Shown here one piece after another: positions 1 to 64,000 of a stretch of 64,000 nucleotides of DNA. The notes beneath the pieces are model-generated. The model had not been told where the DNA came from. It saw only the letters and a list, made by a program, of their open reading frames with translations, and searched no databases. The position numbers and the translations under genes are program-made. Origin of the DNA: a virus; the IMG/VR virus record IMGVR_UViG_3300025122_000010, positions 1 through 64,000 of that record; one strand, written 5' to 3'. Positions within the stretch are counted from its first letter, which is position 1. Each line of letters begins with the position of its first letter.

Positions 1-1215
1 ACTTGGCAAAAGGAGAGTTATGCTAAAGTTATTGAGTATTTAAAGGAGATGAACTATGCAGTAGTTGAACCTGGATATGACGTAACAGCCGTTGATGCAA
101 AATACCATAAATGTAGTTTAGACAATATGGTTGCATTAATACAGAACTGTGCATTTTATATTGGGACAGACAATGGACCGATGCATATAGCAAGTGCGCT
201 TAATATCCCCAGGATTCTGATTGCTGGTGCTGCATTGCCATATATATCTAATCCAAATAGAGAAAATGTATTCTATGTTCAAGATAACTCACTTGAGTGC
301 TTGGGTTGCAAGCACAAATCATTTTTCTTAAGAAACGGAAACTCTATAACGTTTGTTCCTACGTGTGTAAATGAAAATCAAGGTATTTGCATGTCAGCTA
401 TAGGAGCCGAACATGTTATCAAAGCAATTGAGAAGTTTACGTCTAAGCCGAATTCTATTATTTCTGGCAAGCCCACTAGTTTTTACTTTAATATTCCTGG
501 GTATTCGTATTATAGGGAAGAAGAGATGGATCTCATTCAAAGAGAAATTCCTGAAGATCATCCAGATCAAACAGATGAATTGCACAAAGAATATTCCGAA
601 AGATGGGAACAGGTCTTTAACGATTACTCGATTCCCTTTGTAGATACTGTTTATGAAGAAATGGAGAAGAAACTTGGTGGAATGCAGAGTGGTTTAACAT
701 TTCTTGATGTTGGATGTAGTATCGGATTGGTAGTTAAAGCAGCGCTACAAAAAGGGTTTCATGCTTATGGTATCGATATTAATGAGAAATCTATCGATAA
801 AGGTATAGAACTATTTGATGATCTGATCGAGAATCATGATACCACTGATGACAACAAGCTAATGCTACCGCGATTAGTAAAAGGAGATTTTGCTGAGCGA
901 TATAAAGATGATGCAAATAGATTTGATATACTAGCTTGTAACCAAACTTTAGAACATATTTCTAATCCTGTAGAATTTCTAAATGTTTGTAAAAAAGTTT
1001 TGAATAACAACGGCCTACTCTTCATCGACTGCCCTTCATTCGACGAAGAAGATGCTAGAAACAAATGGCATAGATGGCAGACAATGGGAAAGGGAGAATA
1101 TACTTGGATTCCTACGAATAAGTCATTTGATTATCTGATGCTAGAAACTGGATTTGAATATGAGCATCTTCAAGATACAGGGAAAGGCATTTTTGTTAAA
1201 GCATGGAAAAAATAA
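1..1215 (+). CDS. GT9-like glycosyltransferase fused to SAM methyltransferase (5' partial)
   Basis: The reading frame is open from base 1, so the gene starts left of the window; the ATG at 49 is internal. The first part holds GTDNGPMHIA (about 163-192), the acceptor/donor-site signature of GT9 heptosyltransferases. The second half is a class I methyltransferase: LDVGCSIGL is motif I (about 700), followed by NQTLEHISNP and a late FIDCP strand. Inferred role is sugar transfer plus methylation of a glycan, on the virion, on DNA or on the host surface. It opens a block of sugar genes. The fusion is clear; the substrate is unknown. Confidence 0.85.
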   Translation, partial: TWQKESYAKVIEYLKEMNYAVVEPGYDVTAVDAKYHKCSLDNMVALIQNCAFYIGTDNGPMHIASALNIPRILIAGAALPYISNPNRENVFYVQDNSLECLGCKHKSFFLRNGNSITFVPTCVNENQGICMSAIGAEHVIKAIEKFTSKPNSIISGKPTSFYFNIPGYSYYREEEMDLIQREIPEDHPDQTDELHKEYSERWEQVFNDYSIPFVDTVYEEMEKKLGGMQSGLTFLDVGCSIGLVVKAALQKGFHAYGIDINEKSIDKGIELFDDLIENHDTTDDNKLMLPRLVKGDFAERYKDDANRFDILACNQTLEHISNPVEFLNVCKKVLNNNGLLFIDCPSFDEEDARNKWHRWQTMGKGEYTWIPTNKSFDYLMLETGFEYEHLQDTGKGIFVKAWKK

Positions 1216-1231
1216 ACTTATACTATAACTG

Positions 1232-1260
1232 TTTAAAGCAATACTAAATGTGCTTATAAC
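1232..1260 (+). promoter_or_regulatory. sigma70-like promoter
   Basis: TTTAAA at 1232-1237, 17 bp spacer, TATAAC at 1255-1260, in the only sizeable gap (1216-1279) of this part. The TATAACTAGATA end is shared with the promoter-like site before the tRNA at 44633. Confidence 0.45.
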
Positions 1261-1279
1261 TAGATAAGGAAGTTGCATT

Positions 1280-1516
1280 ATGATTAGAATAACTAAAGAG
1301 GTACTTGAATCAGGTGATGTTATCTTTGACAGGGAATGGAAGATGTTCAAAAAGAAAACTACTACTAAAGCTTGTAGAATGTATGAGTCCTTTGAAGTAG
1401 AAACAGCAGAGGGCATAATGAAATGTGAAGATGGTTATCTTGCAATTGATGCAAGGGGCTTCCCTTATCCTATAGCTAAAGATGAGTTTGATCTAATATA
1501 TGAGGAGGTTTCATAA
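1280..1516 (+). CDS. small conserved-type phage protein, unknown function
   Basis: 78 aa. It contains an aromatic/acidic C-terminal pattern (FPYPIAKDEFDLIYEEV) like the short 'PI..D.F...Y' tails of many phage orphan proteins. No enzyme motif. Preceded by ATAAGGAAG as ribosome site; its stop overlaps the start of the next gene. Confidence 0.7.
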   Translation: MIRITKEVLESGDVIFDREWKMFKKKTTTKACRMYESFEVETAEGIMKCEDGYLAIDARGFPYPIAKDEFDLIYEEVS

Positions 1517-2001
1517 TGGAGACAGTGGGTAGTATATTTGACAAGTTAAGCATTCTAGAAAAACGAATGCGTAGCATCAATGAAAAGATAAATAATCTAA
1601 ATCTAGATCTTGAACTTAAATCAAATGTTAGTATTAACAATCTAGATAAAACACTTGTGCAATTGAATAACCAAAGAGGTTGGTTGATAAGAGAGCTTGG
1701 TAGAATAATTGTTTCAATAGGAAATAAAGAAAGACCAGCAATATTTAAGAAGCATAAAGTATATGACAAAGATGTTAAAGAAGATCGTACTTCTGATTTG
1801 CTTAGTTTGATTTTGCTATTAGATATAGTTAATGGAAACTTATGGGGTCTAGAAGACAAAAGAAGAGATACGACTCTTAGTGACAAAGAAAGACTTGCAG
1901 CTGCCGATGCAGTTTCAATTGACAACAAGAAACGTAATGACTTGATTGATAAGATTGATGAGTTAATTGATTTTTCAATGAAAGTGAGTATACATGATTA
2001 A
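1516..2001 (+). CDS. helical protein, DUF4254-like
   Basis: 161 aa, almost all helix-forming. It begins with METVGSIFDKLSILE and has LNNQRGWLIREL in the middle, a pattern I associate with DUF4254-type proteins found beside phage and bacterial glycosyltransferases. No catalytic motif seen. Ribosome site GAGGAGG lies just upstream. Family assignment is from memory and moderate. Confidence 0.65.
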   Translation: METVGSIFDKLSILEKRMRSINEKINNLNLDLELKSNVSINNLDKTLVQLNNQRGWLIRELGRIIVSIGNKERPAIFKKHKVYDKDVKEDRTSDLLSLILLLDIVNGNLWGLEDKRRDTTLSDKERLAAADAVSIDNKKRNDLIDKIDELIDFSMKVSIHD

Positions 2002-2962
2002 TGGTTCGAAAACAATTTTAATGAGTGGTTGCGCTGGACAACTCATGAATGACATTATTGATAAAGTTCATGAACATAATTTGATTGTCCACTCCCTTAC
2101 AGGATTTACTACTACAAACAATTTTTCTAATAAGAAAACTCATTTGTCAGGCAAAGGTGGTCATTTAACTCTGCATTCGTGTAACAGACAACAATGGGAC
2201 ATAACAGATGACACTGCAACTAAAGTACTATTTGAAAATCATGATCCTGACATCTATATCAATGGAGCTTCTATCCATTCAGTAGATGATATAGAATCAG
2301 ATCCTTCAAGAGCATTTGAGGTTAATGTAGTTGCACCAAGCAGGATAGCTAAATTATGCAATAAGCATAATACAACTTTTATCAATATTTCTACAAATTA
2401 TGTTTTTGGTGGACAAGAGAAAGCAGGTCCCTATGCTGAAGACAGTTCTATGTCACCAACTAATATGTATGGAATCATAAAAGCTGCTGGTGAAACTACA
2501 GTTGCTAATGAGTGTGATAGCTATACAAATATTAGAGTTGCTGGTTTGTTTGGGAAGACTGGTAGTAGAGCTAAGAATAACACAAACTTTCCAATGGTTA
2601 TTCTAGATAAGCTAGAAAATGACAAAGAACTTGAAGTCGTTGTTGATCAAGTAATGAATGTAGGATATACTGTAGATATCGCTAGAGCACTTGTTAAACT
2701 GTTGGAGAAAGATATATCTCAATTAGGCACTGTATATCACTTAGTCAATCAAGGTGATTTAACTTGGTATGACTTGGCACATTTCATAGTAGAACTAAAA
2801 GGCTATAATCCCAGCAAAGTTCTTAAAGCAATAACTAGTAGTAAGCATTATGATGGAGCAAAAAGAGCTATGTATTCTGCTATTGTTAATACACAAACTG
2901 AATTACTACCAACATGGCAATCTGCTATAGTTAGATTTCTTAAGGAGATAGATGAGTTATGA
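1994..2962 (+). CDS. NAD-dependent sugar reductase/epimerase (RmlD-like)
   Basis: 322 aa extended SDR. N-terminal glycine-rich SGCAGQLM nucleotide-binding loop, INGASIHSVDDIE after beta 4, catalytic YGIIK (YxxxK) and a C-terminal substrate domain. It most resembles dTDP-4-dehydrorhamnose reductase. It overlaps the preceding gene by 8 nt. Inferred to make a deoxy-sugar nucleotide for the neighbouring transferases. Confidence 0.8.
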   Translation: MINGSKTILMSGCAGQLMNDIIDKVHEHNLIVHSLTGFTTTNNFSNKKTHLSGKGGHLTLHSCNRQQWDITDDTATKVLFENHDPDIYINGASIHSVDDIESDPSRAFEVNVVAPSRIAKLCNKHNTTFINISTNYVFGGQEKAGPYAEDSSMSPTNMYGIIKAAGETTVANECDSYTNIRVAGLFGKTGSRAKNNTNFPMVILDKLENDKELEVVVDQVMNVGYTVDIARALVKLLEKDISQLGTVYHLVNQGDLTWYDLAHFIVELKGYNPSKVLKAITSSKHYDGAKRAMYSAIVNTQTELLPTWQSAIVRFLKEIDEL

Positions 2963-3288
2963 TGACAATCGTGCAGGCTGCCAATATAGAGCAAGCACCA
3001 AAAGACGAAATAGGGTATGAGTATTTGGGCTCTTTTCCAGATCTATATTGCCAAGTTATTGATGCAGTAACAAGAGGTAGTGTAGCAGAGGAGTTCGTAT
3101 TTTGTTTTTGCGTTGTAAAGAAAGTGTTGTATTCTACAAAAGGTGAGGAATATGAAAATGAGATAAAGGAAGAGCAAATTAAAGATGTTGAAATTGTATT
3201 TGATGATGTTTACGACGAGTTAGACGAAGAAGATGAAGACGAAGAAGATGAGGAGGAAGAAGAAGATGAGATATCACCAAGACAATAG
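2959..3288 (+). CDS. acidic-tail protein, unknown function
   Basis: 109 aa. A compact N-terminal part is followed by a nearly pure Asp/Glu tail (residues about 75-104). The tail DNA is a GAA/GAT purine run that also supplies the ribosome site for the next gene, which starts inside it in another frame. Tail could be a protein-binding or DNA-mimic segment; no evidence for either. Confidence 0.7.
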   Translation: MMTIVQAANIEQAPKDEIGYEYLGSFPDLYCQVIDAVTRGSVAEEFVFCFCVVKKVLYSTKGEEYENEIKEEQIKDVEIVFDDVYDELDEEDEDEEDEEEEEDEISPRQ

Positions 3289-3838
3289 AGGCATGAGATA
3301 TTGTGATGTCTTTCCAGCTATAGGAAAAGGTGATATTAACATCACTGTAGTTCAACCAGGGGCTGCAGCATTATGGCATAGACATAAGTATCAGAATGAT
3401 TTCCAATTTGTGGTTAAGGGAGCTCTTCAAATCGGTATATGTAATATGCCAAATGATGATCGTTATGTTGCTAATAGTGTTTTTGATTTAGATAAAATAG
3501 ATAAAATGCAAATAGAATGGAGGCAAGAATATAGAGAAATATTCATGAATGCATATTGTCAACCAAATGAAAATGTTGAATATTCTAGTAGTATAATAGA
3601 TTTTGTAGAAAAATATAAGAATGAACCTCATTGCAATTGGGAATATTATTCAGAACACAATGCGCATCTAGGGCCATTATTCATACCTGCAGGATTATGG
3701 CATGGATGCTATAACTTCACAAATAAAGAGGCAGTTCTTGTTTATCATATAACAAAAAAATATGAAATACTAAAACCAGATGAAGAGCGCTGTAGTCCTG
3801 AATTGATGGGGTGGGATTACGAACGGAAAGCTAAATGA
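3266..3838 (+). CDS. cupin-fold sugar isomerase/epimerase-like protein
   Basis: 190 aa from ATG 3266, chosen over the upstream in-frame ATG at 3233 because GAGGAGG precedes it and the longer N-terminus would be a Lys-rich artefact. Has cupin motifs: PGAAALWHRHKYQNDFQFVVKG (metal or substrate His pair) and FIPAGLWHGCYN. Likely RmlC/ectoine-type cupin acting on a nucleotide sugar, or a WxcM-like isomerase, given the surrounding sugar genes. Confidence 0.7.
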   Translation: MRYHQDNRGMRYCDVFPAIGKGDINITVVQPGAAALWHRHKYQNDFQFVVKGALQIGICNMPNDDRYVANSVFDLDKIDKMQIEWRQEYREIFMNAYCQPNENVEYSSSIIDFVEKYKNEPHCNWEYYSEHNAHLGPLFIPAGLWHGCYNFTNKEAVLVYHITKKYEILKPDEERCSPELMGWDYERKAK

Positions 3839-4059
3839 CTTTCACTAAGAGAAAGAAGACAAAGGTAGATCTAAAGTTAGAAAGAACAGACTTTCTTAAA
3901 TCTTTAGGATTTCGATTCGATAGTGTCTGGTATTTATATAGACACGAAGAATCAGGTGTAGAAATTACAACAGAATTTATAGAACATTTTATATATGACA
4001 ATGATATGTTTAAAGAGCTTATAACGGAAAGAATAGAGCATGGCAAATCTATACAATGA
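3835..4059 (+). CDS. small protein, unknown function
   Basis: 74 aa, basic N-terminus then acidic. ATGA overlap with the cupin gene suggests translational coupling. No motif recognised. Confidence 0.65.
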   Translation: MTFTKRKKTKVDLKLERTDFLKSLGFRFDSVWYLYRHEESGVEITTEFIEHFIYDNDMFKELITERIEHGKSIQ

Positions 4060-5176
4060 CACAGAAAAATTGAAAGCTCAAGCTGATGAACAACATACAA
4101 AAGTAATGGAGATACTTAAGCAAGCAAAAGAGCCATCAATCTTTAATGGTGTTGACAAGGAAGTTCATCTTGTTACTGGGGGTTTAGGTCACATTGGTTC
4201 TTATATTGTCGAGTATCTAGCAGGATCAAGAGAGAATGCTAAGATCATTGTGGTTGATAATCACTATAATGGTAAGAGAGAAAATATAAGTCCTGCTGCA
4301 TCAAAAGCTGCTGCTAGACAAAATGAAATTATAATGGAACATGTAGATATAGCTGATGAAGAAGCTTTGTATACAGTATTCGATAAGTTTGAACCACATT
4401 ACGTATACCATCAAGCTTCAATGCTTACACAAGATTCTGCTAAATATAGGAAAAGAGCAATTGATGTAAATATTGTTGGTTTTGTAAATGTTCTAGAAGC
4501 TTGTGTACAGAGTAATACAAGAAAACTAGTCTTTGCTTCATCAGCAAGCGTATTCGGTGATCCAAACTATATTCCTGTAGATGAGAGTCATGATTTCAAT
4601 AACTGTTCTATATTATATGGAGCAACAAAAGTAGCCAATGAGTTTCTAGCTAAATCATATGCAGATCAGTGTGATTTAAAACTAGTTGGTCTTAGATATT
4701 TTAATGTGTATGGATATCGTCAATCAACTTTGAATCTATATACGCAGATTGTTCCAAAATGGATAAACGCTTTCATAGATGGAAAGCCAATAGAATTATA
4801 TGGCGATGGTGAACAAACTATGGATATGATTCACGGCTATGATGTAGGAATGATGAATGTAACTGCTATGTCTAAGTCATCAGTGGCTAGAGGAGTGATG
4901 TTGAAAGACGATTATATATTTCAAGGATTCATAAACATTGGAACTGGCATTCAAACATCAGTGATAGAATTGTATGAAATGATTAAGCTAAGTTTAGCAG
5001 CACAAGGAATAGATGTAGGAAGATCTGAGTTAAAGAAAATACCTCATGATCCAGCATTAGTTAGAAGAAGACAATGTGATGTAAAACTTATGCATGAATT
5101 ATTGGGTAAGCACCAGATTGAAGTAGACTACGGAATTGATACAACAGTGAGAAAAATTCTTAAAGAGAGAAAATAA
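4040..5176 (+). CDS. NAD-dependent UDP-sugar 4-epimerase-like (GalE family)
   Basis: 378 aa extended SDR with a ~40-residue N-terminal helical extension before the Rossmann strand. VTGGLGHIGSYI is the NAD-binding GxxGxxG loop, ASSASVFGD carries the catalytic Ser region, YGATK is the YxxxK pair and LRYFNVYG is the family strand. Starts 20 nt inside the preceding gene. Probably epimerises or oxidises a UDP- or GDP-sugar. Confidence 0.87.
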   Translation: MANLYNDTEKLKAQADEQHTKVMEILKQAKEPSIFNGVDKEVHLVTGGLGHIGSYIVEYLAGSRENAKIIVVDNHYNGKRENISPAASKAAARQNEIIMEHVDIADEEALYTVFDKFEPHYVYHQASMLTQDSAKYRKRAIDVNIVGFVNVLEACVQSNTRKLVFASSASVFGDPNYIPVDESHDFNNCSILYGATKVANEFLAKSYADQCDLKLVGLRYFNVYGYRQSTLNLYTQIVPKWINAFIDGKPIELYGDGEQTMDMIHGYDVGMMNVTAMSKSSVARGVMLKDDYIFQGFINIGTGIQTSVIELYEMIKLSLAAQGIDVGRSELKKIPHDPALVRRRQCDVKLMHELLGKHQIEVDYGIDTTVRKILKERK

Positions 5177-5503
5177 ATGGAAGTATTTTATACTGTAGTA
5201 AGAGTTCAAGAATCAGGTAATGATTTCTTGAGAGTAACTGGAACAGAACAAGAGTTCGATGAAAAGGGAATATTAGATATAGAATTCAATGATGTCCCTA
5301 TTTCATCATTATCAGCTGCTGGTAATTATGTTAAGCAAGTGAAAGAAGCAATAGAGCAAGTGATAGCGAATAGACAAACATTGAAACAAGAGAAGAAACT
5401 TGTAAGCATTTATAATAGATTAAGTGACAATATCAATAACGAATCATTGTCGGGAGCAATCGACCAAGACGTTGTTGATGTCTTGAAAGCCAAGGTGTAT
5501 TAA
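5177..5503 (+). CDS. unknown protein
   Basis: 108 aa, begins directly after the epimerase stop. N-terminal beta-rich part, then a long helix (residues about 50-75) of coiled-coil character. No recognised family. Confidence 0.65.
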   Translation: MEVFYTVVRVQESGNDFLRVTGTEQEFDEKGILDIEFNDVPISSLSAAGNYVKQVKEAIEQVIANRQTLKQEKKLVSIYNRLSDNINNESLSGAIDQDVVDVLKAKVY

Positions 5504-5518
5504 TCTATAGGGGGTTTT

Positions 5519-5872
5519 ATGAAAAGTATTAATGGGAGGTCGTGGCATTTTAGATATGTAAGCTTCGTATTCCAAGGACTACGAGGAAAAGTTAGAGTAA
5601 GTTTATGTGAATATTTCTGGAAGTGCGTTCTTTCAATTCCGGCTGGCTTTGTAGTTGGTATTGTGTTTGCACTAAGTGCATGTATTGCATATTCATGTAT
5701 CGGAGTTGAATATGTTTGTAGGAAGTCATATAGATATATATTTCCGGAAAAAGAGATTACATTAGGAAAGTATGATAAGCCTAGTGGTTTCTGGAGTTTG
5801 GTAGCAGACTATTTCCGTTCTGCCCATAGAAAAGTGTGTCCGTTATATAAGATAAATTATCGGCATGAATAA
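5519..5872 (+). CDS. small membrane protein, unknown function
   Basis: 117 aa with one strong hydrophobic span at residues about 36-62 (VLSIPAGFVVGIVFALSACIA region) between basic segments. Ribosome site GGGGG at 5511-5515. No family recognised. Confidence 0.65.
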   Translation: MKSINGRSWHFRYVSFVFQGLRGKVRVSLCEYFWKCVLSIPAGFVVGIVFALSACIAYSCIGVEYVCRKSYRYIFPEKEITLGKYDKPSGFWSLVADYFRSAHRKVCPLYKINYRHE

Positions 5873-5878
5873 ACCAGA

Positions 5879-5935
5879 ATGTTCAGAGAAAAAGAAGATA
5901 GAGAATACATTGAAATAGAGAAAGGTATTGAATGA
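5879..5935 (+). CDS. possible 18-residue leader peptide
   Basis: ATG at 5879, 18 charged residues, stop overlapping the start of the next gene as ATGA. It may couple translation of the glycosyltransferase; it may equally be chance. Confidence 0.25.
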   Translation: MFREKEDREYIEIEKGIE

Positions 5936-7497
5936 AAACGTTTCATATATTATGTCTAGCAGGTTACGGCGATATTCTATCCCACATAACTAGACTACCA
6001 GCTTTAAGAGAAAAGTACCCAAGAGAAGACTATGATATCAAGTTCTGGTTAGGAGGATTTGGTAAGGCTGTTCAATTCTCCAAGGAACAACTTGAGCGTG
6101 AAGGTTGTGAAGCTAGTATCATAAAGAACCTAACATTCCATAATCAGCTTCCTGAAATGCGTAAGTTTATTCAGGATAGTCTTGTTGAAGAGGGAGACAT
6201 GTTCGAAGATTGGTCTTTCTGTGAAGAGATATTCGTTAACAAAACTCCCATCTTCATGCAATATCCTGTGCAGATTTCATACAGCTATACTACTTCTATA
6301 TCAGCTGTATATAATAACGATATGTCTGAAGCACTCTTTAAGAATAAGAATGCTATAGCAATCCAGCCTCTAACAAAATCTGGCAACGCTGAAGGGTTTG
6401 AGCATGATGTTCAACAGAATAGATTTTGGACTAGAGAAAATTGGATAAGAGTATTAGAAAGAATGCATGATGATGAACTGATTCCTGTTTTCACTGGAAT
6501 TGGTGATGAAGACTGGGGACTAAGAGAAGAGTGTGACAACAAAGGAATCAAGTATTATGATATGATGGGAGCTAATATTGTTTCCACAATGGAGTTTCTA
6601 AAAGTATGTAATGGTTGTATAGCAACTAACTCTTGGACTTGGGAAGTTGCATCAAGGCATATGAAACCAACTGTTTGTCTATATTTGAAAAACCACTTCT
6701 TCATTCAGAACCATATTCCAGATGGACCATCAGAATTCTTTGATACTTGCTATATAGAAACAGATAATGAAGCTGATCCAGATAGAGTATATGATACATG
6801 GAAGTATATGTATGACAATCAGAAAAGACCAGAAGTAGAGTATTCTGTATGTATGATTACATACAATGATGAAGATTGTGTTCGTACAACTTGTAATAAT
6901 GTAGCAGCTTACAAACCAGAAGAATTCGTTGTGGTTGATGGTGGTTCAAAAGATAGTACTAAGCATCATCTTGTTTACCTTAGTGATTTCTATAATTTGA
7001 ACTTGATTGATAAACTCTGGGCAGATGATTTTGAAGTCCAAAAGAACTATGCTCTAGACCAAGCCAAACACAAATGGAGGTTATGGATCGATGCAGACGA
7101 AACCTATGAACATCTGTTCTGGAACCAAATCTCTTGGTATATTTGGCAAGCTGAAAAAGAAGATGTGGAATGCCTTTGGGTGCCAAGAATCAATACTATT
7201 GAGGGATTGGACGATAACGAACTTGGAAATTACGCCAAGGAAAATGGTTGGAACATTTCAGGATTCAGATGGATCAATTACCCAGATTCGCAACAAAGAC
7301 TCTTTACAGATCAATGTAAGTTTGTCGGGAGAACTCACGAAAGAATCGTTGGATATTCTAAAGAACGACATCTCAAAGGTGTGCATTGCATGCACCCTAA
7401 AACTAAGTCCAGGCAACAACGTGGTTTGGATAGAGAACGAAAACAGTATGAGATAGAAGCAGAGAAGGTATATGAAAAGGTTACTAAAGATGAATAG
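5932..7497 (+). CDS. two-domain glycosyltransferase (GT9-like + GT2)
   Basis: 521 aa. Residues 1-300 resemble GT9 heptosyltransferases: N-terminal GYGDILSHITRLPAL donor-loop pattern and CIATNSWTWEVAS at the usual GNDSG position, with the Asp replaced. From about residue 305 (YSVCMITYNDEDCVR) a GT2 GT-A domain follows, with VVVDGGSKDST and WIDADET (DxD metal site). The fusion of two transferases on one chain is unusual and suggests sequential sugar additions. Confidence 0.85.
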   Translation: MKTFHILCLAGYGDILSHITRLPALREKYPREDYDIKFWLGGFGKAVQFSKEQLEREGCEASIIKNLTFHNQLPEMRKFIQDSLVEEGDMFEDWSFCEEIFVNKTPIFMQYPVQISYSYTTSISAVYNNDMSEALFKNKNAIAIQPLTKSGNAEGFEHDVQQNRFWTRENWIRVLERMHDDELIPVFTGIGDEDWGLREECDNKGIKYYDMMGANIVSTMEFLKVCNGCIATNSWTWEVASRHMKPTVCLYLKNHFFIQNHIPDGPSEFFDTCYIETDNEADPDRVYDTWKYMYDNQKRPEVEYSVCMITYNDEDCVRTTCNNVAAYKPEEFVVVDGGSKDSTKHHLVYLSDFYNLNLIDKLWADDFEVQKNYALDQAKHKWRLWIDADETYEHLFWNQISWYIWQAEKEDVECLWVPRINTIEGLDDNELGNYAKENGWNISGFRWINYPDSQQRLFTDQCKFVGRTHERIVGYSKERHLKGVHCMHPKTKSRQQRGLDRERKQYEIEAEKVYEKVTKDE

Positions 7498-7705
7498 AAT
7501 TCTAACATACGGAGAATGGACAATAACTTGGGATGAATTAAACAAAAGCTACAAAGCATCTAGAAGTTCTCCATTGGAAGTTGATGGTTTAATCCTGGGA
7601 GGAATTGGTCCAGCTCATCTGACCGGTCTCGCCAGGCGGACTGTAGAAATGTTATTAGATTCCATAGATGATTATGAAAGGAATTCTGCGAATGCAATGG
7701 CATAA
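7472..7705 (+). CDS. small unknown protein
   Basis: 77 aa from ATG 7472 (AGAAGG upstream); ATG 7490 is an alternative. Mixed alpha/beta composition, no motif. Overlaps the transferase end by 26 nt. Confidence 0.6.
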   Translation: MKRLLKMNRILTYGEWTITWDELNKSYKASRSSPLEVDGLILGGIGPAHLTGLARRTVEMLLDSIDDYERNSANAMA

Positions 7706-8120
7706 AATAAAATCTGCTCCGATGAATACAAAACTACTCTTGTATTATCCTAGCACTCATCATAAAGATCAAGTATTCAGATTAGGCACTTGTATATATG
7801 ATAGACCAGGTTTTGATGAACCAAGAGAATGGCATTGGGAATGTGATGGATACTCCTCTTCTGAGAAACCTACACATTGGGCAGAACTGAAATTTAAGGA
7901 GGAAAGAGATTGGTCTAGATTGATTGAATCAAAAATAGAAGAAGGGATGTATATTAATAGATATCGTAAAAGTGATTATCCTCCGAACTATTTTGAAGAT
8001 GATGGGCTAATAGATCCAAGATATTTTTGGTTTGATAGAGATGGAAAGCCACATAAATCTAAAAAGCAATTGCATCCAGATGATTACGATATTGTAATGG
8101 AGGAGATAAGTTATGAATGA
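7692..8120 (+). CDS. DUF551-like phage protein
   Basis: 142 aa from ATG 7692 (an in-frame ATG lies at 7668). W.KIKSAPMNTKLLLYYP at the start and KPTHWAEL further on match the 'W..I.SAP' and 'PTHW' pattern of DUF551-type phage proteins; function unknown. The C-terminal 80 residues are an extra acidic/aromatic extension. Confidence 0.65.
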   Translation: MQWHKIKSAPMNTKLLLYYPSTHHKDQVFRLGTCIYDRPGFDEPREWHWECDGYSSSEKPTHWAELKFKEERDWSRLIESKIEEGMYINRYRKSDYPPNYFEDDGLIDPRYFWFDRDGKPHKSKKQLHPDDYDIVMEEISYE

Positions 8121-8370
8121 GCCAACACAAGAAGAATTATTAGATGAAGACGGATTGGTTTTACAAGATAGAGAATCTAAAGATGGATGGCGACATGGTT
8201 GTTATATCACAGAAGTGTTTTTGAGAGAATCTGATAATACATATTGGACTGTTTCATACAACTCCTCACCTAACGGAGATTACCACGGACTAAGAGAAGG
8301 CGATTATAATACTCATCAAGTTAAACCTGTAACTAAATTAGTTGAAATAACATCTTATAGGGAAGTGTAA
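8113..8370 (+). CDS. small unknown protein
   Basis: 85 aa, acidic N-terminus and beta-rich core (CYITEVFL, YWTVSYNSS). Overlaps both neighbours by a few bases; ribosome site GGAGG precedes it. Confidence 0.65.
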   Translation: MNEPTQEELLDEDGLVLQDRESKDGWRHGCYITEVFLRESDNTYWTVSYNSSPNGDYHGLREGDYNTHQVKPVTKLVEITSYREV

Positions 8371-8576
8371 TGAAAATAATGGATCAATATACTTCAACGG
8401 GATCGGCAGTTCATGTTAGTGATGATGGAGCTTTGCGTGTAAAAATTGTTGACAATGATTGCAGTGCTGTTCGTGTATCTGTCCCTCAACCAATACAACA
8501 ACTAGCAGATCCTTATGAGGTACGTCCACAAAAGAAACGATATAGACGATATAGAAGGTATATACATAATGATTAA
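8370..8576 (+). CDS. small unknown protein with basic tail
   Basis: 68 aa. Last 15 residues are Lys/Arg/Tyr-rich (KKRYRRYRRY), possibly nucleic-acid binding. Overlaps the preceding stop. Confidence 0.55.
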   Translation: MKIMDQYTSTGSAVHVSDDGALRVKIVDNDCSAVRVSVPQPIQQLADPYEVRPQKKRYRRYRRYIHND

Positions 8577-8802
8577 CTGGCTAACATTTATCCCTGCTAT
8601 ATTTGAATTATTAGGTGTTAAGTTTCTTGGTGATAAGAAGAAACTAGGCTTTATAGCAAGTGCTATAGGTAATGTTCTATGGATAGCTTATGTGTTTGTA
8701 TCTGATTCAACTTACGGTTTATTGTTAGTTTGTGGAATAGCAATTATATTGAATATAAGAGGATATATTAAATGGAGAAGAGATTATGAGCTTGTCAATT
8801 GA
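8569..8802 (+). CDS. small multi-span membrane protein
   Basis: 77 aa from ATG 8569 (AGAAGG upstream). Three hydrophobic stretches and the ending NIRGYIKWRR resemble small PnuC/SemiSWEET-like three-helix phage membrane proteins. Similarity is an impression only. Confidence 0.65.
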   Translation: MINWLTFIPAIFELLGVKFLGDKKKLGFIASAIGNVLWIAYVFVSDSTYGLLLVCGIAIILNIRGYIKWRRDYELVN

Positions 8803-9026
8803 TCATTTAGATTTAGCAAAAAAAAGTTGCTAATAAAGTAACATGTGAATATATAAGTTTCAGTACTGTATACTCTTGTGGTCCACCAACGGAATCATTT
8901 ATGAGAGTTGAATGGTTCGAAAGTCCAAGCAAAGGAAGAGTTGGATACAATGTTGAAGAGAAATCAAACGAACTTATATTAACTGAAGTAGCTGGAGAGG
9001 AAGAACCTAGAGTGATAATTTTATGA
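8786..9026 (+). pseudogene. small gene interrupted by +1 frameshift in an A8 run
   Basis: ATG 8786 opens MSLSIDHLDLAKK and then stops after the A8 run at 8818-8825. Removing one A gives a continuous 79-aa protein (LAKKVANKVTCEYISF to the TGA at 9024-9026, which overlaps the next start as ATGA). The continuation has normal codon use. Either a base-call error, decay, or slippage on A8. Confidence 0.6.
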
Positions 9027-9256
9027 GAACGGAAATATGGAGTAATAAAGAGATATTAAAATTTCCAGAAACAGTAACATTTATTCTTTCATGTAAAAAT
9101 CATGATAAAATAAGATGGTGTACTAAGTGTGGTTGGTATGAATATATCGGTAATGGAGCATTTTCAAATAAACAAGGGTGCAAAAATAGGTGCGGAACAA
9201 TGCATTACTGGCTCAGAGAAGTTGGAAAGGATGAAGAATTTTTATGCGACCAATAA
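9023..9256 (+). CDS. small Cys-rich protein (zinc-ribbon-like)
   Basis: 77 aa with WCTKCGW and two further Cys (GCKNRCG), so a four-Cys metal site is likely. Function unknown. Its 3' end overlaps the next gene. Confidence 0.65.
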   Translation: MRTEIWSNKEILKFPETVTFILSCKNHDKIRWCTKCGWYEYIGNGAFSNKQGCKNRCGTMHYWLREVGKDEEFLCDQ

Positions 9257-10260
9257 TAATACACCACTTAAACGAATTGTGCCTTGGGGGTACGGAGAAG
9301 ATGCTTCAGATCATGATGAAGTACTTTGTAAAAGAAGGTACTTACAATCATGTTCTAGCATATCGAGCACAAGGGAGAAGAGATCGTGAAGAATACTTCA
9401 GAGAAATCATGGGAGAAAACAAGCTCATTGCCTACGCAAGTTATCCCGAGTTTGTTGCCATCGTTGGGAAGCTCAAGCCTTTTTGCATTCATCGATACTC
9501 AGCTGGAATACCTGAATTCCCTTTCGTTGCTCCCGTTAAAGTACACACAAAACACTTTGTCTCCACTTCAGTATTCGGCAATCAAGACGACACAATTGAC
9601 ATTTCAAAAGTCATTTTTGTCAGCAAACATATACAACACTTGGCTCAAAGGTTTGATCCGAAGTATATGGTTGTCAGAAATGCCATAGAAGCTCCGTACA
9701 CAGATGAAGTACTATTCCCAGAACTGAAAGATAAATTCGTCTTTGGACATATAGGCCGACCGGATGCTAACACATATTCTGATACTAATCTTCGGGCTTA
9801 TAAGAAGATCGAGAATGAAAACACAATGTTCTTATGGTTACCACAAAACCCAATGGTGAATAATAGCATAAAAGAACTAGGCATAAAGAATATTGATATG
9901 ATACCAGCAACTACAGATGAAACATTTCTATCAAAATTCTACAACACAATAGACGTTCTAGCACATTCTAGAAAGGATGGCGAATGCAATCCTGCAGTTA
10001 TGTGGGAAGCTATGGCTCATGGTAAACCAATTGTGTCCCATTATGGTTTACCGTTTAATGGACATGTAGAGGTAATAAAAAACTGTGGTTTTTGTGTAGC
10101 TCCAGAAGATGTAAATGAATATGCTAGGATCATGGAAAGGTTTATAGATGGTACTATAAATTATTATAATCTATCAAGGAATGCATTGGATAACTGGAAA
10201 AATACTTGCCAAGCTGAAGATATAGCAAATCAACAATTAGACATCTATAAAAAGTTGTAA
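9244..10260 (+). CDS. GT4-type glycosyltransferase
   Basis: 338 aa GT-B fold. N-terminal LNELCLGGTEKMLQ glycine loop, central FGHIGRP and C-terminal DVLAHSRKDGECNPAVMWEAMAHG, the E-x7-E nucleotide-sugar site with a HGKPIV strand. The 5' half has more C and third-position variety than neighbours. Probably extends the same glycan as the adjacent transferases. Confidence 0.85.
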   Translation: MRPIIIHHLNELCLGGTEKMLQIMMKYFVKEGTYNHVLAYRAQGRRDREEYFREIMGENKLIAYASYPEFVAIVGKLKPFCIHRYSAGIPEFPFVAPVKVHTKHFVSTSVFGNQDDTIDISKVIFVSKHIQHLAQRFDPKYMVVRNAIEAPYTDEVLFPELKDKFVFGHIGRPDANTYSDTNLRAYKKIENENTMFLWLPQNPMVNNSIKELGIKNIDMIPATTDETFLSKFYNTIDVLAHSRKDGECNPAVMWEAMAHGKPIVSHYGLPFNGHVEVIKNCGFCVAPEDVNEYARIMERFIDGTINYYNLSRNALDNWKNTCQAEDIANQQLDIYKKL

Positions 10261-10269
10261 GGAGAAGCT

Positions 10270-10872
10270 ATGAAAGTTATTGAGCAGAGTCATGAGATAT
10301 TGTATCATGATGAAAACATGTTGCAGAATATGGAATTGGCAGCAAGAACTTGCTATAAATCTGAAGAAAGAATCACAGAAGATTCTGCTGAAAAGCTAGT
10401 ATCTAGTTTGCTAAATCGTGGTCATGATGCAATGATAGAGTTTGGCCATATTGCAGTCAAGTTCATTACAGATCGCGGTGTTGCACATGAAATTGTAAGA
10501 CATAGACTATGCTCATTCGCTCAGGAATCGACTAGATATGTAAATTATAATAACAAAGGCTTTGAATTTATAAAGCCAGTTTGGTGGGATGAATGGAGCC
10601 CTATTGAGAGAACAATATGGAAAGAGCAAATGTGTTGGGTAGGAGATCGCTATAACTCTCTTATAGAACTTGGTTCAAAACCGCAACAAGCAAGATCGAT
10701 TCTTCCAAATTCTCTAAAGGCTGAGATTGTAGTGAAAGCTAATGTAAGAGAATGGCGTCATATCTTTAAGCTAAGGTGTAACAAGGCTGCTCATCCTCAG
10801 ATGGTTGGTTTGATGACGCCGTTGTTAGAAGAGTTGAAAGAGAAATTCCCAGTATTGTTCGGTGACTTATAA
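10270..10872 (+). CDS. thyX: flavin-dependent thymidylate synthase
   Basis: 200 aa, normal ThyX size. Makes dTMP from dUMP with FAD, NADPH and methylene-folate. RHRLCSFAQESTRY (about residue 78) is the ThyX signature RHR-x7-8-S, and the C-terminal LRCNKAAHPQM carries the substrate-binding Arg/His region. Ribosome site AAGGAG. Works with the dCMP deaminase and ribonucleotide reductase at the other end of the window. Confidence 0.95.
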   Translation: MKVIEQSHEILYHDENMLQNMELAARTCYKSEERITEDSAEKLVSSLLNRGHDAMIEFGHIAVKFITDRGVAHEIVRHRLCSFAQESTRYVNYNNKGFEFIKPVWWDEWSPIERTIWKEQMCWVGDRYNSLIELGSKPQQARSILPNSLKAEIVVKANVREWRHIFKLRCNKAAHPQMVGLMTPLLEELKEKFPVLFGDL

Positions 10873-11009
10873 TGGAAAAAGATAGTCATATCAACTTAAA
10901 TGATTTATGTGCTAATGTTGGTGCATTAAGAAAAACAATAATTGACTTGTGCATTGCTTTTGTAAGTAGACCTAATGCATCTGGTTATGTAAATGCAACA
11001 ATTAGATAA
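10872..11009 (+). CDS. 45-aa unknown protein
   Basis: ATG 10872 overlaps the thyX stop (TAATGG). 45 residues, no motif; ends inside the next gene. Confidence 0.45.
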   Translation: MEKDSHINLNDLCANVGALRKTIIDLCIAFVSRPNASGYVNATIR

Positions 11010-11265
11010 CGATGATACTGTAGTTGGTTGGACTAAAAGGCATAAAATAAAGATAAAACTTCCAAATGGAAGAAATTTTGTCCCTGATTTTTTGATTGAA
11101 TACAAAAACGGCATCTTAGTTTTAGAAGAAACTAAAGGGTGGGATAGATATGCTGACTTGAAGATGCTAGCAATGAAAGAGTATTGTTTAAAAAATGGTT
11201 ATATTTTCAATTGGATCAAACAGAGCGACATGAAAGGGTATAGAGAATGGCTAAAGTGCTTGTAA
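10993..11265 (+). CDS. PD-(D/E)xK nuclease-like protein
   Basis: 90 aa. NGRNFVPDFLIEYKNGILVLEETKG fits the PD-x(n)-ExK core (VPDF, then EETKG) of TnsA/VRR-type small nucleases, followed by a helix and the IFNWI strand. Possible DNA-repair or recombination nuclease; very short for the family, so it may be a minimal core. Confidence 0.6.
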   Translation: MQQLDNDDTVVGWTKRHKIKIKLPNGRNFVPDFLIEYKNGILVLEETKGWDRYADLKMLAMKEYCLKNGYIFNWIKQSDMKGYREWLKCL

Positions 11266-12323
11266 CAGGTTGCGCGGGTTTCATCGGCTCCCATCTATGT
11301 AGAAGACTATTGAAACTAGGTCATACAGTTAGAGGCATAGATGATTTGTCAGTCGGGTTTAAAGAGAATATTGATGATTTAACTGAATATATTTCTCATG
11401 GTCCAGAAGATAACACATCTAGGTTTATACCACAGCATTCAGCGTGGAACTATTGTATAGCTGATATTAGAGATCACAAGCTAAGCTCTATGGCAAAGTT
11501 TGGATCATCTTGGAATGATTTTGATGTTGTATATCATTTAGCAGCTAGAGGTGAGACTTACTGGTGCCAAGAGAATCCATCAGAAGCAGTTGATGTAAAT
11601 GTTAACGGGACATTGAGAATGTTAGAATTTGCTAAAACCACTAACTGTTCCCACTTTGTCTTTGCAGATACATCAGCAGAATATGATGGGTTAACAGGTA
11701 AAGATTGGTATCCAACTGATGAGGATGATGCTCCAAATCAACACACTCCGATGGGAATATATTCTATCACCAAGATGACTGCATCACAATTTGTAAGAGC
11801 TTGGTCAATAGAAAACAATGTCAGATCAACACTGTTCAGACCATTTAATGTATATGGTCCATCAATGAATCTTGATAGAGATATTCCACCAGTTATCGGA
11901 AGTATTGCTGTTAAGTTGCTCAAGAATCAATCTCCAACAATCTATGGAGATGGAAGCAAGAGAAGAGATTTCATTTACATAGATGACGCTATTGATCTAC
12001 TTGTAAAAGCTTTGCCGTTAGCTAATATTAGAAATATTAGAAATATCAACCTCAATGTAACAGACACATTCAATATGGGAACTGGCGAGAATTATTCAAT
12101 TAATGAAATACACGATATAATAGCAAGTGCTATAGTCAAAGAACTTCCATTGTCCAAAGTTTATCCTCTTCCTCATCCAATATACGAACCAGACAAACCA
12201 TATGAAGCTAAGATTACATTAGCAGATGTGAATAAAGCAAGAAGAACTTTTGATTGGAGTCCAAAGGTTTCTATTGAAGAGGGAATTAGGAGAACTATTA
12301 ATGATGTCAAGAGAAGAATGTAA
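11247..12323 (+). CDS. NAD-dependent nucleotide-sugar epimerase
   Basis: 358 aa extended SDR: VTGCAGFIGSHL NAD loop, VYHLAARGE, FADTSAEYDG, YSITK catalytic pair, FRPFNVYGP and a RRDFIYIDD C-terminal motif typical of WbpP/GalE-type enzymes. Overlaps the preceding gene by 19 nt. Third such enzyme in 10 kb. Confidence 0.87.
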   Translation: MAKVLVTGCAGFIGSHLCRRLLKLGHTVRGIDDLSVGFKENIDDLTEYISHGPEDNTSRFIPQHSAWNYCIADIRDHKLSSMAKFGSSWNDFDVVYHLAARGETYWCQENPSEAVDVNVNGTLRMLEFAKTTNCSHFVFADTSAEYDGLTGKDWYPTDEDDAPNQHTPMGIYSITKMTASQFVRAWSIENNVRSTLFRPFNVYGPSMNLDRDIPPVIGSIAVKLLKNQSPTIYGDGSKRRDFIYIDDAIDLLVKALPLANIRNIRNINLNVTDTFNMGTGENYSINEIHDIIASAIVKELPLSKVYPLPHPIYEPDKPYEAKITLADVNKARRTFDWSPKVSIEEGIRRTINDVKRRM

Positions 12324-12339
12324 ACACAAACTTCAAATG

Positions 12340-12371
12340 ATAGATAGGAAGATAGGAAGATAGAAAGAATA
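12340..12371. repeat. short GATAG(G)AA tandem repeats
   Basis: Several imperfect copies of GATAGGAA in the gap between two genes. They supply purine-rich sequence near the next ribosome site; probably replication slippage. Confidence 0.5.
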
Positions 12372-12377
12372 GGAGTA

Positions 12378-12497
12378 ATGGAACATTGGATATGCAAGAA
12401 CTGTAAACAGCAATTTGCTTCAATAAGAAATAGAACATATAAATCAATTCATCCAGTCCCGGATGATTATAGCTTAAGGAAAGTTAGAGAGATATAA
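12378..12497 (+). CDS. 39-aa protein with CxxC
   Basis: ATG 12378 with AGGAG upstream; MEHWICKNCKQQF start suggests half of a zinc knuckle. Stop overlaps the hddA start (TAATG). Confidence 0.5.
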   Translation: MEHWICKNCKQQFASIRNRTYKSIHPVPDDYSLRKVREI

Positions 12498-13510
12498 TGA
12501 TAGTAATAAAGACCCCGCTTAGAATAGGATTCGCTGGTGGCGGATCAGATTTGCCAGCATATATAGACAAGAAGTATTCTGGGTGGTGTATTAATGCGAC
12601 GATAGATAAATACGTATATGTCTTAGTTAAGAAGAGACATGACAACAAAATCTATTTGAAGTATAGTGAAAATGAAATAGTGGATAATGTTTGTGATATT
12701 AAACATGACTTTATTAGAGAGACCTTGAAGTTCCTTGATATAAACTATGGTGTAGAGATCATCAACTTTGCAGATATACCAACTAAGGGAACAGGCTTGG
12801 GTTCATCATCTAGTTTTCTAGTTGGATTGCTAAATGCATTGCATATACTGAATGGAAATCCAGTTGAGCCGCGTAGACTAGCTGAACAAGCTTGCTATAT
12901 AGAAATTGATAGATGTAATAAACCCATGGGCTATCAAGATCAATTTGCTGCAGCATTTGGTGGGTTAAATATAATGCAATTCAATTTTAATGGTCCAACA
13001 GCAGTTGGTGTGTCCAAACTTGATTATTCAGATCAAGAACTTAGAGATCTATCAGAACACATCATGATGTACTATACTGGTATAACACGAAACTCATCAG
13101 ACATCTTATCAGAACAGTCTGAAAATATGAATACTGATAAATTGCAGGGTATGCATGATAATGTAAGAATAGCACAACAATTGGCAATAGATCTTGCTGA
13201 TAGAAAATTCAATTCAATTTCTAAAGCAATGAACAAGAACTGGATACTTAAGAAGCAATTTGCAAATGAAATTTCAAATGAAAATATTGACAGAATGCTG
13301 GAAGTGGCAATGCATAATGGTGCGCCTGCTGGAAAGGTGACAGGAGCTGGAGGCGGTGGGTTCTTACTATTGTATGTCCATCCTAATAGAAGGGCAGAAG
13401 TTGCTAATGGCATGAGAATAGAATATCCAGATCTAAAGCTTATGCCAGTAAAACTAGATAAATATGGAACTAGAGTTTTGTTGAACACAGAAGAATACCA
13501 ATGGGGGTAA
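12497..13510 (+). CDS. hddA: D-glycero-D-manno-heptose 7-phosphate kinase-like GHMP kinase
   Basis: 337 aa. TPLRIGFAGGGSDLPAY at the start, GTGLGSSSSF (about residue 98) as ATP loop, and GAGGGGFLLLYV near the C-terminus are the three GHMP motifs in the HddA arrangement. HddA makes heptose 1,7-bisphosphate for GDP-heptose. With GT9-type transferases nearby, a heptose-containing glycan is likely. Another heptose/hexose-phosphate kinase remains possible. Confidence 0.85.
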   Translation: MIVIKTPLRIGFAGGGSDLPAYIDKKYSGWCINATIDKYVYVLVKKRHDNKIYLKYSENEIVDNVCDIKHDFIRETLKFLDINYGVEIINFADIPTKGTGLGSSSSFLVGLLNALHILNGNPVEPRRLAEQACYIEIDRCNKPMGYQDQFAAAFGGLNIMQFNFNGPTAVGVSKLDYSDQELRDLSEHIMMYYTGITRNSSDILSEQSENMNTDKLQGMHDNVRIAQQLAIDLADRKFNSISKAMNKNWILKKQFANEISNENIDRMLEVAMHNGAPAGKVTGAGGGGFLLLYVHPNRRAEVANGMRIEYPDLKLMPVKLDKYGTRVLLNTEEYQWG

Positions 13511-13515
13511 GAGAC

Positions 13516-13764
13516 ATGGAAGAGAAAGAAGTAGAAGAGCCAATTTGGGAATGTCCTTGTTGTGGATATGGGATGAATAAAGAAACAGATGCTAAGCCTG
13601 TTGGTATTATGCTAGCAGTTCTAGCAGTTTCAGGTGAAGCCGGTCCATTGTTAGCACAGATATGTCCAAATTGTAAGTCTATTAGTTTGAGTGAACAAAC
13701 ATTTAGTGATCTATCGGGATTAACTGAGAAGAAGATAGTAAAGCCTCAGGGTGTAATTATATGA
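13516..13764 (+). CDS. zinc-ribbon protein, unknown function
   Basis: 82 aa from ATG 13516 (GGGGG at 13504-13508; ATG 13501 also in frame). Has CPCC and CPNC pairs about 38 residues apart around a hydrophobic segment, so probably one zinc site. Confidence 0.65.
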   Translation: MEEKEVEEPIWECPCCGYGMNKETDAKPVGIMLAVLAVSGEAGPLLAQICPNCKSISLSEQTFSDLSGLTEKKIVKPQGVII

Positions 13765-14255
13765 AAAAGCATTTCAAATATCTATCATATGTCTTAAGAC
13801 ACAAATGGTTTGTTATGATAGAGTGTTTTAAGAGAGGGCTTATTTGGCGTGGTATAGCACATGATATTTCAAAGTTCTATCCAACTGAATGGTTTCCATA
13901 TGTAAATTATTTCTATGGAAAGAAAGATGATGATATAAGTAAGGGTAGAAATAGTACAGGATATTACAAACCAGGTGAATCAGGTAATGATGCATTTGAT
14001 AGAGCTTGGTTATTTCATCAACACAGGAACCCACATCATTGGCAATGGTGGGTATTGACACAAGATGAAGATGACGATAAAGTACTAGAAATGGATAGGA
14101 ATTATATGAAGGAGATGTATTGTGATTGGAAAGGCGCTGGAAGGGCTCAGAAAAATGGAGTTATGACAAAGGAATGGTATGAAGCTAATAAATATAAGAT
14201 GAAGTTGCACTGGAAAACAAGATCAGAAATTGAGCTTTTAATCTACGGAATGTAG
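13761..14255 (+). CDS. DUF5662-like phage protein
   Basis: 164 aa. KYLSYVLRHKWFVM, IWRGIAHDISKF and HHWQWW match DUF5662, a His/Trp-rich family common in phages; HD and HxxH residues suggest metal binding but function is unknown. ATGA overlap upstream. Confidence 0.75.
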   Translation: MKKHFKYLSYVLRHKWFVMIECFKRGLIWRGIAHDISKFYPTEWFPYVNYFYGKKDDDISKGRNSTGYYKPGESGNDAFDRAWLFHQHRNPHHWQWWVLTQDEDDDKVLEMDRNYMKEMYCDWKGAGRAQKNGVMTKEWYEANKYKMKLHWKTRSEIELLIYGM

Positions 14256-14263
14256 GGGAAAAT

Positions 14264-14572
14264 ATGTACTATGAAAAAGATGCTGTATTAGAAGATCGTA
14301 TTGGAAGAGAGATAAAAGTTGGTTGTATGTTAGCTGTTGCGTCAGACGATAAGTACCGAGAAGGTAAGATGAGAATGGGTATAGTAACCAAGATCAATTG
14401 GAGATACTCTTATTATTATTCTCAACGAGAAGATGAAGCAAAGTATGCTCCCTCAATAACACTATTCAATCTAAAGTGGAAATCAAATAGAACTTATTAT
14501 ACACCTGAGAATATGATAGTAGTTTCTTGGCATACACTTGATCTTGACAAAGATGTGAAGCATAATGTTTGA
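14264..14572 (+). CDS. unknown protein
   Basis: 102 aa, beta-rich, with VGCMLAVASDD and MGIVTKI strands reminiscent of small SH3-like barrels. Not recognised. Confidence 0.6.
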   Translation: MYYEKDAVLEDRIGREIKVGCMLAVASDDKYREGKMRMGIVTKINWRYSYYYSQREDEAKYAPSITLFNLKWKSNRTYYTPENMIVVSWHTLDLDKDVKHNV

Positions 14573-15365
14573 CCCGAATGATATTCACATTGTACTCATA
14601 GGGAACGATCGAGTATTAGACTATAGATTGAATATGGAGATACTGAGATTCAATTTTAGTTTCAGTGATCGTTTGTGGATTACAACTGTATACAATGGAG
14701 ATCCAAATGGACTACCGTCAGGTATTGGAGAAAATACGTTTATTCATGTACCAGAGAATCGGGGTTACGGGTATGGTGCTCTTGATGGTTTCAATCATGG
14801 GCTTAGTTTTGCTGCGGATGGGTACAGGCCGATAGTAATGATCTTTAACTTCGACGTATGGTTTTTTACAGAGAAGGGATTCATAGCATGTATTGAAGAT
14901 TTCTTGGAAGCGAATGAATTCAAAGGTGCTGGTGATAATATACCGAAGAATTTTTCAGCAGGATTTCTTCCAGATCATCAACTGTTTATGACAGACTGCA
15001 TGATATTTGATAGAGATTTGCTTAAGAAAATATTGCCATTGAAAGATGAACCTGCTGAACATAGAATGAATAACCCAAAATTGCAAGCAATGTATGAAGG
15101 AACTGAACTAGGTTTTATGAATATGGAAGAATGGTTTTACGGATCAGTTGATAGTAAATTACAAGAAACTAAAACTAAATTGAAACCGCCTCCAGGATTT
15201 ATTGCTCATATTATGCAAAGAGATGGGGCTCCAAGATATAGATGGACAGAGAAGTTTACGCTAGCACATTCTCACGATTATGAGCAGAAGAAAGAATGGT
15301 TAAAACAATATAATACTACTAAAGGACAGTTAATTCCAAAATTTTTAAATGGTGAATTTGGTTGA
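14565..15365 (+). CDS. GT-A glycosyltransferase-like protein
   Basis: 266 aa. Early Rossmann-like strand (IHIVLIGND), PENRGYGYGALDGFNHG and MIFNFDVWF in place of the GT2 DxD site, then a C-terminal HIMQRDG and HSHDYEQKK. I read it as a divergent GT2 sugar transferase; moderate confidence. Ends at the first copy of a 12-bp direct repeat. Confidence 0.6.
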   Translation: MFDPNDIHIVLIGNDRVLDYRLNMEILRFNFSFSDRLWITTVYNGDPNGLPSGIGENTFIHVPENRGYGYGALDGFNHGLSFAADGYRPIVMIFNFDVWFFTEKGFIACIEDFLEANEFKGAGDNIPKNFSAGFLPDHQLFMTDCMIFDRDLLKKILPLKDEPAEHRMNNPKLQAMYEGTELGFMNMEEWFYGSVDSKLQETKTKLKPPPGFIAHIMQRDGAPRYRWTEKFTLAHSHDYEQKKEWLKQYNTTKGQLIPKFLNGEFG

Positions 15366-15465
15366 GAAAAAAATGGATATAAACTTGTAAGAATTTGGGA
15401 AGATGAGATTAATTTTGTTTGGAACATGATTATAATGAACTAACGAAAACAGCGAATTTGGTTGA
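15354..15465. repeat. 12-bp direct repeats flanking a 100-bp segment
   Basis: GAATTTGGTTGA occurs at 15354-15365, where it encodes the end and stop of the preceding gene, and again at 15454-15465 just before the next ribosome site. The exact 100-bp spacing suggests a short insertion or a duplication. Confidence 0.7.
15366..15443 (+). pseudogene. remnant of an endonuclease C-terminus
   Basis: In the same frame as the preceding gene but after its TGA, 25 codons read EKNGYKLVRIWEDEINF... to TAA. KNGYKLVRIWEDEI matches the conserved end of Vsr/DUF559-like homing endonucleases. No start codon. Lies between 12-bp direct repeats, so probably the scar of a mobile endonuclease. Confidence 0.5.
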
Positions 15466-15479
15466 TAAAGGAGGACTAA

Positions 15480-16346
15480 ATGGCAAAGAGGGAAACAAAG
15501 AAAGTTGTTGATGATGTTGATCCAAGAATTGTAAAATTACATGAAGAAGTTCTTTATCCAGTTGTAAGGGTTCGTGCTGGCAACTCAGGTGGGTCAGGCA
15601 CTGTCCTTTATTCGAAGAAAGATGTAAAAGGGAATGTTAGAACGTTTGTACTCACTAACCACCATGTTGTAGAAGACCTAATCAATATCGGAAAGGTCTG
15701 GAACTCTAGACTTGGTAGAGAGATAAAGAAAGATATTAGACAAACAGCAGAAGCACAATTCTTTAAGTATAACAATTGGTCAAAATGCGTAGGTAGTTTC
15801 TCTGTTGAAGCAGATATTGTTGCCTATGAACCAGAAGAAGATATGGCGTTATTGGAACTAAGAGATAGAGAAAGACTTGCTGATCATATTGCTTGTATGA
15901 TTCCAGAAACAAGAGTTGGTAAAATCTGTATATATGATGATATATATGCTTGCGGTGCTACTCTACTTCATGCTCCATTCTCCACTCCTGGTGCTATTGT
16001 TTTTCAGGATGACGAAATTGAAAACAAGAAATATTGGCTTGGTACTTCTTTGATCTCATTCGGAAATTCAGGTGGTGCTGTGTTTAGATACTGTGAAGAG
16101 TCTGACAAGTATGAATTTATTGGAGTTCCGAGTAGAGTTCAACTTCAAGGATTCAATGATGTTGCTAACTGGATGGGATATTTCATACCCCCTAATAGAG
16201 TTATGGGGTTCTTGAAAGAACAAAAGTTCCAATTCATATTTGATTCCTCAATCACTCTAGAACAATGTGAAGAGCTGAGAAAGAACGATGCAGTTGAAGA
16301 AGTAAAGAGACTAGAAAAGAAAGAGGGTGTTGTCATTGATGAATAA
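15480..16346 (+). CDS. trypsin-like serine protease
   Basis: 288 aa. Catalytic triad is visible: TNHHVV (His, about residue 60), EEDMALLEL (Asp) and GNSGGAV (Ser, about residue 197). HtrA-like protease domain without a PDZ domain or signal peptide, so it should act in the cytoplasm. A charged helical tail follows. Role unknown: processing of phage proteins or an attack on host proteins. Ribosome site AAGGAGG. Confidence 0.85.
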   Translation: MAKRETKKVVDDVDPRIVKLHEEVLYPVVRVRAGNSGGSGTVLYSKKDVKGNVRTFVLTNHHVVEDLINIGKVWNSRLGREIKKDIRQTAEAQFFKYNNWSKCVGSFSVEADIVAYEPEEDMALLELRDRERLADHIACMIPETRVGKICIYDDIYACGATLLHAPFSTPGAIVFQDDEIENKKYWLGTSLISFGNSGGAVFRYCEESDKYEFIGVPSRVQLQGFNDVANWMGYFIPPNRVMGFLKEQKFQFIFDSSITLEQCEELRKNDAVEEVKRLEKKEGVVIDE

Positions 16347-16635
16347 GTTGATAGACTTGCAAAGCATTACAGAGAAGAGTGATGAATTAGAAAAAGAAAA
16401 GAAGAAAGTAAAACCGATTGTTCCTTCTATAGTTTCAAATAAGCAATTCAAGCAACTTTATAGCACATTTATGAAAATGAATGTTAGTGACCCACTGTAT
16501 GAAAGTTACCAAGTTGCGATTGATAAGGGTGTAAGAAAACCAAATGTCACAAAATTGAAAAACAAGAACAGAAGATCAATGATTGCTGAGTCTAGGAAAA
16601 CTAATAGAGAGACAAAAGGAAGAACAAAAAAGTAG
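16339..16635 (+). CDS. basic coiled-coil-like protein
   Basis: 98 aa from ATG 16339; overlaps the protease gene. Lys/Glu-rich N-terminal helix and a strongly basic C-terminus (KNKNRRS, KTNRETKGRTKK). Co-translated with the protease; partner or substrate is possible. Confidence 0.6.
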   Translation: MNKLIDLQSITEKSDELEKEKKKVKPIVPSIVSNKQFKQLYSTFMKMNVSDPLYESYQVAIDKGVRKPNVTKLKNKNRRSMIAESRKTNRETKGRTKK

Positions 16636-16647
16636 AATTCTCTAAAT

Positions 16648-16676
16648 TTGACACTATATTTATATATTACAATAAT
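16648..16676 (+). promoter_or_regulatory. possible promoter
   Basis: Perfect TTGACA at 16648, 17 bp spacer and AATAAT at 16671. It lies in the AT-rich gap 16636-16764 ahead of the G+C-rich gene. The spacer contains TATATTTATATA, also seen near 21795 and 48779. Confidence 0.4.
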
Positions 16677-16764
16677 AACATAGCAAAACAATAGTTTAAA
16701 TTTAATGTAACATTGATTAATAATAATATGAGAGTAGTAAACATCATCCGCAAGGAGGATCACG

Positions 16765-17229
16765 ATGGAACGCAAACTGCAGTCTGCCATATGCATCTTG
16801 GTACTGGCCCTTCTCATCGCAGGCCCCGCGCTGGCACAGCCTCAGCAAGGACAGAGGCTGGGAAGCGCAAGCACGATGGGCCGCGGGTCTTCGGCCGAGC
16901 AGCTCCTGGGCACCCTTGCCTTCGATGAGAAGATCGACGTGACCGACGACCAGCTTCTCAAGCTCCGCAGCGCGCTGAAGACGATCTATGGGAAGCAGCA
17001 GGACATGGCGAAGAAGCTGCGCGGCGGCTCCAGGGAAGGCATGCGCGACAGGATGATGGCCATGCGCACCGAGATGATGGCCCTCCGAACTGAGATGATG
17101 GAGACCGTCGAGACAGTCCTCAACGAGAAGCAGCTCAAGCAGCTCAAGGAGAAAATCAAGAAGACACACTCCCGACGCGGCGGACGACAGGGCCGCAGCG
17201 CCAGGCAGCGCGGCGGAGGACGTAACTAG
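16765..17229 (+). CDS. secreted Spy/CpxP-like protein of foreign base composition
   Basis: 154 aa. N-terminal signal peptide (MERKLQSA, hydrophobic ICILVLALLIAGPALA, cleavage after ALA). Mature part is helical with repeated MRTEMMALRTEMM heptads and an LNEKQLKQLKEKI segment, then an Arg/Gly-rich tail; this resembles periplasmic Spy/LTxxQ chaperones. The gene with its AAGGAGG ribosome site is strikingly G+C-rich (about 60% by eye) against AT-rich neighbours. Recent transfer or assembly chimera. Confidence 0.75.
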   Translation: MERKLQSAICILVLALLIAGPALAQPQQGQRLGSASTMGRGSSAEQLLGTLAFDEKIDVTDDQLLKLRSALKTIYGKQQDMAKKLRGGSREGMRDRMMAMRTEMMALRTEMMETVETVLNEKQLKQLKEKIKKTHSRRGGRQGRSARQRGGGRN

Positions 17230-17289
17230 GACATCAGGGAAATAAAACTAAACTTAATCAGAATACTCTGAACGAAAATAATATTGAGA

Positions 17290-17607
17290 AGCAAGGATTA
17301 GAGCTACTTCTATCAAATTGATAACTTGATACCTAAGACCGGCATTATGATTCGGTCACAGCGAACTAAGTAATACTTAGTTCAAAACCGCAACAAGCTA
17401 TTTTATCCTTTTGAGCGAAAAAAAGGAAATCCTCTGATTCGATAATTCTCTCAATTGTAATAAGAATAACATGAAGAAAGCAAGGATTAGAGTTACTTCA
17501 TAATTTGCCTACAAAGCAAACTTTCAGAAAAGACACTCTGTCCAACAATTCTTCTTCATTTAAATTTGAATAATTTAATATCAGATAGCAAGCTAAAGAG
17601 TTACTTC
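17290..17607 (+). repeat. three copies of a 21-bp motif
   Basis: AGCAAGGATTAGAGYTACTTC at 17290-17310 and 17479-17499 (one difference), and a diverged copy AGCAAGCTAAAGAGTTACTTC at 17587-17607. Spacings of 189 and 108 bp suggest repeated RNA units or protein-binding sites. Confidence 0.75.
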
Positions 17608-17657
17608 GACATAGAGACGACAAATACTCTTGGCACCTATTCTTCTGATTTATTGTA

Positions 17658-17695
17658 GACACGGACACTACAACAAATCTGTGTCTATTTTTGTT
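17658..17695 (+). terminator. intrinsic terminator before the Ro gene
   Basis: GACACGGA at 17658-17665 pairs with TCTGTGTC at 17678-17685 (8 bp, one G-U), loop of 12, followed by TATTTTTGTTT. It ends a transcript just 45 bp before the Ro start, so the upstream region is probably made as separate RNA. Confidence 0.75.
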
Positions 17696-17739
17696 TGTCA
17701 AAAACTTCAACGCAGTATATACTCGAGGAGGTAAACGTT

Positions 17740-19353
17740 ATGGGAAAGTTCACAGGTACAGCAACTCCTAAGATTAATCATCGTAAGGCACATCCACGTG
17801 CTAGTGAGATCAAGGAAACAAGAAACTTTGAAAGTGGAAAGGCTTTCACTCTTCCTGCTAAGGAACGTCTAGCTACAAGAGTGATGACTTCAATGATTAA
17901 TGAGAAGTCATTCTATGGTGACACTACATCTGAGCTCTTGAATGATCTTAGAGAAGTTGCAAAGACAGATCCTCTATTCATTCTTAAGTTGGCTGCATAC
18001 ACTCGTAATATCATGTTCTTGCGTTCTGCTCCAACTTTTGTTCTAGCTCATGGCTCAATGATTCCTGAAGTGAAGCCTTATATTCGTCAGTGGACTCCTA
18101 AGATTCTAAAGAGAGCTGATGAACCAGCAGAGACACTTGCTGCAATCAATAGCATCTTTACTGAAAAGGGTGAGAAGCCAGTTATCCCTAACTCTATCAA
18201 GAAGGGTATCTCTGATGCATTGAGAAACTTTGACGCTTACCAGTTGATGAAGTATAAGGGTGAGGGACAGTCAGTTAATCTTTGGGATGTGTTCAATGTA
18301 TGTCACCCAAAGCCAACTAATGGTGAGCAAGCTTCAATGTGGAAGTCTTTCATGAATAGTGAACTCAATCCTGCTAAGACTTGGGAAACTGAGTTGTCTA
18401 AGACAGGACAGACTGGTAAGTCCAAGGCTAAGGCTTGGGAAGACATCATTCCTTCTATGGGTTATATGGCTATTATACGTAACCTTAGAAACTTCATTCA
18501 GGAAGGGTTGTCAGATGAATTGATTTCTGAAATTTGCAAGAAGTTGACAGACCCTAAGGCTGTTGCAAAGAACAAGCAGCTTCCATTCCGTTACTTCTCT
18601 GCTTATCGTGAGCTTGAAAAGCTTACAGGCAAAAGTATGTTTGCTCGTGACTACTGGGGAAATAGAGAAAATAGAGATGAAAAGGTGTTCACAGCTCCTG
18701 AGGAGAAGACTAAGATAAAGAAGCTAATGAGAGCTGTTGATAAGGCAATGGCACTTTCTGTTCAGAACGTCGATCAGTTGCCTGGTGTAACAGCGATCTT
18801 CTCTGATCACTCAGCTTCAATGGATAGCTCAATTTCAAGTAAGTCAAGCATTACGCATATGAACGTAGCAATGGTTCTTCATGCATTGACTGACTCTCTG
18901 AATCCTGAGAATGTTGGTGCAATCTTTGGTGAGTCAATTGCTGCTGTTGATTCTGAAGGTTTGACTCCAATGAAGTTTATTGAAGCAATGGTTAATACAG
19001 ATGTTGGTCACTCAACTAATGCTTGGTTGTGCTTTGATCATTTGACTAAGTCAAAGGTAAAAGTTGACAGAATCATCTTACTTTCAGACATGCAGTGTTA
19101 CAATTCTAGTGGATATGGACTTCGTTCTGGTTCACGAAGTGTATCTGACAAGTGGGATACATATCGCACCAAGGTTAACCCAGATGCTTGGTTCCATTCA
19201 ATTGATCTAGCTGGATATGGAACATCAGTTGAGCCGATCAATTCAAAGAATGTCTCACTCTTTGCCGGCTGGAACACAAGGTTCTTGGATGTTATCAAGG
19301 GAGTTGAGAAGGGTGTTGGTGGATTGGTTGAAGAGATTGAGAATTACAGTTAG
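17740..19353 (+). CDS. rsr: Ro60/TROVE-domain RNA-binding protein (Rsr-like)
   Basis: 537 aa from ATG 17740, chosen over the in-frame start at 17695 because GAGGAGG precedes it. N-terminal HEAT-like TROVE ring (residues about 35-340; RMTSMINEKSFYG, LKLAAYTRN, ALRNFDAYQL) and a C-terminal von Willebrand A domain with MIDAS DHSASM (about residue 357). Ro proteins bind Y RNAs and the ends of defective RNAs and can guide exonucleases. A phage copy suggests handling of tRNA or structured RNA. Codon use shows more ending in G than neighbours. Confidence 0.92.
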   Translation: MGKFTGTATPKINHRKAHPRASEIKETRNFESGKAFTLPAKERLATRVMTSMINEKSFYGDTTSELLNDLREVAKTDPLFILKLAAYTRNIMFLRSAPTFVLAHGSMIPEVKPYIRQWTPKILKRADEPAETLAAINSIFTEKGEKPVIPNSIKKGISDALRNFDAYQLMKYKGEGQSVNLWDVFNVCHPKPTNGEQASMWKSFMNSELNPAKTWETELSKTGQTGKSKAKAWEDIIPSMGYMAIIRNLRNFIQEGLSDELISEICKKLTDPKAVAKNKQLPFRYFSAYRELEKLTGKSMFARDYWGNRENRDEKVFTAPEEKTKIKKLMRAVDKAMALSVQNVDQLPGVTAIFSDHSASMDSSISSKSSITHMNVAMVLHALTDSLNPENVGAIFGESIAAVDSEGLTPMKFIEAMVNTDVGHSTNAWLCFDHLTKSKVKVDRIILLSDMQCYNSSGYGLRSGSRSVSDKWDTYRTKVNPDAWFHSIDLAGYGTSVEPINSKNVSLFAGWNTRFLDVIKGVEKGVGGLVEEIENYS

Positions 19354-19385
19354 TTAGTATAAAAAAGTCTGAAGATTTATTATAA

Positions 19386-19420
19386 TGGAATAGGTAAAAA
19401 AATGCCTATTCCATTTTTTT
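19386..19420 (+). terminator. intrinsic terminator after the Ro gene
   Basis: TGGAATAGG at 19386-19394 pairs perfectly with CCTATTCCA at 19405-19413, followed by seven T. The ribosome site of the next gene follows at once. Confidence 0.9.
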
Positions 19421-19434
19421 ATAGGGAGAAATAT

Positions 19435-19749
19435 ATGAGCAATCCAGAAGGAATATCTATGAAAGTAGCAGATGATATAACTTCAGAAAAGCATCAGCTA
19501 CTTTCTGATGAAGAAATAAATGCATTACTTGCAGCAACTCGTAATTTTAAACTAGGCAATCAATCAGTAGTCCCTGGTGAAGTAGAAGAATTCAAATACT
19601 ATAATATTAAGATTCCTATAGATTGTAGTTTTAGTTCTTTAAAGAGTTTAGTTCAATTACTTATAAACGAACTTCTTCCAATTGAAGAAAATGATTTAAT
19701 TGCTAAGCATCCACTGTACAAACAGTGGCTTACGCCAAAGGATAAATAA
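19435..19749 (+). CDS. unknown protein
   Basis: 104 aa from ATG 19435 (AGGGAG upstream); an in-frame ATG at 19402 lies inside the terminator and is unlikely. Helix-rich, acidic; no motif. Confidence 0.65.
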   Translation: MSNPEGISMKVADDITSEKHQLLSDEEINALLAATRNFKLGNQSVVPGEVEEFKYYNIKIPIDCSFSSLKSLVQLLINELLPIEENDLIAKHPLYKQWLTPKDK

Positions 19750-20066
19750 TGAAATATCTAGAAGTAATATCAGAACAATTCGGTGTATATCGTATTCCTG
19801 CTTATATTATTGCAAACAATAGAGCGATGTATTATGCTGAATATGATAGCACAAGATTAAACAAAAGTTATAATGAATCATACAAAATAGAACACAAGTA
19901 TACTATGGAATCAGATGATGAACTTCTAGATTGGGTTAAAAATAACATGGACTGGTCAGATCTTGAAGGAGATGCTGTATTCATTGGCGAAACAAGAGAT
20001 GTAGTTACGATGGATGAAGAGTGGCCTAATATGAAAAGTATGGAGGTGATTGACGATGATGAGTGA
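19749..20066 (+). CDS. unknown acidic protein
   Basis: 105 aa, aromatic N-terminal half (VYRIPAYIIANN) and acidic C-terminus. Stop-start overlap with the preceding gene. Not recognised. Confidence 0.6.
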   Translation: MKYLEVISEQFGVYRIPAYIIANNRAMYYAEYDSTRLNKSYNESYKIEHKYTMESDDELLDWVKNNMDWSDLEGDAVFIGETRDVVTMDEEWPNMKSMEVIDDDE

Positions 20067-20643
20067 AAAGATTCATGTTGAATTAGGGTGCGGAGACAAC
20101 AGAAGAGACATGACAGGTTGGAAAAATATTGGAGTCGATTCTGTAAAAGGCAATGTTGTTGATTATGTTACTGAAATGGGATTTGAAAAAATACCTTTAG
20201 AAGATAGTAGTGTTGATCTTGTAGGTGCTTATGACGTGTTAGAGCACATACCAAAGCAAGTTTGTATGCTCGATGGTGATGAGCTGGTTAAGAAATTTCC
20301 ATTAATCTTTCTAATGAATGACATATATAGAATATTAAAAGACGAAGGTGAGTTCCATATGGAGATTCCTTATTCAGATCAAGGCTATTATAGAGATCCA
20401 ACTCATGTTACTAGATTATCTGAAGACTGGTATCATTACTTTCAGAATGAAGACAACTTGTATTATGATCAACGAATTGTAACTTGCAATTTCAAATTGA
20501 AGAGTAGTAGTTTTAGAAGATATAAATGGAATGACAAAGATATAATGCGTAATGAATTGATAGCTGTTAAGAGTGTTAGTAGTAGTTCTATTGAAACACA
20601 ACCAAAAATTTCTACTGAAGCAGACCACAAGCCTTTGATATGA
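20056..20643 (+). CDS. class I SAM methyltransferase
   Basis: 195 aa from ATG 20056 (GGAGGTG upstream). HVELGCGDN is the SAM motif I, GVDSVKG the acidic loop, LVGAYDVLEHIP motif II/III and GEFHMEIPY a late strand, as in methyltransferases acting on sugars or lipids. Target unknown; downstream glycosyltransferase suggests glycan methylation. Confidence 0.8.
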   Translation: MMSEKIHVELGCGDNRRDMTGWKNIGVDSVKGNVVDYVTEMGFEKIPLEDSSVDLVGAYDVLEHIPKQVCMLDGDELVKKFPLIFLMNDIYRILKDEGEFHMEIPYSDQGYYRDPTHVTRLSEDWYHYFQNEDNLYYDQRIVTCNFKLKSSSFRRYKWNDKDIMRNELIAVKSVSSSSIETQPKISTEADHKPLI

Positions 20644-20822
20644 TTCTTTTTGATAAAGAAGTTTGGAGATATGGTAGATTATATATTGAATTAGATATAA
20701 GAGACTGGAATGATCCACGTTGTATTTCAACATATTATGATGGATTTCATTATTGCATATTTTTTGGTCCTCTAGGAATTGATTTTCATACTGGCTATAG
20801 ATTTGGAAAGGTATTTATATGA
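20640..20822 (+). CDS. 60-aa unknown protein
   Basis: ATGA overlaps on both sides support translation. Aromatic-rich, beta-like; no motif. Confidence 0.55.
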   Translation: MILFDKEVWRYGRLYIELDIRDWNDPRCISTYYDGFHYCIFFGPLGIDFHTGYRFGKVFI

Positions 20823-21784
20823 AAATACTTGTAGTTCAGACACCTCATTATGATTTTTGTGCAGCAACTCTTATTGAAGGCTTAAATGATTTAGAAATTT
20901 CAGGAGAAGTAGAAGAATTGTATTGCACAGAGTCTTCAAATTATGGAGCTAGTGGTTTCAAAGGAGAGCAAGCTGTATTAGATCTCTATAGTGCTAAACA
21001 ATTTGCTAAAGACAAAGCTGACTTAGTTATAATAACGTCAAATAACGATGTCAAAGAAAGCATATTAGAAGACTTGGATAAATCTAAGTTTGTATATATA
21101 GATGGAGAAGATGTATTTCAATACAAGAAGAATCCACATGATTTTGCTTTATATTTCAAGAGAGAACTAAGAAAAGAAGGGATGGTTATTCACCCAAACG
21201 TTAAACCCTTCCCATTTGCAGCTGAAAAAAGATATTTCAGATACAAGAACTGGCATGATAAGAAGTATACAGTATCTTGTATGTTCGGACCACATGATGC
21301 TACAAAGCCCTGGAGAACTGAAATAGAAAAAGCACTGTCAGAAGCTAATTTAAAAGATTCTATAATTGGTGCAGTGTTTGGTGGTGCTCCCCTTTCTAGT
21401 ATAGACACAGGGAATAGAGATCACAGTAATTATTATGATGCATTGGCTTTATCAAAAATGTCTGTTGACGCTCATGGAGCTTACGAATGTAATTCTGGCA
21501 GATATTGGGAATCATTAGCAAATTGCTGTTGTCTATTTACTAGGAAAAATTTGATAGATATGCCCTTCCCTTTTATTGATGGAGAGCATCTTATAGAATT
21601 CGAGACCCATGAAGAGCTAGTAGACAAAATCGGTTTCTATATAGACAATGCAAGTTGCATACAACATGAAATATATATAAAAAAGATAGCAAAAGCAGGC
21701 TATCAACACTTAAAGACTCATCATACTACAAAAGCTAGAGCACAGTATCTATTGTCTGAATGTAAGAAAGTTGGAATAATATAG
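20819..21784 (+). CDS. CgeB-like glycosyltransferase (GT-B)
   Basis: 321 aa. N-terminal Rossmann part (MKILVVQTPHYDF, DLVIITSNND), and a C-terminal half with GAYECNSGRYWESLANCCCLFTR and FETHEELVDKI, the arrangement of CgeB/GT1-like transferases. Donor and acceptor unknown. Confidence 0.7.
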   Translation: MKILVVQTPHYDFCAATLIEGLNDLEISGEVEELYCTESSNYGASGFKGEQAVLDLYSAKQFAKDKADLVIITSNNDVKESILEDLDKSKFVYIDGEDVFQYKKNPHDFALYFKRELRKEGMVIHPNVKPFPFAAEKRYFRYKNWHDKKYTVSCMFGPHDATKPWRTEIEKALSEANLKDSIIGAVFGGAPLSSIDTGNRDHSNYYDALALSKMSVDAHGAYECNSGRYWESLANCCCLFTRKNLIDMPFPFIDGEHLIEFETHEELVDKIGFYIDNASCIQHEIYIKKIAKAGYQHLKTHHTTKARAQYLLSECKKVGII

Positions 21785-21831
21785 TAAAAACTGTATATTT
21801 ATATAGACAATTGGATATCTGGAGAATATAG

Positions 21832-23928
21832 ATGAAATTGTATGAAGGTATTACACACATTGATGATCTTGAGATCAGTAAGTTTATGGATTTGGCAAGA
21901 CGTATGCAAAACAAAGATGCGTCTATTGAGCTATCTACAAAATGGGATGGGAGTGCTAATCTAGGATTTGGGGTTGATGAAGAAGGAAACTTGTATTTTG
22001 ATAGAGCTGTAAAAGGACAAGCTGAAAGAAGAAGAAGTCCAAATGACTGGCCTAAAAAGCCAATGTTTAATGCCATACGATCTGCAGTTGCTGCAATGTT
22101 GACAAAGAAGAAAGAAATAGAATCTTTGATGCAGCCTGGTGAATGGACAGATTCTGAAATCATGTTTGAAACTATACCCAATTCAATAGAGTATGGTGAC
22201 AACATGATTATTGTTCATGATGTAAAATACAACAAATTAGTGAAAGCTCTTAGGGCTGCAAAAGCTAAGATAGATCTGTATTTCTTCAATCCTAAAACTG
22301 GCAAGATCGGAAAGCAAACACAAGAAGTGCGTTATGTATTCGGCGGTAAAGAAGTTATACCAACTAAGAAATACCAGTTGTCTATAAATGCTGATATTGA
22401 TAGACTAGAAGAGTTTCTATCAGAACCAAATGATGTATTTAAAAACATGTCAAACTTTGAAGTACTAGGAACTAGATCAGTAGGAAAAGATAAAGATAGG
22501 ATTGCAAAAGAGAAAGCTAGACTAGCTAAAGAGATAAAAACACAACAGCTTTCTATAAAAGATAAGTTGATTGACCAGATACTAAATAAGATTCCTGCAT
22601 CTAAAGTAGCTCCTCCTCCAGTATTTGATGATCAAGGTAACAACGTCTCAGGTAGTTGGCCTGAAGGGATAGTCATTAAAGATTTAGATTCAGGTGATCT
22701 AACTAAAGTTGTGTCTGTATTTCCAGAGATCAATAAGTTTCTTTGGCATTACAGAGAAATGGCAATGAGAGGAGCTGGGCCTGCTGGTAAGTTTGTTCCC
22801 GGTATAATGCAAGTTTTCAAAGACGATATAGGTGATAAAGCATTTGGTGTAAAGCAATTGAAAGTTGCAGGTGTAGCTTCATATATAAGAAAGAAATATC
22901 CAGGACAGCCTGCTAATGAGAAACTACTATTTTTCTTAAGAGACAAGAAATTCAAATTCAATAGAGCTAATCAAACAAAGAGCTTGTTTCTAAAAGCTGT
23001 CAAGAAAGCATTGACTGATCTGAATAGCTTGAGAAGAGAGTTTGAAACAGTTGGTAAGAAACAAACATTGAAAGTGCAAAAGGGCACATTCCAAAGAGTT
23101 GTACAATATAGTCCAGTTCAAATTAGAAAAACATATGAGACTTTCATTACAGTAGAAGACGAATTGAAAGCAATGCTAAAGAAAGTACAGAATGCAACTG
23201 CCAAAACACCCGAAGGGCTAGCTGTCCAATTGCTAAGAATATATTTTGGTAGAGACAATATGAAAAAGATGAATGAAGACTATGATAGTATAATTAATAG
23301 AGTTAGAAACATAATCAAAGAGAGATATTTAACTGAAGCTGCTAAACGAACTAAGATTGGTATAATACTTGGTAGGTTCCAACCTCCACAAAAAATGCAT
23401 ATTGAACTTATAGAAAGAGCTTTAAAAGAAAATGATCGTGTCTATGTATTTGTAGCTGGACAGGGCACAGACAAAAGAAATCCAATACCTCATCAACTTA
23501 GAGCAAATGTTCTTGAAAAATTTGTTAATGACAAAAGAGTTCAGATCTATGCTGCTAAAAGTGGATTTCTACCAGCACTGATTGATTCACATGCTGACTT
23601 GAATAATGTGGGTTTGATCAATGCATATTGTGGTACAGATAGAAAACCAAAATTCTTAGACATGTTCAAGTATTTTGACCATGATGATATAAAAATAAAA
23701 ATCAACGTGTTAAAGAGAGATCCTGATTCTGTCAGTTCAACAAAAGTAAGAGATGCTATTGGAAATAGTGATTATGAATTATTCAAATCATTAATGCCAG
23801 TTAAGTTAAGTAATAAAGATGCAATGTCACTATTTAAGAAATATCAAAGATTTATTAAGCCCATAAAAAATGAAGCATACATCAGAAAACTTGCAAGATC
23901 TATATTAGAAAGGACATTTTCTAAGTGA
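21832..23928 (+). CDS. fusion of RNA-ligase-like domain and NMN adenylyltransferase-like domain
   Basis: 698 aa. Nucleotidyltransferase core of Rnl2-type ligases: KWDGSA (residues 37-42, Lys adenylation site), EIMFETIP (motif III), PEGIVIKDL (motif IV, about 280) and a following Lys-rich motif V region. Helical linker to about 500. Then GIILGRFQPPQKMH (about 510) and SSTKVRDA (about 635), the two signatures of NadM/NadR-type adenylyltransferases, although the first His of HxxH is Gln. Could seal RNA ends while making or using NAD; substrate untested. Confidence 0.8.
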   Translation: MKLYEGITHIDDLEISKFMDLARRMQNKDASIELSTKWDGSANLGFGVDEEGNLYFDRAVKGQAERRRSPNDWPKKPMFNAIRSAVAAMLTKKKEIESLMQPGEWTDSEIMFETIPNSIEYGDNMIIVHDVKYNKLVKALRAAKAKIDLYFFNPKTGKIGKQTQEVRYVFGGKEVIPTKKYQLSINADIDRLEEFLSEPNDVFKNMSNFEVLGTRSVGKDKDRIAKEKARLAKEIKTQQLSIKDKLIDQILNKIPASKVAPPPVFDDQGNNVSGSWPEGIVIKDLDSGDLTKVVSVFPEINKFLWHYREMAMRGAGPAGKFVPGIMQVFKDDIGDKAFGVKQLKVAGVASYIRKKYPGQPANEKLLFFLRDKKFKFNRANQTKSLFLKAVKKALTDLNSLRREFETVGKKQTLKVQKGTFQRVVQYSPVQIRKTYETFITVEDELKAMLKKVQNATAKTPEGLAVQLLRIYFGRDNMKKMNEDYDSIINRVRNIIKERYLTEAAKRTKIGIILGRFQPPQKMHIELIERALKENDRVYVFVAGQGTDKRNPIPHQLRANVLEKFVNDKRVQIYAAKSGFLPALIDSHADLNNVGLINAYCGTDRKPKFLDMFKYFDHDDIKIKINVLKRDPDSVSSTKVRDAIGNSDYELFKSLMPVKLSNKDAMSLFKKYQRFIKPIKNEAYIRKLARSILERTFSK

Positions 23929-24267
23929 AGTTTATTGTTACATTTTCAATACGTAATAAAGGGAATGATTCATATAACAATCCCTGATTATGAAACACAA
24001 GTTGGATATAAAAGTCATCAACATGCTTTTGTATATCCTGATTTGTTTTTAGAGGATCACTTTAAGATATTTCTTACACAGCTTTATTTAGATATTGAAT
24101 TGCATACTACTTTTATAAATCCAACTGTAAGTGGAGGAAAGGCTAAGCATCATTACTATTTATGTAGAAATTTAGAAATCTAATCTGATATTTTGCAAGT
24201 TGTGGCAGGCGATTACGATCTTAAAGCATTGTATCTGTTTGCTGTAGAAAGGGGAAACATAGGTTGA
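23925..24267 (+). pseudogene. small broken gene (frameshift plus in-frame stop)
   Basis: GTG 23925 (GTGA overlap with the ligase stop) opens KFIVTFSIRNKGNDSYNN then stops; another frame continues DYETQVGYKSHQHAFVY... to TAA at 24181, then, still in frame, 27 more sense codons (SDILQVVAGDYDLKALYLF...) to TGA at 24265, which overlaps the next gene's TTG start. One ancestral protein of about 110 aa is likely. An intact 72-aa product from ATG 23965 is an alternative. Confidence 0.5.
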
Positions 24268-25496
24268 GCAAGATATTTGCACCACAGAGCAAAGTAATAG
24301 CAAATGTTGATAGAGCTTTAGAGTTAGTCAAAGGAGACAATCCACCACCAGTTCTAGTAGAAGTGGATCCTTCAAATGCATGCAATCACGGATGTCATTT
24401 CTGCATCAGTTCGTATATTCACTTACCCGAATCTAAAGGATTGAGAACTTATGATAAGTCTATAATGCCAAAAGAAACTCTTATGATGCTATGTAAAGAC
24501 TTGGCTGACATGGAAGTAAGAGCTGTCAATTGGACAGGAGGTGGAGAACCAACAATTAATCCCGGATTGAAGGACACAATAGAATATTTAGGTAGAAGAA
24601 ATGTTAAGATGGGGATGTTTACGAATGGGACACTGTTAGAAAAACATAATTTGTACGAAACTATGCTTCAGTATATGTCTTGGATAAGAGTTTCAGTAGA
24701 TGCTGGAGTCTCTGAAACGTATAACTCTATTAGAAGGACAGTTAAAAACAAGAGTGACTGGAGTGTAATGTTACATAATTTGAGGAATCTGTTAAAATTG
24801 AGAGGAAATGTAAAGATAGATAGAGCTTATGCTGCTATGCCAAGAAAATTAACGTTACCAACTATAGGTGTTGGTTTCGTCATTACTCCAGATAACTTTA
24901 CAGAGATTATAGACTTTGCAAAAGTATTTTCAGAATATAGTGTAGACTACTGTCAATTCAAACCAGAGATTGTAAACCTAGAAAGAGAAGATGGAGTACA
25001 AAGAGGACTAGAGTTTTGGGAAAATAGAGTGATGCTTCTGTTAGAAGAAGTTAAAGTTATTCTAGGTGATAAGTATCAGATCAATGACTATAAGCTAGAA
25101 GACTTAAAGAACGGTAATGATTTTGGACGAACTTATAAGAAATGCCTGAGTTCACAACTTCAACCCTGTATCGGTGCTGATGGTGAAGTCTATGTTTGTA
25201 CGAATCTCAGGGGATACAAAGAATACTCTTATGGTAATATCAATGACAAGTCATTCAAAGAGATTTGGGAAGATGTAGAAACCAGGCAATCAGTAATGTA
25301 TAGAATTGAAGAAGAAAAGTTTAAAAACTGTACTCAACTATGCAAGCCACACGAAAGCAACAAGATGATGTGGACGCTATATAATTTGTATAATTCTTTG
25401 GAATCAAACTCTCAGAGAAGTCAATTTGAGAAATATATGCTAGAAGAAGCAATGCCTAGAACTAGAAAACAATTAACACATTATGAGTTTATATAA
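24264..25496 (+). CDS. radical SAM/SPASM-type enzyme
   Basis: 410 aa, TTG start with AAGGGG upstream. CNHGCHFC (about residue 39) is the CxxxCxxC iron-sulfur site, NWTGGGEPT the SAM-binding GGE motif. A C-terminal Cys set (KKCLSSQLQPC, VYVC, NCTQLCKP) fits an auxiliary SPASM/twitch cluster. Such enzymes modify peptides or sugars; the substrate cannot be read from context. No obvious precursor peptide nearby. Confidence 0.85.
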   Translation: MSKIFAPQSKVIANVDRALELVKGDNPPPVLVEVDPSNACNHGCHFCISSYIHLPESKGLRTYDKSIMPKETLMMLCKDLADMEVRAVNWTGGGEPTINPGLKDTIEYLGRRNVKMGMFTNGTLLEKHNLYETMLQYMSWIRVSVDAGVSETYNSIRRTVKNKSDWSVMLHNLRNLLKLRGNVKIDRAYAAMPRKLTLPTIGVGFVITPDNFTEIIDFAKVFSEYSVDYCQFKPEIVNLEREDGVQRGLEFWENRVMLLLEEVKVILGDKYQINDYKLEDLKNGNDFGRTYKKCLSSQLQPCIGADGEVYVCTNLRGYKEYSYGNINDKSFKEIWEDVETRQSVMYRIEEEKFKNCTQLCKPHESNKMMWTLYNLYNSLESNSQRSQFEKYMLEEAMPRTRKQLTHYEFI

Positions 25497-25516
25497 TCGC
25501 ATAAATTGATTATACT
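25488..25516 (+). promoter_or_regulatory. sigma70-like promoter, tRNA-array family
   Basis: TTTATA at 25488, 17 bp, TATACT at 25511. The sequence AAATTGATTATACTAG matches the AATTGATTATATTAG core of the four tRNA-region promoters. It would drive the 25537 gene and clpP-like gene. Confidence 0.55.
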
Positions 25517-25536
25517 AGTTTGAAAGGAGCAATGAA

Positions 25537-25695
25537 ATGAAAAGGTTTTTAGAAAGATTAGGTAGAGGATTTGCTAGCGAGTTTTTAACGCCTAATGAAG
25601 CAAAATTTGTTAGGTGGTATGATATATTGTGGTTGATAATTCCTATAGCTGGTATTGCTATGTTTGTTGCTGTAGTAGAAAGGAAAACAGCATGA
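25537..25695 (+). CDS. 52-aa single-span membrane protein
   Basis: ATG 25537 with AAAGGAG upstream. Basic start, then WLIIPIAGIAMFVAVV span near the C-terminus. Stop overlaps the clpP-like start (ATGA), so the pair is probably coupled. Confidence 0.6.
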   Translation: MKRFLERLGRGFASEFLTPNEAKFVRWYDILWLIIPIAGIAMFVAVVERKTA

Positions 25696-26297
25696 TATAT
25701 AGTTCTATTACATGCGGTTCTAAAGATTTGGTAGTTATTGATAAATCTATAACTTGTAAAGTCATGTTGAAGGCTTTTATGAAAATAGAAGAGTTGATCA
25801 ATAACTCTGAGGATGTTGTTGAACATATTATGGTTATCATAGATTCTGAGGGAGGAGAAATAGAACCAGCATTTTTCTTGTATGACTATTTGTGTGATTT
25901 GAAAGACCGGGAAATCAATGTAGTTACTATGGCGATGGGAACTTGCAAGTCAGCAGCTGCACTAGTTTTTTCAGCTGGATCAGAAAGAGTTTGTGGACCT
26001 AATACAACATTCATGATTCATGATATTGTGTTAACAATACCAGAAGAGAAAGCAACTAAAGAAGTGTTGTCGTATTCAGCTTATACAAATTATCAATCAC
26101 AAAGATCTTTTGAGTTAATTGCAAAGTCTTTGAAACCCGAGTTTGATTTAGAATATATTGAAAATCAAGTTTCTGATAAAATCGAATGGTATTTTGATGG
26201 GAGGGGAGCACACACTTTAGGGTTGGCAACGGTTCTTTTTCGCGAGGAAGTGAGTAATGGCAAATCTACTGAGGCACAATGTACTAGTTCTGAATAA
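25692..26297 (+). CDS. ClpP-like serine protease
   Basis: 201 aa from ATG 25692. IDSEGGEIEPAFFLYDYL is the ClpP/SppA crotonase-like turn, GTCKSAAALVFSAGS holds the nucleophile Ser and FMIHD the His. Size matches ClpP. No ATPase partner seen; it may borrow host ClpX/A, act as a prohead protease, or be a phage regulator. Confidence 0.75.
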   Translation: MIYSSITCGSKDLVVIDKSITCKVMLKAFMKIEELINNSEDVVEHIMVIIDSEGGEIEPAFFLYDYLCDLKDREINVVTMAMGTCKSAAALVFSAGSERVCGPNTTFMIHDIVLTIPEEKATKEVLSYSAYTNYQSQRSFELIAKSLKPEFDLEYIENQVSDKIEWYFDGRGAHTLGLATVLFREEVSNGKSTEAQCTSSE

Positions 26298-26880
26298 ATA
26301 CTGGATCCCAATTCACATAACAAGTGTGCGTGATGCTATAGGTTTAGTTTTTGTTGGTGCAGCAAAAGTGATTTCAACTTCTCAAATCGAAAATCTGCAT
26401 GGAGAAGTTGTAGCTGAAGAGTTTGAAACATTGGACTATGACAACTGGGTTCTTGTCTCTGAATTTCTAGATACTGCAAAGTTCAATATTCTTAGCTCCG
26501 CAAAGTACAGACACTTCAAGCCTTGCGTCATCTCTCTGAATGGGTATGACGGGGTTCCAAAGTACGAGATCAGATTTTCAAGAACTTCTCTGTATGAAAG
26601 AGATAGTGGCCAGTGTCAATACTGCGGAGCTAACCTAACTAAGACTCAAGCAACTATCGACCATATTACTCCTAAGTCTAGAGGTGGAAAGAACACTTGG
26701 GACAACACTGTTCTTTGTTGCAAGAAGTGCAATGACAAGAAGGCTGACAAAACTCTGGGAGATGCTAAGATGAAATTGCTTAGCACACCAAAGAAGCCAA
26801 CTTGGATTTCAACTAAGTTTGGTAGAACAAGAACAGTGAAGGAAAGAGAAGAGTGGAGTAAGTTCGTTAAATACGTATAG
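26257..26880 (+). CDS. HNH endonuclease
   Basis: 207 aa. CQYCGANLTKTQATIDHITP (Cys pair plus DH) and NTVLCCKKCNDKKADKT (Asn, second Cys pair) form a zinc-bound HNH domain at residues about 125-175. N-terminal region like the bacterial stand-alone HNH family. Overlaps clpP-like gene by 41 nt. Nicking, packaging or homing roles all possible. Confidence 0.85.
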   Translation: MANLLRHNVLVLNKYWIPIHITSVRDAIGLVFVGAAKVISTSQIENLHGEVVAEEFETLDYDNWVLVSEFLDTAKFNILSSAKYRHFKPCVISLNGYDGVPKYEIRFSRTSLYERDSGQCQYCGANLTKTQATIDHITPKSRGGKNTWDNTVLCCKKCNDKKADKTLGDAKMKLLSTPKKPTWISTKFGRTRTVKEREEWSKFVKYV

Positions 26881-26890
26881 GAGAGATCTA

Positions 26891-27250
26891 TTGAATGAAT
26901 TGATTATTCAGATTATACTAGTAGCTATAATTTTTTCTAAGAATTTGTTCGATGCAGGAAGAGATCATACTTATTCTGATCCAGACTATAGACAGGGTAA
27001 ATATTTAATATTCAGAGATAAATGGCATGCTATAAAAGTAGCTGCTTTCTATCCCTTGCAAGTTTTTGCTGTATTGTATTTTTTTCATCCCTATTTATGG
27101 TTACCTATTGGTGGAGTCTCTTGGTATTTCTGGCAATTGGGTGAAAAAGTGTATGGTAAAACAGAGTGGGATAGTGCTGTTGATGATAGAGTCATAAATT
27201 TCTTTAAAACAATATTTAAAAGAGACAGGAAAAACAATGGGAAAAGTTAG
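26891..27250 (+). CDS. small membrane protein
   Basis: 119 aa, TTG start with AGGAGA upstream. Two or three hydrophobic segments (IIQIILVAIIFS; FYPLQVFAVLYFFHPYLWL) and a basic C-terminus. Unknown function. Confidence 0.6.
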   Translation: MNELIIQIILVAIIFSKNLFDAGRDHTYSDPDYRQGKYLIFRDKWHAIKVAAFYPLQVFAVLYFFHPYLWLPIGGVSWYFWQLGEKVYGKTEWDSAVDDRVINFFKTIFKRDRKNNGKS

Positions 27251-27599
27251 AGTGTTAGCAGTTGATTTTGATGGAACATTAGCAACATATGGCTCAGGGC
27301 AGTGGCCTACAATTGGTAAACCAAAGAAGGAAGTCATAGATCGAGTTAAAGAGTATAAAGCTAATAATTGGCAAATAATTCTTTGGACTTGTAGAAGCGG
27401 TAAGTATTTAGAAGAAGCAGTTGATTGGTGTAAAAATCTTGGATTAGAATTTGACGCAGTTAACAAAAACACTGAAGTTATAGCTGAACGCGAAGCAACT
27501 AATCAAGGAGTAAGTTCATCAGAGGAGTTGTCACCAAAGATCTATGCTACCTTTTATTTAGATGACAAAAACGCAACAATTGACGAGTTCATACGATGA
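27237..27599 (+). CDS. HAD-like phosphohydrolase
   Basis: 120 aa. AVDFDGTLA is HAD motif I, ILWTCRSG motif II, FYLDDKN the late Asp pair. Minimal-size HAD without a cap, like phage BT0820-type proteins. Confidence 0.75.
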   Translation: MGKVRVLAVDFDGTLATYGSGQWPTIGKPKKEVIDRVKEYKANNWQIILWTCRSGKYLEEAVDWCKNLGLEFDAVNKNTEVIAEREATNQGVSSSEELSPKIYATFYLDDKNATIDEFIR

Positions 27600-28027
27600 A
27601 GCTACAAGAAACAAAAAAGAAAAAGATCATAAGAGCAGGAGTCATCCCATTCTTCATAAAAGATAAAAAGCTAGAAATGTTGTTCATGAAACCTTCAGAT
27701 CCAAAGTATGGTGGTGCGCAATGGCAGATAGCTAAAGGAGAGATTGATGAAGGTGAGGCTATCATCAAGGCAGCTCTTAGGGAGGGCAAAGAAGAGCTTG
27801 GCTTATTACGTAGTAACATAGATCAGTTGTTTTCTCTTGGCAGTTTTTGGAATGGCGCTTTTCATTTATTTGCCGTGACTGTTAAGAGTAAGAAGAAATT
27901 TGCTAAATTTGGTGAAGAAACCGGTGCAGTAAGATGGATGAATTGGGGTGAAATCTTTACAGAAGGGAGGAGAGAGCAAATCAAGCTAGTGTCAACAGCT
28001 TATAAGGTAATAAAAGCAGGAGTTTAA
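27596..28027 (+). CDS. Nudix hydrolase
   Basis: 143 aa with a full Nudix box: G-EIDEG-E-AIIKAAL-REGKEELGL. Hydrolyses a nucleoside diphosphate derivative; possible substrates include NAD(H), ADP-ribose or capped RNA. The ligase-NMNAT fusion in the same region makes a NAD link worth testing. Confidence 0.88.
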   Translation: MKLQETKKKKIIRAGVIPFFIKDKKLEMLFMKPSDPKYGGAQWQIAKGEIDEGEAIIKAALREGKEELGLLRSNIDQLFSLGSFWNGAFHLFAVTVKSKKKFAKFGEETGAVRWMNWGEIFTEGRREQIKLVSTAYKVIKAGV

Positions 28028-28051
28028 TTGAGGAACATAAGTGATTATAAT
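28023..28051 (+). promoter_or_regulatory. strong sigma70-like promoter for ssb-recA
   Basis: TTTAAT at 28023, 17 bp, consensus TATAAT at 28046, in the 72-bp gap before the ssb-like gene. Confidence 0.6.
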
Positions 28052-28099
28052 ATTTCGAGAGGTAAAAAAACTATCAAGGAGTAAAAAGGAGAAGAAAAA

Positions 28100-28993
28100 A
28101 TGAATTTGAATTTGGATAAGATCAAAGCTGCTTTAGATAAGTACGATAATCCACAAAGTGCAACAGGAGGTGGAAAAAACCAGTTTGGTGACAACCTTCT
28201 AAGGCTTAATCCTGCTAATGATGAGATTAGTACAGTCGTAAAGATTGTATCGAATAAGTTCAATCTTGAAGATCCATTCACTGAACTATATTTCCATTAT
28301 GGTTTGCCTGGGCTTCAGTCTGCACTTTGCCCAAGAAAGATGCATAATGAACCATGTCCTGCTTGTGAATTTGGTTGGACAGTATTAGAGAAGTATAAGG
28401 AAACTAGGATCGAGAAGGATAGGAAGCCACTTGATATTCTTATGCCTAATGTAAGAATATTTGTACCTGTCGTTGTAATGGAGGAGGAACAGAAGAAGAC
28501 TAGGCTTTGGGGCTTTAGTCCAACAGTTCACAGGAAGCTTTTGAGTTGTATCGTTGAATTTGCTGAAGAAGGAATTGATATAACTGATCCTGAGAAGAGT
28601 CCTGAATTTAGAATCTCTGTAATTTCTAAAGCTAAGTCTAAGAAGTCGTTTAACACTATCGATATTGATCCTGTTAAGAAGGGCTTGTCTTACTCGATTA
28701 CGAAGTTGGCTAATAAAGATGATGTTGCAGCAATCTTGGATTCATGCCCGAATGTTACAGATATTTACGAACCAAAGACACATGAAGAGATTTCAGAAGC
28801 TGTTGACAAGTATGCACAAGGCTCAGCTCCCAATACGACTACTTCGAGTACTGAAGAAGCTAGTACAGGGACTGAGAAGGATTATTCAAACGACAAAGAA
28901 GCCTCAGGTGAAGAAAGTGATTCGAGTGATAATTTGGAGAATTTGGCAGACAAATTCAGTAAAGCTATGAATGAAAGAGAAAGTGACGAATAA
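28100..28993 (+). CDS. single-stranded DNA-binding protein (T4 gp32-like)
   Basis: 297 aa. OB-fold core with a Cys/His zinc region CPRKMHNEPCPAC (about residues 75-87), as in gp32-type proteins, and a long acidic C-terminal tail (SGEESDSSDNLENL) that would bind replication partners. AAGGAG ribosome site. Followed after 3 nt by recA/uvsX, the usual recombination partner. Confidence 0.85.
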   Translation: MNLNLDKIKAALDKYDNPQSATGGGKNQFGDNLLRLNPANDEISTVVKIVSNKFNLEDPFTELYFHYGLPGLQSALCPRKMHNEPCPACEFGWTVLEKYKETRIEKDRKPLDILMPNVRIFVPVVVMEEEQKKTRLWGFSPTVHRKLLSCIVEFAEEGIDITDPEKSPEFRISVISKAKSKKSFNTIDIDPVKKGLSYSITKLANKDDVAAILDSCPNVTDIYEPKTHEEISEAVDKYAQGSAPNTTTSSTEEASTGTEKDYSNDKEASGEESDSSDNLENLADKFSKAMNERESDE

Positions 28994-28996
28994 TCA

Positions 28997-30154
28997 ATGG
29001 CGAAAAGAAGTGTAGTAATATCCGACGACAAAGGTAGTACAGATAACAAACCATCATTGTTCAATGACATGTTGATTGATGCACTAAAGAGCGATGTTGG
29101 TGGTTCATCTTTTATACTAGGTAGAGATGATTCTCCATCAGATGTAAAAGAGTGGATAAGTACTGGCAACACTGTATTGGATATGTGTATTTCAAACAAC
29201 CCTAATTCTGACGGCGGTATACCAGTAGGGAGATTAACAGAGCTTCATGGTGATTCAAGTACTGGTAAGTCTCTTCTTGGCTACACTATATTGAAGAACT
29301 GTGCAGAAAAAGGTGGTGTTTCGGTATTACTAGATACTGAAAATTCAGCCAATGAAGAGTTCATGAAGATGTTGGGTTTGAAGCCTGAAGAGAACTTGGT
29401 GTATTCTGTTCCTGACACTGTAGAAGATGTGTTCAAGTCTATTGAAACTATAATAAGAACTACAAGAAAATCTGACAAAGGTAGACTTGTAACTATAGTA
29501 TGGGACAGTGTTGCAGCAACAAGCACAAAGAAAGAAATGGAAGAAGATGTTGGGCAAGCAAATGTGGCTCTTGTAGCAAGGACTATTGGACAAGGAATGC
29601 GAAAGATTAAGAGATTGCTAGGACATGAAAGAATTGCCCTAATATTCCTAAACCAGTTGAGATCAAAAATAGGAGTTGTCTTTGGTGACCCATATACTAC
29701 TCCTGGTGGAAATGCAATCCCATTTTTTGCTGACGTCAGAATTAGGTTGTACACTGCTGGAAAAATCACTGTTGCGAAAGATGTCATAGGAATTACAACA
29801 AAAGCAAAAGTGATTAAGACTAGGTTTGGTCCACCGTTTAGAGAAGCAATGCTTAAAGTATATTTTGATAGAGGTCTTGTTCAAGAAGAGTCTTGGGAAG
29901 AGTACTTGAAAACAAAGAAATTCATAACTTCAGTCAGTGGAACAAGAAACTTTAAATTGAAGTTAGATGGGTCAGATGAAGCACATGAGTATAAGGGAAA
30001 AGAATTTGTAGAGTTTATAAGAAGCAATCCTGAGCTTAAAAGTAAGATAGAACAGATGATAAGGACCGATCTGTATGTCGAACAAGACCCAAGTAAAAGA
30101 GAGGAGGAAGAGAGCATAGAAGAGTTTACTGATGATGAAGTTGCCAACATTTAA
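28997..30154 (+). CDS. uvsX: RecA/UvsX recombinase
   Basis: 385 aa. GDSSTGKSLL (Walker A, about residue 85), LDTENSANEEF, VTIVWDSVAA (Walker B) and LNQLRSKIGVVFGDPYTTPGGNAIPF (loop L2 region) identify a RecA-family strand-exchange protein of phage type. Acidic C-terminus. Works with the ssb-like protein in replication and repair. Confidence 0.93.
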   Translation: MAKRSVVISDDKGSTDNKPSLFNDMLIDALKSDVGGSSFILGRDDSPSDVKEWISTGNTVLDMCISNNPNSDGGIPVGRLTELHGDSSTGKSLLGYTILKNCAEKGGVSVLLDTENSANEEFMKMLGLKPEENLVYSVPDTVEDVFKSIETIIRTTRKSDKGRLVTIVWDSVAATSTKKEMEEDVGQANVALVARTIGQGMRKIKRLLGHERIALIFLNQLRSKIGVVFGDPYTTPGGNAIPFFADVRIRLYTAGKITVAKDVIGITTKAKVIKTRFGPPFREAMLKVYFDRGLVQEESWEEYLKTKKFITSVSGTRNFKLKLDGSDEAHEYKGKEFVEFIRSNPELKSKIEQMIRTDLYVEQDPSKREEEESIEEFTDDEVANI

Positions 30155-30220
30155 AGTATTGAAGTTGCGGTAAAAAAACCAAACGAAGTTTATATTTAAT
30201 CTACAAGGAGGAAGTTGATT

Positions 30221-30460
30221 ATGCCTAATCCACATCTAACAAATGAAGTTGTTAACGCAGTTCAGACTCTTCAAGAGTATATTGAGAGTCAAAACAAGTC
30301 CAAGCGATCTGCAGCACAAAACAGGTCAACGGATTGGACTGGCGACGAAAGCAAGGACAGAATTAGATATTACGATACAAATATCGAAGCATTGAGAAAT
30401 GTCCTTGCCGGTCATTCAGTATTTTCAAGTAACGGATGGTTGGAGGGCTTGCGATTCTAG
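30221..30460 (+). CDS. small unknown protein
   Basis: 79 aa from ATG 30221 with AAGGAGG upstream, a strong site. Helical (VVNAVQTLQEYIESQNKSKR). Last gene before a strong terminator. Confidence 0.65.
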   Translation: MPNPHLTNEVVNAVQTLQEYIESQNKSKRSAAQNRSTDWTGDESKDRIRYYDTNIEALRNVLAGHSVFSSNGWLEGLRF

Positions 30461-30482
30461 CAGTATACAGAAACTAGATCAC

Positions 30483-30525
30483 AAGGCCCTCTAAACTAGA
30501 TTTAGAGGGCCTTATTACTTTTTAT
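30483..30525 (+). terminator. strong intrinsic terminator
   Basis: AAGGCCCTCTAAA (30483-30495) pairs perfectly with TTTAGAGGGCCTT (30501-30513), loop CTAGA, followed by ATTACTTTTT. Separates the recombination genes from the RNA array. Confidence 0.93.
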
Positions 30526-30720
30526 CAAGTAATATCAAGTAGTATAACAAAGGTTTCAACATGACCTTGTGAATATTCCTAACTTCATCATTTCATTAAA
30601 TGTATGGAGATATGGAACTTAGTTATATAACAAAGTGTTATATATCATGTAAGTTGTTTATTAACAACAACTTAAAGTACGCTCATTGACAACTAAATAT
30701 TTTAACACATTTTTGAAGAA
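30526..30720. other. gene-free stretch with two perfect hairpins
   Basis: No gene. ATATAACA 30625-30632 pairs with TGTTATAT 30636-30643, and AAGTTGTT 30651-30658 with AACAACTT 30666-30673. Neither has a T-tract. Candidate protein-binding or origin-like elements; nothing more can be said. Confidence 0.5.
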
Positions 30721-30724
30721 AATG

Positions 30725-30752
30725 TTTACTATCACTTAGAATTGATTATATT
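30725..30752 (+). promoter_or_regulatory. RNA-array promoter 1
   Basis: TTTACT, 16 bp, TATATT. First of four near-identical copies (TGTTTACTATYRCTTAGAAT then TGATTATATTA). Drives the large structured RNA and tRNA-Asn. Confidence 0.8.
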
Positions 30753-30759
30753 ATAGATG

Positions 30760-31325
30760 TAAGGAAAAGGAAATAGGAATCAAGCCTCTAACGGAGAGAG
30801 ACATTGAACTTCAAATTCTGGTATTTGAATGGATGAGGTCATTTGAGATCTTTTCGAGGTTGGGGCCGACAACAAGGATGCTGCTTGGAGAGCATTTGGT
30901 GATTGGGAATCAAGGCAAGATAAGGAAGAGCAATGCTTTATGGTTCATGAATTGCTCACTTCAATTTCCAGTTAAAAAAAGGAAGAAACGGAGATGGAGC
31001 CACCCTGCTAAGATAGCCCGCGGCAACCTGGTTAAGCAGCCAGGGTTCATCACCAAGTGAACAGGGGCCGCTAGAAGCTGGTAAATTATGAAACAAGAGT
31101 AAAATACTAAAGCAATATCAGGGGGGTCGAGGGCAGTGGTCCTTGGCGAAAGCTAGGGTGACCGGTCCTTGGCCTCCCAGGTGGGGAGAGAAAATGTATC
31201 ACAAACGTTATTGGGCAGCAGTCTATGTTACTAGAGTTTGGAGGTTGAGACAGAGACTTCCTCATGTAACTGCTTTCGCAAAGAGTCTTGGGTTAATTTG
31301 ATTCACCATCGAATCGAATTCAAAT
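30760..31325 (+). ncRNA. large structured non-coding RNA, ROOL/GOLLD-like candidate
   Basis: About 560 nt from promoter to first tRNA without convincing coding frame. Nested helices are visible: TTCAAAT/ATTTGAA (30810, 30823); GAGCAAT/ATTGCTC (30928, 30951); GCTA/TAGC (31007); a three-way junction closed by GCGGC/GCCGC (31020, 31067) holding CCTGG/CCAGG and GTTCA/TGAAC; a 10-bp stem 31138-31163 with GAAA tetraloop; CTCCC/GGGAG (31174, 31184); AATTTGATTC/GAATCGAATT (31295, 31311). Size, phage setting and tRNA neighbourhood match ROOL/GOLLD RNAs. Assignment to a family is inference. Confidence 0.65.
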
Positions 31326-31329
31326 ATGT

Positions 31330-31419
31330 TCCGGTGTAGCTCAATTGGCAGAGCGCTTGGCTGTTAACCAAGAGGCCCTTACAAGGTATAAGTAGGTTCG
31401 ATCCCTACCGCCGGAGCCA
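31330..31419 (+). tRNA. tRNA-Asn(GTT) with expanded variable region
   Basis: Acceptor TCCGGTG/CGCCGGA, loop CTGTTAA, T-arm GTAGG-TTCGATC-CCTAC, encoded CCA. The variable region has about 16 extra nt including CCTT-AC-AAGG, unusual for Asn. Confidence 0.9.
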
Positions 31420-31426
31420 AAAAATG

Positions 31427-31550
31427 TGGGAAGGAGTGGTCACGAGAATGGACCACCTGACCTGAGAAAAAAATGGGATAAGCTCCAGATAATATCAGGT
31501 TATGATCATCAGGGTAGCTCCTGAAGTCAGTGGAATTCTGACCCTTCCCA
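31427..31550 (+). ncRNA. 124-nt structured RNA between tRNA-Asn and RlaP-like gene
   Basis: Closed by TGGGAAGG (31427-31434) with CCTTCCCA (31543-31550). Inside: GTGGTC/GACCAC (31436, 31451), TCAGG/CCTGA (31509, 31520) and GTCAG/CTGAC (31526, 31538), the last stacked directly on the closing helix. Multi-branch RNA, not a tRNA. Confidence 0.6.
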
Positions 31551-31574
31551 GGATTAAAAAAAAGGCAGAGATAT

Positions 31575-32267
31575 ATGACCAGAGAAGAAGTTGAAGCACG
31601 GACAATCTATCTGGTGAGAGCAGGTTCTCACGCTTACGGTCTGAATACAGAGACTTCTGATGTGGACACTCGAGGCATCTGTATTCCAACAGAGGAAGCC
31701 ATTTATGGTCTTGGTAAATTCGAGCAGTATGAAGATAAGGTCAATGACACAGTCATCTATGATATTCGCAAGTTCTTCAGTCTAGCAATGAAGTGCAACC
31801 CAAATATCATTGAACTCTTGTTTGTCAATGACGAACACGTTCTAGAAATGAGTGGTATCGGAAAGGATCTGAGACAACACAGACGACTATTCGTCTCTCA
31901 GCTAGCAAGGAAGACATTTGGTGGATATGCAATCAGTCAAATGAAGAAGTTTCATAGATCAGCTCTCCAACCTGGAGCTCCGGAGCTAAACTACAAGAAT
32001 GCAATGCACCTCATCAGACTCTTGAGGACAGGAATCAGCATTCTTCAAACAGGAGAGCCAATTGTCAACAGAGAGCATGATCGAAAAGAGCTTCTAGCAA
32101 TTCGTAGAGGAGAGCATTCTAACGGTTCGATTATGGATATTGCAGATGAACTGTTTGAAAAGCTTGACCTCATGCCCTCAACCCTACAAAGTGAGCCGAA
32201 CTACGAGATGCTGAATCATCTACTCATCAGTTACATCAAAGGCTATCTGAAAGGGAATGACGGATGA
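31575..32267 (+). CDS. RlaP/COG3541-like nucleotidyltransferase
   Basis: 230 aa. RAGSHAYGLNTETSDVDTRGICIP is the Pol-beta-type GS-x(n)-DxD catalytic motif (residues about 15-38), followed by helical DIRKFFSLAMKCNPNIIELLF. This is the RlaP/YcgL-like (COG3541) family, linked in the literature to RNA-ligase and Ro repair systems. More G+C-rich than neighbours. Could add or remove nucleotides at RNA ends; sits within the tRNA array. Confidence 0.8.
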   Translation: MTREEVEARTIYLVRAGSHAYGLNTETSDVDTRGICIPTEEAIYGLGKFEQYEDKVNDTVIYDIRKFFSLAMKCNPNIIELLFVNDEHVLEMSGIGKDLRQHRRLFVSQLARKTFGGYAISQMKKFHRSALQPGAPELNYKNAMHLIRLLRTGISILQTGEPIVNREHDRKELLAIRRGEHSNGSIMDIADELFEKLDLMPSTLQSEPNYEMLNHLLISYIKGYLKGNDG

Positions 32268-32521
32268 CAATTACGACTGCTGATCTGCGGCTAGGGCAAC
32301 GTGGTAAGTTCCTGGGCACATTCCAGAACGAGTGGAGGCAGAGGACTGTTGAAATCTTCGAGCATATCACAGATCAAGCACTAGTCATCACAGTTGGTCG
32401 TCCTTTCGATGAGACTCAAGATCCTGTGATTTGCACCGAACAGAGGACAGACTACGAATCAACTCTTCAGAAGATCGCAGATTGTGAGAAGCATAACAGA
32501 GGAATGTATGTATTTGAATGA
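32264..32521 (+). CDS. unknown protein downstream of RlaP-like gene
   Basis: 85 aa, ATGA overlap with the nucleotidyltransferase. Shares its higher G+C and codon style, so the two probably arrived together. Beta-rich; no motif recognised. Confidence 0.65.
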   Translation: MTITTADLRLGQRGKFLGTFQNEWRQRTVEIFEHITDQALVITVGRPFDETQDPVICTEQRTDYESTLQKIADCEKHNRGMYVFE

Positions 32522-32532
32522 TGGGGCTAAAA

Positions 32533-32766
32533 ATGGCTAAGGAAAAGGTTGTTGTCGAATTCGATGCTGATGAAGAATTGTCAAAGAAGATCAAGAGAGC
32601 AGAAGCAAAGTTACGCAGAAAAGATACAAAGATTGAAATTCTAGAAGCAGAGTTAGCCGAAGCAGAACGAATCATAAAAAGCTATAGAGGTATTGACGGT
32701 GCACTTCAAGAATTAGCAAGAGTTGCAGGAGATGTTGGATTGATTGATGGAGAATGGTATATTTGA
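32533..32766 (+). CDS. coiled-coil protein
   Basis: 77 aa from ATG 32533 (in-frame ATG 32518 also possible). Charged heptad-like helix over residues 10-55 (KIKRAEAKLRRKDTKIEILEAEL). Unknown function. Confidence 0.6.
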   Translation: MAKEKVVVEFDADEELSKKIKRAEAKLRRKDTKIEILEAELAEAERIIKSYRGIDGALQELARVAGDVGLIDGEWYI

Positions 32767-32773
32767 ATAATGT

Positions 32774-32853
32774 GGCCCCGTAGCTCCAAGGTATGGGAGA
32801 GCGTCTGGCTTGCACCCAGAAGGTTGAGAGTTCAATTCTCTCCGGGTCCACCA
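32774..32853 (+). tRNA. tRNA-Ala(TGC), atypical acceptor
   Basis: Acceptor GGCCCCG/CGGGTCC, loop CTTGCAC, CCA encoded. Position 3:70 is C x U instead of the G-U pair that marks alanine tRNAs; the second Ala tRNA (36055) does have it. Confidence 0.8.
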
Positions 32854-32860
32854 ACTTTGT

Positions 32861-32937
32861 GCCGGCGTAGCTGAGACTGGCTCTAGCAACGCCCTTGTAA
32901 GGCGTCGATGTGGGTTCGATTCCCTCCGCCGGCTCCA
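32861..32937 (+). tRNA. tRNA-Thr(TGT)
   Basis: Acceptor GCCGGCG/CGCCGGC, anticodon stem ACGCC/GGCGT, loop CTTGTAA, T-loop TTCGATT, CCA encoded. Confidence 0.93.
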
Positions 32938-32945
32938 TATTTACA

Positions 32946-33073
32946 GATCAACAAATCGTCTAATGGAAAGACACTTTGCTTGAGGAGGGCTGGTTCGACT
33001 CCAGCTGACGCGTAGTAGCTCACGAGGGAGAGCGCTGAGAAGAAATGCAGGTTCGAATCCTGTTTTGTTGATC
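32946..33073 (+). ncRNA. composite tRNA-like RNA closed by a 10-bp helix
   Basis: GATCAACAAA (32946-32955) pairs with TTTGTTGATC (33064-33073). Inside are two D-arm-like parts (GTCTAATGGAAAGAC; GCTCACGAGGGAGAGC) and two perfect T-arms (GCTGG-TTCGACT-CCAGC; GCAGG-TTCGAAT-CCTGT). No proper anticodon arm or CCA. TTTATTTTG follows, so the outer helix could also terminate transcription. Resembles tRNA-mimic Y RNAs; a degenerate tRNA pair is the alternative. Confidence 0.6.
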
Positions 33074-33090
33074 TTTATTTTGAACTTTTG

Positions 33091-33118
33091 TTTACTATCA
33101 CTTAGAATTGATTATATT
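33091..33118 (+). promoter_or_regulatory. RNA-array promoter 2
   Basis: TTTACT, 16 bp, TATATT; 28 bp nearly identical to promoter 1. Starts a new transcript with the tRNA-like RNA at 33141. Confidence 0.8.
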
Positions 33119-33140
33119 AGCTTATAAGGAAAAAGGAATT

Positions 33141-33227
33141 GGTCGCACCTCTGATCGTCTAATTAGGGAAGACACCGCATATAAATGCGGAGATAAGGGT
33201 TCGATCCCCTCATGAGGTTACGCGATC
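33141..33227 (+). ncRNA. tRNA-like RNA with extended terminal helix
   Basis: GGTCGC+ACCTC (33141-33151) pairs with GAGGT+GCGATC (33214-33227, TAC bulge). D-arm-like GTC...GAC, an anticodon-like arm CCGCA-TATAAA-TGCGG whose loop has only 6 nt, and a T-arm AGGG-TTCGATC-CCCT. No CCA. The stem running past the acceptor is a Y-RNA-like feature; a decayed tRNA is the alternative. Confidence 0.55.
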
Positions 33228-33231
33228 ACTA

Positions 33232-33314
33232 GGTAGAATGATAGGGCTTGCCGGCTTTAAATAACTTCTACCGATTGGGTATGGGGTTAGAGTTACGGCA
33301 ATAACTCTAACTCC
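33232..33314 (+). ncRNA. hairpin pair following the tRNA-like RNA
   Basis: GGTAGAA/TTCTACC (33232, 33266) and a 13-bp stem 33283-33295 with 33302-33314 (one G-U), loop CGGCAA. No T-tract, so either a processing/attenuation structure or part of the preceding RNA. Confidence 0.5.
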
Positions 33315-33338
33315 TGCTCAACTTACTAGAGATTAGAT

Positions 33339-33515
33339 ATGCCAAAAATCAAAGACACATTCAAGATTGACGAAGTGATAGAGAAACTAATTCCATCATT
33401 GTTTAGACGAAGGGAGTTGTATGCGAAGCTAGCTGAATTAAACTTAAAGAACGATGAATTCAATAAACTGTTCACAAAGTTACACAATAATTTACTACCA
33501 CACAGGAGGAATTAA
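33339..33515 (+). CDS. 58-aa unknown protein
   Basis: ATG 33339; helical, basic, no motif. Its 3' end carries the AGGAGG ribosome site of the next gene. Confidence 0.55.
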   Translation: MPKIKDTFKIDEVIEKLIPSLFRRRELYAKLAELNLKNDEFNKLFTKLHNNLLPHRRN

Positions 33516-33517
33516 CA

Positions 33518-33712
33518 ATGCCTTTGTATCCAGATGTTAAGGTCAAGTTGGTGGGTTCAGACGGAAATGCTTTCGCTATTTTGGGAAAGGTTTCTAAGGC
33601 ACTCAAGCGAGCTGGGCATGGGGATGCGGCTGATAAGTATACTGAAGAGTCGATGGCTGGTGACTATGACAACTTACTTGTCACTGCTTGCAAGTATGTG
33701 ACGGTTAGCTAG
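33518..33712 (+). CDS. small protein, paralogue of the 36774 gene
   Basis: 64 aa. GSDGNAFAILGKVSKALK and AGDYDNLL align with SGPAGNAYAVMGNVESILK and SGDYNNLL of the gene at 36774. A phage family of unknown role. Strong AGGAGG site. Confidence 0.7.
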   Translation: MPLYPDVKVKLVGSDGNAFAILGKVSKALKRAGHGDAADKYTEESMAGDYDNLLVTACKYVTVS

Positions 33713-33720
33713 GAGGGAAG

Positions 33721-34227
33721 ATGAATACCCAAACGGTTAATCGAGTCAAGGGAATTGTTTCTCAGATGAAGCATCTTACTGACGAACTGGATTCTCTGAT
33801 GAATGATCTGGGAATAGAAGCAAGTGATTCTGTTAATGAAGATTTAGATCCATATGCTGTAGCAATGGCTTCAATGCATCAAAAGATATCAGATCAATTG
33901 CCAGAAGATGAGAAATTGGAAGTTTTCTATTCGGCTTATACAACTAGTCCAGCTGGATTTCCAGTTGACAACCTTGACAAAGTTGCAATTAAGGGACTAG
34001 CAGTTATTCAAGAAAATGCAGATGATTTTTTTGATGTTGGTGAAGACTATATTTCAGATATTTTGGAAAACCCAACCTGGCTTACATTAGCAGTTATCGC
34101 TAACAGGATAATTATAACAACAGGAGACTATAATCACCAGTTTCTTGAGGGAGTTTGTAAGACAGCCGGTGCAATAATTGACGAAGGTGTTGAAGTTCCG
34201 GTTTACGAATTGTCAATGGGAAGTTAG
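33721..34227 (+). CDS. unknown protein
   Basis: 168 aa, helical and acidic; AGGAGG upstream. No motif recognised. Confidence 0.65.
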   Translation: MNTQTVNRVKGIVSQMKHLTDELDSLMNDLGIEASDSVNEDLDPYAVAMASMHQKISDQLPEDEKLEVFYSAYTTSPAGFPVDNLDKVAIKGLAVIQENADDFFDVGEDYISDILENPTWLTLAVIANRIIITTGDYNHQFLEGVCKTAGAIIDEGVEVPVYELSMGS

Positions 34228-34234
34228 GAAATGT

Positions 34235-34311
34235 AGGGCCGTAGATCAATTGGTCAGATCACTAGATTGTCAATCTAGAGGGTGCGAGTTCAAGTCTCGT
34301 CGGCTCTGCCA
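34235..34311 (+). tRNA. tRNA-Asp(GTC)
   Basis: Acceptor AGGGCCG/CGGCTCT, stem CTAGA/TCTAG, loop TTGTCAA, CCA encoded. Confidence 0.9.
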
Positions 34312-34323
34312 AAAAAATTAAAT

Positions 34324-34401
34324 CGGAGTGTAGGCTAGCTCGGCTAAGTCACCTGGTTTGGGGCCAGGACACCGGGGGTTCGAATCCCTCCACTCCGACC
34401 A
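34324..34401 (+). tRNA. tRNA-Pro(TGG)
   Basis: Acceptor CGGAGTG/CACTCCG, stem CCTGG/CCAGG, loop TTTGGGG, CCA encoded. Confidence 0.9.
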
Positions 34402-34422
34402 AAAAAATCTTAGGAGATTATG

Positions 34423-34638
34423 ATGAGTAAACTCAAGGGAAGTATAATCTTGCATAGCGGAAGTATAATCTTGTATAGCTCCACCACTCATGGTCATCCA
34501 GGTTCACACTTGATTGATGACGACAAAGGAAACAAGGTTTGGATTCGTGCAGTATTCACTCCATCAGATACTCTAGAAGCTTTAGATGAAGCTGAGAAGT
34601 TTGATGATGAAATTGTTTTGAATACGATACCGATATAA
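34423..34638 (+). CDS. small protein with internal duplication
   Basis: 71 aa from ATG 34423 (AGGAG upstream; ATG 34420 also possible). Two tandem 21-bp repeats at its start encode GSIILHS and GSIILYS. Unknown function. Confidence 0.6.
   Translation: MSKLKGSIILHSGSIILYSSTTHGHPGSHLIDDDKGNKVWIRAVFTPSDTLEALDEAEKFDDEIVLNTIPI
34438..34479 (+). repeat. 21-bp tandem repeat inside a gene
   Basis: Copies at 34438-34458 and 34459-34479 differ at one base (CAT versus TAT codon), indicating a recent in-frame duplication. Confidence 0.85.
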
Positions 34639-34648
34639 GGAGTTTCAA

Positions 34649-34831
34649 ATGATTATCACTAGCTACTGTTATGTTATCTATATGGCTATTGTTCTTCTCA
34701 GATTAGTTATGACAGCAGTATCGATCGTGTCCGAGCCCCAATATTGGGGCAAAGATGATACAAATTGGAGCACTCTTATTTCAATAATTGCTGGAGCATT
34801 TTTGGTATACGGAGTTCACAAAGGATGGTAA
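34649..34831 (+). CDS. small membrane protein
   Basis: 60 aa with two hydrophobic spans (YVIYMAIVLLRLVMTAVSIV; LISIIAGAFLVYGV). Unknown function. Confidence 0.6.
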   Translation: MIITSYCYVIYMAIVLLRLVMTAVSIVSEPQYWGKDDTNWSTLISIIAGAFLVYGVHKGW

Positions 34832-34834
34832 ACA

Positions 34835-34975
34835 ATGTCACGAACAGTTAGAAGTAAATATCGAAACATGGCTGCAAAGAATTCTAGGCAAAGCTCTGCA
34901 GGTCCTATGAAGCGTAAGCCAAAGTATGAGACTGCTCGTGAAGCTATTGAGAAGCAATTGATGGAAAAGGAATAG
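34835..34975 (+). CDS. 46-aa basic protein
   Basis: ATG 34835; Arg/Lys/Ser-rich. Ends 1 nt before tRNA-Trp. Weak evidence beyond placement and an AAAGGA site. Confidence 0.45.
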   Translation: MSRTVRSKYRNMAAKNSRQSSAGPMKRKPKYETAREAIEKQLMEKE

Positions 34976-34976
34976 T

Positions 34977-35052
34977 TCGTCCCAATGTTCCAAGGCAGGC
35001 GGCAGAGTCTCCAAAACTCAGCGGCGAGGTTCGATTCCTCGGGGGCGAGCCA
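34977..35052 (+). tRNA. tRNA-Trp(CCA), odd D-arm
   Basis: Acceptor TCGTCCC/GGGGCGA, loop CTCCAAA, T-arm CGAGG-TTCGATT-CCTCG, CCA encoded. The D-arm region does not form a normal stem. Confidence 0.75.
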
Positions 35053-35060
35053 AAAATTGT

Positions 35061-35135
35061 GGCTAGGTGGTGTATCAGGTTGCACTTATGACTGAAGATC
35101 ATAAAGAGCGGGTTCAAATCCTGCCCTAGCCACCA
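35061..35135 (+). tRNA. tRNA-Phe(GAA)
   Basis: Acceptor GGCTAGG/CCTAGCC, loop CTGAAGA, CCA encoded. Confidence 0.92.
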
Positions 35136-35151
35136 TTAAAACGAGAATAAT

Positions 35152-35406
35152 ATGGCAGATTCATTGGAAATACAATTAAGAGAAGCTTCATTACTTTTTT
35201 CACAAAATTCAGATTGTTGTGCACCAAGTGATCTAGGTAGTGATATCAAGATAAGCATGATTGATGGAGGTGGAGGACCTTATTTTGTAATTGAAACAGA
35301 ACGTTGGGCAATGGATAAGCCGGAAGATTTAATCAAGCTATTAGAATATGCTAAGACATGTTTAGATTGGTTTAACAAAGACGACGTGGGGGATGGGACT
35401 GCATGA
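35152..35406 (+). CDS. unknown protein
   Basis: 84 aa; beta part (FVIETERWAM) then helix (PEDLIKLLEYAKTCLDWF). No family recognised. Confidence 0.6.
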   Translation: MADSLEIQLREASLLFSQNSDCCAPSDLGSDIKISMIDGGGGPYFVIETERWAMDKPEDLIKLLEYAKTCLDWFNKDDVGDGTA

Positions 35407-35478
35407 GGTGGTCACTTAGTTAAAGTGTAAGGGGTGTTTACTTATCTTCAATGATATTTATTCTAGAGGAGATAAGTA

Positions 35479-36069
35479 ATGAACTGTAAACATTGTGACA
35501 AAGAGTTAGTAGGAAAAAGAAAAGGCGCAAAGTATTGTGATATATACTGCTTAAACAGACATTCAAACGAGAATAGAATATTCACTGATTCACATAGAAA
35601 AAAGATAAGCGAAAAGCACAAAGGAAAGAGATTATCCGAAGATCATAAAAGAAAAATAAGTGAGAGTCTTAAAGGAGTTAACGTAGGTAAGAAACATTCT
35701 GCTGAATCAAAACATAACATGTCAGTAGCACGAAAAAAGTTATTAAAGAACAGACCAGATTTACATCCTAATAATCTTTGCAGAGGAAAAAAGAGTTATC
35801 CGCAAGAATTGTTATTTGATGAACTTACTAAAATCTTCAAAAAAGTAGATAATGAAGTCTATTATAAAAGCTATTGGATTGATCTATTAGTTAATGATAT
35901 TTTAGCAGTTGAGGTAGATGGAGAGTTTTGGCATAAAGGAAGAGAAAATTCTGATAGAGAAAAAGATAGTGTAATTAGAACCAAATATAGTTTAGTAAGA
36001 ATACCTGCAAAAGATGTTTTAAATGATGTCAACAAAGTAGTAAAGAGAATATGTGGGCTGGTAGTTTAA
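35479..36069 (+). CDS. NUMOD3-containing homing-type endonuclease
   Basis: 196 aa. Two Cys pairs at the start, NUMOD3 repeats (ISEKHKGKRLSEDH; KISESLKG; GKKHSAES) for DNA binding, and a C-terminal Vsr/EDxHD-like nuclease (VEVDGEFWHKG, then D-x3-KD and a VRIPA strand). Free-standing homing endonucleases commonly invade phage tRNA arrays. Its last five codons lie inside the tRNA at 36055. AGGAGA ribosome site. Confidence 0.8.
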   Translation: MNCKHCDKELVGKRKGAKYCDIYCLNRHSNENRIFTDSHRKKISEKHKGKRLSEDHKRKISESLKGVNVGKKHSAESKHNMSVARKKLLKNRPDLHPNNLCRGKKSYPQELLFDELTKIFKKVDNEVYYKSYWIDLLVNDILAVEVDGEFWHKGRENSDREKDSVIRTKYSLVRIPAKDVLNDVNKVVKRICGLVV

Positions 36070-36129
36070 TTGGGAAAATACTAGACTTGCACTCTTGTGT
36101 CAAGGGTTCGAATCCCTTCCGGTCCACCA
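36055..36129 (+). tRNA. tRNA-Ala(TGC) with G3-U70
   Basis: Acceptor GGGCTGG/CCGGTCC contains the G3-U70 alanine identity pair; loop CTTGCAC; CCA encoded. Its first 15 nt also encode the end of the endonuclease. Confidence 0.88.
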
Positions 36130-36137
36130 AAAAACAT

Positions 36138-36209
36138 GGGCGAGTAACTCAAGCAATATTTTAGGCAGAGTACCGGTAGTTACGGGTTCGAATCCCGCCT
36201 CGTCCACCA
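36138..36209 (+). tRNA. tRNA-like gene lacking an anticodon arm
   Basis: Good acceptor GGGCGAG/CTCGTCC, D-stem ACTC/GAGT with a 17-nt loop, T-arm CGGG-TTCGAAT-CCCG and CCA. Only about 10 nt separate D- and T-arms, so no anticodon arm can form. Decayed tRNA or a tRNA mimic. Confidence 0.65.
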
Positions 36210-36216
36210 ACTAAGT

Positions 36217-36290
36217 TGGCTCATACACTAACGGCAAGTGGACAGGCTTTGACCCTGTCGATCCTGGTTCGAATCCAGGTGGGCCAGCCA
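36217..36290 (+). tRNA. tRNA-Gln(TTG)
   Basis: Acceptor TGGCTCA/TGGGCCA, stem ACAGG/CCTGT, loop CTTTGAC, CCA encoded. Confidence 0.92.
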
Positions 36291-36307
36291 AAAATTAAGG
36301 GGTTGCA

Positions 36308-36526
36308 ATGAAGATAACGAAAATCAAGAGTGAAGTTTCTGATACTGATGGGTTGTTCGTTACCATGACTAGACAAGAAGCTATGAGAGCAATCTCTTCT
36401 CTTGCTCATCAACTTGCAGAAAGAGACTCTAATTCAGGGAGAACGGAATGGATGAATGTTACGATGGTCGATGGTGATATTAAAGAACATAGCAAATACT
36501 TTTCAATTGCAGTTGAAGAGAAGTAG
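36308..36526 (+). CDS. unknown protein
   Basis: 72 aa; DGLFVTMTRQEAMRAISSLAHQL resembles short phage proteins with one helix after a beta hairpin. Stop is 1 nt before the next tRNA. Confidence 0.6.
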   Translation: MKITKIKSEVSDTDGLFVTMTRQEAMRAISSLAHQLAERDSNSGRTEWMNVTMVDGDIKEHSKYFSIAVEEK

Positions 36527-36527
36527 T

Positions 36528-36604
36528 GGGCGATTAACTCAGCTGGTTAGAGTACTTGCTCGACAAGCAAGAAGTCACTGGTTCGAATCCAGTATCGCCC
36601 ACCA
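36528..36604 (+). tRNA. tRNA-Val(GAC) with C33
   Basis: Acceptor GGGCGAT/ATCGCCC, stem CTTGC/GCAAG, loop TCGACAA, CCA encoded. Position 33 is C, where U is nearly universal. Confidence 0.87.
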
Positions 36605-36625
36605 AAAAAATATTTTGAGAAAATG

Positions 36626-36653
36626 TTTACTATTGCTTAGAATTGATTATATT
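36626..36653 (+). promoter_or_regulatory. RNA-array promoter 3
   Basis: TTTACT, 16 bp, TATATT; spacer differs from copies 1 and 2 only at TTG versus TCA. Precedes tRNA-Glu. Confidence 0.8.
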
Positions 36654-36674
36654 AGCTATACGGAAACAAACTAT

Positions 36675-36752
36675 GACTCAGTGGAGCAACTTGGTCAGCT
36701 CACTAGACTTTCAATCTAGAGGTTGCGGGTTCGATCCCCGTCTGAGTCACCA
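36675..36752 (+). tRNA. tRNA-Glu(TTC)
   Basis: Acceptor GACTCAG/CTGAGTC, stem CTAGA/TCTAG, loop CTTTCAA, CCA encoded. Confidence 0.93.
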
Positions 36753-36773
36753 AAAACTAACTAGGAGGTTACA

Positions 36774-37028
36774 ATGCCTAAGTATGATGTTGATCTCCAG
36801 ACGGACCTTTCTGGTCCAGCAGGCAACGCATATGCAGTTATGGGCAATGTAGAATCAATTCTCAAGCAACTTAAACGACCTCCAATAGAGGTAAAGAAGT
36901 ATCTCAAAGATGCAAAGTCTGGAGATTATAATAACTTGCTTAAGGTAACAAATGAATGGGTTAATCTGATTGATACTTCGAATTCATATCCAGACATTCT
37001 TGGAGAAGTAGAAATAAAGCGAATATAA
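36774..37028 (+). CDS. small protein, paralogue of the 33518 gene
   Basis: 84 aa; GNAYAVMGNVESILKQL and SGDYNNLLKV match the 33518 protein. Unknown role. AGGAGG site. Confidence 0.7.
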   Translation: MPKYDVDLQTDLSGPAGNAYAVMGNVESILKQLKRPPIEVKKYLKDAKSGDYNNLLKVTNEWVNLIDTSNSYPDILGEVEIKRI

Positions 37029-37031
37029 TAA

Positions 37032-37108
37032 GGCCCCGTAGTTCAATTGGCGAGATCGCCGGCCTCTCAAGCCGGAGACGAGGAGTTCAAATCTCCCCGG
37101 GGCTACCA
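37032..37108 (+). tRNA. tRNA-Glu(CTC)
   Basis: Acceptor GGCCCCG/CGGGGCT, stem CCGGC/GCCGG, loop CTCTCAA, CCA encoded. Confidence 0.88.
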
Positions 37109-37116
37109 AAATTCAT

Positions 37117-37192
37117 CCACCCGTGGCGCAGGTGGTAGCGCACCGGACTTTTAATCCGTTGGTCGTAGGTTCGAATCCTACCGGGTGGACCA
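37117..37192 (+). tRNA. tRNA-Lys(TTT)
   Basis: Acceptor CCACCCG/CGGGTGG, loop CTTTTAA, T-arm GTAGG-TTCGAAT-CCTAC, CCA encoded. Confidence 0.92.
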
Positions 37193-37219
37193 AAAAAAAC
37201 AATCATAAGGAGAAGTAAG

Positions 37220-37462
37220 ATGAGCCGCTCCAAGCGGTTTGAACAAAGAGAAGATAGGGTAACTACAAAGAACGACAAGAAGAATCAGAATCGTAGTGAA
37301 CGCAAACAACGAAAGGCATCTATTGCAGATCAGATTGCACTTGAGGAAGAAGAGGAGTTGCTGGATTTCCTAGAAGTGTGTGGTGATTATATCGATGATG
37401 AAGAATTTGAAAGAATGAAAAAGAAAGTTAAGGAATTGCAAAAGCACAGTAAGAACTTCTAG
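37220..37462 (+). CDS. charged helical protein
   Basis: 80 aa. Basic N-terminal half, acidic ALEEEEELLDFLE, then a basic helix. Possibly nucleic-acid binding; function unknown. AAGGAG site. Confidence 0.6.
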   Translation: MSRSKRFEQREDRVTTKNDKKNQNRSERKQRKASIADQIALEEEEELLDFLEVCGDYIDDEEFERMKKKVKELQKHSKNF

Positions 37463-37475
37463 AAAGGAAAGCAAA

Positions 37476-37679
37476 ATGATTAAGATCACGGTTTCAGTTC
37501 CTTGTATTGGTAGTGATGCTGAGGTCAGTATCCAAAAGTTGACTTCAATTACTAGAAGTCATGGAAAAACTACAACTCCTATCCAAGTTGATTTAAGTGA
37601 ATCACCCGGTCTTAATAAAGCAACAGTTTCACTTGAAGATTTAGAATCAGCAGTTAAAGCAATTAGGAATTCTATCTAA
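37476..37679 (+). CDS. unknown protein
   Basis: 67 aa, beta-rich with a C-terminal helix. Ends 2 nt before tRNA-Tyr. No motif. Confidence 0.55.
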   Translation: MIKITVSVPCIGSDAEVSIQKLTSITRSHGKTTTPIQVDLSESPGLNKATVSLEDLESAVKAIRNSI

Positions 37680-37681
37680 GT

Positions 37682-37768
37682 GGGTCAGTATGCAAATTGG
37701 TGAAGCAGGCAGTCTGTAAAACTGTTCCGTAAGATCCGTTGTAGGTTCAAATCCTGCCTGACCCACCA
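37682..37768 (+). tRNA. tRNA-Tyr(GTA)
   Basis: Acceptor GGGTCAG/CTGACCC, loop CTGTAAA, long variable arm as expected for bacterial Tyr, CCA encoded. Confidence 0.93.
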
Positions 37769-37778
37769 AAAATTTATT

Positions 37779-37854
37779 GGACCTCTAGCTCAATGGGTAG
37801 AGCAACTGACTCATAATCAGTAGGTTATAGGTTCAAGTCCTATGGGGTCCACCA
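37779..37854 (+). tRNA. tRNA-Met(CAT) or Ile2
   Basis: Acceptor GGACCTC/GGGGTCC, stem ACTGA/TCAGT, loop CTCATAA, CCA encoded. Elongator Met or lysidine-modified Ile cannot be told apart by eye. Confidence 0.9.
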
Positions 37855-37869
37855 AAAAGGAAAACAACA

Positions 37870-38316
37870 ATGTCTACTCGTTCTTGTATAGCTGCTCTAT
37901 GTGATGATGGAAAGATCAGAGCTATCAATTGTCATTATGATGGTTACCCAGACGGTGGTGGTGTTGGTGGTGTTCTAGAACGCTCATTCAACGATCAATA
38001 TAAGATCGAAGATTTGCTGAAGCTCGGAGCATTGAGTTGTTTGCACCATAGCATTGATTGTCCTCCAGGTCATTCATATGCTACACCAGTTGAAAGTTAC
38101 ACTGTAGCATATCATCGTGATCGAGGAGAAGATTTAGAAGTTGGAGAAGAATACGATTTTGAAGAACGTGATCCTAAGGATGTTTTGAGGAAACTAAGAG
38201 AGACTGGAGATTGGCAGTACGTTGACTTCTTGTATTACTGGAATGGAACGAAGTGGTATTACATATGCAACTATGATTGTGAACACACCAATCTACCAGG
38301 AAAAGGAACAAACTAA
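37870..38316 (+). CDS. conserved phage protein, unknown function
   Basis: 148 aa. STRSCIAALCDDGKIRAINCHYDGYPDGGGVGGVL is a widespread phage family start (STRS.IA...G.......HWDGY). Function unknown. Confidence 0.75.
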   Translation: MSTRSCIAALCDDGKIRAINCHYDGYPDGGGVGGVLERSFNDQYKIEDLLKLGALSCLHHSIDCPPGHSYATPVESYTVAYHRDRGEDLEVGEEYDFEERDPKDVLRKLRETGDWQYVDFLYYWNGTKWYYICNYDCEHTNLPGKGTN

Positions 38317-38317
38317 C

Positions 38318-38737
38318 ATGCCACGTTTTGAAGATCAGTTAGAGATCGATAAAACAATAGATGAGTTCAACAGACTTGTAAGTATTTCAAAAGAAGTTGG
38401 TGAATTAGTTCTTTCAATTAGAAACCCAGGACTTAAAAATGAAACTGCTATTGATGTTGAATGTGGTTCCTGGGATCCACCTGATGATGTTGTTGTAAGT
38501 TTTTGGATATCTCAATACAGAGAAGATGAAGCAGTAACTTTCCCAAATAGTTATCTCAGAATGACTGATGAAGAAATAACTGCAATAGAAGAAGAGAAGA
38601 AAGAAGCATCGCGCTTAAAGTTAGAAGAAGCAAAAGAAGAAAAGAAGAAGAAAGATGCAGAAGAAGTGAAGACAAGAGAATTGGCTCAATACAAACAACT
38701 ACAAGAGAAATATGGAGAATCTATAGGAGAAGTCTAA
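38318..38737 (+). CDS. acidic/coiled-coil protein
   Basis: 139 aa from ATG 38318; an upstream in-frame ATG (38222) would sit inside the preceding gene. Long charged helix over residues 85-130 (EEKKEASRLKLEEAKEEKKKK). Unknown. Confidence 0.6.
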   Translation: MPRFEDQLEIDKTIDEFNRLVSISKEVGELVLSIRNPGLKNETAIDVECGSWDPPDDVVVSFWISQYREDEAVTFPNSYLRMTDEEITAIEEEKKEASRLKLEEAKEEKKKKDAEEVKTRELAQYKQLQEKYGESIGEV

Positions 38738-38913
38738 TGTCTAGGATAATATATATCACTTCACCAGATTATTCAAGACATGCAATCACTGTAGAAAAGC
38801 TTGTTCCTTCAAAGCGTAGACCTAGAGTTAAGAGAGTTGTAGGTGTTAAGTCAATCCCTCTTTTGACTAAGGAGCAACGACATGCTAGAAAGGCAATTGA
38901 CATCTATGGATAA
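38737..38913 (+). CDS. 58-aa basic protein
   Basis: TAATG overlap with the preceding stop. Basic, with PSKRRPRVKRVVGVK and LLTKEQRHARKAI. Unknown. Confidence 0.55.
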   Translation: MSRIIYITSPDYSRHAITVEKLVPSKRRPRVKRVVGVKSIPLLTKEQRHARKAIDIYG

Positions 38914-39100
38914 GGAAAAAGAACTCAGTGATATCTACGAAGAATATATGTGGGAATTAGAACATTGGGCTAAAATCAGAGTTAAAGCGGAAAATCGAAT
39001 TAAGGAAATTAGGTTCAAATTAGCCAAGTCGATCAACGCTACAAGAAGTTTTGATTCATCACAAGAGGTTGTTGACGAACTTATGCAAAGAGTTAGATAA
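38882..39100 (+). CDS. small helical protein
   Basis: 72 aa; start at 38882 has AAGGAG upstream. Charged helix (KEKELSDIYEEYMWELEHWAKIR). Stop is followed directly by tRNA-His. Confidence 0.6.
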   Translation: MLERQLTSMDKEKELSDIYEEYMWELEHWAKIRVKAENRIKEIRFKLAKSINATRSFDSSQEVVDELMQRVR

Positions 39101-39177
39101 GGGGCGGTATGCTCAATTGGTAGAGCTCCAGGTTGTGGACCTGGCGGTTGTCAGTTCGACCCTGACCCGTCCCTCCA
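39101..39177 (+). tRNA. tRNA-His(GTG)
   Basis: Acceptor GGGGCGG/CCGTCCC, stem CCAGG/CCTGG, loop TTGTGGA, CCA encoded. Confidence 0.92.
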
Positions 39178-39190
39178 AAAAGGTTATGCT

Positions 39191-39391
39191 ATGTTAGTTG
39201 CTACTGTGTGTTATACAAATCTAGATAATTATGAAAGATATCACTGGCCAACTAAGATGTTTAATCCTAGAATTGGTGACAGAGTTTGTGCAAGAAATGA
39301 TAGTGCACAGTTGTATATAAGCAGTATAGCACACGTACAAACTAAACATGGAGATGTATATCTGTACATTCATTTGAGTGGTGCAGTGTAG
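39191..39391 (+). CDS. unknown protein
   Basis: 66 aa, beta-rich. Weak ribosome site (AGGTTATGCT). No motif. Confidence 0.5.
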   Translation: MLVATVCYTNLDNYERYHWPTKMFNPRIGDRVCARNDSAQLYISSIAHVQTKHGDVYLYIHLSGAV

Positions 39392-39422
39392 TATACAAAA
39401 CTGTTTAGAAATGTAGAAATGT

Positions 39423-39500
39423 AGGGAGGTAGCCAAGTCCGGTTAAAGCGCATGTCTGATAAACATGTTATCGTGGGTTCAAATCCCACCCTCCCTACCA
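39423..39500 (+). tRNA. tRNA-Ile(GAT)
   Basis: Acceptor AGGGAGG/CCTCCCT, stem CATGT/ACATG, loop CTGATAA, CCA encoded. Confidence 0.92.
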
Positions 39501-39534
39501 AAAAAAACATTGAGGTTACAATGTTCTCATTATT

Positions 39535-39609
39535 CCCCAGTTCGTCTAATGAATAGGATACGGAGCTACGGACTCTGTGATATAGGTTTGATCCCTATAC
39601 TGGGGACCA
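39535..39609 (+). tRNA. tRNA-Arg(ACG)
   Basis: Acceptor CCCCAGT/ACTGGGG, loop CTACGGA, CCA encoded. T-loop is TTTGATC, with U56 instead of C56. Confidence 0.87.
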
Positions 39610-39625
39610 ATTTATTAGAGGTTTT

Positions 39626-39874
39626 ATGACTTACATCAATGTAAAATTTGATATCGATATTGCAATGGGGGCGGCAGCTGAAATAGAAATTGAAAAGATT
39701 AGACAGTTATTGCTTAATCGAAGAGTTTCATTCACTAGTGACGATTATCACACCCAGACTACTAGAGAAGGAATAGTGAAACATGTAACAATAAAGTGGC
39801 GAACTCATGAGTGCCGCATAGGTTTTGAGGACCAGGTAATGCATGAGGTTGTAGGAAACATTGAAATTCTCTAG
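39626..39874 (+). CDS. unknown protein
   Basis: 82 aa; INVKFDIDIAMGAAAEIEIEKIRQLL then beta strands. No motif recognised. Confidence 0.55.
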   Translation: MTYINVKFDIDIAMGAAAEIEIEKIRQLLLNRRVSFTSDDYHTQTTREGIVKHVTIKWRTHECRIGFEDQVMHEVVGNIEIL

Positions 39875-39921
39875 GAGATGGAATGATAACTCAATTAGTT
39901 ATAAATTATTACGTTTTGTTG

Positions 39922-39949
39922 TTTACTATTGCTTAGAATTGTTTATATT
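39922..39949 (+). promoter_or_regulatory. RNA-array promoter 4
   Basis: TTTACT, 16 bp, TATATT. Transcription would begin within a few bases of the tRNA-Ser 5' end, leaving almost no leader. Confidence 0.8.
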
Positions 39950-39959
39950 AGCTATGTAA

Positions 39960-40051
39960 GGAGGGTGACCGGCTGGACGAGGAACTAATTTGCTAAATTA
40001 GCAATGCAGCATCTGGCTGCATTAAGGGTTCAAGTCCCTTACCCTCCTCCA
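39960..40051 (+). tRNA. tRNA-Ser(GCT)
   Basis: Acceptor GGAGGGT/ACCCTCC, stem CTAAT/ATTAG, loop TTGCTAA, long variable arm (ATGCAG...CTGCAT), CCA encoded. Confidence 0.92.
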
Positions 40052-40069
40052 ATTTGAAAGGATAGTAAA

Positions 40070-40453
40070 ATGGCTAATGACGAGAAGTGGCAGTTGCTTT
40101 ATGATGAAGCAAGTGCTGTAGGTTACAAAGCTGGTTTGGCATGCACTCCGAATCCGATATGTGTAGTAGAGCATGAAAACATGCTTGATGACAACTCACC
40201 AATTAAGCACAGTTGGTATGTTTCAGAAGGAGCTTGCGGATTTGCTTGGGTTGTTGTAAAGCCAGGGACTTCAAGTTTTGCAAGGTGGTTGAAGAAGAAC
40301 GATATTGGTCACAAGCATTATTATGGCGGTTGGGCTATCTGGATCAGTGACCACGGACAGTCAATAGCTAGGAAAGATGCACACGCAAGAGCTATGTCTG
40401 AAGTCTTTAGAGAGAACGACATCAACTGTTATGCAGATTCGAGGATGGACTAA
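40070..40453 (+). CDS. unknown protein
   Basis: 127 aa. SEGACGFAWVVVKPGTSSFARWLKKN and HKHYYGGWAIWISDHGQS: a GFAWV/KHYYGG pattern I recall from phage and host-associated orphan proteins. Function unknown. Confidence 0.65.
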   Translation: MANDEKWQLLYDEASAVGYKAGLACTPNPICVVEHENMLDDNSPIKHSWYVSEGACGFAWVVVKPGTSSFARWLKKNDIGHKHYYGGWAIWISDHGQSIARKDAHARAMSEVFRENDINCYADSRMD

Positions 40454-40704
40454 TGATTATCAAGAATGCTGAAACTCTATCTATATGCAGTGATCAACAG
40501 TTGTTCACGTTGATGAAGGATATCGAAGAATTCAGAACAGTAGGATATATTGGTACATCATTTCTCAGAAGCATTCATGACAATTTCTGTATAGTTTACT
40601 CTGATAAACTTTCAATTGATGTTACTGTTAATTGGATCGAAAGAGAGGCTGGACATCGTTGGTTTAAAAACGTAAAGAATGAAATAGGAGATCACAATGC
40701 GTGA
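40453..40704 (+). CDS. unknown protein
   Basis: 83 aa; stop-start overlap with the preceding gene. No motif. Confidence 0.6.
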   Translation: MIIKNAETLSICSDQQLFTLMKDIEEFRTVGYIGTSFLRSIHDNFCIVYSDKLSIDVTVNWIEREAGHRWFKNVKNEIGDHNA

Positions 40705-41144
40705 TTCTATAATTAATTATTCATGGACTAGCTAAATACTCTCCTAGAAAGGCTGAGTTTCTAAGAGCACTATCTCAGCCGTTAGCTTCAGAAGCATGCG
40801 GAGATTGTGTTGTTGAAGTTAACGGAGTTAAGAAGACACTGCTAGAATGGACAGAAACTAGATGCAGTGAAATTCCTTTCTTTGAAAATCAGAAAAATCA
40901 GAAGGCAGAATGTGTTGGATATAATATATTTGTAGTGCCAGTTTTTCACGACCATAGTGGTGGCACATATAATCCGATAAACGCAAGTTACACAACACAG
41001 ATGTCAGATCTCGTTGTAAGAATAGAAGAAGATCAGATCCATATTAGCAAAGACAGACATGGAAAAGTAGGAGTTACAAGTCTTTGGGAAGTTGGAAATA
41101 GACTACATAAGCTTATTATGTCCCTTCGTAACTCAGTTGGCTAG
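40697..41144 (+). pseudogene. gene broken by a +1 frameshift near its start
   Basis: ATG 40697 has a perfect AGGAG site but stops after 12 codons (40735). The +1 frame is open from 40713 to 41144 without its own good start: HGLAKYSPRKAEFLRALSQ... through FFENQKNQKAECVGYNIFVVPVFHDH. Joined, about 148 aa. Its last 23 nt overlap tRNA-Lys. A GTG at 40935 would give only 69 aa. Confidence 0.55.
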
Positions 41145-41198
41145 AGTATCCGACTCTTAATCGGGAGGTCGTAGGTTCGAACCCTACCGAAGGGACCA
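41122..41198 (+). tRNA. tRNA-Lys(CTT)
   Basis: Acceptor CCCTTCG/CGAAGGG, stem TCCGA/TCGGG, loop CTCTTAA, CCA encoded. Confidence 0.92.
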
Positions 41199-41214
41199 AA
41201 AAAAAGAGATCATA

Positions 41215-41394
41215 ATGATACGCAAATTATGGATATATTTGTTTCACGATCTTACAGGAATGAGTTGTAGTTTTGTGAAGCATAAAGATCGTTATAAACA
41301 CATAGTTTACAAATGTGTAGGTTGTGGTAAGATTGTAGAGAGAGAAGTAATTGAACCGCCATCTGGTGATGCATCTTGGATAGGCGAGTATTGA
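41215..41394 (+). CDS. 59-aa protein with CxxC
   Basis: ATG 41215; YKCVGCGKIVER gives one zinc-knuckle half, with upstream MSCSF. Unknown. Confidence 0.55.
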   Translation: MIRKLWIYLFHDLTGMSCSFVKHKDRYKHIVYKCVGCGKIVEREVIEPPSGDASWIGEY

Positions 41395-41405
41395 TTAATG
41401 AATTT

Positions 41406-41483
41406 GGCCGGGTAGCCCAATTGGCAAGAGGCGCATGATTCAAAACCATGATGTTGAGAGTTCGACTCTCTCCCCGGCTACCA
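41406..41483 (+). tRNA. tRNA with CAA anticodon (Leu), short variable loop
   Basis: Acceptor GGCCGGG/CCCGGCT, arm CATGA-TTCAAAA-CCATG (one A x C), CCA encoded. CAA reads Leu UUG, but the variable loop is only 5 nt, whereas bacterial Leu tRNAs have a long arm. Confidence 0.75.
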
Positions 41484-41511
41484 AATTAAAAAATGAACAT
41501 GGAGAATTTGT

Positions 41512-41599
41512 GCCACTGTGGCGAAATCGGTAGTACGCGCTGGACTTAAAATTCAGTGATCGAAAGATCGTGAGAGTTCGAGTCTCTCCAGTGGCACCA
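41512..41599 (+). tRNA. tRNA-Leu(TAA)
   Basis: Acceptor GCCACTG/CAGTGGC, loop CTTAAAA, long variable arm GATC-GAAA-GATC, CCA encoded. Confidence 0.93.
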
Positions 41600-41604
41600 A
41601 ATAT

Positions 41605-41629
41605 TTCGACTCCCTGATCCCCTACCAAA
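41605..41629 (+). pseudogene. 3' fragment of a tRNA
   Basis: A T-loop-like TTCGACT followed by CCCTGATCCCCTACCA looks like the 3' end of a lost tRNA; there is no matching 5' half. Confidence 0.4.
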
Positions 41630-41661
41630 AACTAAGAGGTCATATTGCCGATAGACTAAAT

Positions 41662-41751
41662 GCCCGGGTGGCGTAATTGGTAGGCGCGCTAGACTTAGAA
41701 TCTAGTGGAGTTTTTATCTCCGTGAGAGTTCGAGTCTCTCCCTGGGCACCA
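41662..41751 (+). tRNA. tRNA-Leu(TAG)
   Basis: Acceptor GCCCGGG/CCTGGGC, stem CTAGA/TCTAG, loop CTTAGAA, long variable arm, CCA encoded. Confidence 0.93.
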
Positions 41752-41800
41752 AAAATTAAGTAAGACATTTTATTCAGTTGTTTATGATGATGCACATATT

Positions 41801-41875
41801 GGGGGTATAGTTAAATGGATATAACCTGGGTCTTCTAAACCCAAGATCGGGGTTCGATTCCCCGTGCCCCCACCA
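41801..41875 (+). tRNA. tRNA-Arg(TCT)
   Basis: Acceptor GGGGGTA/TGCCCCC, stem TGGGT/ACCCA, loop CTTCTAA, CCA encoded. Confidence 0.93.
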
Positions 41876-41895
41876 AAAATTAAAAGGATTCTGAA

Positions 41896-42300
41896 ATGCC
41901 AAGAATTCGTGGTTATACAATCTATAACAAGCAATTGACAGACATCACTGATGATGAGTACGATCAATTGCAGAAACTAGCTTTGAGAGGTGGTGCATTT
42001 AAAACTCATCTCAGGTTAAGTCAAAGAGACAAGGAGGAATACAAAGGGGAGAAGATATTTCTAATGAAGCACAACAGAAGTAAGAAGCTAGTAGGCTGGT
42101 CTTTGTGTTTCAAGCCCCAAGGCATCTATCTTTTTGTAGCAACAAAATTCAGACGAAAAGGATATGGGAAAGAGTTATATAGCAGAGCATTTAGTTACTT
42201 TAACAGGAGACATAAGAAACCAACTATATTCAGACATGATATGAGAAGTAATAGATTCTATGATAAAGTTTCTGATGACTCCAAAATAAGGATAGCCTAA
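41896..42300 (+). CDS. GNAT-like acetyltransferase
   Basis: 134 aa. GIYLFVATKFRRKGYGKELYSRAF is the acetyl-CoA-binding motif A (RRKGYG), followed by FYDKV near the C-terminus. Substrate unknown; position in the tRNA array makes a tRNA or aminoacyl target conceivable but untested. Confidence 0.7.
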   Translation: MPRIRGYTIYNKQLTDITDDEYDQLQKLALRGGAFKTHLRLSQRDKEEYKGEKIFLMKHNRSKKLVGWSLCFKPQGIYLFVATKFRRKGYGKELYSRAFSYFNRRHKKPTIFRHDMRSNRFYDKVSDDSKIRIA

Positions 42301-42926
42301 TGAAAAAGGTTTATATTGAGCAGTGGATGCGAACAAAGGAGGAAAAAGCTTCTGGTAAGAAAACTGAAGTGGTGTATGCATTAGAAGTCGGTGAACACGT
42401 CGATGTTCTAGCTTCTAGAATGGGAATGGGAACTAGATATTTTGCAAAAGGAAAGACTGATTGTTATTGGGTGCTTGATGCTAGAACAGGTTATAAGGTC
42501 TTAATCAACAAGCTAATATTTATGAGGATGTTAGAGGTTCATACAAATCAAGACTTGGAAGTTTACAAGATTCATGATAGAGCAGTTAGGGCTTTTCTAT
42601 ATAGACGCCCTCCAATGGCATATGGTGTACAAATTACTCTAATTCATAATGAATCCATCATTCAAGGAGTCGATACATTCAGTTTGGGCGAATATGAAAA
42701 TGAAACAAAGCGTTTTAGAACTGAAAGTGGTAATTATAGAAAGCAAGTAGCTGAAGCAAAAGCACTAAAGAAAGAAATTGAAGAAACAGAAGAATATGTA
42801 AAGAGATATCAAGAAATGATGGATGAAATACGATATGCAGCATCGGGTATACATACATTGAAAGAAAATTTGAGAACAATGAAGCACAATCTTCGTGTCT
42901 TTCGAAATATGGGAATTCTAGAATAA
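42300..42926 (+). CDS. protein with C-terminal coiled coil
   Basis: 208 aa; beta-rich N-terminal 130 residues and a long charged helix from about 140 to 200 (KALKKEIEETEEYVKRYQEM). Stop-start overlap with the acetyltransferase. Unknown. Confidence 0.6.
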   Translation: MKKVYIEQWMRTKEEKASGKKTEVVYALEVGEHVDVLASRMGMGTRYFAKGKTDCYWVLDARTGYKVLINKLIFMRMLEVHTNQDLEVYKIHDRAVRAFLYRRPPMAYGVQITLIHNESIIQGVDTFSLGEYENETKRFRTESGNYRKQVAEAKALKKEIEETEEYVKRYQEMMDEIRYAASGIHTLKENLRTMKHNLRVFRNMGILE

Positions 42927-42928
42927 GT

Positions 42929-43013
42929 GGAGGGTAGCGCTACTGGTAGCAAACTAGTTTTGAACGCTAGGCCAGGTGAAAGCCTGAGGGTTCGACTCCT
43001 TTACCCTCCTCCC
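42929..43013 (+). tRNA. tRNA-Ser(TGA), CCA not encoded
   Basis: Acceptor GGAGGGT/ACCCTCC, arm CTAGT-TTTGAAC-GCTAG, long variable arm. 3' end reads TCCC, so the terminal A must be added after processing, unlike the other array tRNAs. Confidence 0.87.
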
Positions 43014-43031
43014 TAATAGAAAGTTACTTTT

Positions 43032-43142
43032 ATGTCAAAGTATAATATAGAACTCTTTGCAGAATACATCTGTTATGGAATGATGATGGGAATATTCTAT
43101 TCGATCTATCTTGTAGCTTACTGTTTAATAATGACTTGGTGA
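43032..43142 (+). CDS. 36-aa membrane peptide
   Basis: ATG 43032; hydrophobic span YGMMMGIFYSIYLVAYCLIM. Placement between tRNA and the next gene supports it; weak. Confidence 0.4.
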   Translation: MSKYNIELFAEYICYGMMMGIFYSIYLVAYCLIMTW

Positions 43143-43146
43143 AAAC

Positions 43147-43332
43147 ATGATACCGAATCTTAATGTGAAAAGAGATATGGATAGAGATCGAAGAAATCGT
43201 CTAGCATATCTTGCTTTATACTACGCTATTCAGGGTGATGAAGAACGATCAGAGAAGATAAGAAAACTAGTCAAAAATCTAGGAGGTTGCAATGGAAAGA
43301 ATAGCGATGGGCAAGAAGAAGTCAATTGTTAA
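43147..43332 (+). CDS. 61-aa basic protein
   Basis: Basic helical segment (KRDMDRDRRNRLAYLALYYAI). Overlaps the next gene by 41 nt and contains its AGGAGG site. Unknown. Confidence 0.5.
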   Translation: MIPNLNVKRDMDRDRRNRLAYLALYYAIQGDEERSEKIRKLVKNLGGCNGKNSDGQEEVNC

Positions 43333-43585
43333 AGAAGAAAAAATCGTATATACATTTACAGTTGCAGAAGTAATTGAAGCTTTAGAAGGAATTGATACTT
43401 CAGATGGAACTAGTTCATTCATCCCTTTTATTGAAAATTGTGAAATGAGAATTAACAGAGGAGATGGAGAATTTGTAACTGTTATTCCGAGTATGGATAA
43501 GATTGAATTTGTGAATACATTCACAACTGCTGAAGAGTATAAAGAAGAATCACCTCATACAAGAGAAGAACTAGCTGCTCCTTGA
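43292..43585 (+). CDS. unknown protein
   Basis: 97 aa; AGGAGG upstream. KIVYTFTVAEVIEALEGID start; no motif. Stop directly precedes tRNA-Gly. Confidence 0.6.
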   Translation: MERIAMGKKKSIVKEEKIVYTFTVAEVIEALEGIDTSDGTSSFIPFIENCEMRINRGDGEFVTVIPSMDKIEFVNTFTTAEEYKEESPHTREELAAP

Positions 43586-43660
43586 GCCACTATAGTTTAG
43601 CTGGTAAAACACTAGCCTTCCAAGCTGAAGTCCTCGGTTCGATTCCGTGTAGTGGCTCCA
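43586..43660 (+). tRNA. tRNA-Gly(TCC)
   Basis: Acceptor GCCACTA/TAGTGGC, loop CTTCCAA, CCA encoded. Confidence 0.9.
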
Positions 43661-43669
43661 AAATAATTA

Positions 43670-43743
43670 GCGGGTATAGTATAACGGTATTACGTGACGT
43701 TGCCAACGTTAATATACGAGTTCAATTCTCGTTACCCGCTCCA
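43670..43743 (+). tRNA. tRNA-Gly(GCC)
   Basis: Acceptor GCGGGTA/TACCCGC, arm TGACG-TTGCCAA-CGTTA, CCA encoded. Confidence 0.92.
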
Positions 43744-43745
43744 GA

Positions 43746-43821
43746 GGTCCGGTCGCCAAATGGTTAAGGTAGCAGGTTGCAACCCTGTAATTTGTGAGTT
43801 CGAATCTCACCCGGACCTCCA
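43746..43821 (+). tRNA. tRNA-Cys(GCA)
   Basis: Acceptor GGTCCGG/CCGGACC, stem GCAGG/CCTGT, loop TTGCAAC, CCA encoded. Confidence 0.92.
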
Positions 43822-43840
43822 TATTAAATAGGAGAATTCA

Positions 43841-44086
43841 ATGAGTCTGTTTTCTAGATGTAGACATAAATTTGAAAAGAAGATTGACGACAAAGGATAC
43901 CAGTTTTGTGAGAAATGTGGAAAAGCAATTCAAGTAAAAACAAAATGCAATCACAAATGGGTTATTCATAGCGACACTGTTAAGACTACATTAAGAGATG
44001 TTATTATCGAATTTCTATTTGTAATGAGATGTGAAAAGTGTGGTGAAATGAAGACTCATAGAATAGGAGTGAACGATCGATATTGA
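43841..44086 (+). CDS. multi-Cys zinc-ribbon protein
   Basis: 81 aa with CRHKF, FCEKCGK, KCNHKW and RCEKCGE: up to two zinc sites. Unknown function; stop is 1 nt before tRNA-Leu. Confidence 0.65.
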   Translation: MSLFSRCRHKFEKKIDDKGYQFCEKCGKAIQVKTKCNHKWVIHSDTVKTTLRDVIIEFLFVMRCEKCGEMKTHRIGVNDRY

Positions 44087-44087
44087 T

Positions 44088-44173
44088 GTCCGAGTGGTGG
44101 AATGGCAGACACGCTAGCTTGAGGGGCTAGTGGTAGAGATACCGTGCAGGTTCAACTCCTGTCTCGGACACCA
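44088..44173 (+). tRNA. tRNA-Leu(GAG)
   Basis: Acceptor GTCCGAG/CTCGGAC, stem CTAGC/GCTAG, loop TTGAGGG, long variable arm, CCA encoded. Confidence 0.92.
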
Positions 44174-44194
44174 AATAACAAATGAGGTTTCAAA

Positions 44195-44416
44195 ATGACA
44201 ATATTACAATTGCCAGTAAAAGTATTTTCTGAAGCAGTTGTTCGTTTCTTGTTGATGTGTTTGGGATGTGTGGTAGTTGTATTGCCAATCATTATAACAT
44301 TAGATATGTTATTTGCTACATTATGCGTGATTGCAGGTTTCTGCATTGCATTCTATTTTGGTGCCACATGCGGCACTTTGTTAAATATGTATGGCACGGG
44401 AATTGACATGAATTGA
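44195..44416 (+). CDS. small membrane protein
   Basis: 73 aa with two hydrophobic spans (FLLMCLGCVVVVLPIIITL; FATLCVIAGFCIAFYFG). After its TGA the same frame stays open 58 codons. Confidence 0.6.
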   Translation: MTILQLPVKVFSEAVVRFLLMCLGCVVVVLPIIITLDMLFATLCVIAGFCIAFYFGATCGTLLNMYGTGIDMN

Positions 44417-44593
44417 AGACCACTTATTCAGAAGGAGAGAAAGTACCCGATCCAGATAACAGAGCTGAATACTCTACTGGTGGATCCTCCTCCTCGTGAC
44501 TACGTCTTTGGTACTTCCGTGGGTCTGCAGAAGACGCTTCTTGACCGTTGCGCAGCAGAGAAATGTCACTGTTCTTTAGAAGAATTAAAATAA
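44417..44593 (+). pseudogene. orphan coding remnant without start
   Basis: 58 sense codons in frame after the TGA of the 44195 gene, ending at TAA 44591. The peptide (YPIQITELNTLLVDPPPRDY..., LQKTLLDRCAAEKCHCSLEELK) looks like real protein and is more G+C-rich, but no ATG/GTG/TTG stands near its beginning. Gene fragment or read-through extension. Confidence 0.45.
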
Positions 44594-44594
44594 G

Positions 44595-44622
44595 TTTAAT
44601 GCTAGAAGTTATTTATTATAAC
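44595..44622 (+). promoter_or_regulatory. divergent array promoter
   Basis: TTTAAT, 16 bp, TATAAC just before tRNA-Ile(TAT). Same geometry as the four strong copies but diverged sequence. Confidence 0.5.
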
Positions 44623-44632
44623 TAGATAGAAT

Positions 44633-44710
44633 GGGGCGGTAGCTAAAAGTGGTAAAAGCAGGACTCTTATAAAGTCAAGATAGCTGGTTCAACTCCAGCC
44701 CGCCCTACCA
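44633..44710 (+). tRNA. tRNA-Ile(TAT)
   Basis: Acceptor GGGGCGG/CCGCCCT, loop CTTATAA, CCA encoded. TAT reads AUA directly, a codon rare in many hosts but common in this AT-rich genome. Confidence 0.88.
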
Positions 44711-44730
44711 AAAAAATCAAGGAGGCTCCA

Positions 44731-44883
44731 ATGAGTTCAAAATCTGATGCGTATAATTCAATTGTCATAGCTAAGGAAAGCATAAAAGATGGAAACACTG
44801 GAACGAACAGAGCATTAATTGCAATCGCAAAATCTTTATTAGTAATAGCAGCAGCAATCAAAGAAAACAAACTGCCCGTGTAA
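44731..44883 (+). CDS. 50-aa protein overlapping a tRNA
   Basis: ATG 44731 with AAGGAGG, a strong site. Helical Ala-rich C-terminus. Last 10 nt lie in tRNA-Val. Confidence 0.55.
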   Translation: MSSKSDAYNSIVIAKESIKDGNTGTNRALIAIAKSLLVIAAAIKENKLPV

Positions 44884-44949
44884 CTCAGTGGTTAGAGTTC
44901 CTGTCCTACAAACAGGTGGTCGTTGGTTCGAATCCAACCTCGGGCACCA
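44874..44949 (+). tRNA. tRNA-Val(TAC)
   Basis: Acceptor GCCCGTG/CTCGGGC (one T x T mismatch), stem CCTGT/ACAGG, loop CCTACAA, CCA encoded. Confidence 0.9.
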
Positions 44950-44966
44950 AATAAATGGAGGTTTCT

Positions 44967-45230
44967 ATGAACAGTCTAAAAGGCAAACTTCAATTGGTTG
45001 CTGGAATCATTACTACTTTATGGGTGTTTGTTGCAATGTTTTGTAGTGAGCCAGGTTATCTTTATAGTTCAAAATGCGATTGTGAAGCTGCATTTACGTT
45101 TTTTGGAATTGTAGGCGGGTTTTCAATGATTTTTGCAATTATATATGGCATCAGGCAATTACTGTATGAAGGTGCAAAGAATTGCAAACTGAGAATAAGT
45201 TATGACAATAATTCTAAAACAGAAGAATAG
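44967..45230 (+). CDS. membrane protein
   Basis: 87 aa from ATG 44967 (GGAGGT). Two hydrophobic spans (LVAGIITTLWVFVAMF; FTFFGIVGGFSMIFAIIYGI) with a Cys-containing loop between. Unknown. Confidence 0.65.
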   Translation: MNSLKGKLQLVAGIITTLWVFVAMFCSEPGYLYSSKCDCEAAFTFFGIVGGFSMIFAIIYGIRQLLYEGAKNCKLRISYDNNSKTEE

Positions 45231-45282
45231 GAGGGTGCTAACATGACGTAACTATCTAACAACTAAAAATAGGAGACTAGTT

Positions 45283-45810
45283 ATGTCTGAAGATGAAGTA
45301 CTTTTCGATCCAGAGTATAATCCTGAGTGGTATGAAAGAATGATTCTTTGGTTCTATCATAACATTTGGGAAAAAAGAGATGTTCGTAGAAGGTTAAGAT
45401 GGTTTTGGCAAAGAAGAACCAGAGGATTCGATGATCTTGAACTTTGGAATCTTCATTATAGTTTCACAGATTTCATTCTTCCTAGATTGAAAGCATTCAG
45501 AGAACTCGGACTTATGGGTTGTCCTGTTCTTGAAGGTTATGAGTTTAATGGAAATCATGATGGAATGCACGATGAGTGGAAAGAGATTCTTGACAAGATG
45601 GTTAATGCTTTCTACTATATGAAAATAGATATGGAAGATATGCATTACCCTCCATCAAAAATGATGAAAAAAGAAGACGGAACAATTTACTTTAAGCACT
45701 ATCCAGGTTATAACTATGATGAATACACTACAGAAATGAAAAGAAGATGGGATGTTATTGAAGAAGGCTTAAAACTATTCGGTAAGTATTATCAAGGCAT
45801 ATGGGATTGA
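45283..45810 (+). CDS. phage protein, unknown function
   Basis: 175 aa, Trp/Tyr/Phe-rich and acidic (ILWFYHNIWEKRDVRRRLRWFW; DELELWNLHYSF-like region). Resembles conserved phage orphan proteins; no enzyme motif. Confidence 0.65.
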   Translation: MSEDEVLFDPEYNPEWYERMILWFYHNIWEKRDVRRRLRWFWQRRTRGFDDLELWNLHYSFTDFILPRLKAFRELGLMGCPVLEGYEFNGNHDGMHDEWKEILDKMVNAFYYMKIDMEDMHYPPSKMMKKEDGTIYFKHYPGYNYDEYTTEMKRRWDVIEEGLKLFGKYYQGIWD

Positions 45811-45820
45811 GGAGGTTTCT

Positions 45821-46156
45821 ATGATAATGTGGCATGTTGGTCCAGATGCTATAATGGACCATGCAAGAATAGTTAAGATTCTTTTATGTGATGCTATTGT
45901 CAGAAAGGGATATGTAACACAAGAACAAGGTAATGAAATTTGTGATAACATAATTATCACGTATGAACGTAAACCTCTTTTGAGCACTGCCTGGAATTGG
46001 GTGAGTGGTGATAAAGAGAAGTATTCGTTCATAGTTTCAGAACTTATTAATTGTTCTGGAAGAGAAAAAGATGTAGATCATATTTTAGCAAAGAAATCAG
46101 CACCAAAGTTAGAAGAAGCAAAAGAAGAAAAGGAAGAAGAAACTAAAGACGAATGA
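45821..46156 (+). CDS. unknown protein with acidic tail
   Basis: 111 aa; GGAGG upstream. Helical core and Lys/Glu tail (KLEEAKEEKEEETKDE) similar to that of the 38318 protein. Confidence 0.6.
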   Translation: MIMWHVGPDAIMDHARIVKILLCDAIVRKGYVTQEQGNEICDNIIITYERKPLLSTAWNWVSGDKEKYSFIVSELINCSGREKDVDHILAKKSAPKLEEAKEEKEEETKDE

Positions 46157-46161
46157 ATTTG

Positions 46162-46235
46162 CGCGGGGAGGATCGGTTATCCCATCTGGTCTCATAAGCC
46201 AGACTTCGTGAGTTCAACTCTCACCCCCGCTTCCA
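46162..46235 (+). tRNA. tRNA-Met(CAT), initiator-like
   Basis: Acceptor CGCGGGG/CCCCGCT with an unpaired C1 x U72, the hallmark of bacterial initiator tRNAs (usually C1 x A72). Loop CTCATAA, CCA encoded. Confidence 0.85.
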
Positions 46236-46244
46236 TTTATAACT

Positions 46245-46401
46245 GAACAGAGTGACTGAATAATCCCTTCTTGGTGGGGATAAAGTACAGTTGACTAGTA
46301 TGGTAGCTAGAGGCTGGTTCAGGGGATACCTTAGAGACAGATTAGCCAAGCTCCTGTTAAGAGAGTCTATTCTAGATATATATCTACTCTCTTCTCTGTT
46401 C
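46245..46401 (+). ncRNA. 157-nt structured RNA between two Met-type tRNAs
   Basis: GAACAGAG (46245-46252) pairs with CTCTGTTC (46394-46401). Inside: ATCCC/GGGAT (46263, 46277) and AAGAGAGT/ACTCTCTT (46359, 46386), the latter stacked directly on the closing helix and containing AGATATATATCT. Same overall plan as the 31427 RNA. No coding frame. Confidence 0.6.
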
Positions 46402-46411
46402 TTACAAAAAT

Positions 46412-46483
46412 ACCGGTAGCCCAGGTTTGGGGAGTGATTCTCATAAGATCATTCTTTGAGTTCAATTCTCTCTACCGGTACCA
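46412..46483 (+). tRNA. tRNA with CAT anticodon (Met or Ile2)
   Basis: Acceptor ACCGGTA/TACCGGT, arm TGATT-CTCATAA-GATCA, CCA encoded. Short D-arm region. Could be Ile2 needing lysidine. Confidence 0.82.
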
Positions 46484-46499
46484 ACTATGAGGTTTTGAT

Positions 46500-46852
46500 A
46501 TGACTTCTGAAGATCATAAGATTCCAACTCCAAAAGAGTTTTTAGCAAAGCAAGATGACAAAAAAAGAAAAAAAGAGAAAAGCTAATTGACACTTGGAGT
46601 AAGTTATTCAAAACAGAATTGGAAGCAAAGTCAAAGTGTAAAGTAATTCCTCCAGCTGTAGTAAAGTTGCATGTTGTGAATCGTCTTGCAGAACATGAAT
46701 TAACTATACTCATCGATCATTTTTCAAGATATGGTTGGCATATGTATTATGTTCCAGAATCAGATACATCTTGGTCAATGACAGCAAAGAGCTATCATAC
46801 ATTTATTAAGCATTATTATATGTTTAAGCCTGAAAATGATTGGAAAGCATAG
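46500..46852 (+). pseudogene. gene with -1 frameshift in A7-G-A7
   Basis: ATG 46500 gives 28 aa (MTSEDHKIPTPKEFLAKQDDKK...) and stops. The -1 frame is open from 46559 to 46852: KLIDTWSKLFKTELEAKSKCKVIPPAVVKL... Joined, about 117 aa. The zero-frame AGA AAA AAA G is a possible -1 slippery site. Sequencing error is the simplest alternative. A TTG at 46619 would give 77 aa. Confidence 0.6.
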
Positions 46853-46853
46853 T

Positions 46854-46929
46854 TGCCCTGTGGTCTAATTGGCACGACGCCTGGCTCTGGACCAGGAAAT
46901 TCTAGGTTCGAATCCTAGCAGGGCAGCCA
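46854..46929 (+). tRNA. tRNA-Gln(CTG)
   Basis: Acceptor TGCCCTG/CAGGGCA, stem CCTGG/CCAGG, loop CTCTGGA, CCA encoded. Last tRNA of the array. Confidence 0.93.
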
Positions 46930-46950
46930 AAACAAAAGGTTGTTTTAAAA

Positions 46951-47250
46951 ATGGACTTAGACGAAAAAATTGAAGCTGCAATAACACTCTTTGCATGTGG
47001 CCGGTATCATCGTATCAAAAGTGTAAAACGTTCTTTATTCAGAAAACATTGTGGAAAAAGATTTCATAAAATTGTTGTAGAATATTCTGGCAAAATGTGT
47101 GTTGAACACTTTAACACTGATCGTAGAAAAGTAATATGGGTATGTGATTGTGAGGAATGTGATTGTATAGCTTATTATAGTATTTGCTACGATGATTTTA
47201 AATTCACATTGTTTTCTTTAAGAGAAAGACTAGAAAAGGTTACAACATGA
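46951..47250 (+). CDS. unknown Cys-containing protein
   Basis: 99 aa with CDCEECDC cluster and further Cys; basic N-terminal half. Overlaps the IMPDH start by ATGA. Possible metal site. Confidence 0.6.
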   Translation: MDLDEKIEAAITLFACGRYHRIKSVKRSLFRKHCGKRFHKIVVEYSGKMCVEHFNTDRRKVIWVCDCEECDCIAYYSICYDDFKFTLFSLRERLEKVTT

Positions 47251-48422
47251 GACCAGAAGAACTTAGGCCAGCTTTAGGCTTCAACGATATCGGTCTGCTC
47301 CCTGCAGATCGTAGTACTATCACATCTAGAAAGCAAGTAGATCTAACTACGAAAATTTCTAGAAATATTGAAATCAAATATCCTATCATTCTTTCACCTA
47401 TGGACACTGTGTCAAGTGTCAAATCTTGTATAGCATTAAACGAAATAGGAGCAGCAGGCATTCTTCATAGATTCATGACTCCAGAAGAGCAAGCTGAAAA
47501 AGCACTTCAAATTAAGCAATCTCAAGTTGGAGAGGGAGGGCCGCGTTTATATGTAGCTATTGGATTGAATGATTATAAGGAACGTGTGAGAACTTTGCTT
47601 GAAGGGAAGTGTAAATTTGTAGATTTGCTCTTCCTTGATACAGCAAACGGTTCAAATATAAAGGTAGAAGAGTTTATGAAGTGGTGGAACAAAGGTTATA
47701 ATAACGATGGTAGTAGACTATTAGAAGATGAAAATGGTAAGTATTATGCAGTCAGTTCATCACCAGATTTAATCATTGGTAATACATTAACTAAAGCTTC
47801 TGTTGCAAGAGCAATTAATCTAGGAGCTGATGGTGTCAGACATGGAATAGGAGTCGGATCAGCTTGCATCACATCTAGAATGACTGGGATACAATGCCCT
47901 CCAATTACAGCATTGTATTATGGATGGAAAGCAATTCGTAATTGGGAACTAGAACAGATTGACAAGAGTTGCGGTGATGAAAGAGAAGATGTTACTCCTT
48001 CACTTTTGCTAGATGGAGGAATCAAAACTCCAGGCGATTTAGCAAAAGCTATTGCAGCCGGAGCTGATGCAGTTATATCAGGAAGTATATTTGCTGGATG
48101 TAAAGAAACACCTGGAAAAATTATTGATATATTTCCTGATGATAACAGATATGGAATACCAAAGAAATTTAAGAAATACAGAGGTATGGCTTCTAAGGGA
48201 GTCGTGGAAGATTACGACTTATGGGATGGTGAACCTGAAAATCTATTTGTAGAGGGGGAAGAAAGGCTCGTACCATATGAAGGGAAACCTGTTGTTGAAG
48301 TAGTTCATGAGTTTGCAAATGGTCTTAAATCGGCTATGAGCTATCTTGGATATAGAAATCTTTCAGAACTCAAAGGTAGTTTATGGACAGAAGAAACGAT
48401 TGGGATAAAGATGGGAGATTAA
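47247..48422 (+). CDS. IMP dehydrogenase / GMP reductase family enzyme
   Basis: 391 aa TIM barrel without CBS domains. ALGFNDIGLLP start, SPMDTVS, GIGVGSACITSRMTG (catalytic Cys loop, about residue 204), DGGIKTPGDLAKAIAAGADAVISG phosphate-binding strands and KKYRGMAS. The tail with VPYEGKPVVEV and GLKSAMSYLGYRNL occurs in both GuaB and GuaC. Would raise or rebalance guanine nucleotides. A rare gene in phages. Confidence 0.9.
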   Translation: MRPEELRPALGFNDIGLLPADRSTITSRKQVDLTTKISRNIEIKYPIILSPMDTVSSVKSCIALNEIGAAGILHRFMTPEEQAEKALQIKQSQVGEGGPRLYVAIGLNDYKERVRTLLEGKCKFVDLLFLDTANGSNIKVEEFMKWWNKGYNNDGSRLLEDENGKYYAVSSSPDLIIGNTLTKASVARAINLGADGVRHGIGVGSACITSRMTGIQCPPITALYYGWKAIRNWELEQIDKSCGDEREDVTPSLLLDGGIKTPGDLAKAIAAGADAVISGSIFAGCKETPGKIIDIFPDDNRYGIPKKFKKYRGMASKGVVEDYDLWDGEPENLFVEGEERLVPYEGKPVVEVVHEFANGLKSAMSYLGYRNLSELKGSLWTEETIGIKMGD

Positions 48423-48427
48423 CAGCG

Positions 48428-48586
48428 ATGTGGTTTAAAATATATGCACAGGAATCCTATAAGAGTAAGAAGATGGAGCTAGTTGCTATTGTAAAGAGTG
48501 AAGAGCTTTTAAAGCACGTTAAGTCATATTACGAAGGTCAATACGTTGATGTGAAGGTTGAGAGCTCAGATGAAAACCATGCATGA
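48428..48586 (+). CDS. 52-aa unknown protein
   Basis: ATG 48428 preceded by GGGAG; an upstream in-frame start at 48383 lies in the enzyme gene. Ferredoxin-like alpha/beta look (MWFKIYAQE, ELLKHVKSYYE). Unknown. Confidence 0.5.
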   Translation: MWFKIYAQESYKSKKMELVAIVKSEELLKHVKSYYEGQYVDVKVESSDENHA

Positions 48587-48776
48587 AGCCAACTTTCGTT
48601 ATCATGATAAATCATGCAATAATTGCAAGCGTATGGATGTCAATGATAATGGGAAAGTGTTTGAGTCAAATTGTAGTATTGTTGGATTGACAAATTTATC
48701 AGTTGATTTATTCAGAGTCATAACTTGGAATGAGTCAAGAGTTTGCGATGAATGGAAGCTAATCTCAGCGAAGTGA
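48570..48776 (+). CDS. small Cys-rich protein
   Basis: 68 aa from ATG 48570; CNNCKRMDVN and two later Cys (NCSIVG, RVCDEW) suggest a four-Cys site. Unknown. Confidence 0.55.
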   Translation: MKTMHEANFRYHDKSCNNCKRMDVNDNGKVFESNCSIVGLTNLSVDLFRVITWNESRVCDEWKLISAK

Positions 48777-48827
48777 TATTTATATAGTACGGTACAAAAC
48801 CTTAAACATAAAAAAAGGGGAGAATAC

Positions 48828-49358
48828 ATGAGAAAGTATATCATGATGTTTGCAGCAATGTTTACATTGCTTTTTGCAGTATCACCTGCAGAAGCTGATA
48901 ACAAAGGCAAGATCGTAACATCAGCAGGTGTTGGTGTAGTAACTGTAGTTGATGAAGAGCTCATTGGTAACTTTGAAGGGATTGATGACAATTTGTATGG
49001 TACGTCTATTGATCTCTATCTCACTAACGCTCAGACCGTTGGAATAAGAGCCGCTATCGCAACGTTCGATAATAAGATGTATGATATTAGTGGGAACTGG
49101 AAGTATCATTTCAGAGCTGATAAGCGATTCGTCCCTTATGCAGGAATTGGATGTGGTATCCAGACTATCGGTTTAGTAACTGACGGAACTAAGGGAACAG
49201 CTTCAATTGCACTTGGTGCTGAATATAGCATATCACCTCGTATTGGTCTCTTCCTAGAGTCTAAGGGTATTACTTCATTCGATAAGAGCACTGATGACAA
49301 GAATGTTCGAACAGTATTTAATCAAGTGATGCTTGGTTTAACTGTTAACGCAAGATAG
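48828..49358 (+). CDS. outer-membrane-like beta-barrel protein
   Basis: 176 aa. Signal peptide (MRKYIMMFAAMFTLLFAVSPAEA, cleavage after AEA). Mature part alternates short beta strands with glycine turns (FVPYAGIGCGIQTIG; ASIALGAEYSISPRIGLFLESKG), like 8-stranded OmpX/OmpW-type barrels. A phage barrel could alter the host surface or exclude other phages. GGGGAG site. Confidence 0.75.
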   Translation: MRKYIMMFAAMFTLLFAVSPAEADNKGKIVTSAGVGVVTVVDEELIGNFEGIDDNLYGTSIDLYLTNAQTVGIRAAIATFDNKMYDISGNWKYHFRADKRFVPYAGIGCGIQTIGLVTDGTKGTASIALGAEYSISPRIGLFLESKGITSFDKSTDDKNVRTVFNQVMLGLTVNAR

Positions 49359-49465
49359 TTTCAAACTGTTTGGCAGTTCAGTTCAAAAACTGTCATACAT
49401 AAAACCTCAAACCGGACTTTAAACTTATTTACAACGCCAGTCCGTCGTTGTTACGGAGGTGAGAC
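49359..49465. other. intergenic stretch, no gene
   Basis: Contains GGACT/AGTCC and other short inverted pairs and a GGAGGTGAG ribosome site. No clear terminator or promoter. Confidence 0.4.
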
Positions 49466-50281
49466 ATGGTGTATCAAGAAAAGTTGGTAGCAGCAATCCA
49501 GGTAGATGGTAAGACTCTTCGTGAGTCCCATCAAGGTAGTGGTTCCTCAGAAGTATTCCTTCCTTTTGGTTCAGAATACCGATTATTTTTCAAGAACATA
49601 GCGAATCGTAAAGTTCAAGTAGGAGTAAATGTTGATGGCAGAGAAGCAATTAAAGCTTTGCTTATCGATGCAAATTCTACTGCTACGCTTGAAAGATTCT
49701 TTGGTGATTCTATGAATGATGGCAATAAGTTCAAGTTCATAGAGATGATTAATGAAATTCGTGAACACAGAGGTGATCAGCCAGAAGATGGCTTGATTGA
49801 GATTCGTTACAAGTTTGAGAAGGAAGTTATTAGACACGAAGTGCTTCATGAATGGGAAGAGTATTATCGTACGTATCCACGCAGGCGTCCAGGACGACGT
49901 GAAGACGGTCCGTTGCCATGGAAAGATTATTGGACTGTTAGTAGTGATGATTCAAGAGGAATTACTAAATCACTTGGTGGTGGCGGAACATCTAGTTCTA
50001 TGTCGATGAGTTATGATGCTCCAGTAGCTGCAGCAGCACCAGCTAACGATCTAGGAATCACAGTAGAAGGGTCGTTTTCAAATCAGAGATTCAATTATGG
50101 GCATATTGGTGAATTAGAAACAAAAGAACACGTAATTGTATTCCAGTTAAAGGGAGAGACTTCTCAGGTAGTAGTAGAAGTACCAATGACTACAAGAACC
50201 AAGATTCAATGTAGTTATTGTAGTACAAGAAATGTTTCTTCCAACAACTTCTGTAGAAAATGCGGAGCAGCAGTGAAGTAA
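49466..50281 (+). CDS. protein with C-terminal zinc ribbon
   Basis: 271 aa. N-terminal beta domain (VAAIQVDGKTLRE; VGVNVDGREAI), Gly/Ser/Ala-rich linker around residues 165-195, and a zinc ribbon CSYCSTRNVSSNNFCRKCG at the end. Resembles a family of secreted or virion-associated-looking proteins seen in phages; role unknown. Confidence 0.65.
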   Translation: MVYQEKLVAAIQVDGKTLRESHQGSGSSEVFLPFGSEYRLFFKNIANRKVQVGVNVDGREAIKALLIDANSTATLERFFGDSMNDGNKFKFIEMINEIREHRGDQPEDGLIEIRYKFEKEVIRHEVLHEWEEYYRTYPRRRPGRREDGPLPWKDYWTVSSDDSRGITKSLGGGGTSSSMSMSYDAPVAAAAPANDLGITVEGSFSNQRFNYGHIGELETKEHVIVFQLKGETSQVVVEVPMTTRTKIQCSYCSTRNVSSNNFCRKCGAAVK

Positions 50282-50312
50282 ATTGAGTTATAATTAAGAG
50301 TTTAGAAAAAAC

Positions 50313-50349
50313 GAGCGTCCTTTTGTTTAATCTGGGCGCTCATTTGATT
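50313..50349 (+). terminator. intrinsic terminator
   Basis: GAGCGTCC 50313-50320 pairs with GGGCGCTC 50334-50341 (one G-U), followed by ATTTGATT. T-tract is interrupted. Confidence 0.65.
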
Positions 50350-50398
50350 AAAACAGTACGAGTTCAGCTAGAAAAACGATCAAACAGGAGTGTTAGAT

Positions 50399-50869
50399 AT
50401 GAATATATCATTCTCTGGAACTAGAAAATACAAGACTAGTCAAGACAATATAGATAAAATGCAAAGAACAGCATATACTGTAATGGGTGATAATGAAGTA
50501 GATAACATTTACTTTGGGGGAGCTGAAGGTGTAGATACAGAAATGCTAGTTCGATGTGGCAAGCTTAAAAATGTTGTTCCAAGTAAAAAGAAGCTTGTAG
50601 TTATCCTTCCAAATGCCATAAAGGATCAGCCTGAGTTTGCTCAAAAAGTAATTATCAAATATGCTGACAATATAATAGAGCTTAAGAATCTAATAAATCA
50701 AGAAGATGGATACAAATCATATAGAAGAAGAAATGAAGAACTTATCAGAAAGTGCGACAAGCTTTATGCATTTCCTCTAAAGAAGAGTCATAACAGATCT
50801 GGAACTTGGATGACTATACGAATTGCACAAAAAGAAAATAAAGAAGTTCAAATCATTGAATTAGAGTAA
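50399..50869 (+). CDS. SLOG/LOG-like Rossmann protein
   Basis: 156 aa from ATG 50399 (AGGAG upstream). ISFSGTRKY and IYFGGAEGVDTEMLVRC match the SLOG-fold (DprA/TIGR00725-like) nucleotide-ligand binding pattern. May bind a nucleotide signal or DNA. Confidence 0.7.
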   Translation: MNISFSGTRKYKTSQDNIDKMQRTAYTVMGDNEVDNIYFGGAEGVDTEMLVRCGKLKNVVPSKKKLVVILPNAIKDQPEFAQKVIIKYADNIIELKNLINQEDGYKSYRRRNEELIRKCDKLYAFPLKKSHNRSGTWMTIRIAQKENKEVQIIELE

Positions 50870-50887
50870 ACTAACGAAAGGTTAGAC

Positions 50888-51163
50888 ATGCAAACTGTAT
50901 GGAAGTTCCCATTGCCAAAAGAAGTCACACATCAGTTTAGTTTGGAGATGCCAAAAGATGGTTTGGATTTGTCTGTAAATTTTGATCCAAAAATAGAACA
51001 GATTTGTTTGTGGAGTCTTGTCAAACCTGAGAATGAGACTGTAATTAGAAGTTTTGTTCTTGCTGCTACAGGACAAGATATTATCGGATGGAATATAATT
51101 AGACACGTTGGAAGTTGTAGTGCTTTTGAAATTTTGTTTTATCACCTATTCGAAGTGGAGTAG
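50888..51163 (+). CDS. DUF7352-like phage protein
   Basis: 91 aa. WKFPLPKEVTHQFSLEMPKDGLDLSVN and ICLWSLVKPE match a small widespread phage family of unknown function. Confidence 0.65.
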   Translation: MQTVWKFPLPKEVTHQFSLEMPKDGLDLSVNFDPKIEQICLWSLVKPENETVIRSFVLAATGQDIIGWNIIRHVGSCSAFEILFYHLFEVE

Positions 51164-51165
51164 TT

Positions 51166-52197
51166 ATGGCAAAGACAAGAATTTTGTATATTGATATGAT
51201 GAATTTGTTTATTAGGAATTTCGCTTCTTTACCTTTCACTAACGATCAAGGTGAGCATGTGGGTGCTCTTTTTGGGTGCTTGAATAGTTATTGCTCTTTG
51301 ATAAAGAAATTCGAGCCTGACATGGTTTTAGTGGCTTGGGAAGGGAAGGACTCTTCAAAGAGAAGAAGAGACCTTATGCCAGGGTATAAAGGCGGAAGGA
51401 AGTTTCATGGCTTTAATAAATCTGTGTTTGGAGACGATGTTGAAGCTGAAACAAAAGCGCTAACTAACCAGTTGACTAGACTAAAACAGTATATCACAAA
51501 CTTACCGTTCTATCAAGCATCAGTCGACTATTTAGAAGCAGATGATTTGATTGGTTATTCTGTTGAGCATCTATTCAATGATGATGAAAATTTCCAGAAT
51601 ATAATTGTTTCTTATGACAGAGATTATATCCAATTAGTAGGAAAAGGAACTGCCTTGTTTAGGCCAGTTAAATCAAAGGATTATCCGAAAGGACAGTTCT
51701 GTACTGAAGGGACTGTCATTGAAGAGATGGGTTGTCATCCTAGAAATTATTTAATAATGAAATGTATAGTTGGTGACACTTCTGATGCAATTAATGGAAT
51801 CTCGAGAGTGGGAGAAAAAACAGTTGCAAAAGATTTCGAGTGTTTACAGGCTTTGAAGAATGGGACTGATATTTATACTACTGAAGACATCTTCGATATC
51901 TGTGATTACAAGCTAGCTGAAGACCCAAAGAAAAATAAGAAGTATGGTAAATATTTAGAGCATAGGAAGTTGATAGAAAGGAACTATGAATTAATGCAAT
52001 TACTAGATCCAAACATAAGTATTACTTCAGTTCAAGCAATTGAACGAACATTTACAAATTTCTTACCAAAGTTTAAAAGCACACAGTTCAGGCTTATGTT
52101 AGTAAAGGATTCAATTGCACCGAGAAATATTACGAGTTGGGTCGACGCCCTTACAAATATACATCCAAAATCAATTTCATTTGAGCAAGGAGATTAA
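51166..52197 (+). CDS. 5'-3' exonuclease / RNase H (FEN family, T4 Rnh-like)
   Basis: 343 aa. Metal-binding acids in YIDMMNL, LEADDLIGY (about residue 124) and SYDRDYIQL (about 150), then VGDTSDAINGISRVGEKT, the helix-3-turn-helix. Removes RNA primers and 5' flaps. Ends directly before the helicase gene. Confidence 0.9.
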   Translation: MAKTRILYIDMMNLFIRNFASLPFTNDQGEHVGALFGCLNSYCSLIKKFEPDMVLVAWEGKDSSKRRRDLMPGYKGGRKFHGFNKSVFGDDVEAETKALTNQLTRLKQYITNLPFYQASVDYLEADDLIGYSVEHLFNDDENFQNIIVSYDRDYIQLVGKGTALFRPVKSKDYPKGQFCTEGTVIEEMGCHPRNYLIMKCIVGDTSDAINGISRVGEKTVAKDFECLQALKNGTDIYTTEDIFDICDYKLAEDPKKNKKYGKYLEHRKLIERNYELMQLLDPNISITSVQAIERTFTNFLPKFKSTQFRLMLVKDSIAPRNITSWVDALTNIHPKSISFEQGD

Positions 52198-53544
52198 ATG
52201 GCAGATCATACTGGCAATTTTGAAAAGTTTGGTTGGAAATTTCAAAATAGAGTCATTAGTGCATCTTTAAATGATGACAAGTTTTTCCAGCAAAATGTTG
52301 CTATATGCAAACCTAGTTATTTCAGTAGTGACGCTCTCCAAACAATTTGGCAAGCAATTGTTGACTACTATCTTAAGTATAATGTAGCTCCTTCATTCGA
52401 TTCTTTGTATGTTGAAATTGCAAAGATTGAGGATGATAATTTGGTCAATGATTGTAAGATCATGTTGGCTGAAGTTAATAAAGAGACTAATAAGAAGGAC
52501 ATCAAGTCAGTAAAGGATACGGTTACTGACTTTTGCACGGAGAAAGAGATTGAACAAGCAATACTAGATTCAGTAGAGCTTCTAAAGAAGAATAAGAAAG
52601 ACGCAATTAAAACAAGAATAGAGAAAGCATTGAAACATGTCCATGCTGTAGATATCGGGCATGTTTATTTCGATAGACTTGAAGAGAGGTTGAAGCAGAA
52701 CTTTAGAAACACAGTGCCAACTGGGTTTAAGCTACTTGATGGTGCTGACTATCTTGATGGTGGGTTGGGTGTTGGTGAAATTGGTGTTATAATGGCACCA
52801 ACTGGAGGAGGGAAGAGTTTCTGGCTTATGATGCTAGGTTACGGTGCTTTAAAGAATAAGGTAAATGTTGTTCATTATACATTTGAGCTTTCTGAAGTTA
52901 ACATAGGAAGAAGATACGATGCTTGTATAAGTGGGATTCCAATGAAAGATCTTACTTCTAAATCTGATATGGTGCAAAAAGCATTGAAAGAGTTTGATGG
53001 TGGGAAGCTAGTAATAAAGGAGTTCCCAACAAAAAGTGCTAATATCAATAAGATCAAATTTCATATTGACAGACTTTTGTCATCTGATTTTGAGCCAGGT
53101 CTTATAATTATTGACTATGCCGATCTTATGATAAGCACAAAAGCATTTGAGCAAAAGACATGGGAATTAGAAGCAATCTATGAAGAGCTTCGTGGTTTTG
53201 GTATGGAGATCAAGATTCCAATTTGGAGTGCTAGTCAGACTAATAGACTTGGATTGGATGGTGACATCATTGGTCTAGATAAGATTGCAGATGCGTATGC
53301 TAAAGCACAAGTTGCTGATTTCATTGCTACATTTTCTAGAAACATGGTTGAAAAAGAGAAGAATAAAGGTAAGTTTTATATTGCAAAGAACAGAATTGGT
53401 GTTGATGGAAAAGTATTTGGAGTTGATTTCAATCCTGCAACTGCTTCAATTGTATTGCAAGAATTTGATGAGCAAGTAAAATTAGAGGGTGATATTCAAA
53501 GCTTGTATAAAAAATATAAGGATAACAAAGATGGATGGGGATAA
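52198..53544 (+). CDS. replicative DNA helicase (DnaB / T4 gp41 family)
   Basis: 448 aa. N-terminal helical domain (FFQQNVAIC, IWQAIVDYY), Walker A APTGGGKSFW (about residue 200), Walker B LIIIDYADLM (about 302), WSASQTNR sensor and a GKFYIAKNRIGVDGKVF beta-hairpin. Unwinds at the phage fork with the PolIII alpha subunit. Confidence 0.92.
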   Translation: MADHTGNFEKFGWKFQNRVISASLNDDKFFQQNVAICKPSYFSSDALQTIWQAIVDYYLKYNVAPSFDSLYVEIAKIEDDNLVNDCKIMLAEVNKETNKKDIKSVKDTVTDFCTEKEIEQAILDSVELLKKNKKDAIKTRIEKALKHVHAVDIGHVYFDRLEERLKQNFRNTVPTGFKLLDGADYLDGGLGVGEIGVIMAPTGGGKSFWLMMLGYGALKNKVNVVHYTFELSEVNIGRRYDACISGIPMKDLTSKSDMVQKALKEFDGGKLVIKEFPTKSANINKIKFHIDRLLSSDFEPGLIIIDYADLMISTKAFEQKTWELEAIYEELRGFGMEIKIPIWSASQTNRLGLDGDIIGLDKIADAYAKAQVADFIATFSRNMVEKEKNKGKFYIAKNRIGVDGKVFGVDFNPATASIVLQEFDEQVKLEGDIQSLYKKYKDNKDGWG

Positions 53545-53545
53545 T

Positions 53546-53770
53546 ATGAAAAAGTTAATTGTAACATATACTGTCTCTTCTGCTGACTATTCAGAGACTC
53601 AAATTGCATATTCAAAAACAAGAGAATCAGAAAAAACAGAAACAGAAGCTAAAGACGTTATGAAGAGAGTGTTTGAAAGTACTAAAATTGAGTATAATGA
53701 ACATCTAACAGTAGAGCTCTTAATCATTGAAAATGAGAATCAAAAAACCTTAGGCAAACTTGAAAAGTAA
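53546..53770 (+). CDS. small unknown protein
   Basis: 74 aa from ATG 53546; upstream in-frame start lies in the helicase. Beta strands flanking a charged helix. Unknown. Confidence 0.6.
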   Translation: MKKLIVTYTVSSADYSETQIAYSKTRESEKTETEAKDVMKRVFESTKIEYNEHLTVELLIIENENQKTLGKLEK

Positions 53771-53782
53771 TGGAGAGATAGA

Positions 53783-55636
53783 TTGGACATATCACAGAAG
53801 ATACTATCAGATGTAATTGTTTATTCAAACTATGCAAGATACATCCCCGAATTAAAGAGAAGAGAGACATGGGAAGAGATAGTTTCTAGAAATATGAGTA
53901 TGCATATAAAGAAGTTCCCAAAGTTGAGAGAAGAGATTAAAGAAGTATATGAGAAATTCGTAGTAACTAAGAAGGTGTTGCCGTCAATGAGAAGCATGCA
54001 ATTTGGAGGGAAGCCAATTGAACTGTCACCAAACAGGATTTACAATTGTGCCTATCTTCCAATTGATCATTATGAAGCTTTCTCAGAGATAATGTTTTTG
54101 CTGTTAGGGGGAACAGGGATAGGGTATTCTGTCCAGTTTCATCATGTTGAACAATTACCAGAAGTTAGAAAGCCAATAAAGAAAAGAAGATATCTGATAG
54201 GTGATTCTATTGAAGGCTGGTCTGATGCTGTAAAAGTATTGGTTAAGTCTTATTTCTGTGAAAAATCTTTGCCGGACTTTGACTATTCAGACATACGACC
54301 CAAAGGAGCTAGATTAAAGACATCAGGGGGTATTGCTCCAGGACCAGAACCATTGAAGGATTGTTTGCACAATGTGAGCAAAGTGTTTGAAAGGAAAGAA
54401 GATGGAACAAAGCTTTCAACAATAGAAGTTCATGATATAGTTTGTCATATAGCTGACGCTGTTCTTGCAGGAGGGATAAGAAGAGCTGCTCTAATCTCAT
54501 TGTTCTCTTTCGATGACGAAGATATGTTAACTTGTAAATTCGGTAATTGGTGGGAGTTGAATCCACAAAGAGCAAGAGCTAACAATTCAGCTGTTATTAT
54601 GAGACATAGAATTAGAGAGAAGAAGTTCTTTGAGTTTTGGGAGAAGATTAAGAATAACAAATCTGGCGAGCCGGGATTCTTTTTCTCTAACAACAGAGAT
54701 TATGGTGCAAACCCTTGTGCTGAGATATCTCTAAGAGACCATCAATTCTGTAATTTAGTTGAAATAAATGCTTCTGATGTAGAAAGTCAAGATGACTTAA
54801 ATGAAAGAGCAAAGGCAGCTGCATTTATAGCTACACTACAAGCAAGCTATACAAACTTTCATTATTTGAGAGAGATATGGAAAAGCCAGACTGAGAAAGA
54901 TGCTTTAATAGGTGTTGGTATGACTGGTATAGCTAGTGGAAGTGTTCTAGAATTTGATTTAAAAGAGTCGTCAAAATTAGTAATTGAAGAAAACATACGT
55001 ATTGCAGCATTATTGGAAATAAACGCCGCTGAAAGAACCACTACAGTTAAGCCTTCTGGGACTAGTTCTCTTGTTCTTGGTTGTAGTTCTGGCATCCATC
55101 CCTGGCATAGCAAGTATTATATAAGAAGAAAGCAGATACTTAAAAACGAACCACTCTACATCTATTTGAAGAGAACAAATCCTAAGTTAGTTGAAGATGA
55201 CTATTTCAAACCTCACATACAAGCTGTAGTTGCAATTCCTCAGAAAGCACCAGAAGGTGCGATAACGAGATATGAACCTGTATTTGAAATGTTAGAGAGA
55301 GTTAAAAAGTTCAATTTAGAATGGATAAGAAATGGACATAACAATGGTGATAATACTAACAATGTTTCTGCTACGATATCTATAAATGATGGTGAATGGA
55401 ATAAAGTAGGTAAATGGATGTGGGAAAATAGAAAGGTATACAACGGCCTTGCCGTGTTCCCAAAAGAAGAACATAGTTATGTTCAAGCACCTTTTCAGGA
55501 GATTGAAGAAGTGACATTCTTACAGCTGCTCTCTAATTTGAGAGATATTGATCTTACAAAAGTAGAAGAGTTGGATGATTACACTACTTTGAAAGCAGAA
55601 CTAGCATGTGCAAATGGAGGTTGTGATATTTTATAA
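53783..55636 (+). CDS. nrdJ: adenosylcobalamin-dependent (class II) ribonucleotide reductase
   Basis: 617 aa, TTG start with GGAGAGA. Single-chain RTPR layout: MRSMQFGG, NRIYNCAYLP (redox Cys), GGTGIGYSVQ, NPCAEISL (thiyl-radical Cys and Glu, about residue 310), TVKPSGTSSLVLGCSSGIHP, and a C-terminal ACANGGCDIL shuttle Cys pair. Needs vitamin B12 but no oxygen or NrdB. Supplies dNTPs. Confidence 0.92.
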   Translation: MDISQKILSDVIVYSNYARYIPELKRRETWEEIVSRNMSMHIKKFPKLREEIKEVYEKFVVTKKVLPSMRSMQFGGKPIELSPNRIYNCAYLPIDHYEAFSEIMFLLLGGTGIGYSVQFHHVEQLPEVRKPIKKRRYLIGDSIEGWSDAVKVLVKSYFCEKSLPDFDYSDIRPKGARLKTSGGIAPGPEPLKDCLHNVSKVFERKEDGTKLSTIEVHDIVCHIADAVLAGGIRRAALISLFSFDDEDMLTCKFGNWWELNPQRARANNSAVIMRHRIREKKFFEFWEKIKNNKSGEPGFFFSNNRDYGANPCAEISLRDHQFCNLVEINASDVESQDDLNERAKAAAFIATLQASYTNFHYLREIWKSQTEKDALIGVGMTGIASGSVLEFDLKESSKLVIEENIRIAALLEINAAERTTTVKPSGTSSLVLGCSSGIHPWHSKYYIRRKQILKNEPLYIYLKRTNPKLVEDDYFKPHIQAVVAIPQKAPEGAITRYEPVFEMLERVKKFNLEWIRNGHNNGDNTNNVSATISINDGEWNKVGKWMWENRKVYNGLAVFPKEEHSYVQAPFQEIEEVTFLQLLSNLRDIDLTKVEELDDYTTLKAELACANGGCDIL

Positions 55637-55656
55637 AACAACATAACATTATTATA

Positions 55657-55878
55657 ATGGAGAAAGAAATGGAGGATGCTAATAAGAAAAAGCCCGGCTT
55701 GCAGTTCGAAGCTAGAGTTCAAGAGCTAGCAAGGAGGTATAAAACAATTGACAAGGTCTTTAGACACATGTCTTTAGGGCAAGTTTCTAGATACTATGAA
55801 AAGAATAGTTGTATATTTTTCAAAGATGGGACGTTAGTATACAACGAAACAACTGGAGAAATTTATGAGTCTATCTAA
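55657..55878 (+). CDS. small unknown protein
   Basis: 73 aa; helix then beta hairpin. The start lies in ATAATGGAG without a strong site. Overlaps the next gene by 14 nt. Confidence 0.55.
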   Translation: MEKEMEDANKKKPGLQFEARVQELARRYKTIDKVFRHMSLGQVSRYYEKNSCIFFKDGTLVYNETTGEIYESI

Positions 55879-56437
55879 CATGTTATTTAAGAACGCAGAG
55901 TTTCGATCAGTTGGGGTGCCTTCAAGAGTTTTGAATTATGCTGATTTGATTTCTGAAGAAGATGAAGAGAAGTATAGTCCAAAATGGATAGGGATGGTTG
56001 GGCAAAAGATGGATGGCATATGTAGAAATAAAGCAGTGTCATATTTTGATTGGGAAAGCTATGCAGATCAAGTTACGAAGATTGATTATGTATACAACAA
56101 CGATCTAGGGAAAACAGGAAATTTGTCAACTTCGATTATTGGTGTAGGTTATAATACTAGACCGTATCATAGTTGGGTGTTAGTTAAATCTGATTCTAAA
56201 CTTAAAGAAATGAGAATACGAGGTTGCTCTGAAATAACAATTGCAGTTCTTTCATTTCAGAGTAAACTTAATGTATTGTGGTATAAAGGACTATATGTTA
56301 TTCCGATTAATAATATATTCAATATGCCAACATGTAACATTAACGGCGAAAAAATAAGAGGCATCCCATTGTCAGAAGGAGAGTTCGAAGAATCTCATGA
56401 GTCTCTTAAAAAGTACAGATATGAGTTTTCACAATAG
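55865..56437 (+). CDS. unknown protein
   Basis: 190 aa. RVLNYADLISEEDEEKY then aromatic, beta-rich middle (TSIIGVGYNTRPYHSWVLVKSD). Lies among nucleotide genes, but no catalytic motif is seen. Confidence 0.65.
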   Translation: MSLSNMLFKNAEFRSVGVPSRVLNYADLISEEDEEKYSPKWIGMVGQKMDGICRNKAVSYFDWESYADQVTKIDYVYNNDLGKTGNLSTSIIGVGYNTRPYHSWVLVKSDSKLKEMRIRGCSEITIAVLSFQSKLNVLWYKGLYVIPINNIFNMPTCNINGEKIRGIPLSEGEFEESHESLKKYRYEFSQ

Positions 56438-56446
56438 GGGAGATTT

Positions 56447-56932
56447 ATGAGTAGAATTAATCGGTTAATGGAGGATGTGCAAGAGCTAGCAGATAAAAAT
56501 GATTTTTGCAACATGAAGATCGAATGGGATGAGTTGTTTTCTTCATTTGTGAAACTACTCTCTTATAGAAGTACGTGCGGCTCTGCAAAGAATGCCGCTG
56601 TTTTAGTTAGAGACAACAGGATAGTTTCAATTGGATATAACGGAGCAAAAAGCGGATATACAAATTGTAATAAAGAAAACTTAGAACTAGACTCATCTGG
56701 TAGTTGTTTGAAATGCATACATGCTGAGCAAAATTGCTTAGGATATGCAGCAAGAAATGGGATTGAGACAGAGGGTTGTACTATTTATTGTACTATGACA
56801 CCTTGTCTTTCGTGTGCTAAAATAATGATAGCAGCAGGAATATCAACATACAAATACTTGATACCATATCGTTTGACAGAGGGCGTAGAGTACTTAAAAA
56901 GATATGGAGTGGGGGTTATGAAACTGATATGA
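56447..56932 (+). CDS. dCMP deaminase
   Basis: 161 aa. HAEQNCL (HAE: zinc His and catalytic Glu) and TMTPCLSCAKIMI (PCxxC zinc Cys) with an N-terminal NAAVLVRDNRIVSIGYNGA. Converts dCMP to dUMP, the substrate of the ThyX encoded at 10270. Confidence 0.92.
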   Translation: MSRINRLMEDVQELADKNDFCNMKIEWDELFSSFVKLLSYRSTCGSAKNAAVLVRDNRIVSIGYNGAKSGYTNCNKENLELDSSGSCLKCIHAEQNCLGYAARNGIETEGCTIYCTMTPCLSCAKIMIAAGISTYKYLIPYRLTEGVEYLKRYGVGVMKLI

Positions 56933-57939
56933 GTGGAAACCTTATTATTGGTGGAGGTCCTGCTGGACTAACATTTGCTTTTCTAAATCCTGAATTTGTT
57001 GTCTTAGATGCAAACCCAATGAGTCAAATTAAAACTAAGTATAAGCTTGGTCCAAGATTCATTCAAGTCAATCCCGACACTGTAAAATTCTTCAATGAAT
57101 ATACTGATGAGCTTATGTTAACCGACACAGTTCAAGTTGGTGTGAAGAAAATTGGCTATATGAGAGCGGCTGAACTAATAGAAGAAGCTGACGATAATTT
57201 TAAAAGGAGATATTCTTGGTTGACTCGAGGAAAGAAAGATTATGAAGAGAGCTTTCTTTCTGCAGGTAGAAATAAGATAGAGTTCTTTTATTTTTCAAGT
57301 AGTAGTTATATGATTGGTTTCCATCTTGCTTGTGATCAGTTATTTGACAGGATGATGTCTATATTACAGAAGAGATTGCAAATTGTAAAAGTCAATGTAA
57401 GAGCTATCAGCCCATTTAATAGCTTTATAAAATTAGAATGTAGTGGTAATGAATATGATGCAATCCCTCACAACTATGGAAGACTGGTTAGCACTCTTGA
57501 TATCAGAAAATTTGCAAGAATGACAGAAAGGCAAGCTTGGAAGCTTGGTATGGTTGACAACTTAGGCTTCACTCCAGCATTTAAAGTTAAGGAAAAACAT
57601 TTTTATGTGACAGGGTGTAGTGAAGAAGATAAAAGATTAGATGCTGCTAATTTTGCTTATGTGTATTCTGTTGATGGTGTATACACTAGGAAAACAATAC
57701 ACTATCCGTTCTACACAGTGTATGAAACTACTGATAAGTTACCGAATTTCCAGAAGTTCATAATGGGCAATCGAATAGTAGATAGATATGAAGACTTACC
57801 AATTCAAATAGAAGATAGCATGAATATAACTAAGTTAGGGAATATTCAAATGCTGGGAAGGTATGCACAGTGGAATCACTCTATTAGATTTGACACTTTG
57901 TTTAAAGAATTTAGAAGAATTAGGAGGTTTTATGGATAA
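56929..57939 (+). CDS. FAD-dependent oxidoreductase (UDP-galactopyranose mutase-like)
   Basis: 336 aa. NLIIGGGPAGLTFAFL is the FAD Rossmann loop, VVLDANP the ribose-binding acid strand, and the end LGRYAQWNHSIRFDTLF resembles the last FAD-contact of UGM-type flavoproteins. Substrate unknown; fits the sugar genes or nucleotide metabolism. ATGA overlap. Confidence 0.7.
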   Translation: MSGNLIIGGGPAGLTFAFLNPEFVVLDANPMSQIKTKYKLGPRFIQVNPDTVKFFNEYTDELMLTDTVQVGVKKIGYMRAAELIEEADDNFKRRYSWLTRGKKDYEESFLSAGRNKIEFFYFSSSSYMIGFHLACDQLFDRMMSILQKRLQIVKVNVRAISPFNSFIKLECSGNEYDAIPHNYGRLVSTLDIRKFARMTERQAWKLGMVDNLGFTPAFKVKEKHFYVTGCSEEDKRLDAANFAYVYSVDGVYTRKTIHYPFYTVYETTDKLPNFQKFIMGNRIVDRYEDLPIQIEDSMNITKLGNIQMLGRYAQWNHSIRFDTLFKEFRRIRRFYG

Positions 57940-58912
57940 GCTTGAACATATGTTTGAGACTCAAAAAGAGTTTGAAGATCACTTCTTCAGAAAAACATTT
58001 GGAGTTTCATTAGAAGAGTTCATGGAATCAGATAAAAATAAATTAGCTTGGAATAAAGAGTTTATTTTGTGTCTTATGAAAGAATCATCTGAGTTACTAG
58101 ACAACTTGAATTGGAAGCATCATACTGACTTGAATGTAGAGCAGTCTAAAGATAACTTCATTGAGAACTCTGTTGATTTGATGAAGTATCTTTTTGCTCT
58201 TCTTGCAATAAATGGTGTGAATGCTAATGAGTTGTTCAAAAAATTTGTTTCTAAATCAGTTGTTGTAAAAGCCAAATTCGAACAAAAGCTTTTGCTAGAA
58301 CAATTGAAGAAAGATAAAGATCGTAAAATTGCTGTAGTTGATATTGATGGAGTGTTGTCTGATTATCCAGATAGTTTTCTAGCTTCAACTCCATACTTGC
58401 AGAAATTCACTAATATTCAAGATGCAGTTTGCAATGATTATCCTCTATACAATGTTGCTAAAAAGCATTATAGAACAAGTGGGGTAAAAGCTAGCATTGA
58501 AATAAGAGAGGGTGCAAAAGAACTTTTAGATTATCTCAAAGATTGTGGGTATTTCGTCATACTACTAACTGCAAGACCATATGATAAGGTAAGCAGAATC
58601 TATCAAGACACATTGTATTGGCTTGACAAGAATAAATTGAAATATGATGCTATAATTTGGGAGAAAGAAAAAGCTAAGTATGCAATAAAGCATTTTAAAG
58701 AGAACAATGTAGTATTTTGCATTGATGACGAGGTGAAGCAAGTTAATAAATTAAGCTCAGAATTCAAAACATATTTTGTCACAAATGAGAAGCTGTATAG
58801 AAGTAGAGAACAGATGTTGGCAATGATCGGTTATTCATTGATAAACACTAATAATATAGTGTTATGTGACAATATGTGCGATGTTCTTCATGAAGTGAAA
58901 AAAGGAGAATAA
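57932..58912 (+). CDS. MazG-like NTP pyrophosphohydrolase fused to HAD phosphatase
   Basis: 326 aa from ATG 57932 (AGGAGG); a longer frame from 57863 lies in the preceding gene. Residues 1-110 are all-alpha with ILCLMKESSELLDNLNW (MazG/dUTPase-like ExxE). From about 130, VVDIDGVLSDYPDS is HAD motif I, VILLTARPYDK motif II and FCIDDEVK the late Asp. Likely nucleotide-pool cleaner. Confidence 0.8.
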   Translation: MDKLEHMFETQKEFEDHFFRKTFGVSLEEFMESDKNKLAWNKEFILCLMKESSELLDNLNWKHHTDLNVEQSKDNFIENSVDLMKYLFALLAINGVNANELFKKFVSKSVVVKAKFEQKLLLEQLKKDKDRKIAVVDIDGVLSDYPDSFLASTPYLQKFTNIQDAVCNDYPLYNVAKKHYRTSGVKASIEIREGAKELLDYLKDCGYFVILLTARPYDKVSRIYQDTLYWLDKNKLKYDAIIWEKEKAKYAIKHFKENNVVFCIDDEVKQVNKLSSEFKTYFVTNEKLYRSREQMLAMIGYSLINTNNIVLCDNMCDVLHEVKKGE

Positions 58913-58914
58913 AA

Positions 58915-59313
58915 ATGCATCAATTGTCAGTATGCATCTATGAGTTTCCAGCAGCAACATATGACATCCAACATTGGAAAACGAGATTTAAAGACAAAAT
59001 AGCTTATATTGCAGATGCAGCTGAACTTACTGGTGACCCTAATGTTTATTATTTTCAAATGAAGGGTAGAAAAGTAAATGGTGGTTATGTTGGAGAAACT
59101 GTATATTGTATACCTCATTATAGATTACATGATGTTATGTTACGCGATCCGATAGTAGAGATATTCGATGCTAGTATTACAATTAACTCTGTTTTTAAAT
59201 TAATATTAGTGGGAAGTTTTGACACAAGTATGTTACATAAAATCCTAGTACTAACTGACCAACTCAAATCAATGGGAATGAGGGATCTAAAAGATGAGCA
59301 AAAGAGAGATTGA
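58915..59313 (+). CDS. unknown protein
   Basis: 132 aa; beta-rich first 90 residues (VYYFQMKGRKVNGGYVGETVYCIPHYRL), helical end overlapping the glycosylase gene. Unknown. Confidence 0.6.
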   Translation: MHQLSVCIYEFPAATYDIQHWKTRFKDKIAYIADAAELTGDPNVYYFQMKGRKVNGGYVGETVYCIPHYRLHDVMLRDPIVEIFDASITINSVFKLILVGSFDTSMLHKILVLTDQLKSMGMRDLKDEQKRD

Positions 59314-59872
59314 CAAAGCAATTGTAGAATGTGAGAGTTGCGAACTCCATATGTTGGAAGCAAATGACAATTCTTTGCAAGAAGAAAATGGTTACGGGAA
59401 ACTGGTGGGCAAGGAAGGGAGACAATCTAATGACATAATGATTGTAGGGCTAAATCCTTCAGGTGCTAGATTTGAAGGTCTAAAGCATCCATTTGATGCT
59501 AATATGAGTAGCACAGTCTATAATGCTGGCACTGGTTTTATGAAGATGTTGAGACACATAGGTATTTATGACCATTGTTACGTAACAAATCTAGTAAAGT
59601 GTTCAACATTCGATAACACTGTAAGTAATGATGATTTCAATAATTGCAAAAAACACTTTGAGCTAGAATTAGAATATGCTAAACCCAAGCTTATACTGGC
59701 TTGTGGTAACCAAGTTTATGAATTCTTGACTACGTATTATAATAACACAGAGGCTAGTATAAAGAAGATATATCATCCTAGCTATTGTTTGAGCTATAAT
59801 AGAATCAATGAAGATCAATATCTAAAACATATAGCTAATATCGTCGTTGAATTTGCTGAAAAGGGGAAATAA
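59294..59872 (+). CDS. uracil-DNA glycosylase-like protein (family 4/5 fold)
   Basis: 192 aa. CESCELHMLE start, IMIVGLNPSGARFEG (motif 1, GxNP), VTNLVKCS and KKIYHPSYCLS (motif 2, HPS). Would remove uracil, of interest because dUMP/dCMP metabolism is encoded next door. The four Cys of true family-4 iron-sulfur enzymes are not obviously all present. Confidence 0.75.
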   Translation: MSKREIDKAIVECESCELHMLEANDNSLQEENGYGKLVGKEGRQSNDIMIVGLNPSGARFEGLKHPFDANMSSTVYNAGTGFMKMLRHIGIYDHCYVTNLVKCSTFDNTVSNDDFNNCKKHFELELEYAKPKLILACGNQVYEFLTTYYNNTEASIKKIYHPSYCLSYNRINEDQYLKHIANIVVEFAEKGK

Positions 59873-60904
59873 ATGATTAACGTATTTGTCACAGGTGAAG
59901 AGGGAACTATACCAAGAGCAATGAGAGTTATACCTAGTAATTGTCATATTGTAAATGGGGGTTACTTGAAATATGAACATTGGAAAACTCACCAAAGTTT
60001 TCAAGCTCGTCGGCGAGAAATCGATTTTTTAAACAGAGAACTACTCTTTGATTTGTTTTCCAAACACAGTGACGAAATTGATGTTGTGATTCATTCCGGT
60101 GCTTATGTAGGCACTGATTTTTGCGATAGCGATAGTGTAAAAGCAATTGAAACCAATAACATCGGAACTCAAAACATCATCGATATTTGCAATAATTTTA
60201 AGAAACCCTTGGTTCTTATTTCAACAACTGCTATTTTCGATCCCAGTAAGTATAGCTCATCTTCTCCGATAGATGAAAACACACTAATCAATCCACAAAC
60301 ACTATATGGAGTAACAAAATACTTTTCAGAATTACAAGTAGAAAGACAGATAAAGGGAAAGTATTTTATACTAAGGCCTGTCTTTGGTTTTGGTGACTAT
60401 CCAGACGATCTACATAGTGCATTGACTAAAGTTATTTATACTCTATATAAGAACTATACAGGGACCGAACAAACACTTGAACTTAAATTAGCACCATTCA
60501 ATCAAAAGTCTTATATTAGAGTAGAGAATATAGCAAATGTAATTTTGAAATTTGCTGAACGTATTATGGAACCCAAGGGACATTTTTTTAAGCACTATAA
60601 TATTGGCAAAAATTATTCATATGCAAGAGATTGGCATGAGATGATTGATGTTGTAGCTAATTGTTTTGGAAACTATGAAGCCCCGGACCACCCGGGTCAT
60701 TCAATAGATGCAGATGTAATAATGGAGACGTTTAAAAGACAAATAATTTTTGATGCAGATGCTGACTATTTGGGTTGGCATAATATTAATGATAGCTCAA
60801 TATCAAGACTTAAAATAGAACAACTTATTTCTTTTGAAGAGGGTGTTCGAAAGACTGTAAATAGCGTAATACAAAACATTAACGTGGAGCCTTATTGGAT
60901 ATGA
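59873..60904 (+). CDS. NAD-dependent sugar epimerase/reductase
   Basis: 343 aa extended SDR: VFVTGEEGTIPRAM (degenerate NAD loop), VVIHSGAYVGTDFCD, ISTTAIFDPS, YGVTKYF catalytic pair and LRPVFGFGD. Far from the sugar block, in the replication region. Probably another nucleotide-sugar enzyme. Confidence 0.8.
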   Translation: MINVFVTGEEGTIPRAMRVIPSNCHIVNGGYLKYEHWKTHQSFQARRREIDFLNRELLFDLFSKHSDEIDVVIHSGAYVGTDFCDSDSVKAIETNNIGTQNIIDICNNFKKPLVLISTTAIFDPSKYSSSSPIDENTLINPQTLYGVTKYFSELQVERQIKGKYFILRPVFGFGDYPDDLHSALTKVIYTLYKNYTGTEQTLELKLAPFNQKSYIRVENIANVILKFAERIMEPKGHFFKHYNIGKNYSYARDWHEMIDVVANCFGNYEAPDHPGHSIDADVIMETFKRQIIFDADADYLGWHNINDSSISRLKIEQLISFEEGVRKTVNSVIQNINVEPYWI

Positions 60905-61335
60905 TGATATTTTTTTCAGGACCGGATTGTAGTGGTAAAGACACTGTGATGCATGAAGTTGCACATTTATCAGAATACAAATATTACATGAGCCCTAGAT
61001 CACCGATATGTAATATTGTGTATGATGTTATATTTGATAGAAACATCGATTTATTTGAATCGAATATGAAAACTATAGCTGGACTACTTCCATTAGATGC
61101 ATACTTTGTGTTAGTTATTGCTGATGTTGAAGTTCTAGTAAATAGGGCAATTAGTAGAGGTGAGCAACATGTGATATCAGAAAAGGATTTTGAAAAGCAT
61201 TTGAGAATATACAAAGATGTTTTTGAAATGGTTAGCAATACTTACATACAGTATGCTGATAGGTTCCTTATTATTGATAACTCAGGTGATTTGGAGAAGA
61301 CAGCTAAAACACTAAAGGTTAACCTATGCTTATAA
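60901..61335 (+). CDS. P-loop nucleoside monophosphate (thymidylate-like) kinase
   Basis: 144 aa from ATG 60901. FFSGPDCSGKDTVMHEV is the Walker A loop; YMSPRSPICNIVYDVI and VLVNRAISRGEQ give the lid-like Arg region. Shorter than Tmk (~210 aa), so a minimal phage kinase. Confidence 0.75.
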   Translation: MMIFFSGPDCSGKDTVMHEVAHLSEYKYYMSPRSPICNIVYDVIFDRNIDLFESNMKTIAGLLPLDAYFVLVIADVEVLVNRAISRGEQHVISEKDFEKHLRIYKDVFEMVSNTYIQYADRFLIIDNSGDLEKTAKTLKVNLCL

Positions 61336-62198
61336 ATAAGTGGACTTTAAACTCAGTTCCATTTCGGGTTCCATTTGTAGGTGAGAAGTTAGGGTATTTT
61401 GACTACAATGAGTGTGTTAGAGTGTTTTCAACTTACGATGAATTAGAAAACTTGAGTAAAATTGGAAACTGCTCAACAGACGAAGCAGTTGATAGAGTCA
61501 AATTTGGTGATGTATATGATTCACATGCTCTAACATTTTTCTTGTATAACTTTTCTGCACTCCAAGTTATAGAAAACCATTATGGTAAAGTATCAGATAG
61601 TGTAATGCTTGAACTAGGTTGTAATAATGGATATGTCTCTAGATTGCTACAAAGGAATGGTTTTAAGATCAAAGAATATTGGGGTGTAGATTTTGATTTA
61701 CAGTTTTGCATAGAAGGGTTAAGGAATTTTGGTAGTTCTGATCAGATATTTGGAAGCAATTTCATGTCAGGTGATATTAATAAGCCTTTGATGTTTAAAG
61801 AGGCATCATTTGATTTAGTATTTATGCAAGAAGCATTCGACCATTGCAAAGATAGATTCTTTTATGCTGAGCAATGTTTAAGTGAGATCAAAAGAGTGTT
61901 AAAACCAGATGGACATGCATATATAACATTGGTGTTTGAACATGAACACAGAGACCTCTATCATTGGGATCACAACTATGTTTGGAAAAAGCATGAGTTT
62001 GAAAATGTTGTTAGTGATTATTTCGACATTGTTAATTTTAATCCCTTGATGACATTTGATGAAGTTGTCAAGTCTAACACTTTCGATTCTTGGAAAGTTC
62101 GAAAAAACTGGCCCCATAAATTAGCTAAAATGTTTTGTGCAGGTTTTGTAGACGAGAAAGATACTGCTGTAGGGGCATATATGCTAAGGAGTAAGTGA
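61326..62198 (+). CDS. SAM methyltransferase
   Basis: 290 aa. MLELGCNNGYVSRLL (motif I), WGVDFDLQF (acidic loop), FDLVFMQEAFDHCKD and HAYITLVFEHEH. Class I fold with an N-terminal extension; could methylate a sugar or small molecule. Confidence 0.8.
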   Translation: MLINKWTLNSVPFRVPFVGEKLGYFDYNECVRVFSTYDELENLSKIGNCSTDEAVDRVKFGDVYDSHALTFFLYNFSALQVIENHYGKVSDSVMLELGCNNGYVSRLLQRNGFKIKEYWGVDFDLQFCIEGLRNFGSSDQIFGSNFMSGDINKPLMFKEASFDLVFMQEAFDHCKDRFFYAEQCLSEIKRVLKPDGHAYITLVFEHEHRDLYHWDHNYVWKKHEFENVVSDYFDIVNFNPLMTFDEVVKSNTFDSWKVRKNWPHKLAKMFCAGFVDEKDTAVGAYMLRSK

Positions 62199-62713
62199 TG
62201 CTAAATATGTTAATAAAAGATTGGAAAAACAGAATAGACAAACAATTTGAAGCTGGATTGTGGGTTGATGGTATTTCAGGTACTTATGAATTGACAAACT
62301 TTGAATATTCTATTTTACCAGTATTAGATAGTCTAGTTGAAGCACCAAATAGAGAAGAAATTATTGAAAGAAATTTTGTAATTGAAAGATCGAAATTAGT
62401 AGCAAATTATTTGCTTGATGACATGAATTCGAGACGTGCTTCATTTGTAAATAACTATGATGGAGAAGACAATCATTGTATTTCATATTTCCATCATTAT
62501 ATAAGAGATAATAGTCACCCTAGTCATTGCATGAACGTGTATGTAAGAAGCATGAATTACGATACAAACTTTGTGTTTGACAACCAGACATTTTGTTTGG
62601 CATATTGGGCAATTCATAATTTACTTACGCTTAAATATGTATTAGAACCAACTACGTATAGTTATATAAGAGTTTTTGTATTTTCACTACACAAATTTAA
62701 GGAAAATCAATGA
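62198..62713 (+). CDS. unknown protein
   Basis: 171 aa from ATG 62198 (TGATG overlap). Aromatic and His-rich stretch (HCISYFHHYIRDNSHPSHC), no recognised family. Its stop overlaps the polymerase start. Confidence 0.6.
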   Translation: MLNMLIKDWKNRIDKQFEAGLWVDGISGTYELTNFEYSILPVLDSLVEAPNREEIIERNFVIERSKLVANYLLDDMNSRRASFVNNYDGEDNHCISYFHHYIRDNSHPSHCMNVYVRSMNYDTNFVFDNQTFCLAYWAIHNLLTLKYVLEPTTYSYIRVFVFSLHKFKENQ

Positions 62714-64000
62714 AGCTAAAATACAAAAATGGAAGTAAGTTTGACACATACATTCCTCTACATGGACATAGCACTTATAGTTTGGGAGATGGTGTAGCTC
62801 GTCTTTCTGATATTGTAAGTAAAACTAAGGAGATAGGAGCTAATGCTGTAGGTCTAACTGAGCATGGGAATATGCTTTCATTTTTCAAGTTCTATAATGA
62901 AGCAAAAGCCAATGATGTAATTCCTATAATTGGTGTTGAGCTTTATGTGAATGACTTATTCTATGATGACAAAGAAGCATTCTTGAAAGCAAAGAGAAGC
63001 AAGGGTGATGAAGATGAAAATGAGCTTGAGTTAGATGCAGCAACAGATACAAGCAATGCACACTTTGTTGTTTACTGCAAGAACTTGAAGGGTATGCATA
63101 ATCTTATTCACTTGTCTAACATTGGTTTCTTTAATTTCTACAGGAAGCCCCTGGTTAAACTTGACATGATGTTTGAGCACCTGGATGAAAACAACATTGT
63201 AACAACAGGTTGTGTAAACTCACCATTCAACAAACTCATATTGCTAGGTAAGTTGGATGAAGCTGAAAAACTATTGAAGAGATTCAAGAAACATTTCAAG
63301 GATGATTTTTACTTTGAGATTCAAGCAAATGGAATGGAAGAGCAAAAGATTGTAAATGATTTCTATGAAGAGGCACATACTAGACATAATGTCAAACCTG
63401 TATTTGCTCTTGACTACCATTATGCAAATAAGGAAGATTATTATATCCAGTATTTGAGTTTTCTAATCAAGAACAGACATACTGTAGAATCAATGCCACT
63501 TGAAGATTGGTTTTATACTGTAAGAAACTTGCACATCAAAGACATTGACGAAGTATATGAAGTTGCAAGTGATATCAATATTAATTTCTTGGAGCTAGCT
63601 CTTAACTCAACATTTGAAATAAGAGACAAGATAGAAATTGATATTCCAACATATCCAAATAATTATCCAAAGTATACTGAAAGTGACAGTGAAACAGATA
63701 AGTTGTTCCTTGAAGTTTTCACAAAGAAGTATAAAGAAAAGATCGATTCAGGAGTTATTCCGAAAGATCGTATCAAAGAATATGATGAAGTGATTGAAAA
63801 GGAAATACAGATTTTTAAGAAGAAAGACTTCATCAACTATCTAATGATTATATCAGATATATTAGATGGTTTTGTATATGCTTCTGGTGGTTCGACAGGA
63901 GCAGGTCGAGGTAGTGCAGCTGGGTCACTAATATTGTTTATAATGGATGTGACAAAGATTGATCCTGTGAAGCATGATCTCATGTTTGAGAGATTCCTGA
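62710..64000 (+). CDS. dnaE: DNA polymerase III alpha subunit (3' partial)
   Basis: 430 codons, open to the right edge. N-terminal PHP domain: PLHGHSTYSLGDG (HxH), LTEHGNM, PIIGVELYV, FALDYHYA. Then the start of the C-family palm: SGGSTGAGRGSAAGSL, the invariant GxGRGSAAGS of bacterial replicases. Most phages carry family A or B polymerases, so a cellular-type replicase is notable. Confidence 0.95.
   Translation, partial: MKLKYKNGSKFDTYIPLHGHSTYSLGDGVARLSDIVSKTKEIGANAVGLTEHGNMLSFFKFYNEAKANDVIPIIGVELYVNDLFYDDKEAFLKAKRSKGDEDENELELDAATDTSNAHFVVYCKNLKGMHNLIHLSNIGFFNFYRKPLVKLDMMFEHLDENNIVTTGCVNSPFNKLILLGKLDEAEKLLKRFKKHFKDDFYFEIQANGMEEQKIVNDFYEEAHTRHNVKPVFALDYHYANKEDYYIQYLSFLIKNRHTVESMPLEDWFYTVRNLHIKDIDEVYEVASDININFLELALNSTFEIRDKIEIDIPTYPNNYPKYTESDSETDKLFLEVFTKKYKEKIDSGVIPKDRIKEYDEVIEKEIQIFKKKDFINYLMIISDILDGFVYASGGSTGAGRGSAAGSLILFIMDVTKIDPVKHDLMFERFL

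What the first reader, a model, noticed from the sequence alone, without database searches (positions are those of the whole stretch)
21832..23928. Ligase-NMN adenylyltransferase fusion protein
Rnl2-type adenylation motifs (KWDGSA, EGIVIKD) and NadM/NadR signatures (GRFQPPQKMH, SSTKVRDA) share one chain. The first His of the HxxH motif is Gln. The pair may couple NAD synthesis to end-sealing, use NAD as adenylate donor, or handle NAD-capped RNA.
Basis: partly seen in the sequence, partly recalled or inferred. Interest (0 to 1): 0.72.

Follow-up and report, generated by a model that had tools for sequence, protein, structure and literature searches.

The report
Phage ligase-nucleotidyltransferase repair fusion
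A marine virus of bacteria makes one protein that joins a nucleic-acid-ligase-type enzyme to a second nucleotide-transferring enzyme; in many other marine viruses the same two enzymes are neighbouring genes among end-repair genes, so it is probably part of an overlooked viral kit for mending broken RNA.

Summary
One 698-aa ORF carries ligase-type motifs (KWDG, E109, EGIVIKD, K292) and a HIGH-superfamily nucleotidyltransferase (NTase; GRFQPPQKMH...SSTKVR). It is intact in two contigs. The N-part is not demonstrably Rnl2: it is homologous to uncharacterised jumbo-phage proteins (E 4e-13) and more distantly to Pfam DUF6267, whose own model resembles RNA ligases. The fusion is rare (0 of 117 DUF6267 loci). 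The pairing is not: a HIGH-NTase lies downstream in 29 of 30 IMG/VR loci and 14 of 20 GTDB loci with at least 5 kb of following DNA, often beside a P-loop kinase, a Pol-beta NTase or a HAD phosphatase. The window's virus also carries a TROVE protein, a CCA-adding enzyme (although 32 of 34 tRNA genes already encode CCA) and no other ligase found. I read it as an RNA end-repair enzyme (confidence 0.45). NMN as substrate is possible, not shown. Relatives often begin with leaders like T4 capsid-targeting sequences; in the fusion that cleavage motif occurs exactly twice, at the start of each enzyme. Hence the bold reading: a capsid-packaged polyprotein cut into two injected enzymes.

The parts
21832..23928 (+). 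Whole fusion ORF, 698 aa
   Evidence: second copy in L002/L013
21832..22746 (+). Ligase-type (covalent nucleotidyltransferase) domain, aa 1-305, relative of jumbo-phage proteins and more distantly of DUF6267
21838..21849 (+). LYEG, aa 3-6: possible prohead-protease-type cleavage motif [LI].E|[AGSD] at the start of the ligase domain
   Evidence: interpretation inferred
21937..21957 (+). Motif I TKWDGSA with candidate nucleophile K37
   Evidence: K, D, G invariant
22156..22158 (+). E109, motif III candidate (SEIMFETIPNSIEY)
   Evidence: invariant in 4 of 4
22663..22683 (+). Motif IV EGIVIKD
22705..22707 (+). K292, motif V (LTKVVS)
22747..23328 (+). Region aa 306-499 between the two enzymes; partly aligned with the jumbo-phage relatives, fold untested
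   Evidence: A1, A3
23329..23340 (+). LTEA, aa 500-503: the only other [LI].E[AGSD] site, at the junction just before the NTase
23341..23925 (+). HIGH-superfamily nucleotidyltransferase domain, aa 504-698
23371..23400 (+). GRFQPPQKMH (first His replaced by Gln)
23734..23757 (+). SSTKVRDA (ISSTxxR-like motif)
17695..19353 (+). TROVE/Ro60-type RNA-binding protein, same virus, same strand, about 2.5 kb upstream
   Evidence: Pfam TROVE E 2.1e-31
31330..46929 (+). Cluster of 34 tRNA genes, 32 with encoded CCA

Best explanation
It is a two-enzyme nucleic-acid end-repair protein of a bacteriophage, most likely for RNA (damaged tRNA). The N-terminal domain is a ligase-type enzyme: K37 takes AMP from a nucleotide, passes it to a 5'-phosphate end and seals it to a 3'-OH end. 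The C-terminal HIGH-NTase makes an adenylylated product used in the same repair job: most plausibly NAD+ from NMN plus ATP, less likely direct adenylylation of a phosphorylated nucleic-acid end. Shown: both domains in one chain, conserved catalytic motifs, recurrent gene pairing, the company of kinase, Pol-beta NTase and phosphatase genes in relatives, and TROVE plus CCA enzyme in this virus. Inferred: catalysis, RNA rather than DNA, tRNA as substrate, and the NTase substrate.
For: Motifs I, III, IV and V are invariant across window and jumbo-phage relatives and, in their own form, in 78 of 78 full-length DUF6267 proteins (two of the 80 loci have split or truncated ORFs and were left out). DUF6267 model (pLDDT 79.5): rows covering the beta core are ligases, RNA ligases first (Naegleria Rnl Z 7.0, 181 aligned, 4.0 A; T. 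brucei REL1 Z 6.7; Trl1 6.4; T4 Rnl1 6.1; T4 Rnl2 6.0; DNA ligases 5.5 and below); Foldseek rank 1 is DNA ligase I at E 0.25. Motif V lies near the C-terminus of DUF6267, leaving no room for the OB domain of DNA ligases (the OB rule is recalled). Neighbours of DUF6267: HIGH-NTase in 29 of 30 IMG/VR and 14 of 20 GTDB loci with >=5 kb downstream; P-loop kinase of AAA_33/zeta-toxin type in 29 of 80 loci; Pol-beta motif in 26 of 26 long NTases; HAD NT5C in 6 loci. Module genes fuse in other combinations: NTase-kinase (L107), kinase-Pol-beta-NTase (L062). Jumbo phages Phosso and Atu_ph07 put a Pol-beta-motif gene next to the ligase-like gene, Paride three genes on; RNA-ligase-associated Pol-beta NTases, TROVE and CCA enzymes are described as phage RNA repair in PMC7824862 section 21. 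Same virus: CCA enzyme E 2.1e-67 although 32 of 34 tRNA genes encode CCA, TROVE; no other ligase found.
Against: No Pfam RNA_ligase or PDB-sequence match to any ligase; hhalign of both profiles to T4 Rnl2 not significant. Fold Z of 6-7 is not above unrelated helical-bundle rows (8.6-7) in the same list. The window's own N-domain model failed (pLDDT 52). No AAA_33 kinase, KptA or 2H enzyme found in the 84-kb record. In some cyanophages (ACG-2014f, P-SSM2/P-SSM5) the two genes appear to lie far apart (positions in different records), and 6 of 20 GTDB loci with >=5 kb lack the NTase. Linked genes also sit next to replication and virion genes, so DNA work is possible.
Confidence: 0.45

Rival explanations
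1. DNA end repair of the injected genome: ligase, kinase, Pol-beta and nuclease-like proteins act as a small strand-break repair set on phage DNA.
For: Ligase plus kinase plus Pol-beta is also a DNA-repair set; genes lie next to a DnaB-type helicase (46 loci) and virion genes; Foldseek rank 1 is DNA ligase I.
Against: No OB domain after motif V; RNA ligases rank above DNA ligases (differences about 1 Z, close to a tie); TROVE, CCA enzyme and tRNAs in this virus.
Confidence: 0.2
2. NAD+ replenishment against host NADase defence (NARP2-like), the HIGH-NTase being the working enzyme and the ligase-like part an NAD or ATP user.
For: Most of the function-named NCBIfam hits of the NTase are NMN adenylyltransferases; L107 has NTase then kinase, the order of NadR; phage NAD+ salvage is established (PMC9503650 passages).
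Against: No NadV in the 84-kb record (record possibly incomplete); the kinase is AAA_33/zeta type, its match to AAA_28 (the NadR-type kinase family, recalled) only E 0.038 and below cut-off; a conserved ligase-type partner is not explained.
Confidence: 0.2
3. Cap-type chemistry: one or both domains add or exchange AMP or NMN-type groups on RNA 5' ends rather than sealing breaks.
For: Both domains are nucleotidyltransferases; a HIGH-NTase acting on a 5'-phosphate would give an AppRNA end, the intermediate of ligation (inference).
Against: I know of no HIGH-NTase that acts on RNA ends (recalled); no decapping partner in the pair.
Confidence: 0.1
4. Chance fusion without functional meaning, the NTase being degenerate (Gln for the first His).
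For: Fusion seen in only one virus type.
Against: The partners are neighbouring genes in diverse phages; second His and SSTKVR kept; intact in two contigs.
Confidence: 0.05

Closest known systems
Pfam DUF6267 (PF19782) genes next to 'cytidyltransferase' genes of cyanophages and pelagiphages (e.g. S-SSM4 CYXG_00144/00145)
   Same: Motif order H..E, KWDG, acidic motif III, PN.I.Y, EG.V, K.V..F...N; HIGH-NTase partner
   Different: Separate genes; DUF6267 has Asp in motif III and a long helical insert before motif IV; the window protein is not recognised by the Pfam model
Jumbo-phage hypothetical proteins (Paride_0025, Phosso 446, Atu_ph07 AUZ94878)
   Same: Significant homology of the N-domain (E 3.8e-13), same motifs including Glu in motif III
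   Different: Not fused; near a Pol-beta-motif gene instead of a HIGH-NTase
ATP-dependent RNA ligases Rnl1/Rnl2/Rnl5
   Same: Motif set and, for DUF6267, predicted core fold
   Different: No significant sequence match; extra HIGH-NTase domain
NadM/NadR NMN adenylyltransferases and phage NAD+ salvage
   Same: HIGH-NTase signatures
   Different: Far below curated cut-offs; no NadV found; ligase partner
Phage RNA-repair sets (RNA ligase + PNK/HAD + RlaP Pol-beta + CCA enzyme + TROVE; PMC7824862)
   Same: Same kinds of partner enzymes
   Different: Different ligase family; HIGH-NTase as a constant partner is not mentioned in the section read

Membership tests
ATP-dependent RNA ligase superfamily | Motif I KxDG, III E, IV EG, V K in order | tested here: met
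   (invariant columns K37, D39, G40, E109, E278, G279, K292)
ATP-dependent RNA ligase superfamily | Match to curated RNA_ligase profile (PF09414) | tested here: not met
ATP-dependent RNA ligase superfamily | Ligase fold | tested here: inconclusive
   DUF6267 model: ligases at Z 5.3-7.0; window N-domain model failed, pLDDT 52
ATP-dependent RNA ligase superfamily | Lysyl-AMP formation and sealing | not testable with these tools
   needs assay
DUF6267 (PF19782) | Pfam model match | tested here: not met
   (none at E<=1); 45 of 45 IMG/VR relatives tested do match
DUF6267 (PF19782) | Distant profile similarity | tested here: met
   hhalign score 34.2; 0 of 200 column shuffles reach it, best 25.6; eight control profiles 12.0-19.4; without the window row only 24.0
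NMN adenylyltransferase (NadM/NadR) | HIGH-type motif and ISSTxxR motif | tested here: met
   (second His kept, first is Gln)
NMN adenylyltransferase (NadM/NadR) | Curated score cut-off | tested here: not met
   TIGR01526 30.2 vs 341 bits; TIGR01527 17.3 vs 181 bits
NMN adenylyltransferase (NadM/NadR) | NMN + ATP to NAD+ | not testable with these tools
   needs assay
Phage NAD+ salvage (NARP2 type) | NadV-type NAPRTase partner | tested here: inconclusive
   none in the 84-kb record, which may be a fragment
Phage RNA-repair set | Company of tRNA-repair enzymes | tested here: met
   TROVE, CCA enzyme, tRNAs in this virus; kinase, Pol-beta, HAD in relatives
Phage RNA-repair set | 5' kinase in the same genome | tested here: inconclusive
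   AAA_33 not found in the 84-kb record, which may be a fragment
T4-type packaged internal protein | Short N-terminal leader ending in a [LI]xE cleavage site | tested here: inconclusive
   motif at aa 3 and aa 500 but the leader is only 5 aa; relatives: kinase 27/39, NTase 26/54, DUF6267 25/74
T4-type packaged internal protein | Found in virions and cut there | not testable with these tools
   needs virion proteomics

The most novel reading that the evidence does not exclude
A capsid-packaged repair polyprotein. The module's enzymes (ligase-type DUF6267 family, P-loop kinase, Pol-beta and HIGH nucleotidyltransferases) are loaded into phage heads by T4-like capsid-targeting leaders and injected with the DNA, so that tRNA or end repair starts before any phage gene is expressed. 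In this virus ligase and NTase are made as one chain and cut apart in the prohead at LYE|G and LTE|A, the only two sites of this type in 698 residues, each at the start of an enzyme.
Probability: 0.2. Interest if true: 0.82.

Novelty: new variant of a known kind. Interest (0 to 1): 0.56.

Why it matters
The fusion and the conserved neighbourhood give it a concrete, testable activity (ligase-type adenylyltransferase) and partners. If right, abundant marine phages carry an undescribed end-repair kit with three unrelated nucleotidyltransferase folds, and possibly bring it in their heads.

Tried and rejected
NAD-dependent ligase reading: rejected for lack of room for a domain Ia (36 residues before K37) and of PF01653 in the record. 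'The fusion is widespread': rejected, 0 of 80 and 0 of 37; PHROG_455 spans both domains in one profile, but I found no fused member, so that stays unexplained. Missing first His as a sign of inactivity: weak, since Thr stands there in 54 of 54 relatives. NadR-like kinase reading: not favoured.

Led nowhere: IMG/VR scans for further fusions found only the same protein; L014, L015, L016 were chance matches. Paride-type scan of IMG/VR: none. First GTDB scan with the fusion: none. PDB sequence searches with profiles: no ligase. Mixed alignments A5 and A6 put DUF6267 rows on the wrong part and were discarded. Window N-domain model unusable. A phrog_1462 search of the record found nothing, but its control rang nowhere either; the same holds for the T4-protease family search. 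No literature hit for DUF6267 or 'cytitidyltransferase' in the held library, which covers open-licence PMC papers only.

Full report
Observation. The window lies in an 84,102-base IMG/VR phage record. A second IMG/VR contig carries the identical protein on 14 kb of 99.9% identical DNA.

N-terminal enzyme. Pfam and PHROGs do not recognise it. tblastn of residues 1-493 gives weak matches to hypothetical proteins of PA5oct-like Pseudomonas phages and Sinorhizobium phage Phosso, starting at residue 4 or 5. With Atu_ph07 added, an HMM from the three jumbo-phage proteins alone scores the window ORF at E 3.8e-13, and hhalign gives probability 96% over 281 columns. Invariant in these four, among others: H9, K37, D39, G40, G47, R58, G103, E109, P116, N117, Y121, E278, G279, V281, K292, F297, N301. 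The same skeleton occurs in DUF6267 proteins of cyanophages and pelagiphages. Profile similarity of the window group to DUF6267 scores 34.2, against at most 25.6 in 200 column shuffles, 21.6 for the reversed profile, and 12.0-19.4 for eight control profiles. The match covers mainly motifs IV-V, and without the window row the score falls to 24.0, so the link to DUF6267 is supported but thin.

Is it a ligase? For DUF6267 I predicted one structure (L095 protein, 45 rows, pLDDT 79.5, pTM 0.66). Foldseek gave no match at E<=0.001; rank 1 was DNA ligase I at E 0.25. VIA-align rows spanning the core are RNA and DNA ligases (Z 7.0 to 5.3, 159-191 residues), but unrelated helical bundles score as high or higher (8.6 to 7), probably because of the long helical insert. 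I take the ligase assignment as likely (about 0.8) from motifs plus fold, not proven. Sequence-only searches do not show it (45 of 45 match DUF6267, 1 of 45 matches RNA_lig_T4_1 at E 0.016).

C-terminal enzyme. The HIGH-NTase is clear. The closest function-named models are NadR/NadM and CoaD types, all far below cut-off. Related viral NTases have GRFNPPTxGH-like motifs: Thr at the first-His position in 54 of 54.

Pairing. In S-SSM4, P-HM2, S-H9-1, S-WAM1 and S-CAM1 the DUF6267 gene is followed directly by the NTase gene; in HTVC008M two genes intervene (six annotated phages examined). HIGH-NTase on the same strand downstream: 54 of 80; 29 of 30 with >=5 kb of following DNA, 37 of 40 with >=3.5 kb, 45 of 50 with >=2.5 kb. 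In 37 GTDB-contig loci (mostly marine MAGs; one isolate, Nonlabens xiamenensis): 22 of 37, and 14 of 20 with >=5 kb. Fusions of the two: none in either set. Counter-examples: positions suggesting separation in ACG-2014f and P-SSM2/P-SSM5 (read across different records of the same phage type).

Neighbourhood. Between or beside them: P-loop kinase of the AAA_33/zeta-toxin kind in 29 of 80 loci; HAD NT5C in 6; Pol-beta-like genes; DnaB-type helicase upstream in 46 (one member of each cluster was scanned with Pfam where a Pfam name is given). All 26 NTases whose domain starts after residue 250 carry a Pol-beta motif before it. L107 fuses NTase with kinase; L062 fuses kinase, Pol-beta and NTase. 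In Phosso and Atu_ph07 the gene after the ligase-like one, and in Paride the third gene after it, has a Pol-beta-type motif GSxGK...GDID (by pattern only, Pfam negative for all three and hhalign not significant for Phosso and Paride). Section 21 of PMC7824862 (read whole) describes phage RNA repair as RNA ligases with kinases, HAD phosphatases, RlaP Pol-beta NTases, CCA enzymes and TROVE proteins. The window's virus has TROVE, a CCA enzyme at record 78681-80114 and 34 tRNA genes, 32 with CCA already encoded, so its CCA enzyme is better explained by repair than by maturation. Within 84 kb no other ligase, KptA, 2H, AAA_33 kinase or NadV was found; the record may be incomplete.

Packaging idea. 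N-termini of the relatives looked like T4 capsid-targeting leaders. A pattern chosen after seeing them (M, 3-14 residues, then [LI].E[AGSD]) fits 27 of 39 kinases, 26 of 54 NTases and 25 of 74 DUF6267, against 0 of 37 helicases, 0 of 37 small upstream ORFs, 5 of 85 other upstream and 13 of 117 other downstream ORFs, 4 of 28 and 6 of 17 for two upstream families, 16 of 71 for a downstream family, and 0 of 6 HAD. Rows are related, so these are not independent. In T4, ten N-terminal residues suffice for targeting and cleavage follows Glu (passages of PMC9026906; PMC5694885; PMC3012670). In the fusion the unanchored core [LI].E[AGSD] occurs only at residues 3 and 500, each at the start of an enzyme. 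Against: a five-residue leader is short, the pattern is post hoc, and the virus's own protease specificity is unknown. In this record M[KR]L starts cluster in the 78-84 kb region (6 of 11 ORFs against 3 of 98 elsewhere); the fusion is one of the three outside.

Verdict. A real, rare fusion of a common but undescribed pair (undescribed as far as searches of the held library show). Most likely an RNA end-repair enzyme; substrate of the NTase open; packaging a bold but testable extra.

Noticed in passing
L062:7186-9924, L107:7191-8471: Kinase-PolBeta-HIGH-NTase and HIGH-NTase-kinase fusions next to DUF6267 genes
   Followed up: partly
window record 78681-80114 (L098:4682-6118): CCA-adding enzyme although 32 of 34 phage tRNA genes already encode CCA
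   Followed up: partly
window record 78341-83650: Cluster of ORFs starting M[KR]L, several with LxE-like leaders; may be this virus's own head-targeting leader
   Followed up: partly
32949-33071 and 36138-36206: Rfam tRNA matches not listed by ARAGORN; the first is 123 bases long, so perhaps an interrupted tRNA
   Followed up: no
L005:5374-6789 and upstream ORFs of L017-L096: Large gene directly upstream of DUF6267 (phrog_1462 and others) with an NP[AS]DIWMI motif; looks nuclease-like by eye, no Pfam match
   Followed up: partly
4040-5176, 11247-12323, 59873-60904: Three genes matching phrog_540 (nucleotide-sugar epimerase) in one phage
   Followed up: no
47247-48422: IMP dehydrogenase/GMP reductase-type gene just after the tRNA cluster
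   Followed up: no
27596-28027: NUDIX gene 3.7 kb downstream of the fusion, also starting MKL
   Followed up: no
cyanophage records: HIGH-NTase genes annotated as ribonucleotide reductase A or NrdB in several records, probably misannotation
   Followed up: no

What the first reader, a model, noticed from the sequence alone, without database searches (positions are those of the whole stretch)
32946..33073. Double tRNA-like RNA sealed by a 10-bp terminal helix
Two D-arm-like and two T-arm elements lie inside one perfectly paired outer stem, with no usable anticodon arm or CCA. This is close to the architecture of tRNA-mimicking Y RNAs. With a Ro protein in the same genome it is a good ligand candidate.
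Basis: partly seen in the sequence, partly recalled or inferred. Interest (0 to 1): 0.75.

Follow-up and report, generated by a model that had tools for sequence, protein, structure and literature searches.

The report
Tandem tRNA fold sealed by one stem

Summary
Window 32945-33074 has a perfect 11-bp terminal helix enclosing D-arm, T-arm, D-arm, T-arm, with no anticodon loop and no CCA, while at least 32 of the 34 ordinary tRNA genes here encode CCA. The two local 'tRNAs' cannot close their own acceptor stems (2/7 and 4/7 pairs); only the outer ends pair (11/11). So this is one RNA: a complete tRNA body whose anticodon arm is replaced by a circularly permuted tRNA core (T-arm, linker, D-arm).

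The Ro-ligand reading is not supported. The phage does encode a Ro (TROVE) protein, at 17695-19353, but three tandem Y-like RNAs lie just upstream of that gene (17281-17651) and carry a Y-type GCAAG-N4-AGAGYTACTTC motif that the 33-kb element lacks. Scans of viral contigs show two separate groups: free-standing Y RNAs with the motif (24 of 29 contigs encode TROVE) and tRNA-in-tRNA RNAs without it (0 of 12 encode TROVE).

The element is best read as a divergent member of that second, recurrent class, for which I found no Rfam family or paper. It differs by a longer terminal helix and by lacking the inner acceptor hairpin. Function is inferred only: a non-decoding, two-elbowed tRNA mimic. Decay of a former nested RNA is not excluded.

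The parts
32945..32955 (+). 5' strand of 11-bp terminal helix AGATCAACAAA; 32949-32955 is the outer 7-nt acceptor strand
   Evidence: 11/11 Watson-Crick with 33064-33074
32958..32972 (+). outer D-arm (D1) GTCT-AATGGAA-AGAC
   Evidence: sequence; part of RF00005 match 32949-33071
32974..32988 (+). 5' junction between the two cores (CTTTGCTTGAGGAGG), where an anticodon stem would be; only weak pairing with 33034-33046
   Evidence: longest helix 4 bp, p=0.87
32989..33005 (+). inner T-arm (T1) GCTGG-TTCGACT-CCAGC
   Evidence: sequence; start of weak YrlA match 32989-33033
33006..33015 (+). linker TGACGCGTAG where relatives have an inner acceptor hairpin; no hairpin here
   Evidence: hairpin test p=0.98 here; 4-8 bp hairpins in 10 of 10 relatives tested
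33016..33033 (+). inner U8-A9 and D-arm (D2) TA-GCTC-ACGAGGGA-GAGC
   Evidence: sequence
33034..33046 (+). 3' junction GCTGAGAAGAAAT; no anticodon loop
33047..33063 (+). outer T-arm (T2) GCAGG-TTCGAAT-CCTGT
   Evidence: RF00005 alignment
33064..33074 (+). 3' strand of terminal helix TTTGTTGATCT; discriminator-like A at 33071; no CCA
17281..17457 (+). candidate Y RNA a, just upstream of the Ro gene; motif GCAAGGATTAGAGCTACTTC at 17291; lower and upper end helices
   Evidence: pattern; fold
17471..17557 (+). candidate Y RNA b; motif at 17480
17578..17651 (+). candidate Y RNA c; motif at 17588
17695..19353 (+). Ro60/TROVE protein gene (552 aa from the TTG start)
   Evidence: PF05731 62.6 and 45.2 bits, over cut-off

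Best explanation
The locus encodes one non-decoding RNA with a tRNA-inside-a-tRNA architecture. The outer part is a complete tRNA body (acceptor helix extended to 11 bp, D-arm, T-arm); in place of its anticodon arm sits a second tRNA core in circularly permuted order (T-arm, linker, D-arm), the same order as the effector module of bacterial Y RNAs. It is a divergent member of a recurrent class of phage RNAs that is better preserved in other phages. Shown here: the anatomy, the pairing, the lack of anticodon and CCA, the recurrence of the class, and its separation from Ro-associated Y RNAs. Inferred: that it is made as a stable RNA from the tRNA array, that the outer tRNA body serves as a stabilising scaffold, and that the two elbows let it act as a tRNA mimic that binds or decoys elbow-recognising factors (for example PNPase, which the YrlA tRNA-like module is reported to bind, or tRNA-modifying or tRNA-cleaving enzymes).
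For: Outer helix 11/11 while both local acceptor pairings fail. One tRNA match spanning 123 nt with the insert exactly in the anticodon arm. All four arms without a mismatch. No CCA, against CCA in nearly all ordinary tRNA genes of this genome. Recurrence: among 60 D1-T1-T2 arrangements in viral contigs, 13 have 7/7 outer acceptor pairing against 0.5 expected after shuffling acceptors (a few of the 60 are ordinary Leu/Ser tRNAs whose anticodon arm mimics a T-arm). Ten better-preserved relatives from viral contigs (L241, L196, L189, L256, L267, L272, L470, L275, L288, L315) have outer 7-bp acceptor, D1, T1, inner acceptor hairpin of 4-8 bp (shuffle p<0.05 in 8 of 10), D2 and T2; in several the nested fold equals the unconstrained minimum. 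YrlA scores 41-42 bits in three such loci. ARAGORN calls none of the nine loci tested.
Against: The window member lacks the inner acceptor hairpin, its joining helix is not significant, and its folding energy is ordinary (z = -1.28). There is no diverged relative of this phage, so no covariation for this copy. The shells were found by requiring outer pairing, so that pairing is not independent evidence within the relatives. No expression data. Nothing tests the decoy role.
Confidence: 0.55

Rival explanations
1. It is a tRNA-mimicking Y RNA that binds the phage's Ro protein through its terminal helix.
For: Ro/TROVE gene in the same genome; permuted T-arm/D-arm order as in YrlA; long terminal helix as in Y RNAs; none of the three Ro-adjacent Y-like RNAs shows a tRNA-like module, so the phage could use a separate one.
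Against: No Y-type motif in the element; it occurs three times, all next to Ro. YrlA 15.6 bits, below a tandem tRNA pair at 17.9. 13.6 kb from the Ro gene. Relatives of the nested class lack the motif and TROVE (0 of 12, many of them fragments).
Confidence: 0.12
2. It is a decayed remnant: a former nested RNA, or recombined tRNA genes, no longer functional in this phage.
For: Missing inner acceptor hairpin and weak joining helix; ordinary folding energy; present in one lineage only.
Against: Terminal helix extended to 11 perfect pairs and no mismatch in any of the four arms; simple decay of two tandem tRNAs does not create the outer pairing.
Confidence: 0.2
3. It is a precursor of one or two functional tRNAs released by splicing at the anticodon, as for intron-containing or permuted tRNA genes of algae and archaea.
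For: Permuted T-arm-first order resembles permuted tRNA genes (PMC3978253).
Against: At the two junctions there are too few bases for two anticodon loops (by inspection of 32974-32988 and 33034-33046: about 1 nt on one side, none on the other); no CCA; the phage already has tRNAs for all 20 amino acids. Bulge-helix-bulge splicing is described for archaea and eukaryotes (PMC3978253); I did not search for a splicing enzyme here.
Confidence: 0.03
4. Chance: an outer complementarity around two unrelated tRNA fragments.
For: Single copy in one lineage.
Against: About 3e-7 for the 11-bp helix at its register and a recurrent class of the same build elsewhere.
Confidence: 0.03

Closest known systems
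Bacterial Y RNA YrlA (Rfam RF02553)
   Same: permuted tRNA-like module, T-arm before D-arm; terminal helix closing the RNA
   Different: here a whole tRNA body replaces the Ro-binding stem; no Y-type GTTAC/TACTTC motif; no acceptor-like hairpin in this copy; score 15.6 bits against gathering 69
tRNA (Rfam RF00005)
   Same: acceptor, D-arm and T-arm of the outer body; 42.9 bits over gathering 29
   Different: no anticodon arm, no CCA, 11-bp instead of 7-bp acceptor helix, 58-nt insert
Phage T4 stable RNA rnaC (species 1 RNA)
   Same: stable non-tRNA RNA in a phage tRNA cluster with a canonical T-arm near its 3' end
   Different: no complete tRNA shell and no tRNA match (only a sub-threshold tRNA-Sec hit, 17.5 bits); single T-arm
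Circularly permuted tRNA genes of algae and archaea
   Same: 3' half before 5' half in the inner core
   Different: those mature to decoding tRNAs through a circular intermediate (PMC3978253); here no anticodon and an outer tRNA body around it
tmRNA
   Same: tRNA body with an insert in the anticodon position
   Different: the insert is a second tRNA-like core, not a tag reading frame; no CCA; no tmRNA match at gathering threshold
Engineered tRNA scaffold for recombinant RNA
   Same: a cargo RNA expressed within a tRNA body (method used in PMC3753655; placement in the anticodon stem is from general knowledge)
   Different: artificial; here natural and the cargo is itself tRNA-like

Membership tests
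YrlA / bacterial Y RNA | score at or above Rfam gathering threshold | tested here: not met
   15.6 vs 69 bits; note that the free-standing phage modules scanned also score only 37-43, so this alone is weak
YrlA / bacterial Y RNA | conserved Ro-binding motif on the 5' strand of the basal stem (GTTAC/TACTTC type in phage Y RNAs) | tested here: not met
   absent in the element; three copies next to Ro. That this motif is the Ro-binding site is inferred from its association with TROVE
YrlA / bacterial Y RNA | tRNA-like module: T-arm, acceptor-like hairpin, D-arm | tested here: inconclusive
   T-arm and D-arm in the right order, hairpin absent
YrlA / bacterial Y RNA | gene near a Ro gene | tested here: inconclusive
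   Ro in the genome but 13.6 kb away, with three other Y-like RNAs beside it
YrlA / bacterial Y RNA | binds Ro | not testable with these tools
   needs a binding assay
decoding tRNA | acceptor, D and T arms | tested here: met
   RF00005 42.9 bits
decoding tRNA | anticodon stem and 7-nt loop with U33 | tested here: not met
   insert of 58 nt, no loop
decoding tRNA | CCA, as encoded by nearly all tRNA genes of this genome | tested here: not met
   ATCT after the acceptor; 32 of 34 others end in CCA
two decayed tandem tRNAs | each core pairs its own acceptor strands | tested here: not met
   2/7 and 4/7 pairs
nested tRNA-in-tRNA class described here | outer tRNA shell with paired acceptor around inner T-arm then D-arm | tested here: met
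nested tRNA-in-tRNA class described here | inner acceptor hairpin between T1 and D2 | tested here: not met
   10-nt linker, p=0.98

The most novel reading that the evidence does not exclude
Phages encode an undescribed class of two-headed tRNA mimics, in which a circularly permuted tRNA core replaces the anticodon arm of a tRNA body, acting without Ro; the window carries a variant with a sealed 11-bp end.
Probability: 0.5. Interest if true: 0.8.

Novelty: new variant of a known kind. Interest (0 to 1): 0.6.

Why it matters
ARAGORN misses these genes, and an automatic reading would call them pseudo-tRNAs or Y RNAs. If they are real stable RNAs, phages build natural tRNA scaffolds that carry a second tRNA core, which opens a direct test of whether phages use tRNA mimics without Ro to occupy RNA-decay, modification or defence enzymes. 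The contrast also gives a simple sequence rule for telling phage Y RNAs that go with Ro (motif present) from tRNA mimics that do not.

Tried and rejected
Rfam YrlA score as proof of a Y RNA: rejected, since an ordinary tandem tRNA pair in the same window scores as high. Reading every close T-arm pair in viral contigs as a double tRNA: rejected after finding that TTCAANT or TTCGANT loops directly after a D-arm are Leu(CAA) or Ser(CGA) anticodon arms, and that some large shells enclose whole tandem tRNAs. Ro-gene, neighbour-gene and RecA-like searches for diverged relatives of this phage: only the near-identical sibling contig carries the element. Known-phage BLAST of nested loci: matches were ordinary tRNAs, or free-standing Y RNAs near Ro genes as in Mycobacterium phage Sparky and Gordonia phage Sixama. 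T4 rnaC as a member: rejected, no tRNA shell. A strict pattern in bacterial genomes gave only four contigs, none with an outer shell by my test. Chen 2014 on bacterial Y RNAs is not held, so it was not read. The paper library is partial, so absence of a published class is not proof.

Full report
What was checked. The window lies in an 84,102-base phage contig with 34 ARAGORN tRNA genes that cover all 20 amino acids. The element starts 7 nt after the tRNA-Thr gene, on the same strand. It contains, in order, D-arm, T-arm, D-arm, T-arm inside a terminal helix of 11 Watson-Crick pairs (32945-32955 with 33064-33074), one pair more than reported. Rfam's tRNA model matches 32949-33071 as one tRNA with a long insert in the anticodon arm (42.9 bits).

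Why it is not two tandem tRNAs. D-T-D-T is also the order of two ordinary tRNAs, so the order alone says nothing. The acceptor strands decide: CAACAAA with TGACGCG gives 2/7 pairs, CGCGTAG with TTTGTTG gives 4/7, while the outermost strands pair 11/11. There is no room for an anticodon loop on either side, and CCA is absent although 32 of 34 tRNA genes here end in CCA. All four arms are free of mismatches. Against this, the RNA is not unusually stable (z = -1.28) and the helix joining the cores is weak.

Relatives in other phages. A structural filter showed that outer acceptor pairing is far above chance (13 of 60 against 0.5 after shuffling; this count includes some ordinary Leu or Ser tRNAs). 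Strict tRNA-shell scanning found roughly 100 shells of 96 nt or more in 2.1 Mb whose anticodon region is replaced by other sequence; a minority of these enclose whole tandem tRNAs. Ten loci have a full nested build: outer acceptor, D1, T1, inner acceptor hairpin, D2, T2 (L241:8511-8651, L196:2239-2385, L189 minus strand 2551-2724, L256:349-501, L267:5897-6048, L272 minus strand 91-226, L470:4757-4895, L275:3730-3864, L288:5204-5343, L315:498-635). L196/L189 and L256/L267 are pairs of near relatives, so there are about eight independent cases. Their inner hairpins are 4-8 bp. ARAGORN reports none of the nine loci tested. The window's element keeps the outer body, T1 and D2 but has a 10-nt linker instead of the inner hairpin, and a longer terminal helix.

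The Ro question. The phage has a TROVE gene at 17695-19353. Just upstream are three tandem RNAs, each with a lower and an upper end helix and the shared 5' motif GCAAG-N4-AGAGYTACTTC; the helix sequences differ between the three but still pair. A fourth viral scan for the permuted module with a TTCG loop returned 120 stretches. Of 50 with a hairpin of at least 4 bp, 30 have a GTTAC/TACTTC/GTTATC-type motif in the preceding 60 nt, against 6.7% background. TROVE is encoded on 24 of 29 contigs with the motif, 5 of 19 without it, and 0 of 12 nested contigs. The nested contigs include 104, 154, 254 and 271 kb records but also short fragments, and a Y RNA beside Ro is more easily caught on a short contig, so the contrast is strong but not clean. 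In a wider set of tRNA-shell contigs 3 of 35 had TROVE. Known phages Sparky and Sixama show the free-standing form near annotated Ro genes.

How it may work. In YrlA the basal stem tethers the Ro-like protein Rsr and the tRNA-like domain binds PNPase (review PMC8394870). The nested RNAs keep a tRNA-like permuted module but have a tRNA body where the Ro stem would be. The simplest inference is a stable, non-decoding mimic with two tRNA elbows that engages elbow-recognising proteins without Ro. Which protein, and whether the phage benefits, is not shown.

Novelty. No Rfam family and no paper found in the searches made describes this build; the library is partial. The parts are known, so I rate it a new variant of a known kind rather than categorically new.

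Noticed in passing
window 33141-33228: Second odd tRNA-like RNA about 67 nt downstream: D-arm, T-arm, anticodon stem closed by an AUAA tetraloop, no CCA, and a terminal helix of about 15 bp with a bulge (GGTCGCACCTCTGA.../...TCATGAGGTTACGCGATC). RF00005 23.1 bits, below gathering; fold.
   Followed up: partly
window 36138-36206: tRNA-like match (30.7 bits) with no anticodon arm but an encoded CCA; not called by ARAGORN.
   Followed up: no
window 17281-17651: Three tandem candidate Y RNAs directly upstream of the Ro gene, with shared motif and differing but still paired end helices.
   Followed up: partly
L161, L168, L184, L188, L200, L097: Phage contigs carrying several copies of a Leu-like tRNA shell (AGTCAGG...CCTGACT) with unrelated 40-100 nt sequences in place of the anticodon arm.
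   Followed up: no
L126, L154, L163, L173, L184: Leu-like shells sharing a motif close to GTATGGTACTATTG before the 3' T-arm, together with an extra T-arm.
   Followed up: no
L101, L114, L124, L195: tRNA shells whose insert shares a small hairpin followed by CAGC or CTGC; some keep a plausible anticodon arm after the insert.
   Followed up: no
L480, L481, L482, L483: Bacterial MAG contigs (Saprospirales/Chitinophagales, Parvibaculum) with T-arm, TTCG hairpin, D-arm, T-arm but no outer tRNA shell by my test.
   Followed up: partly
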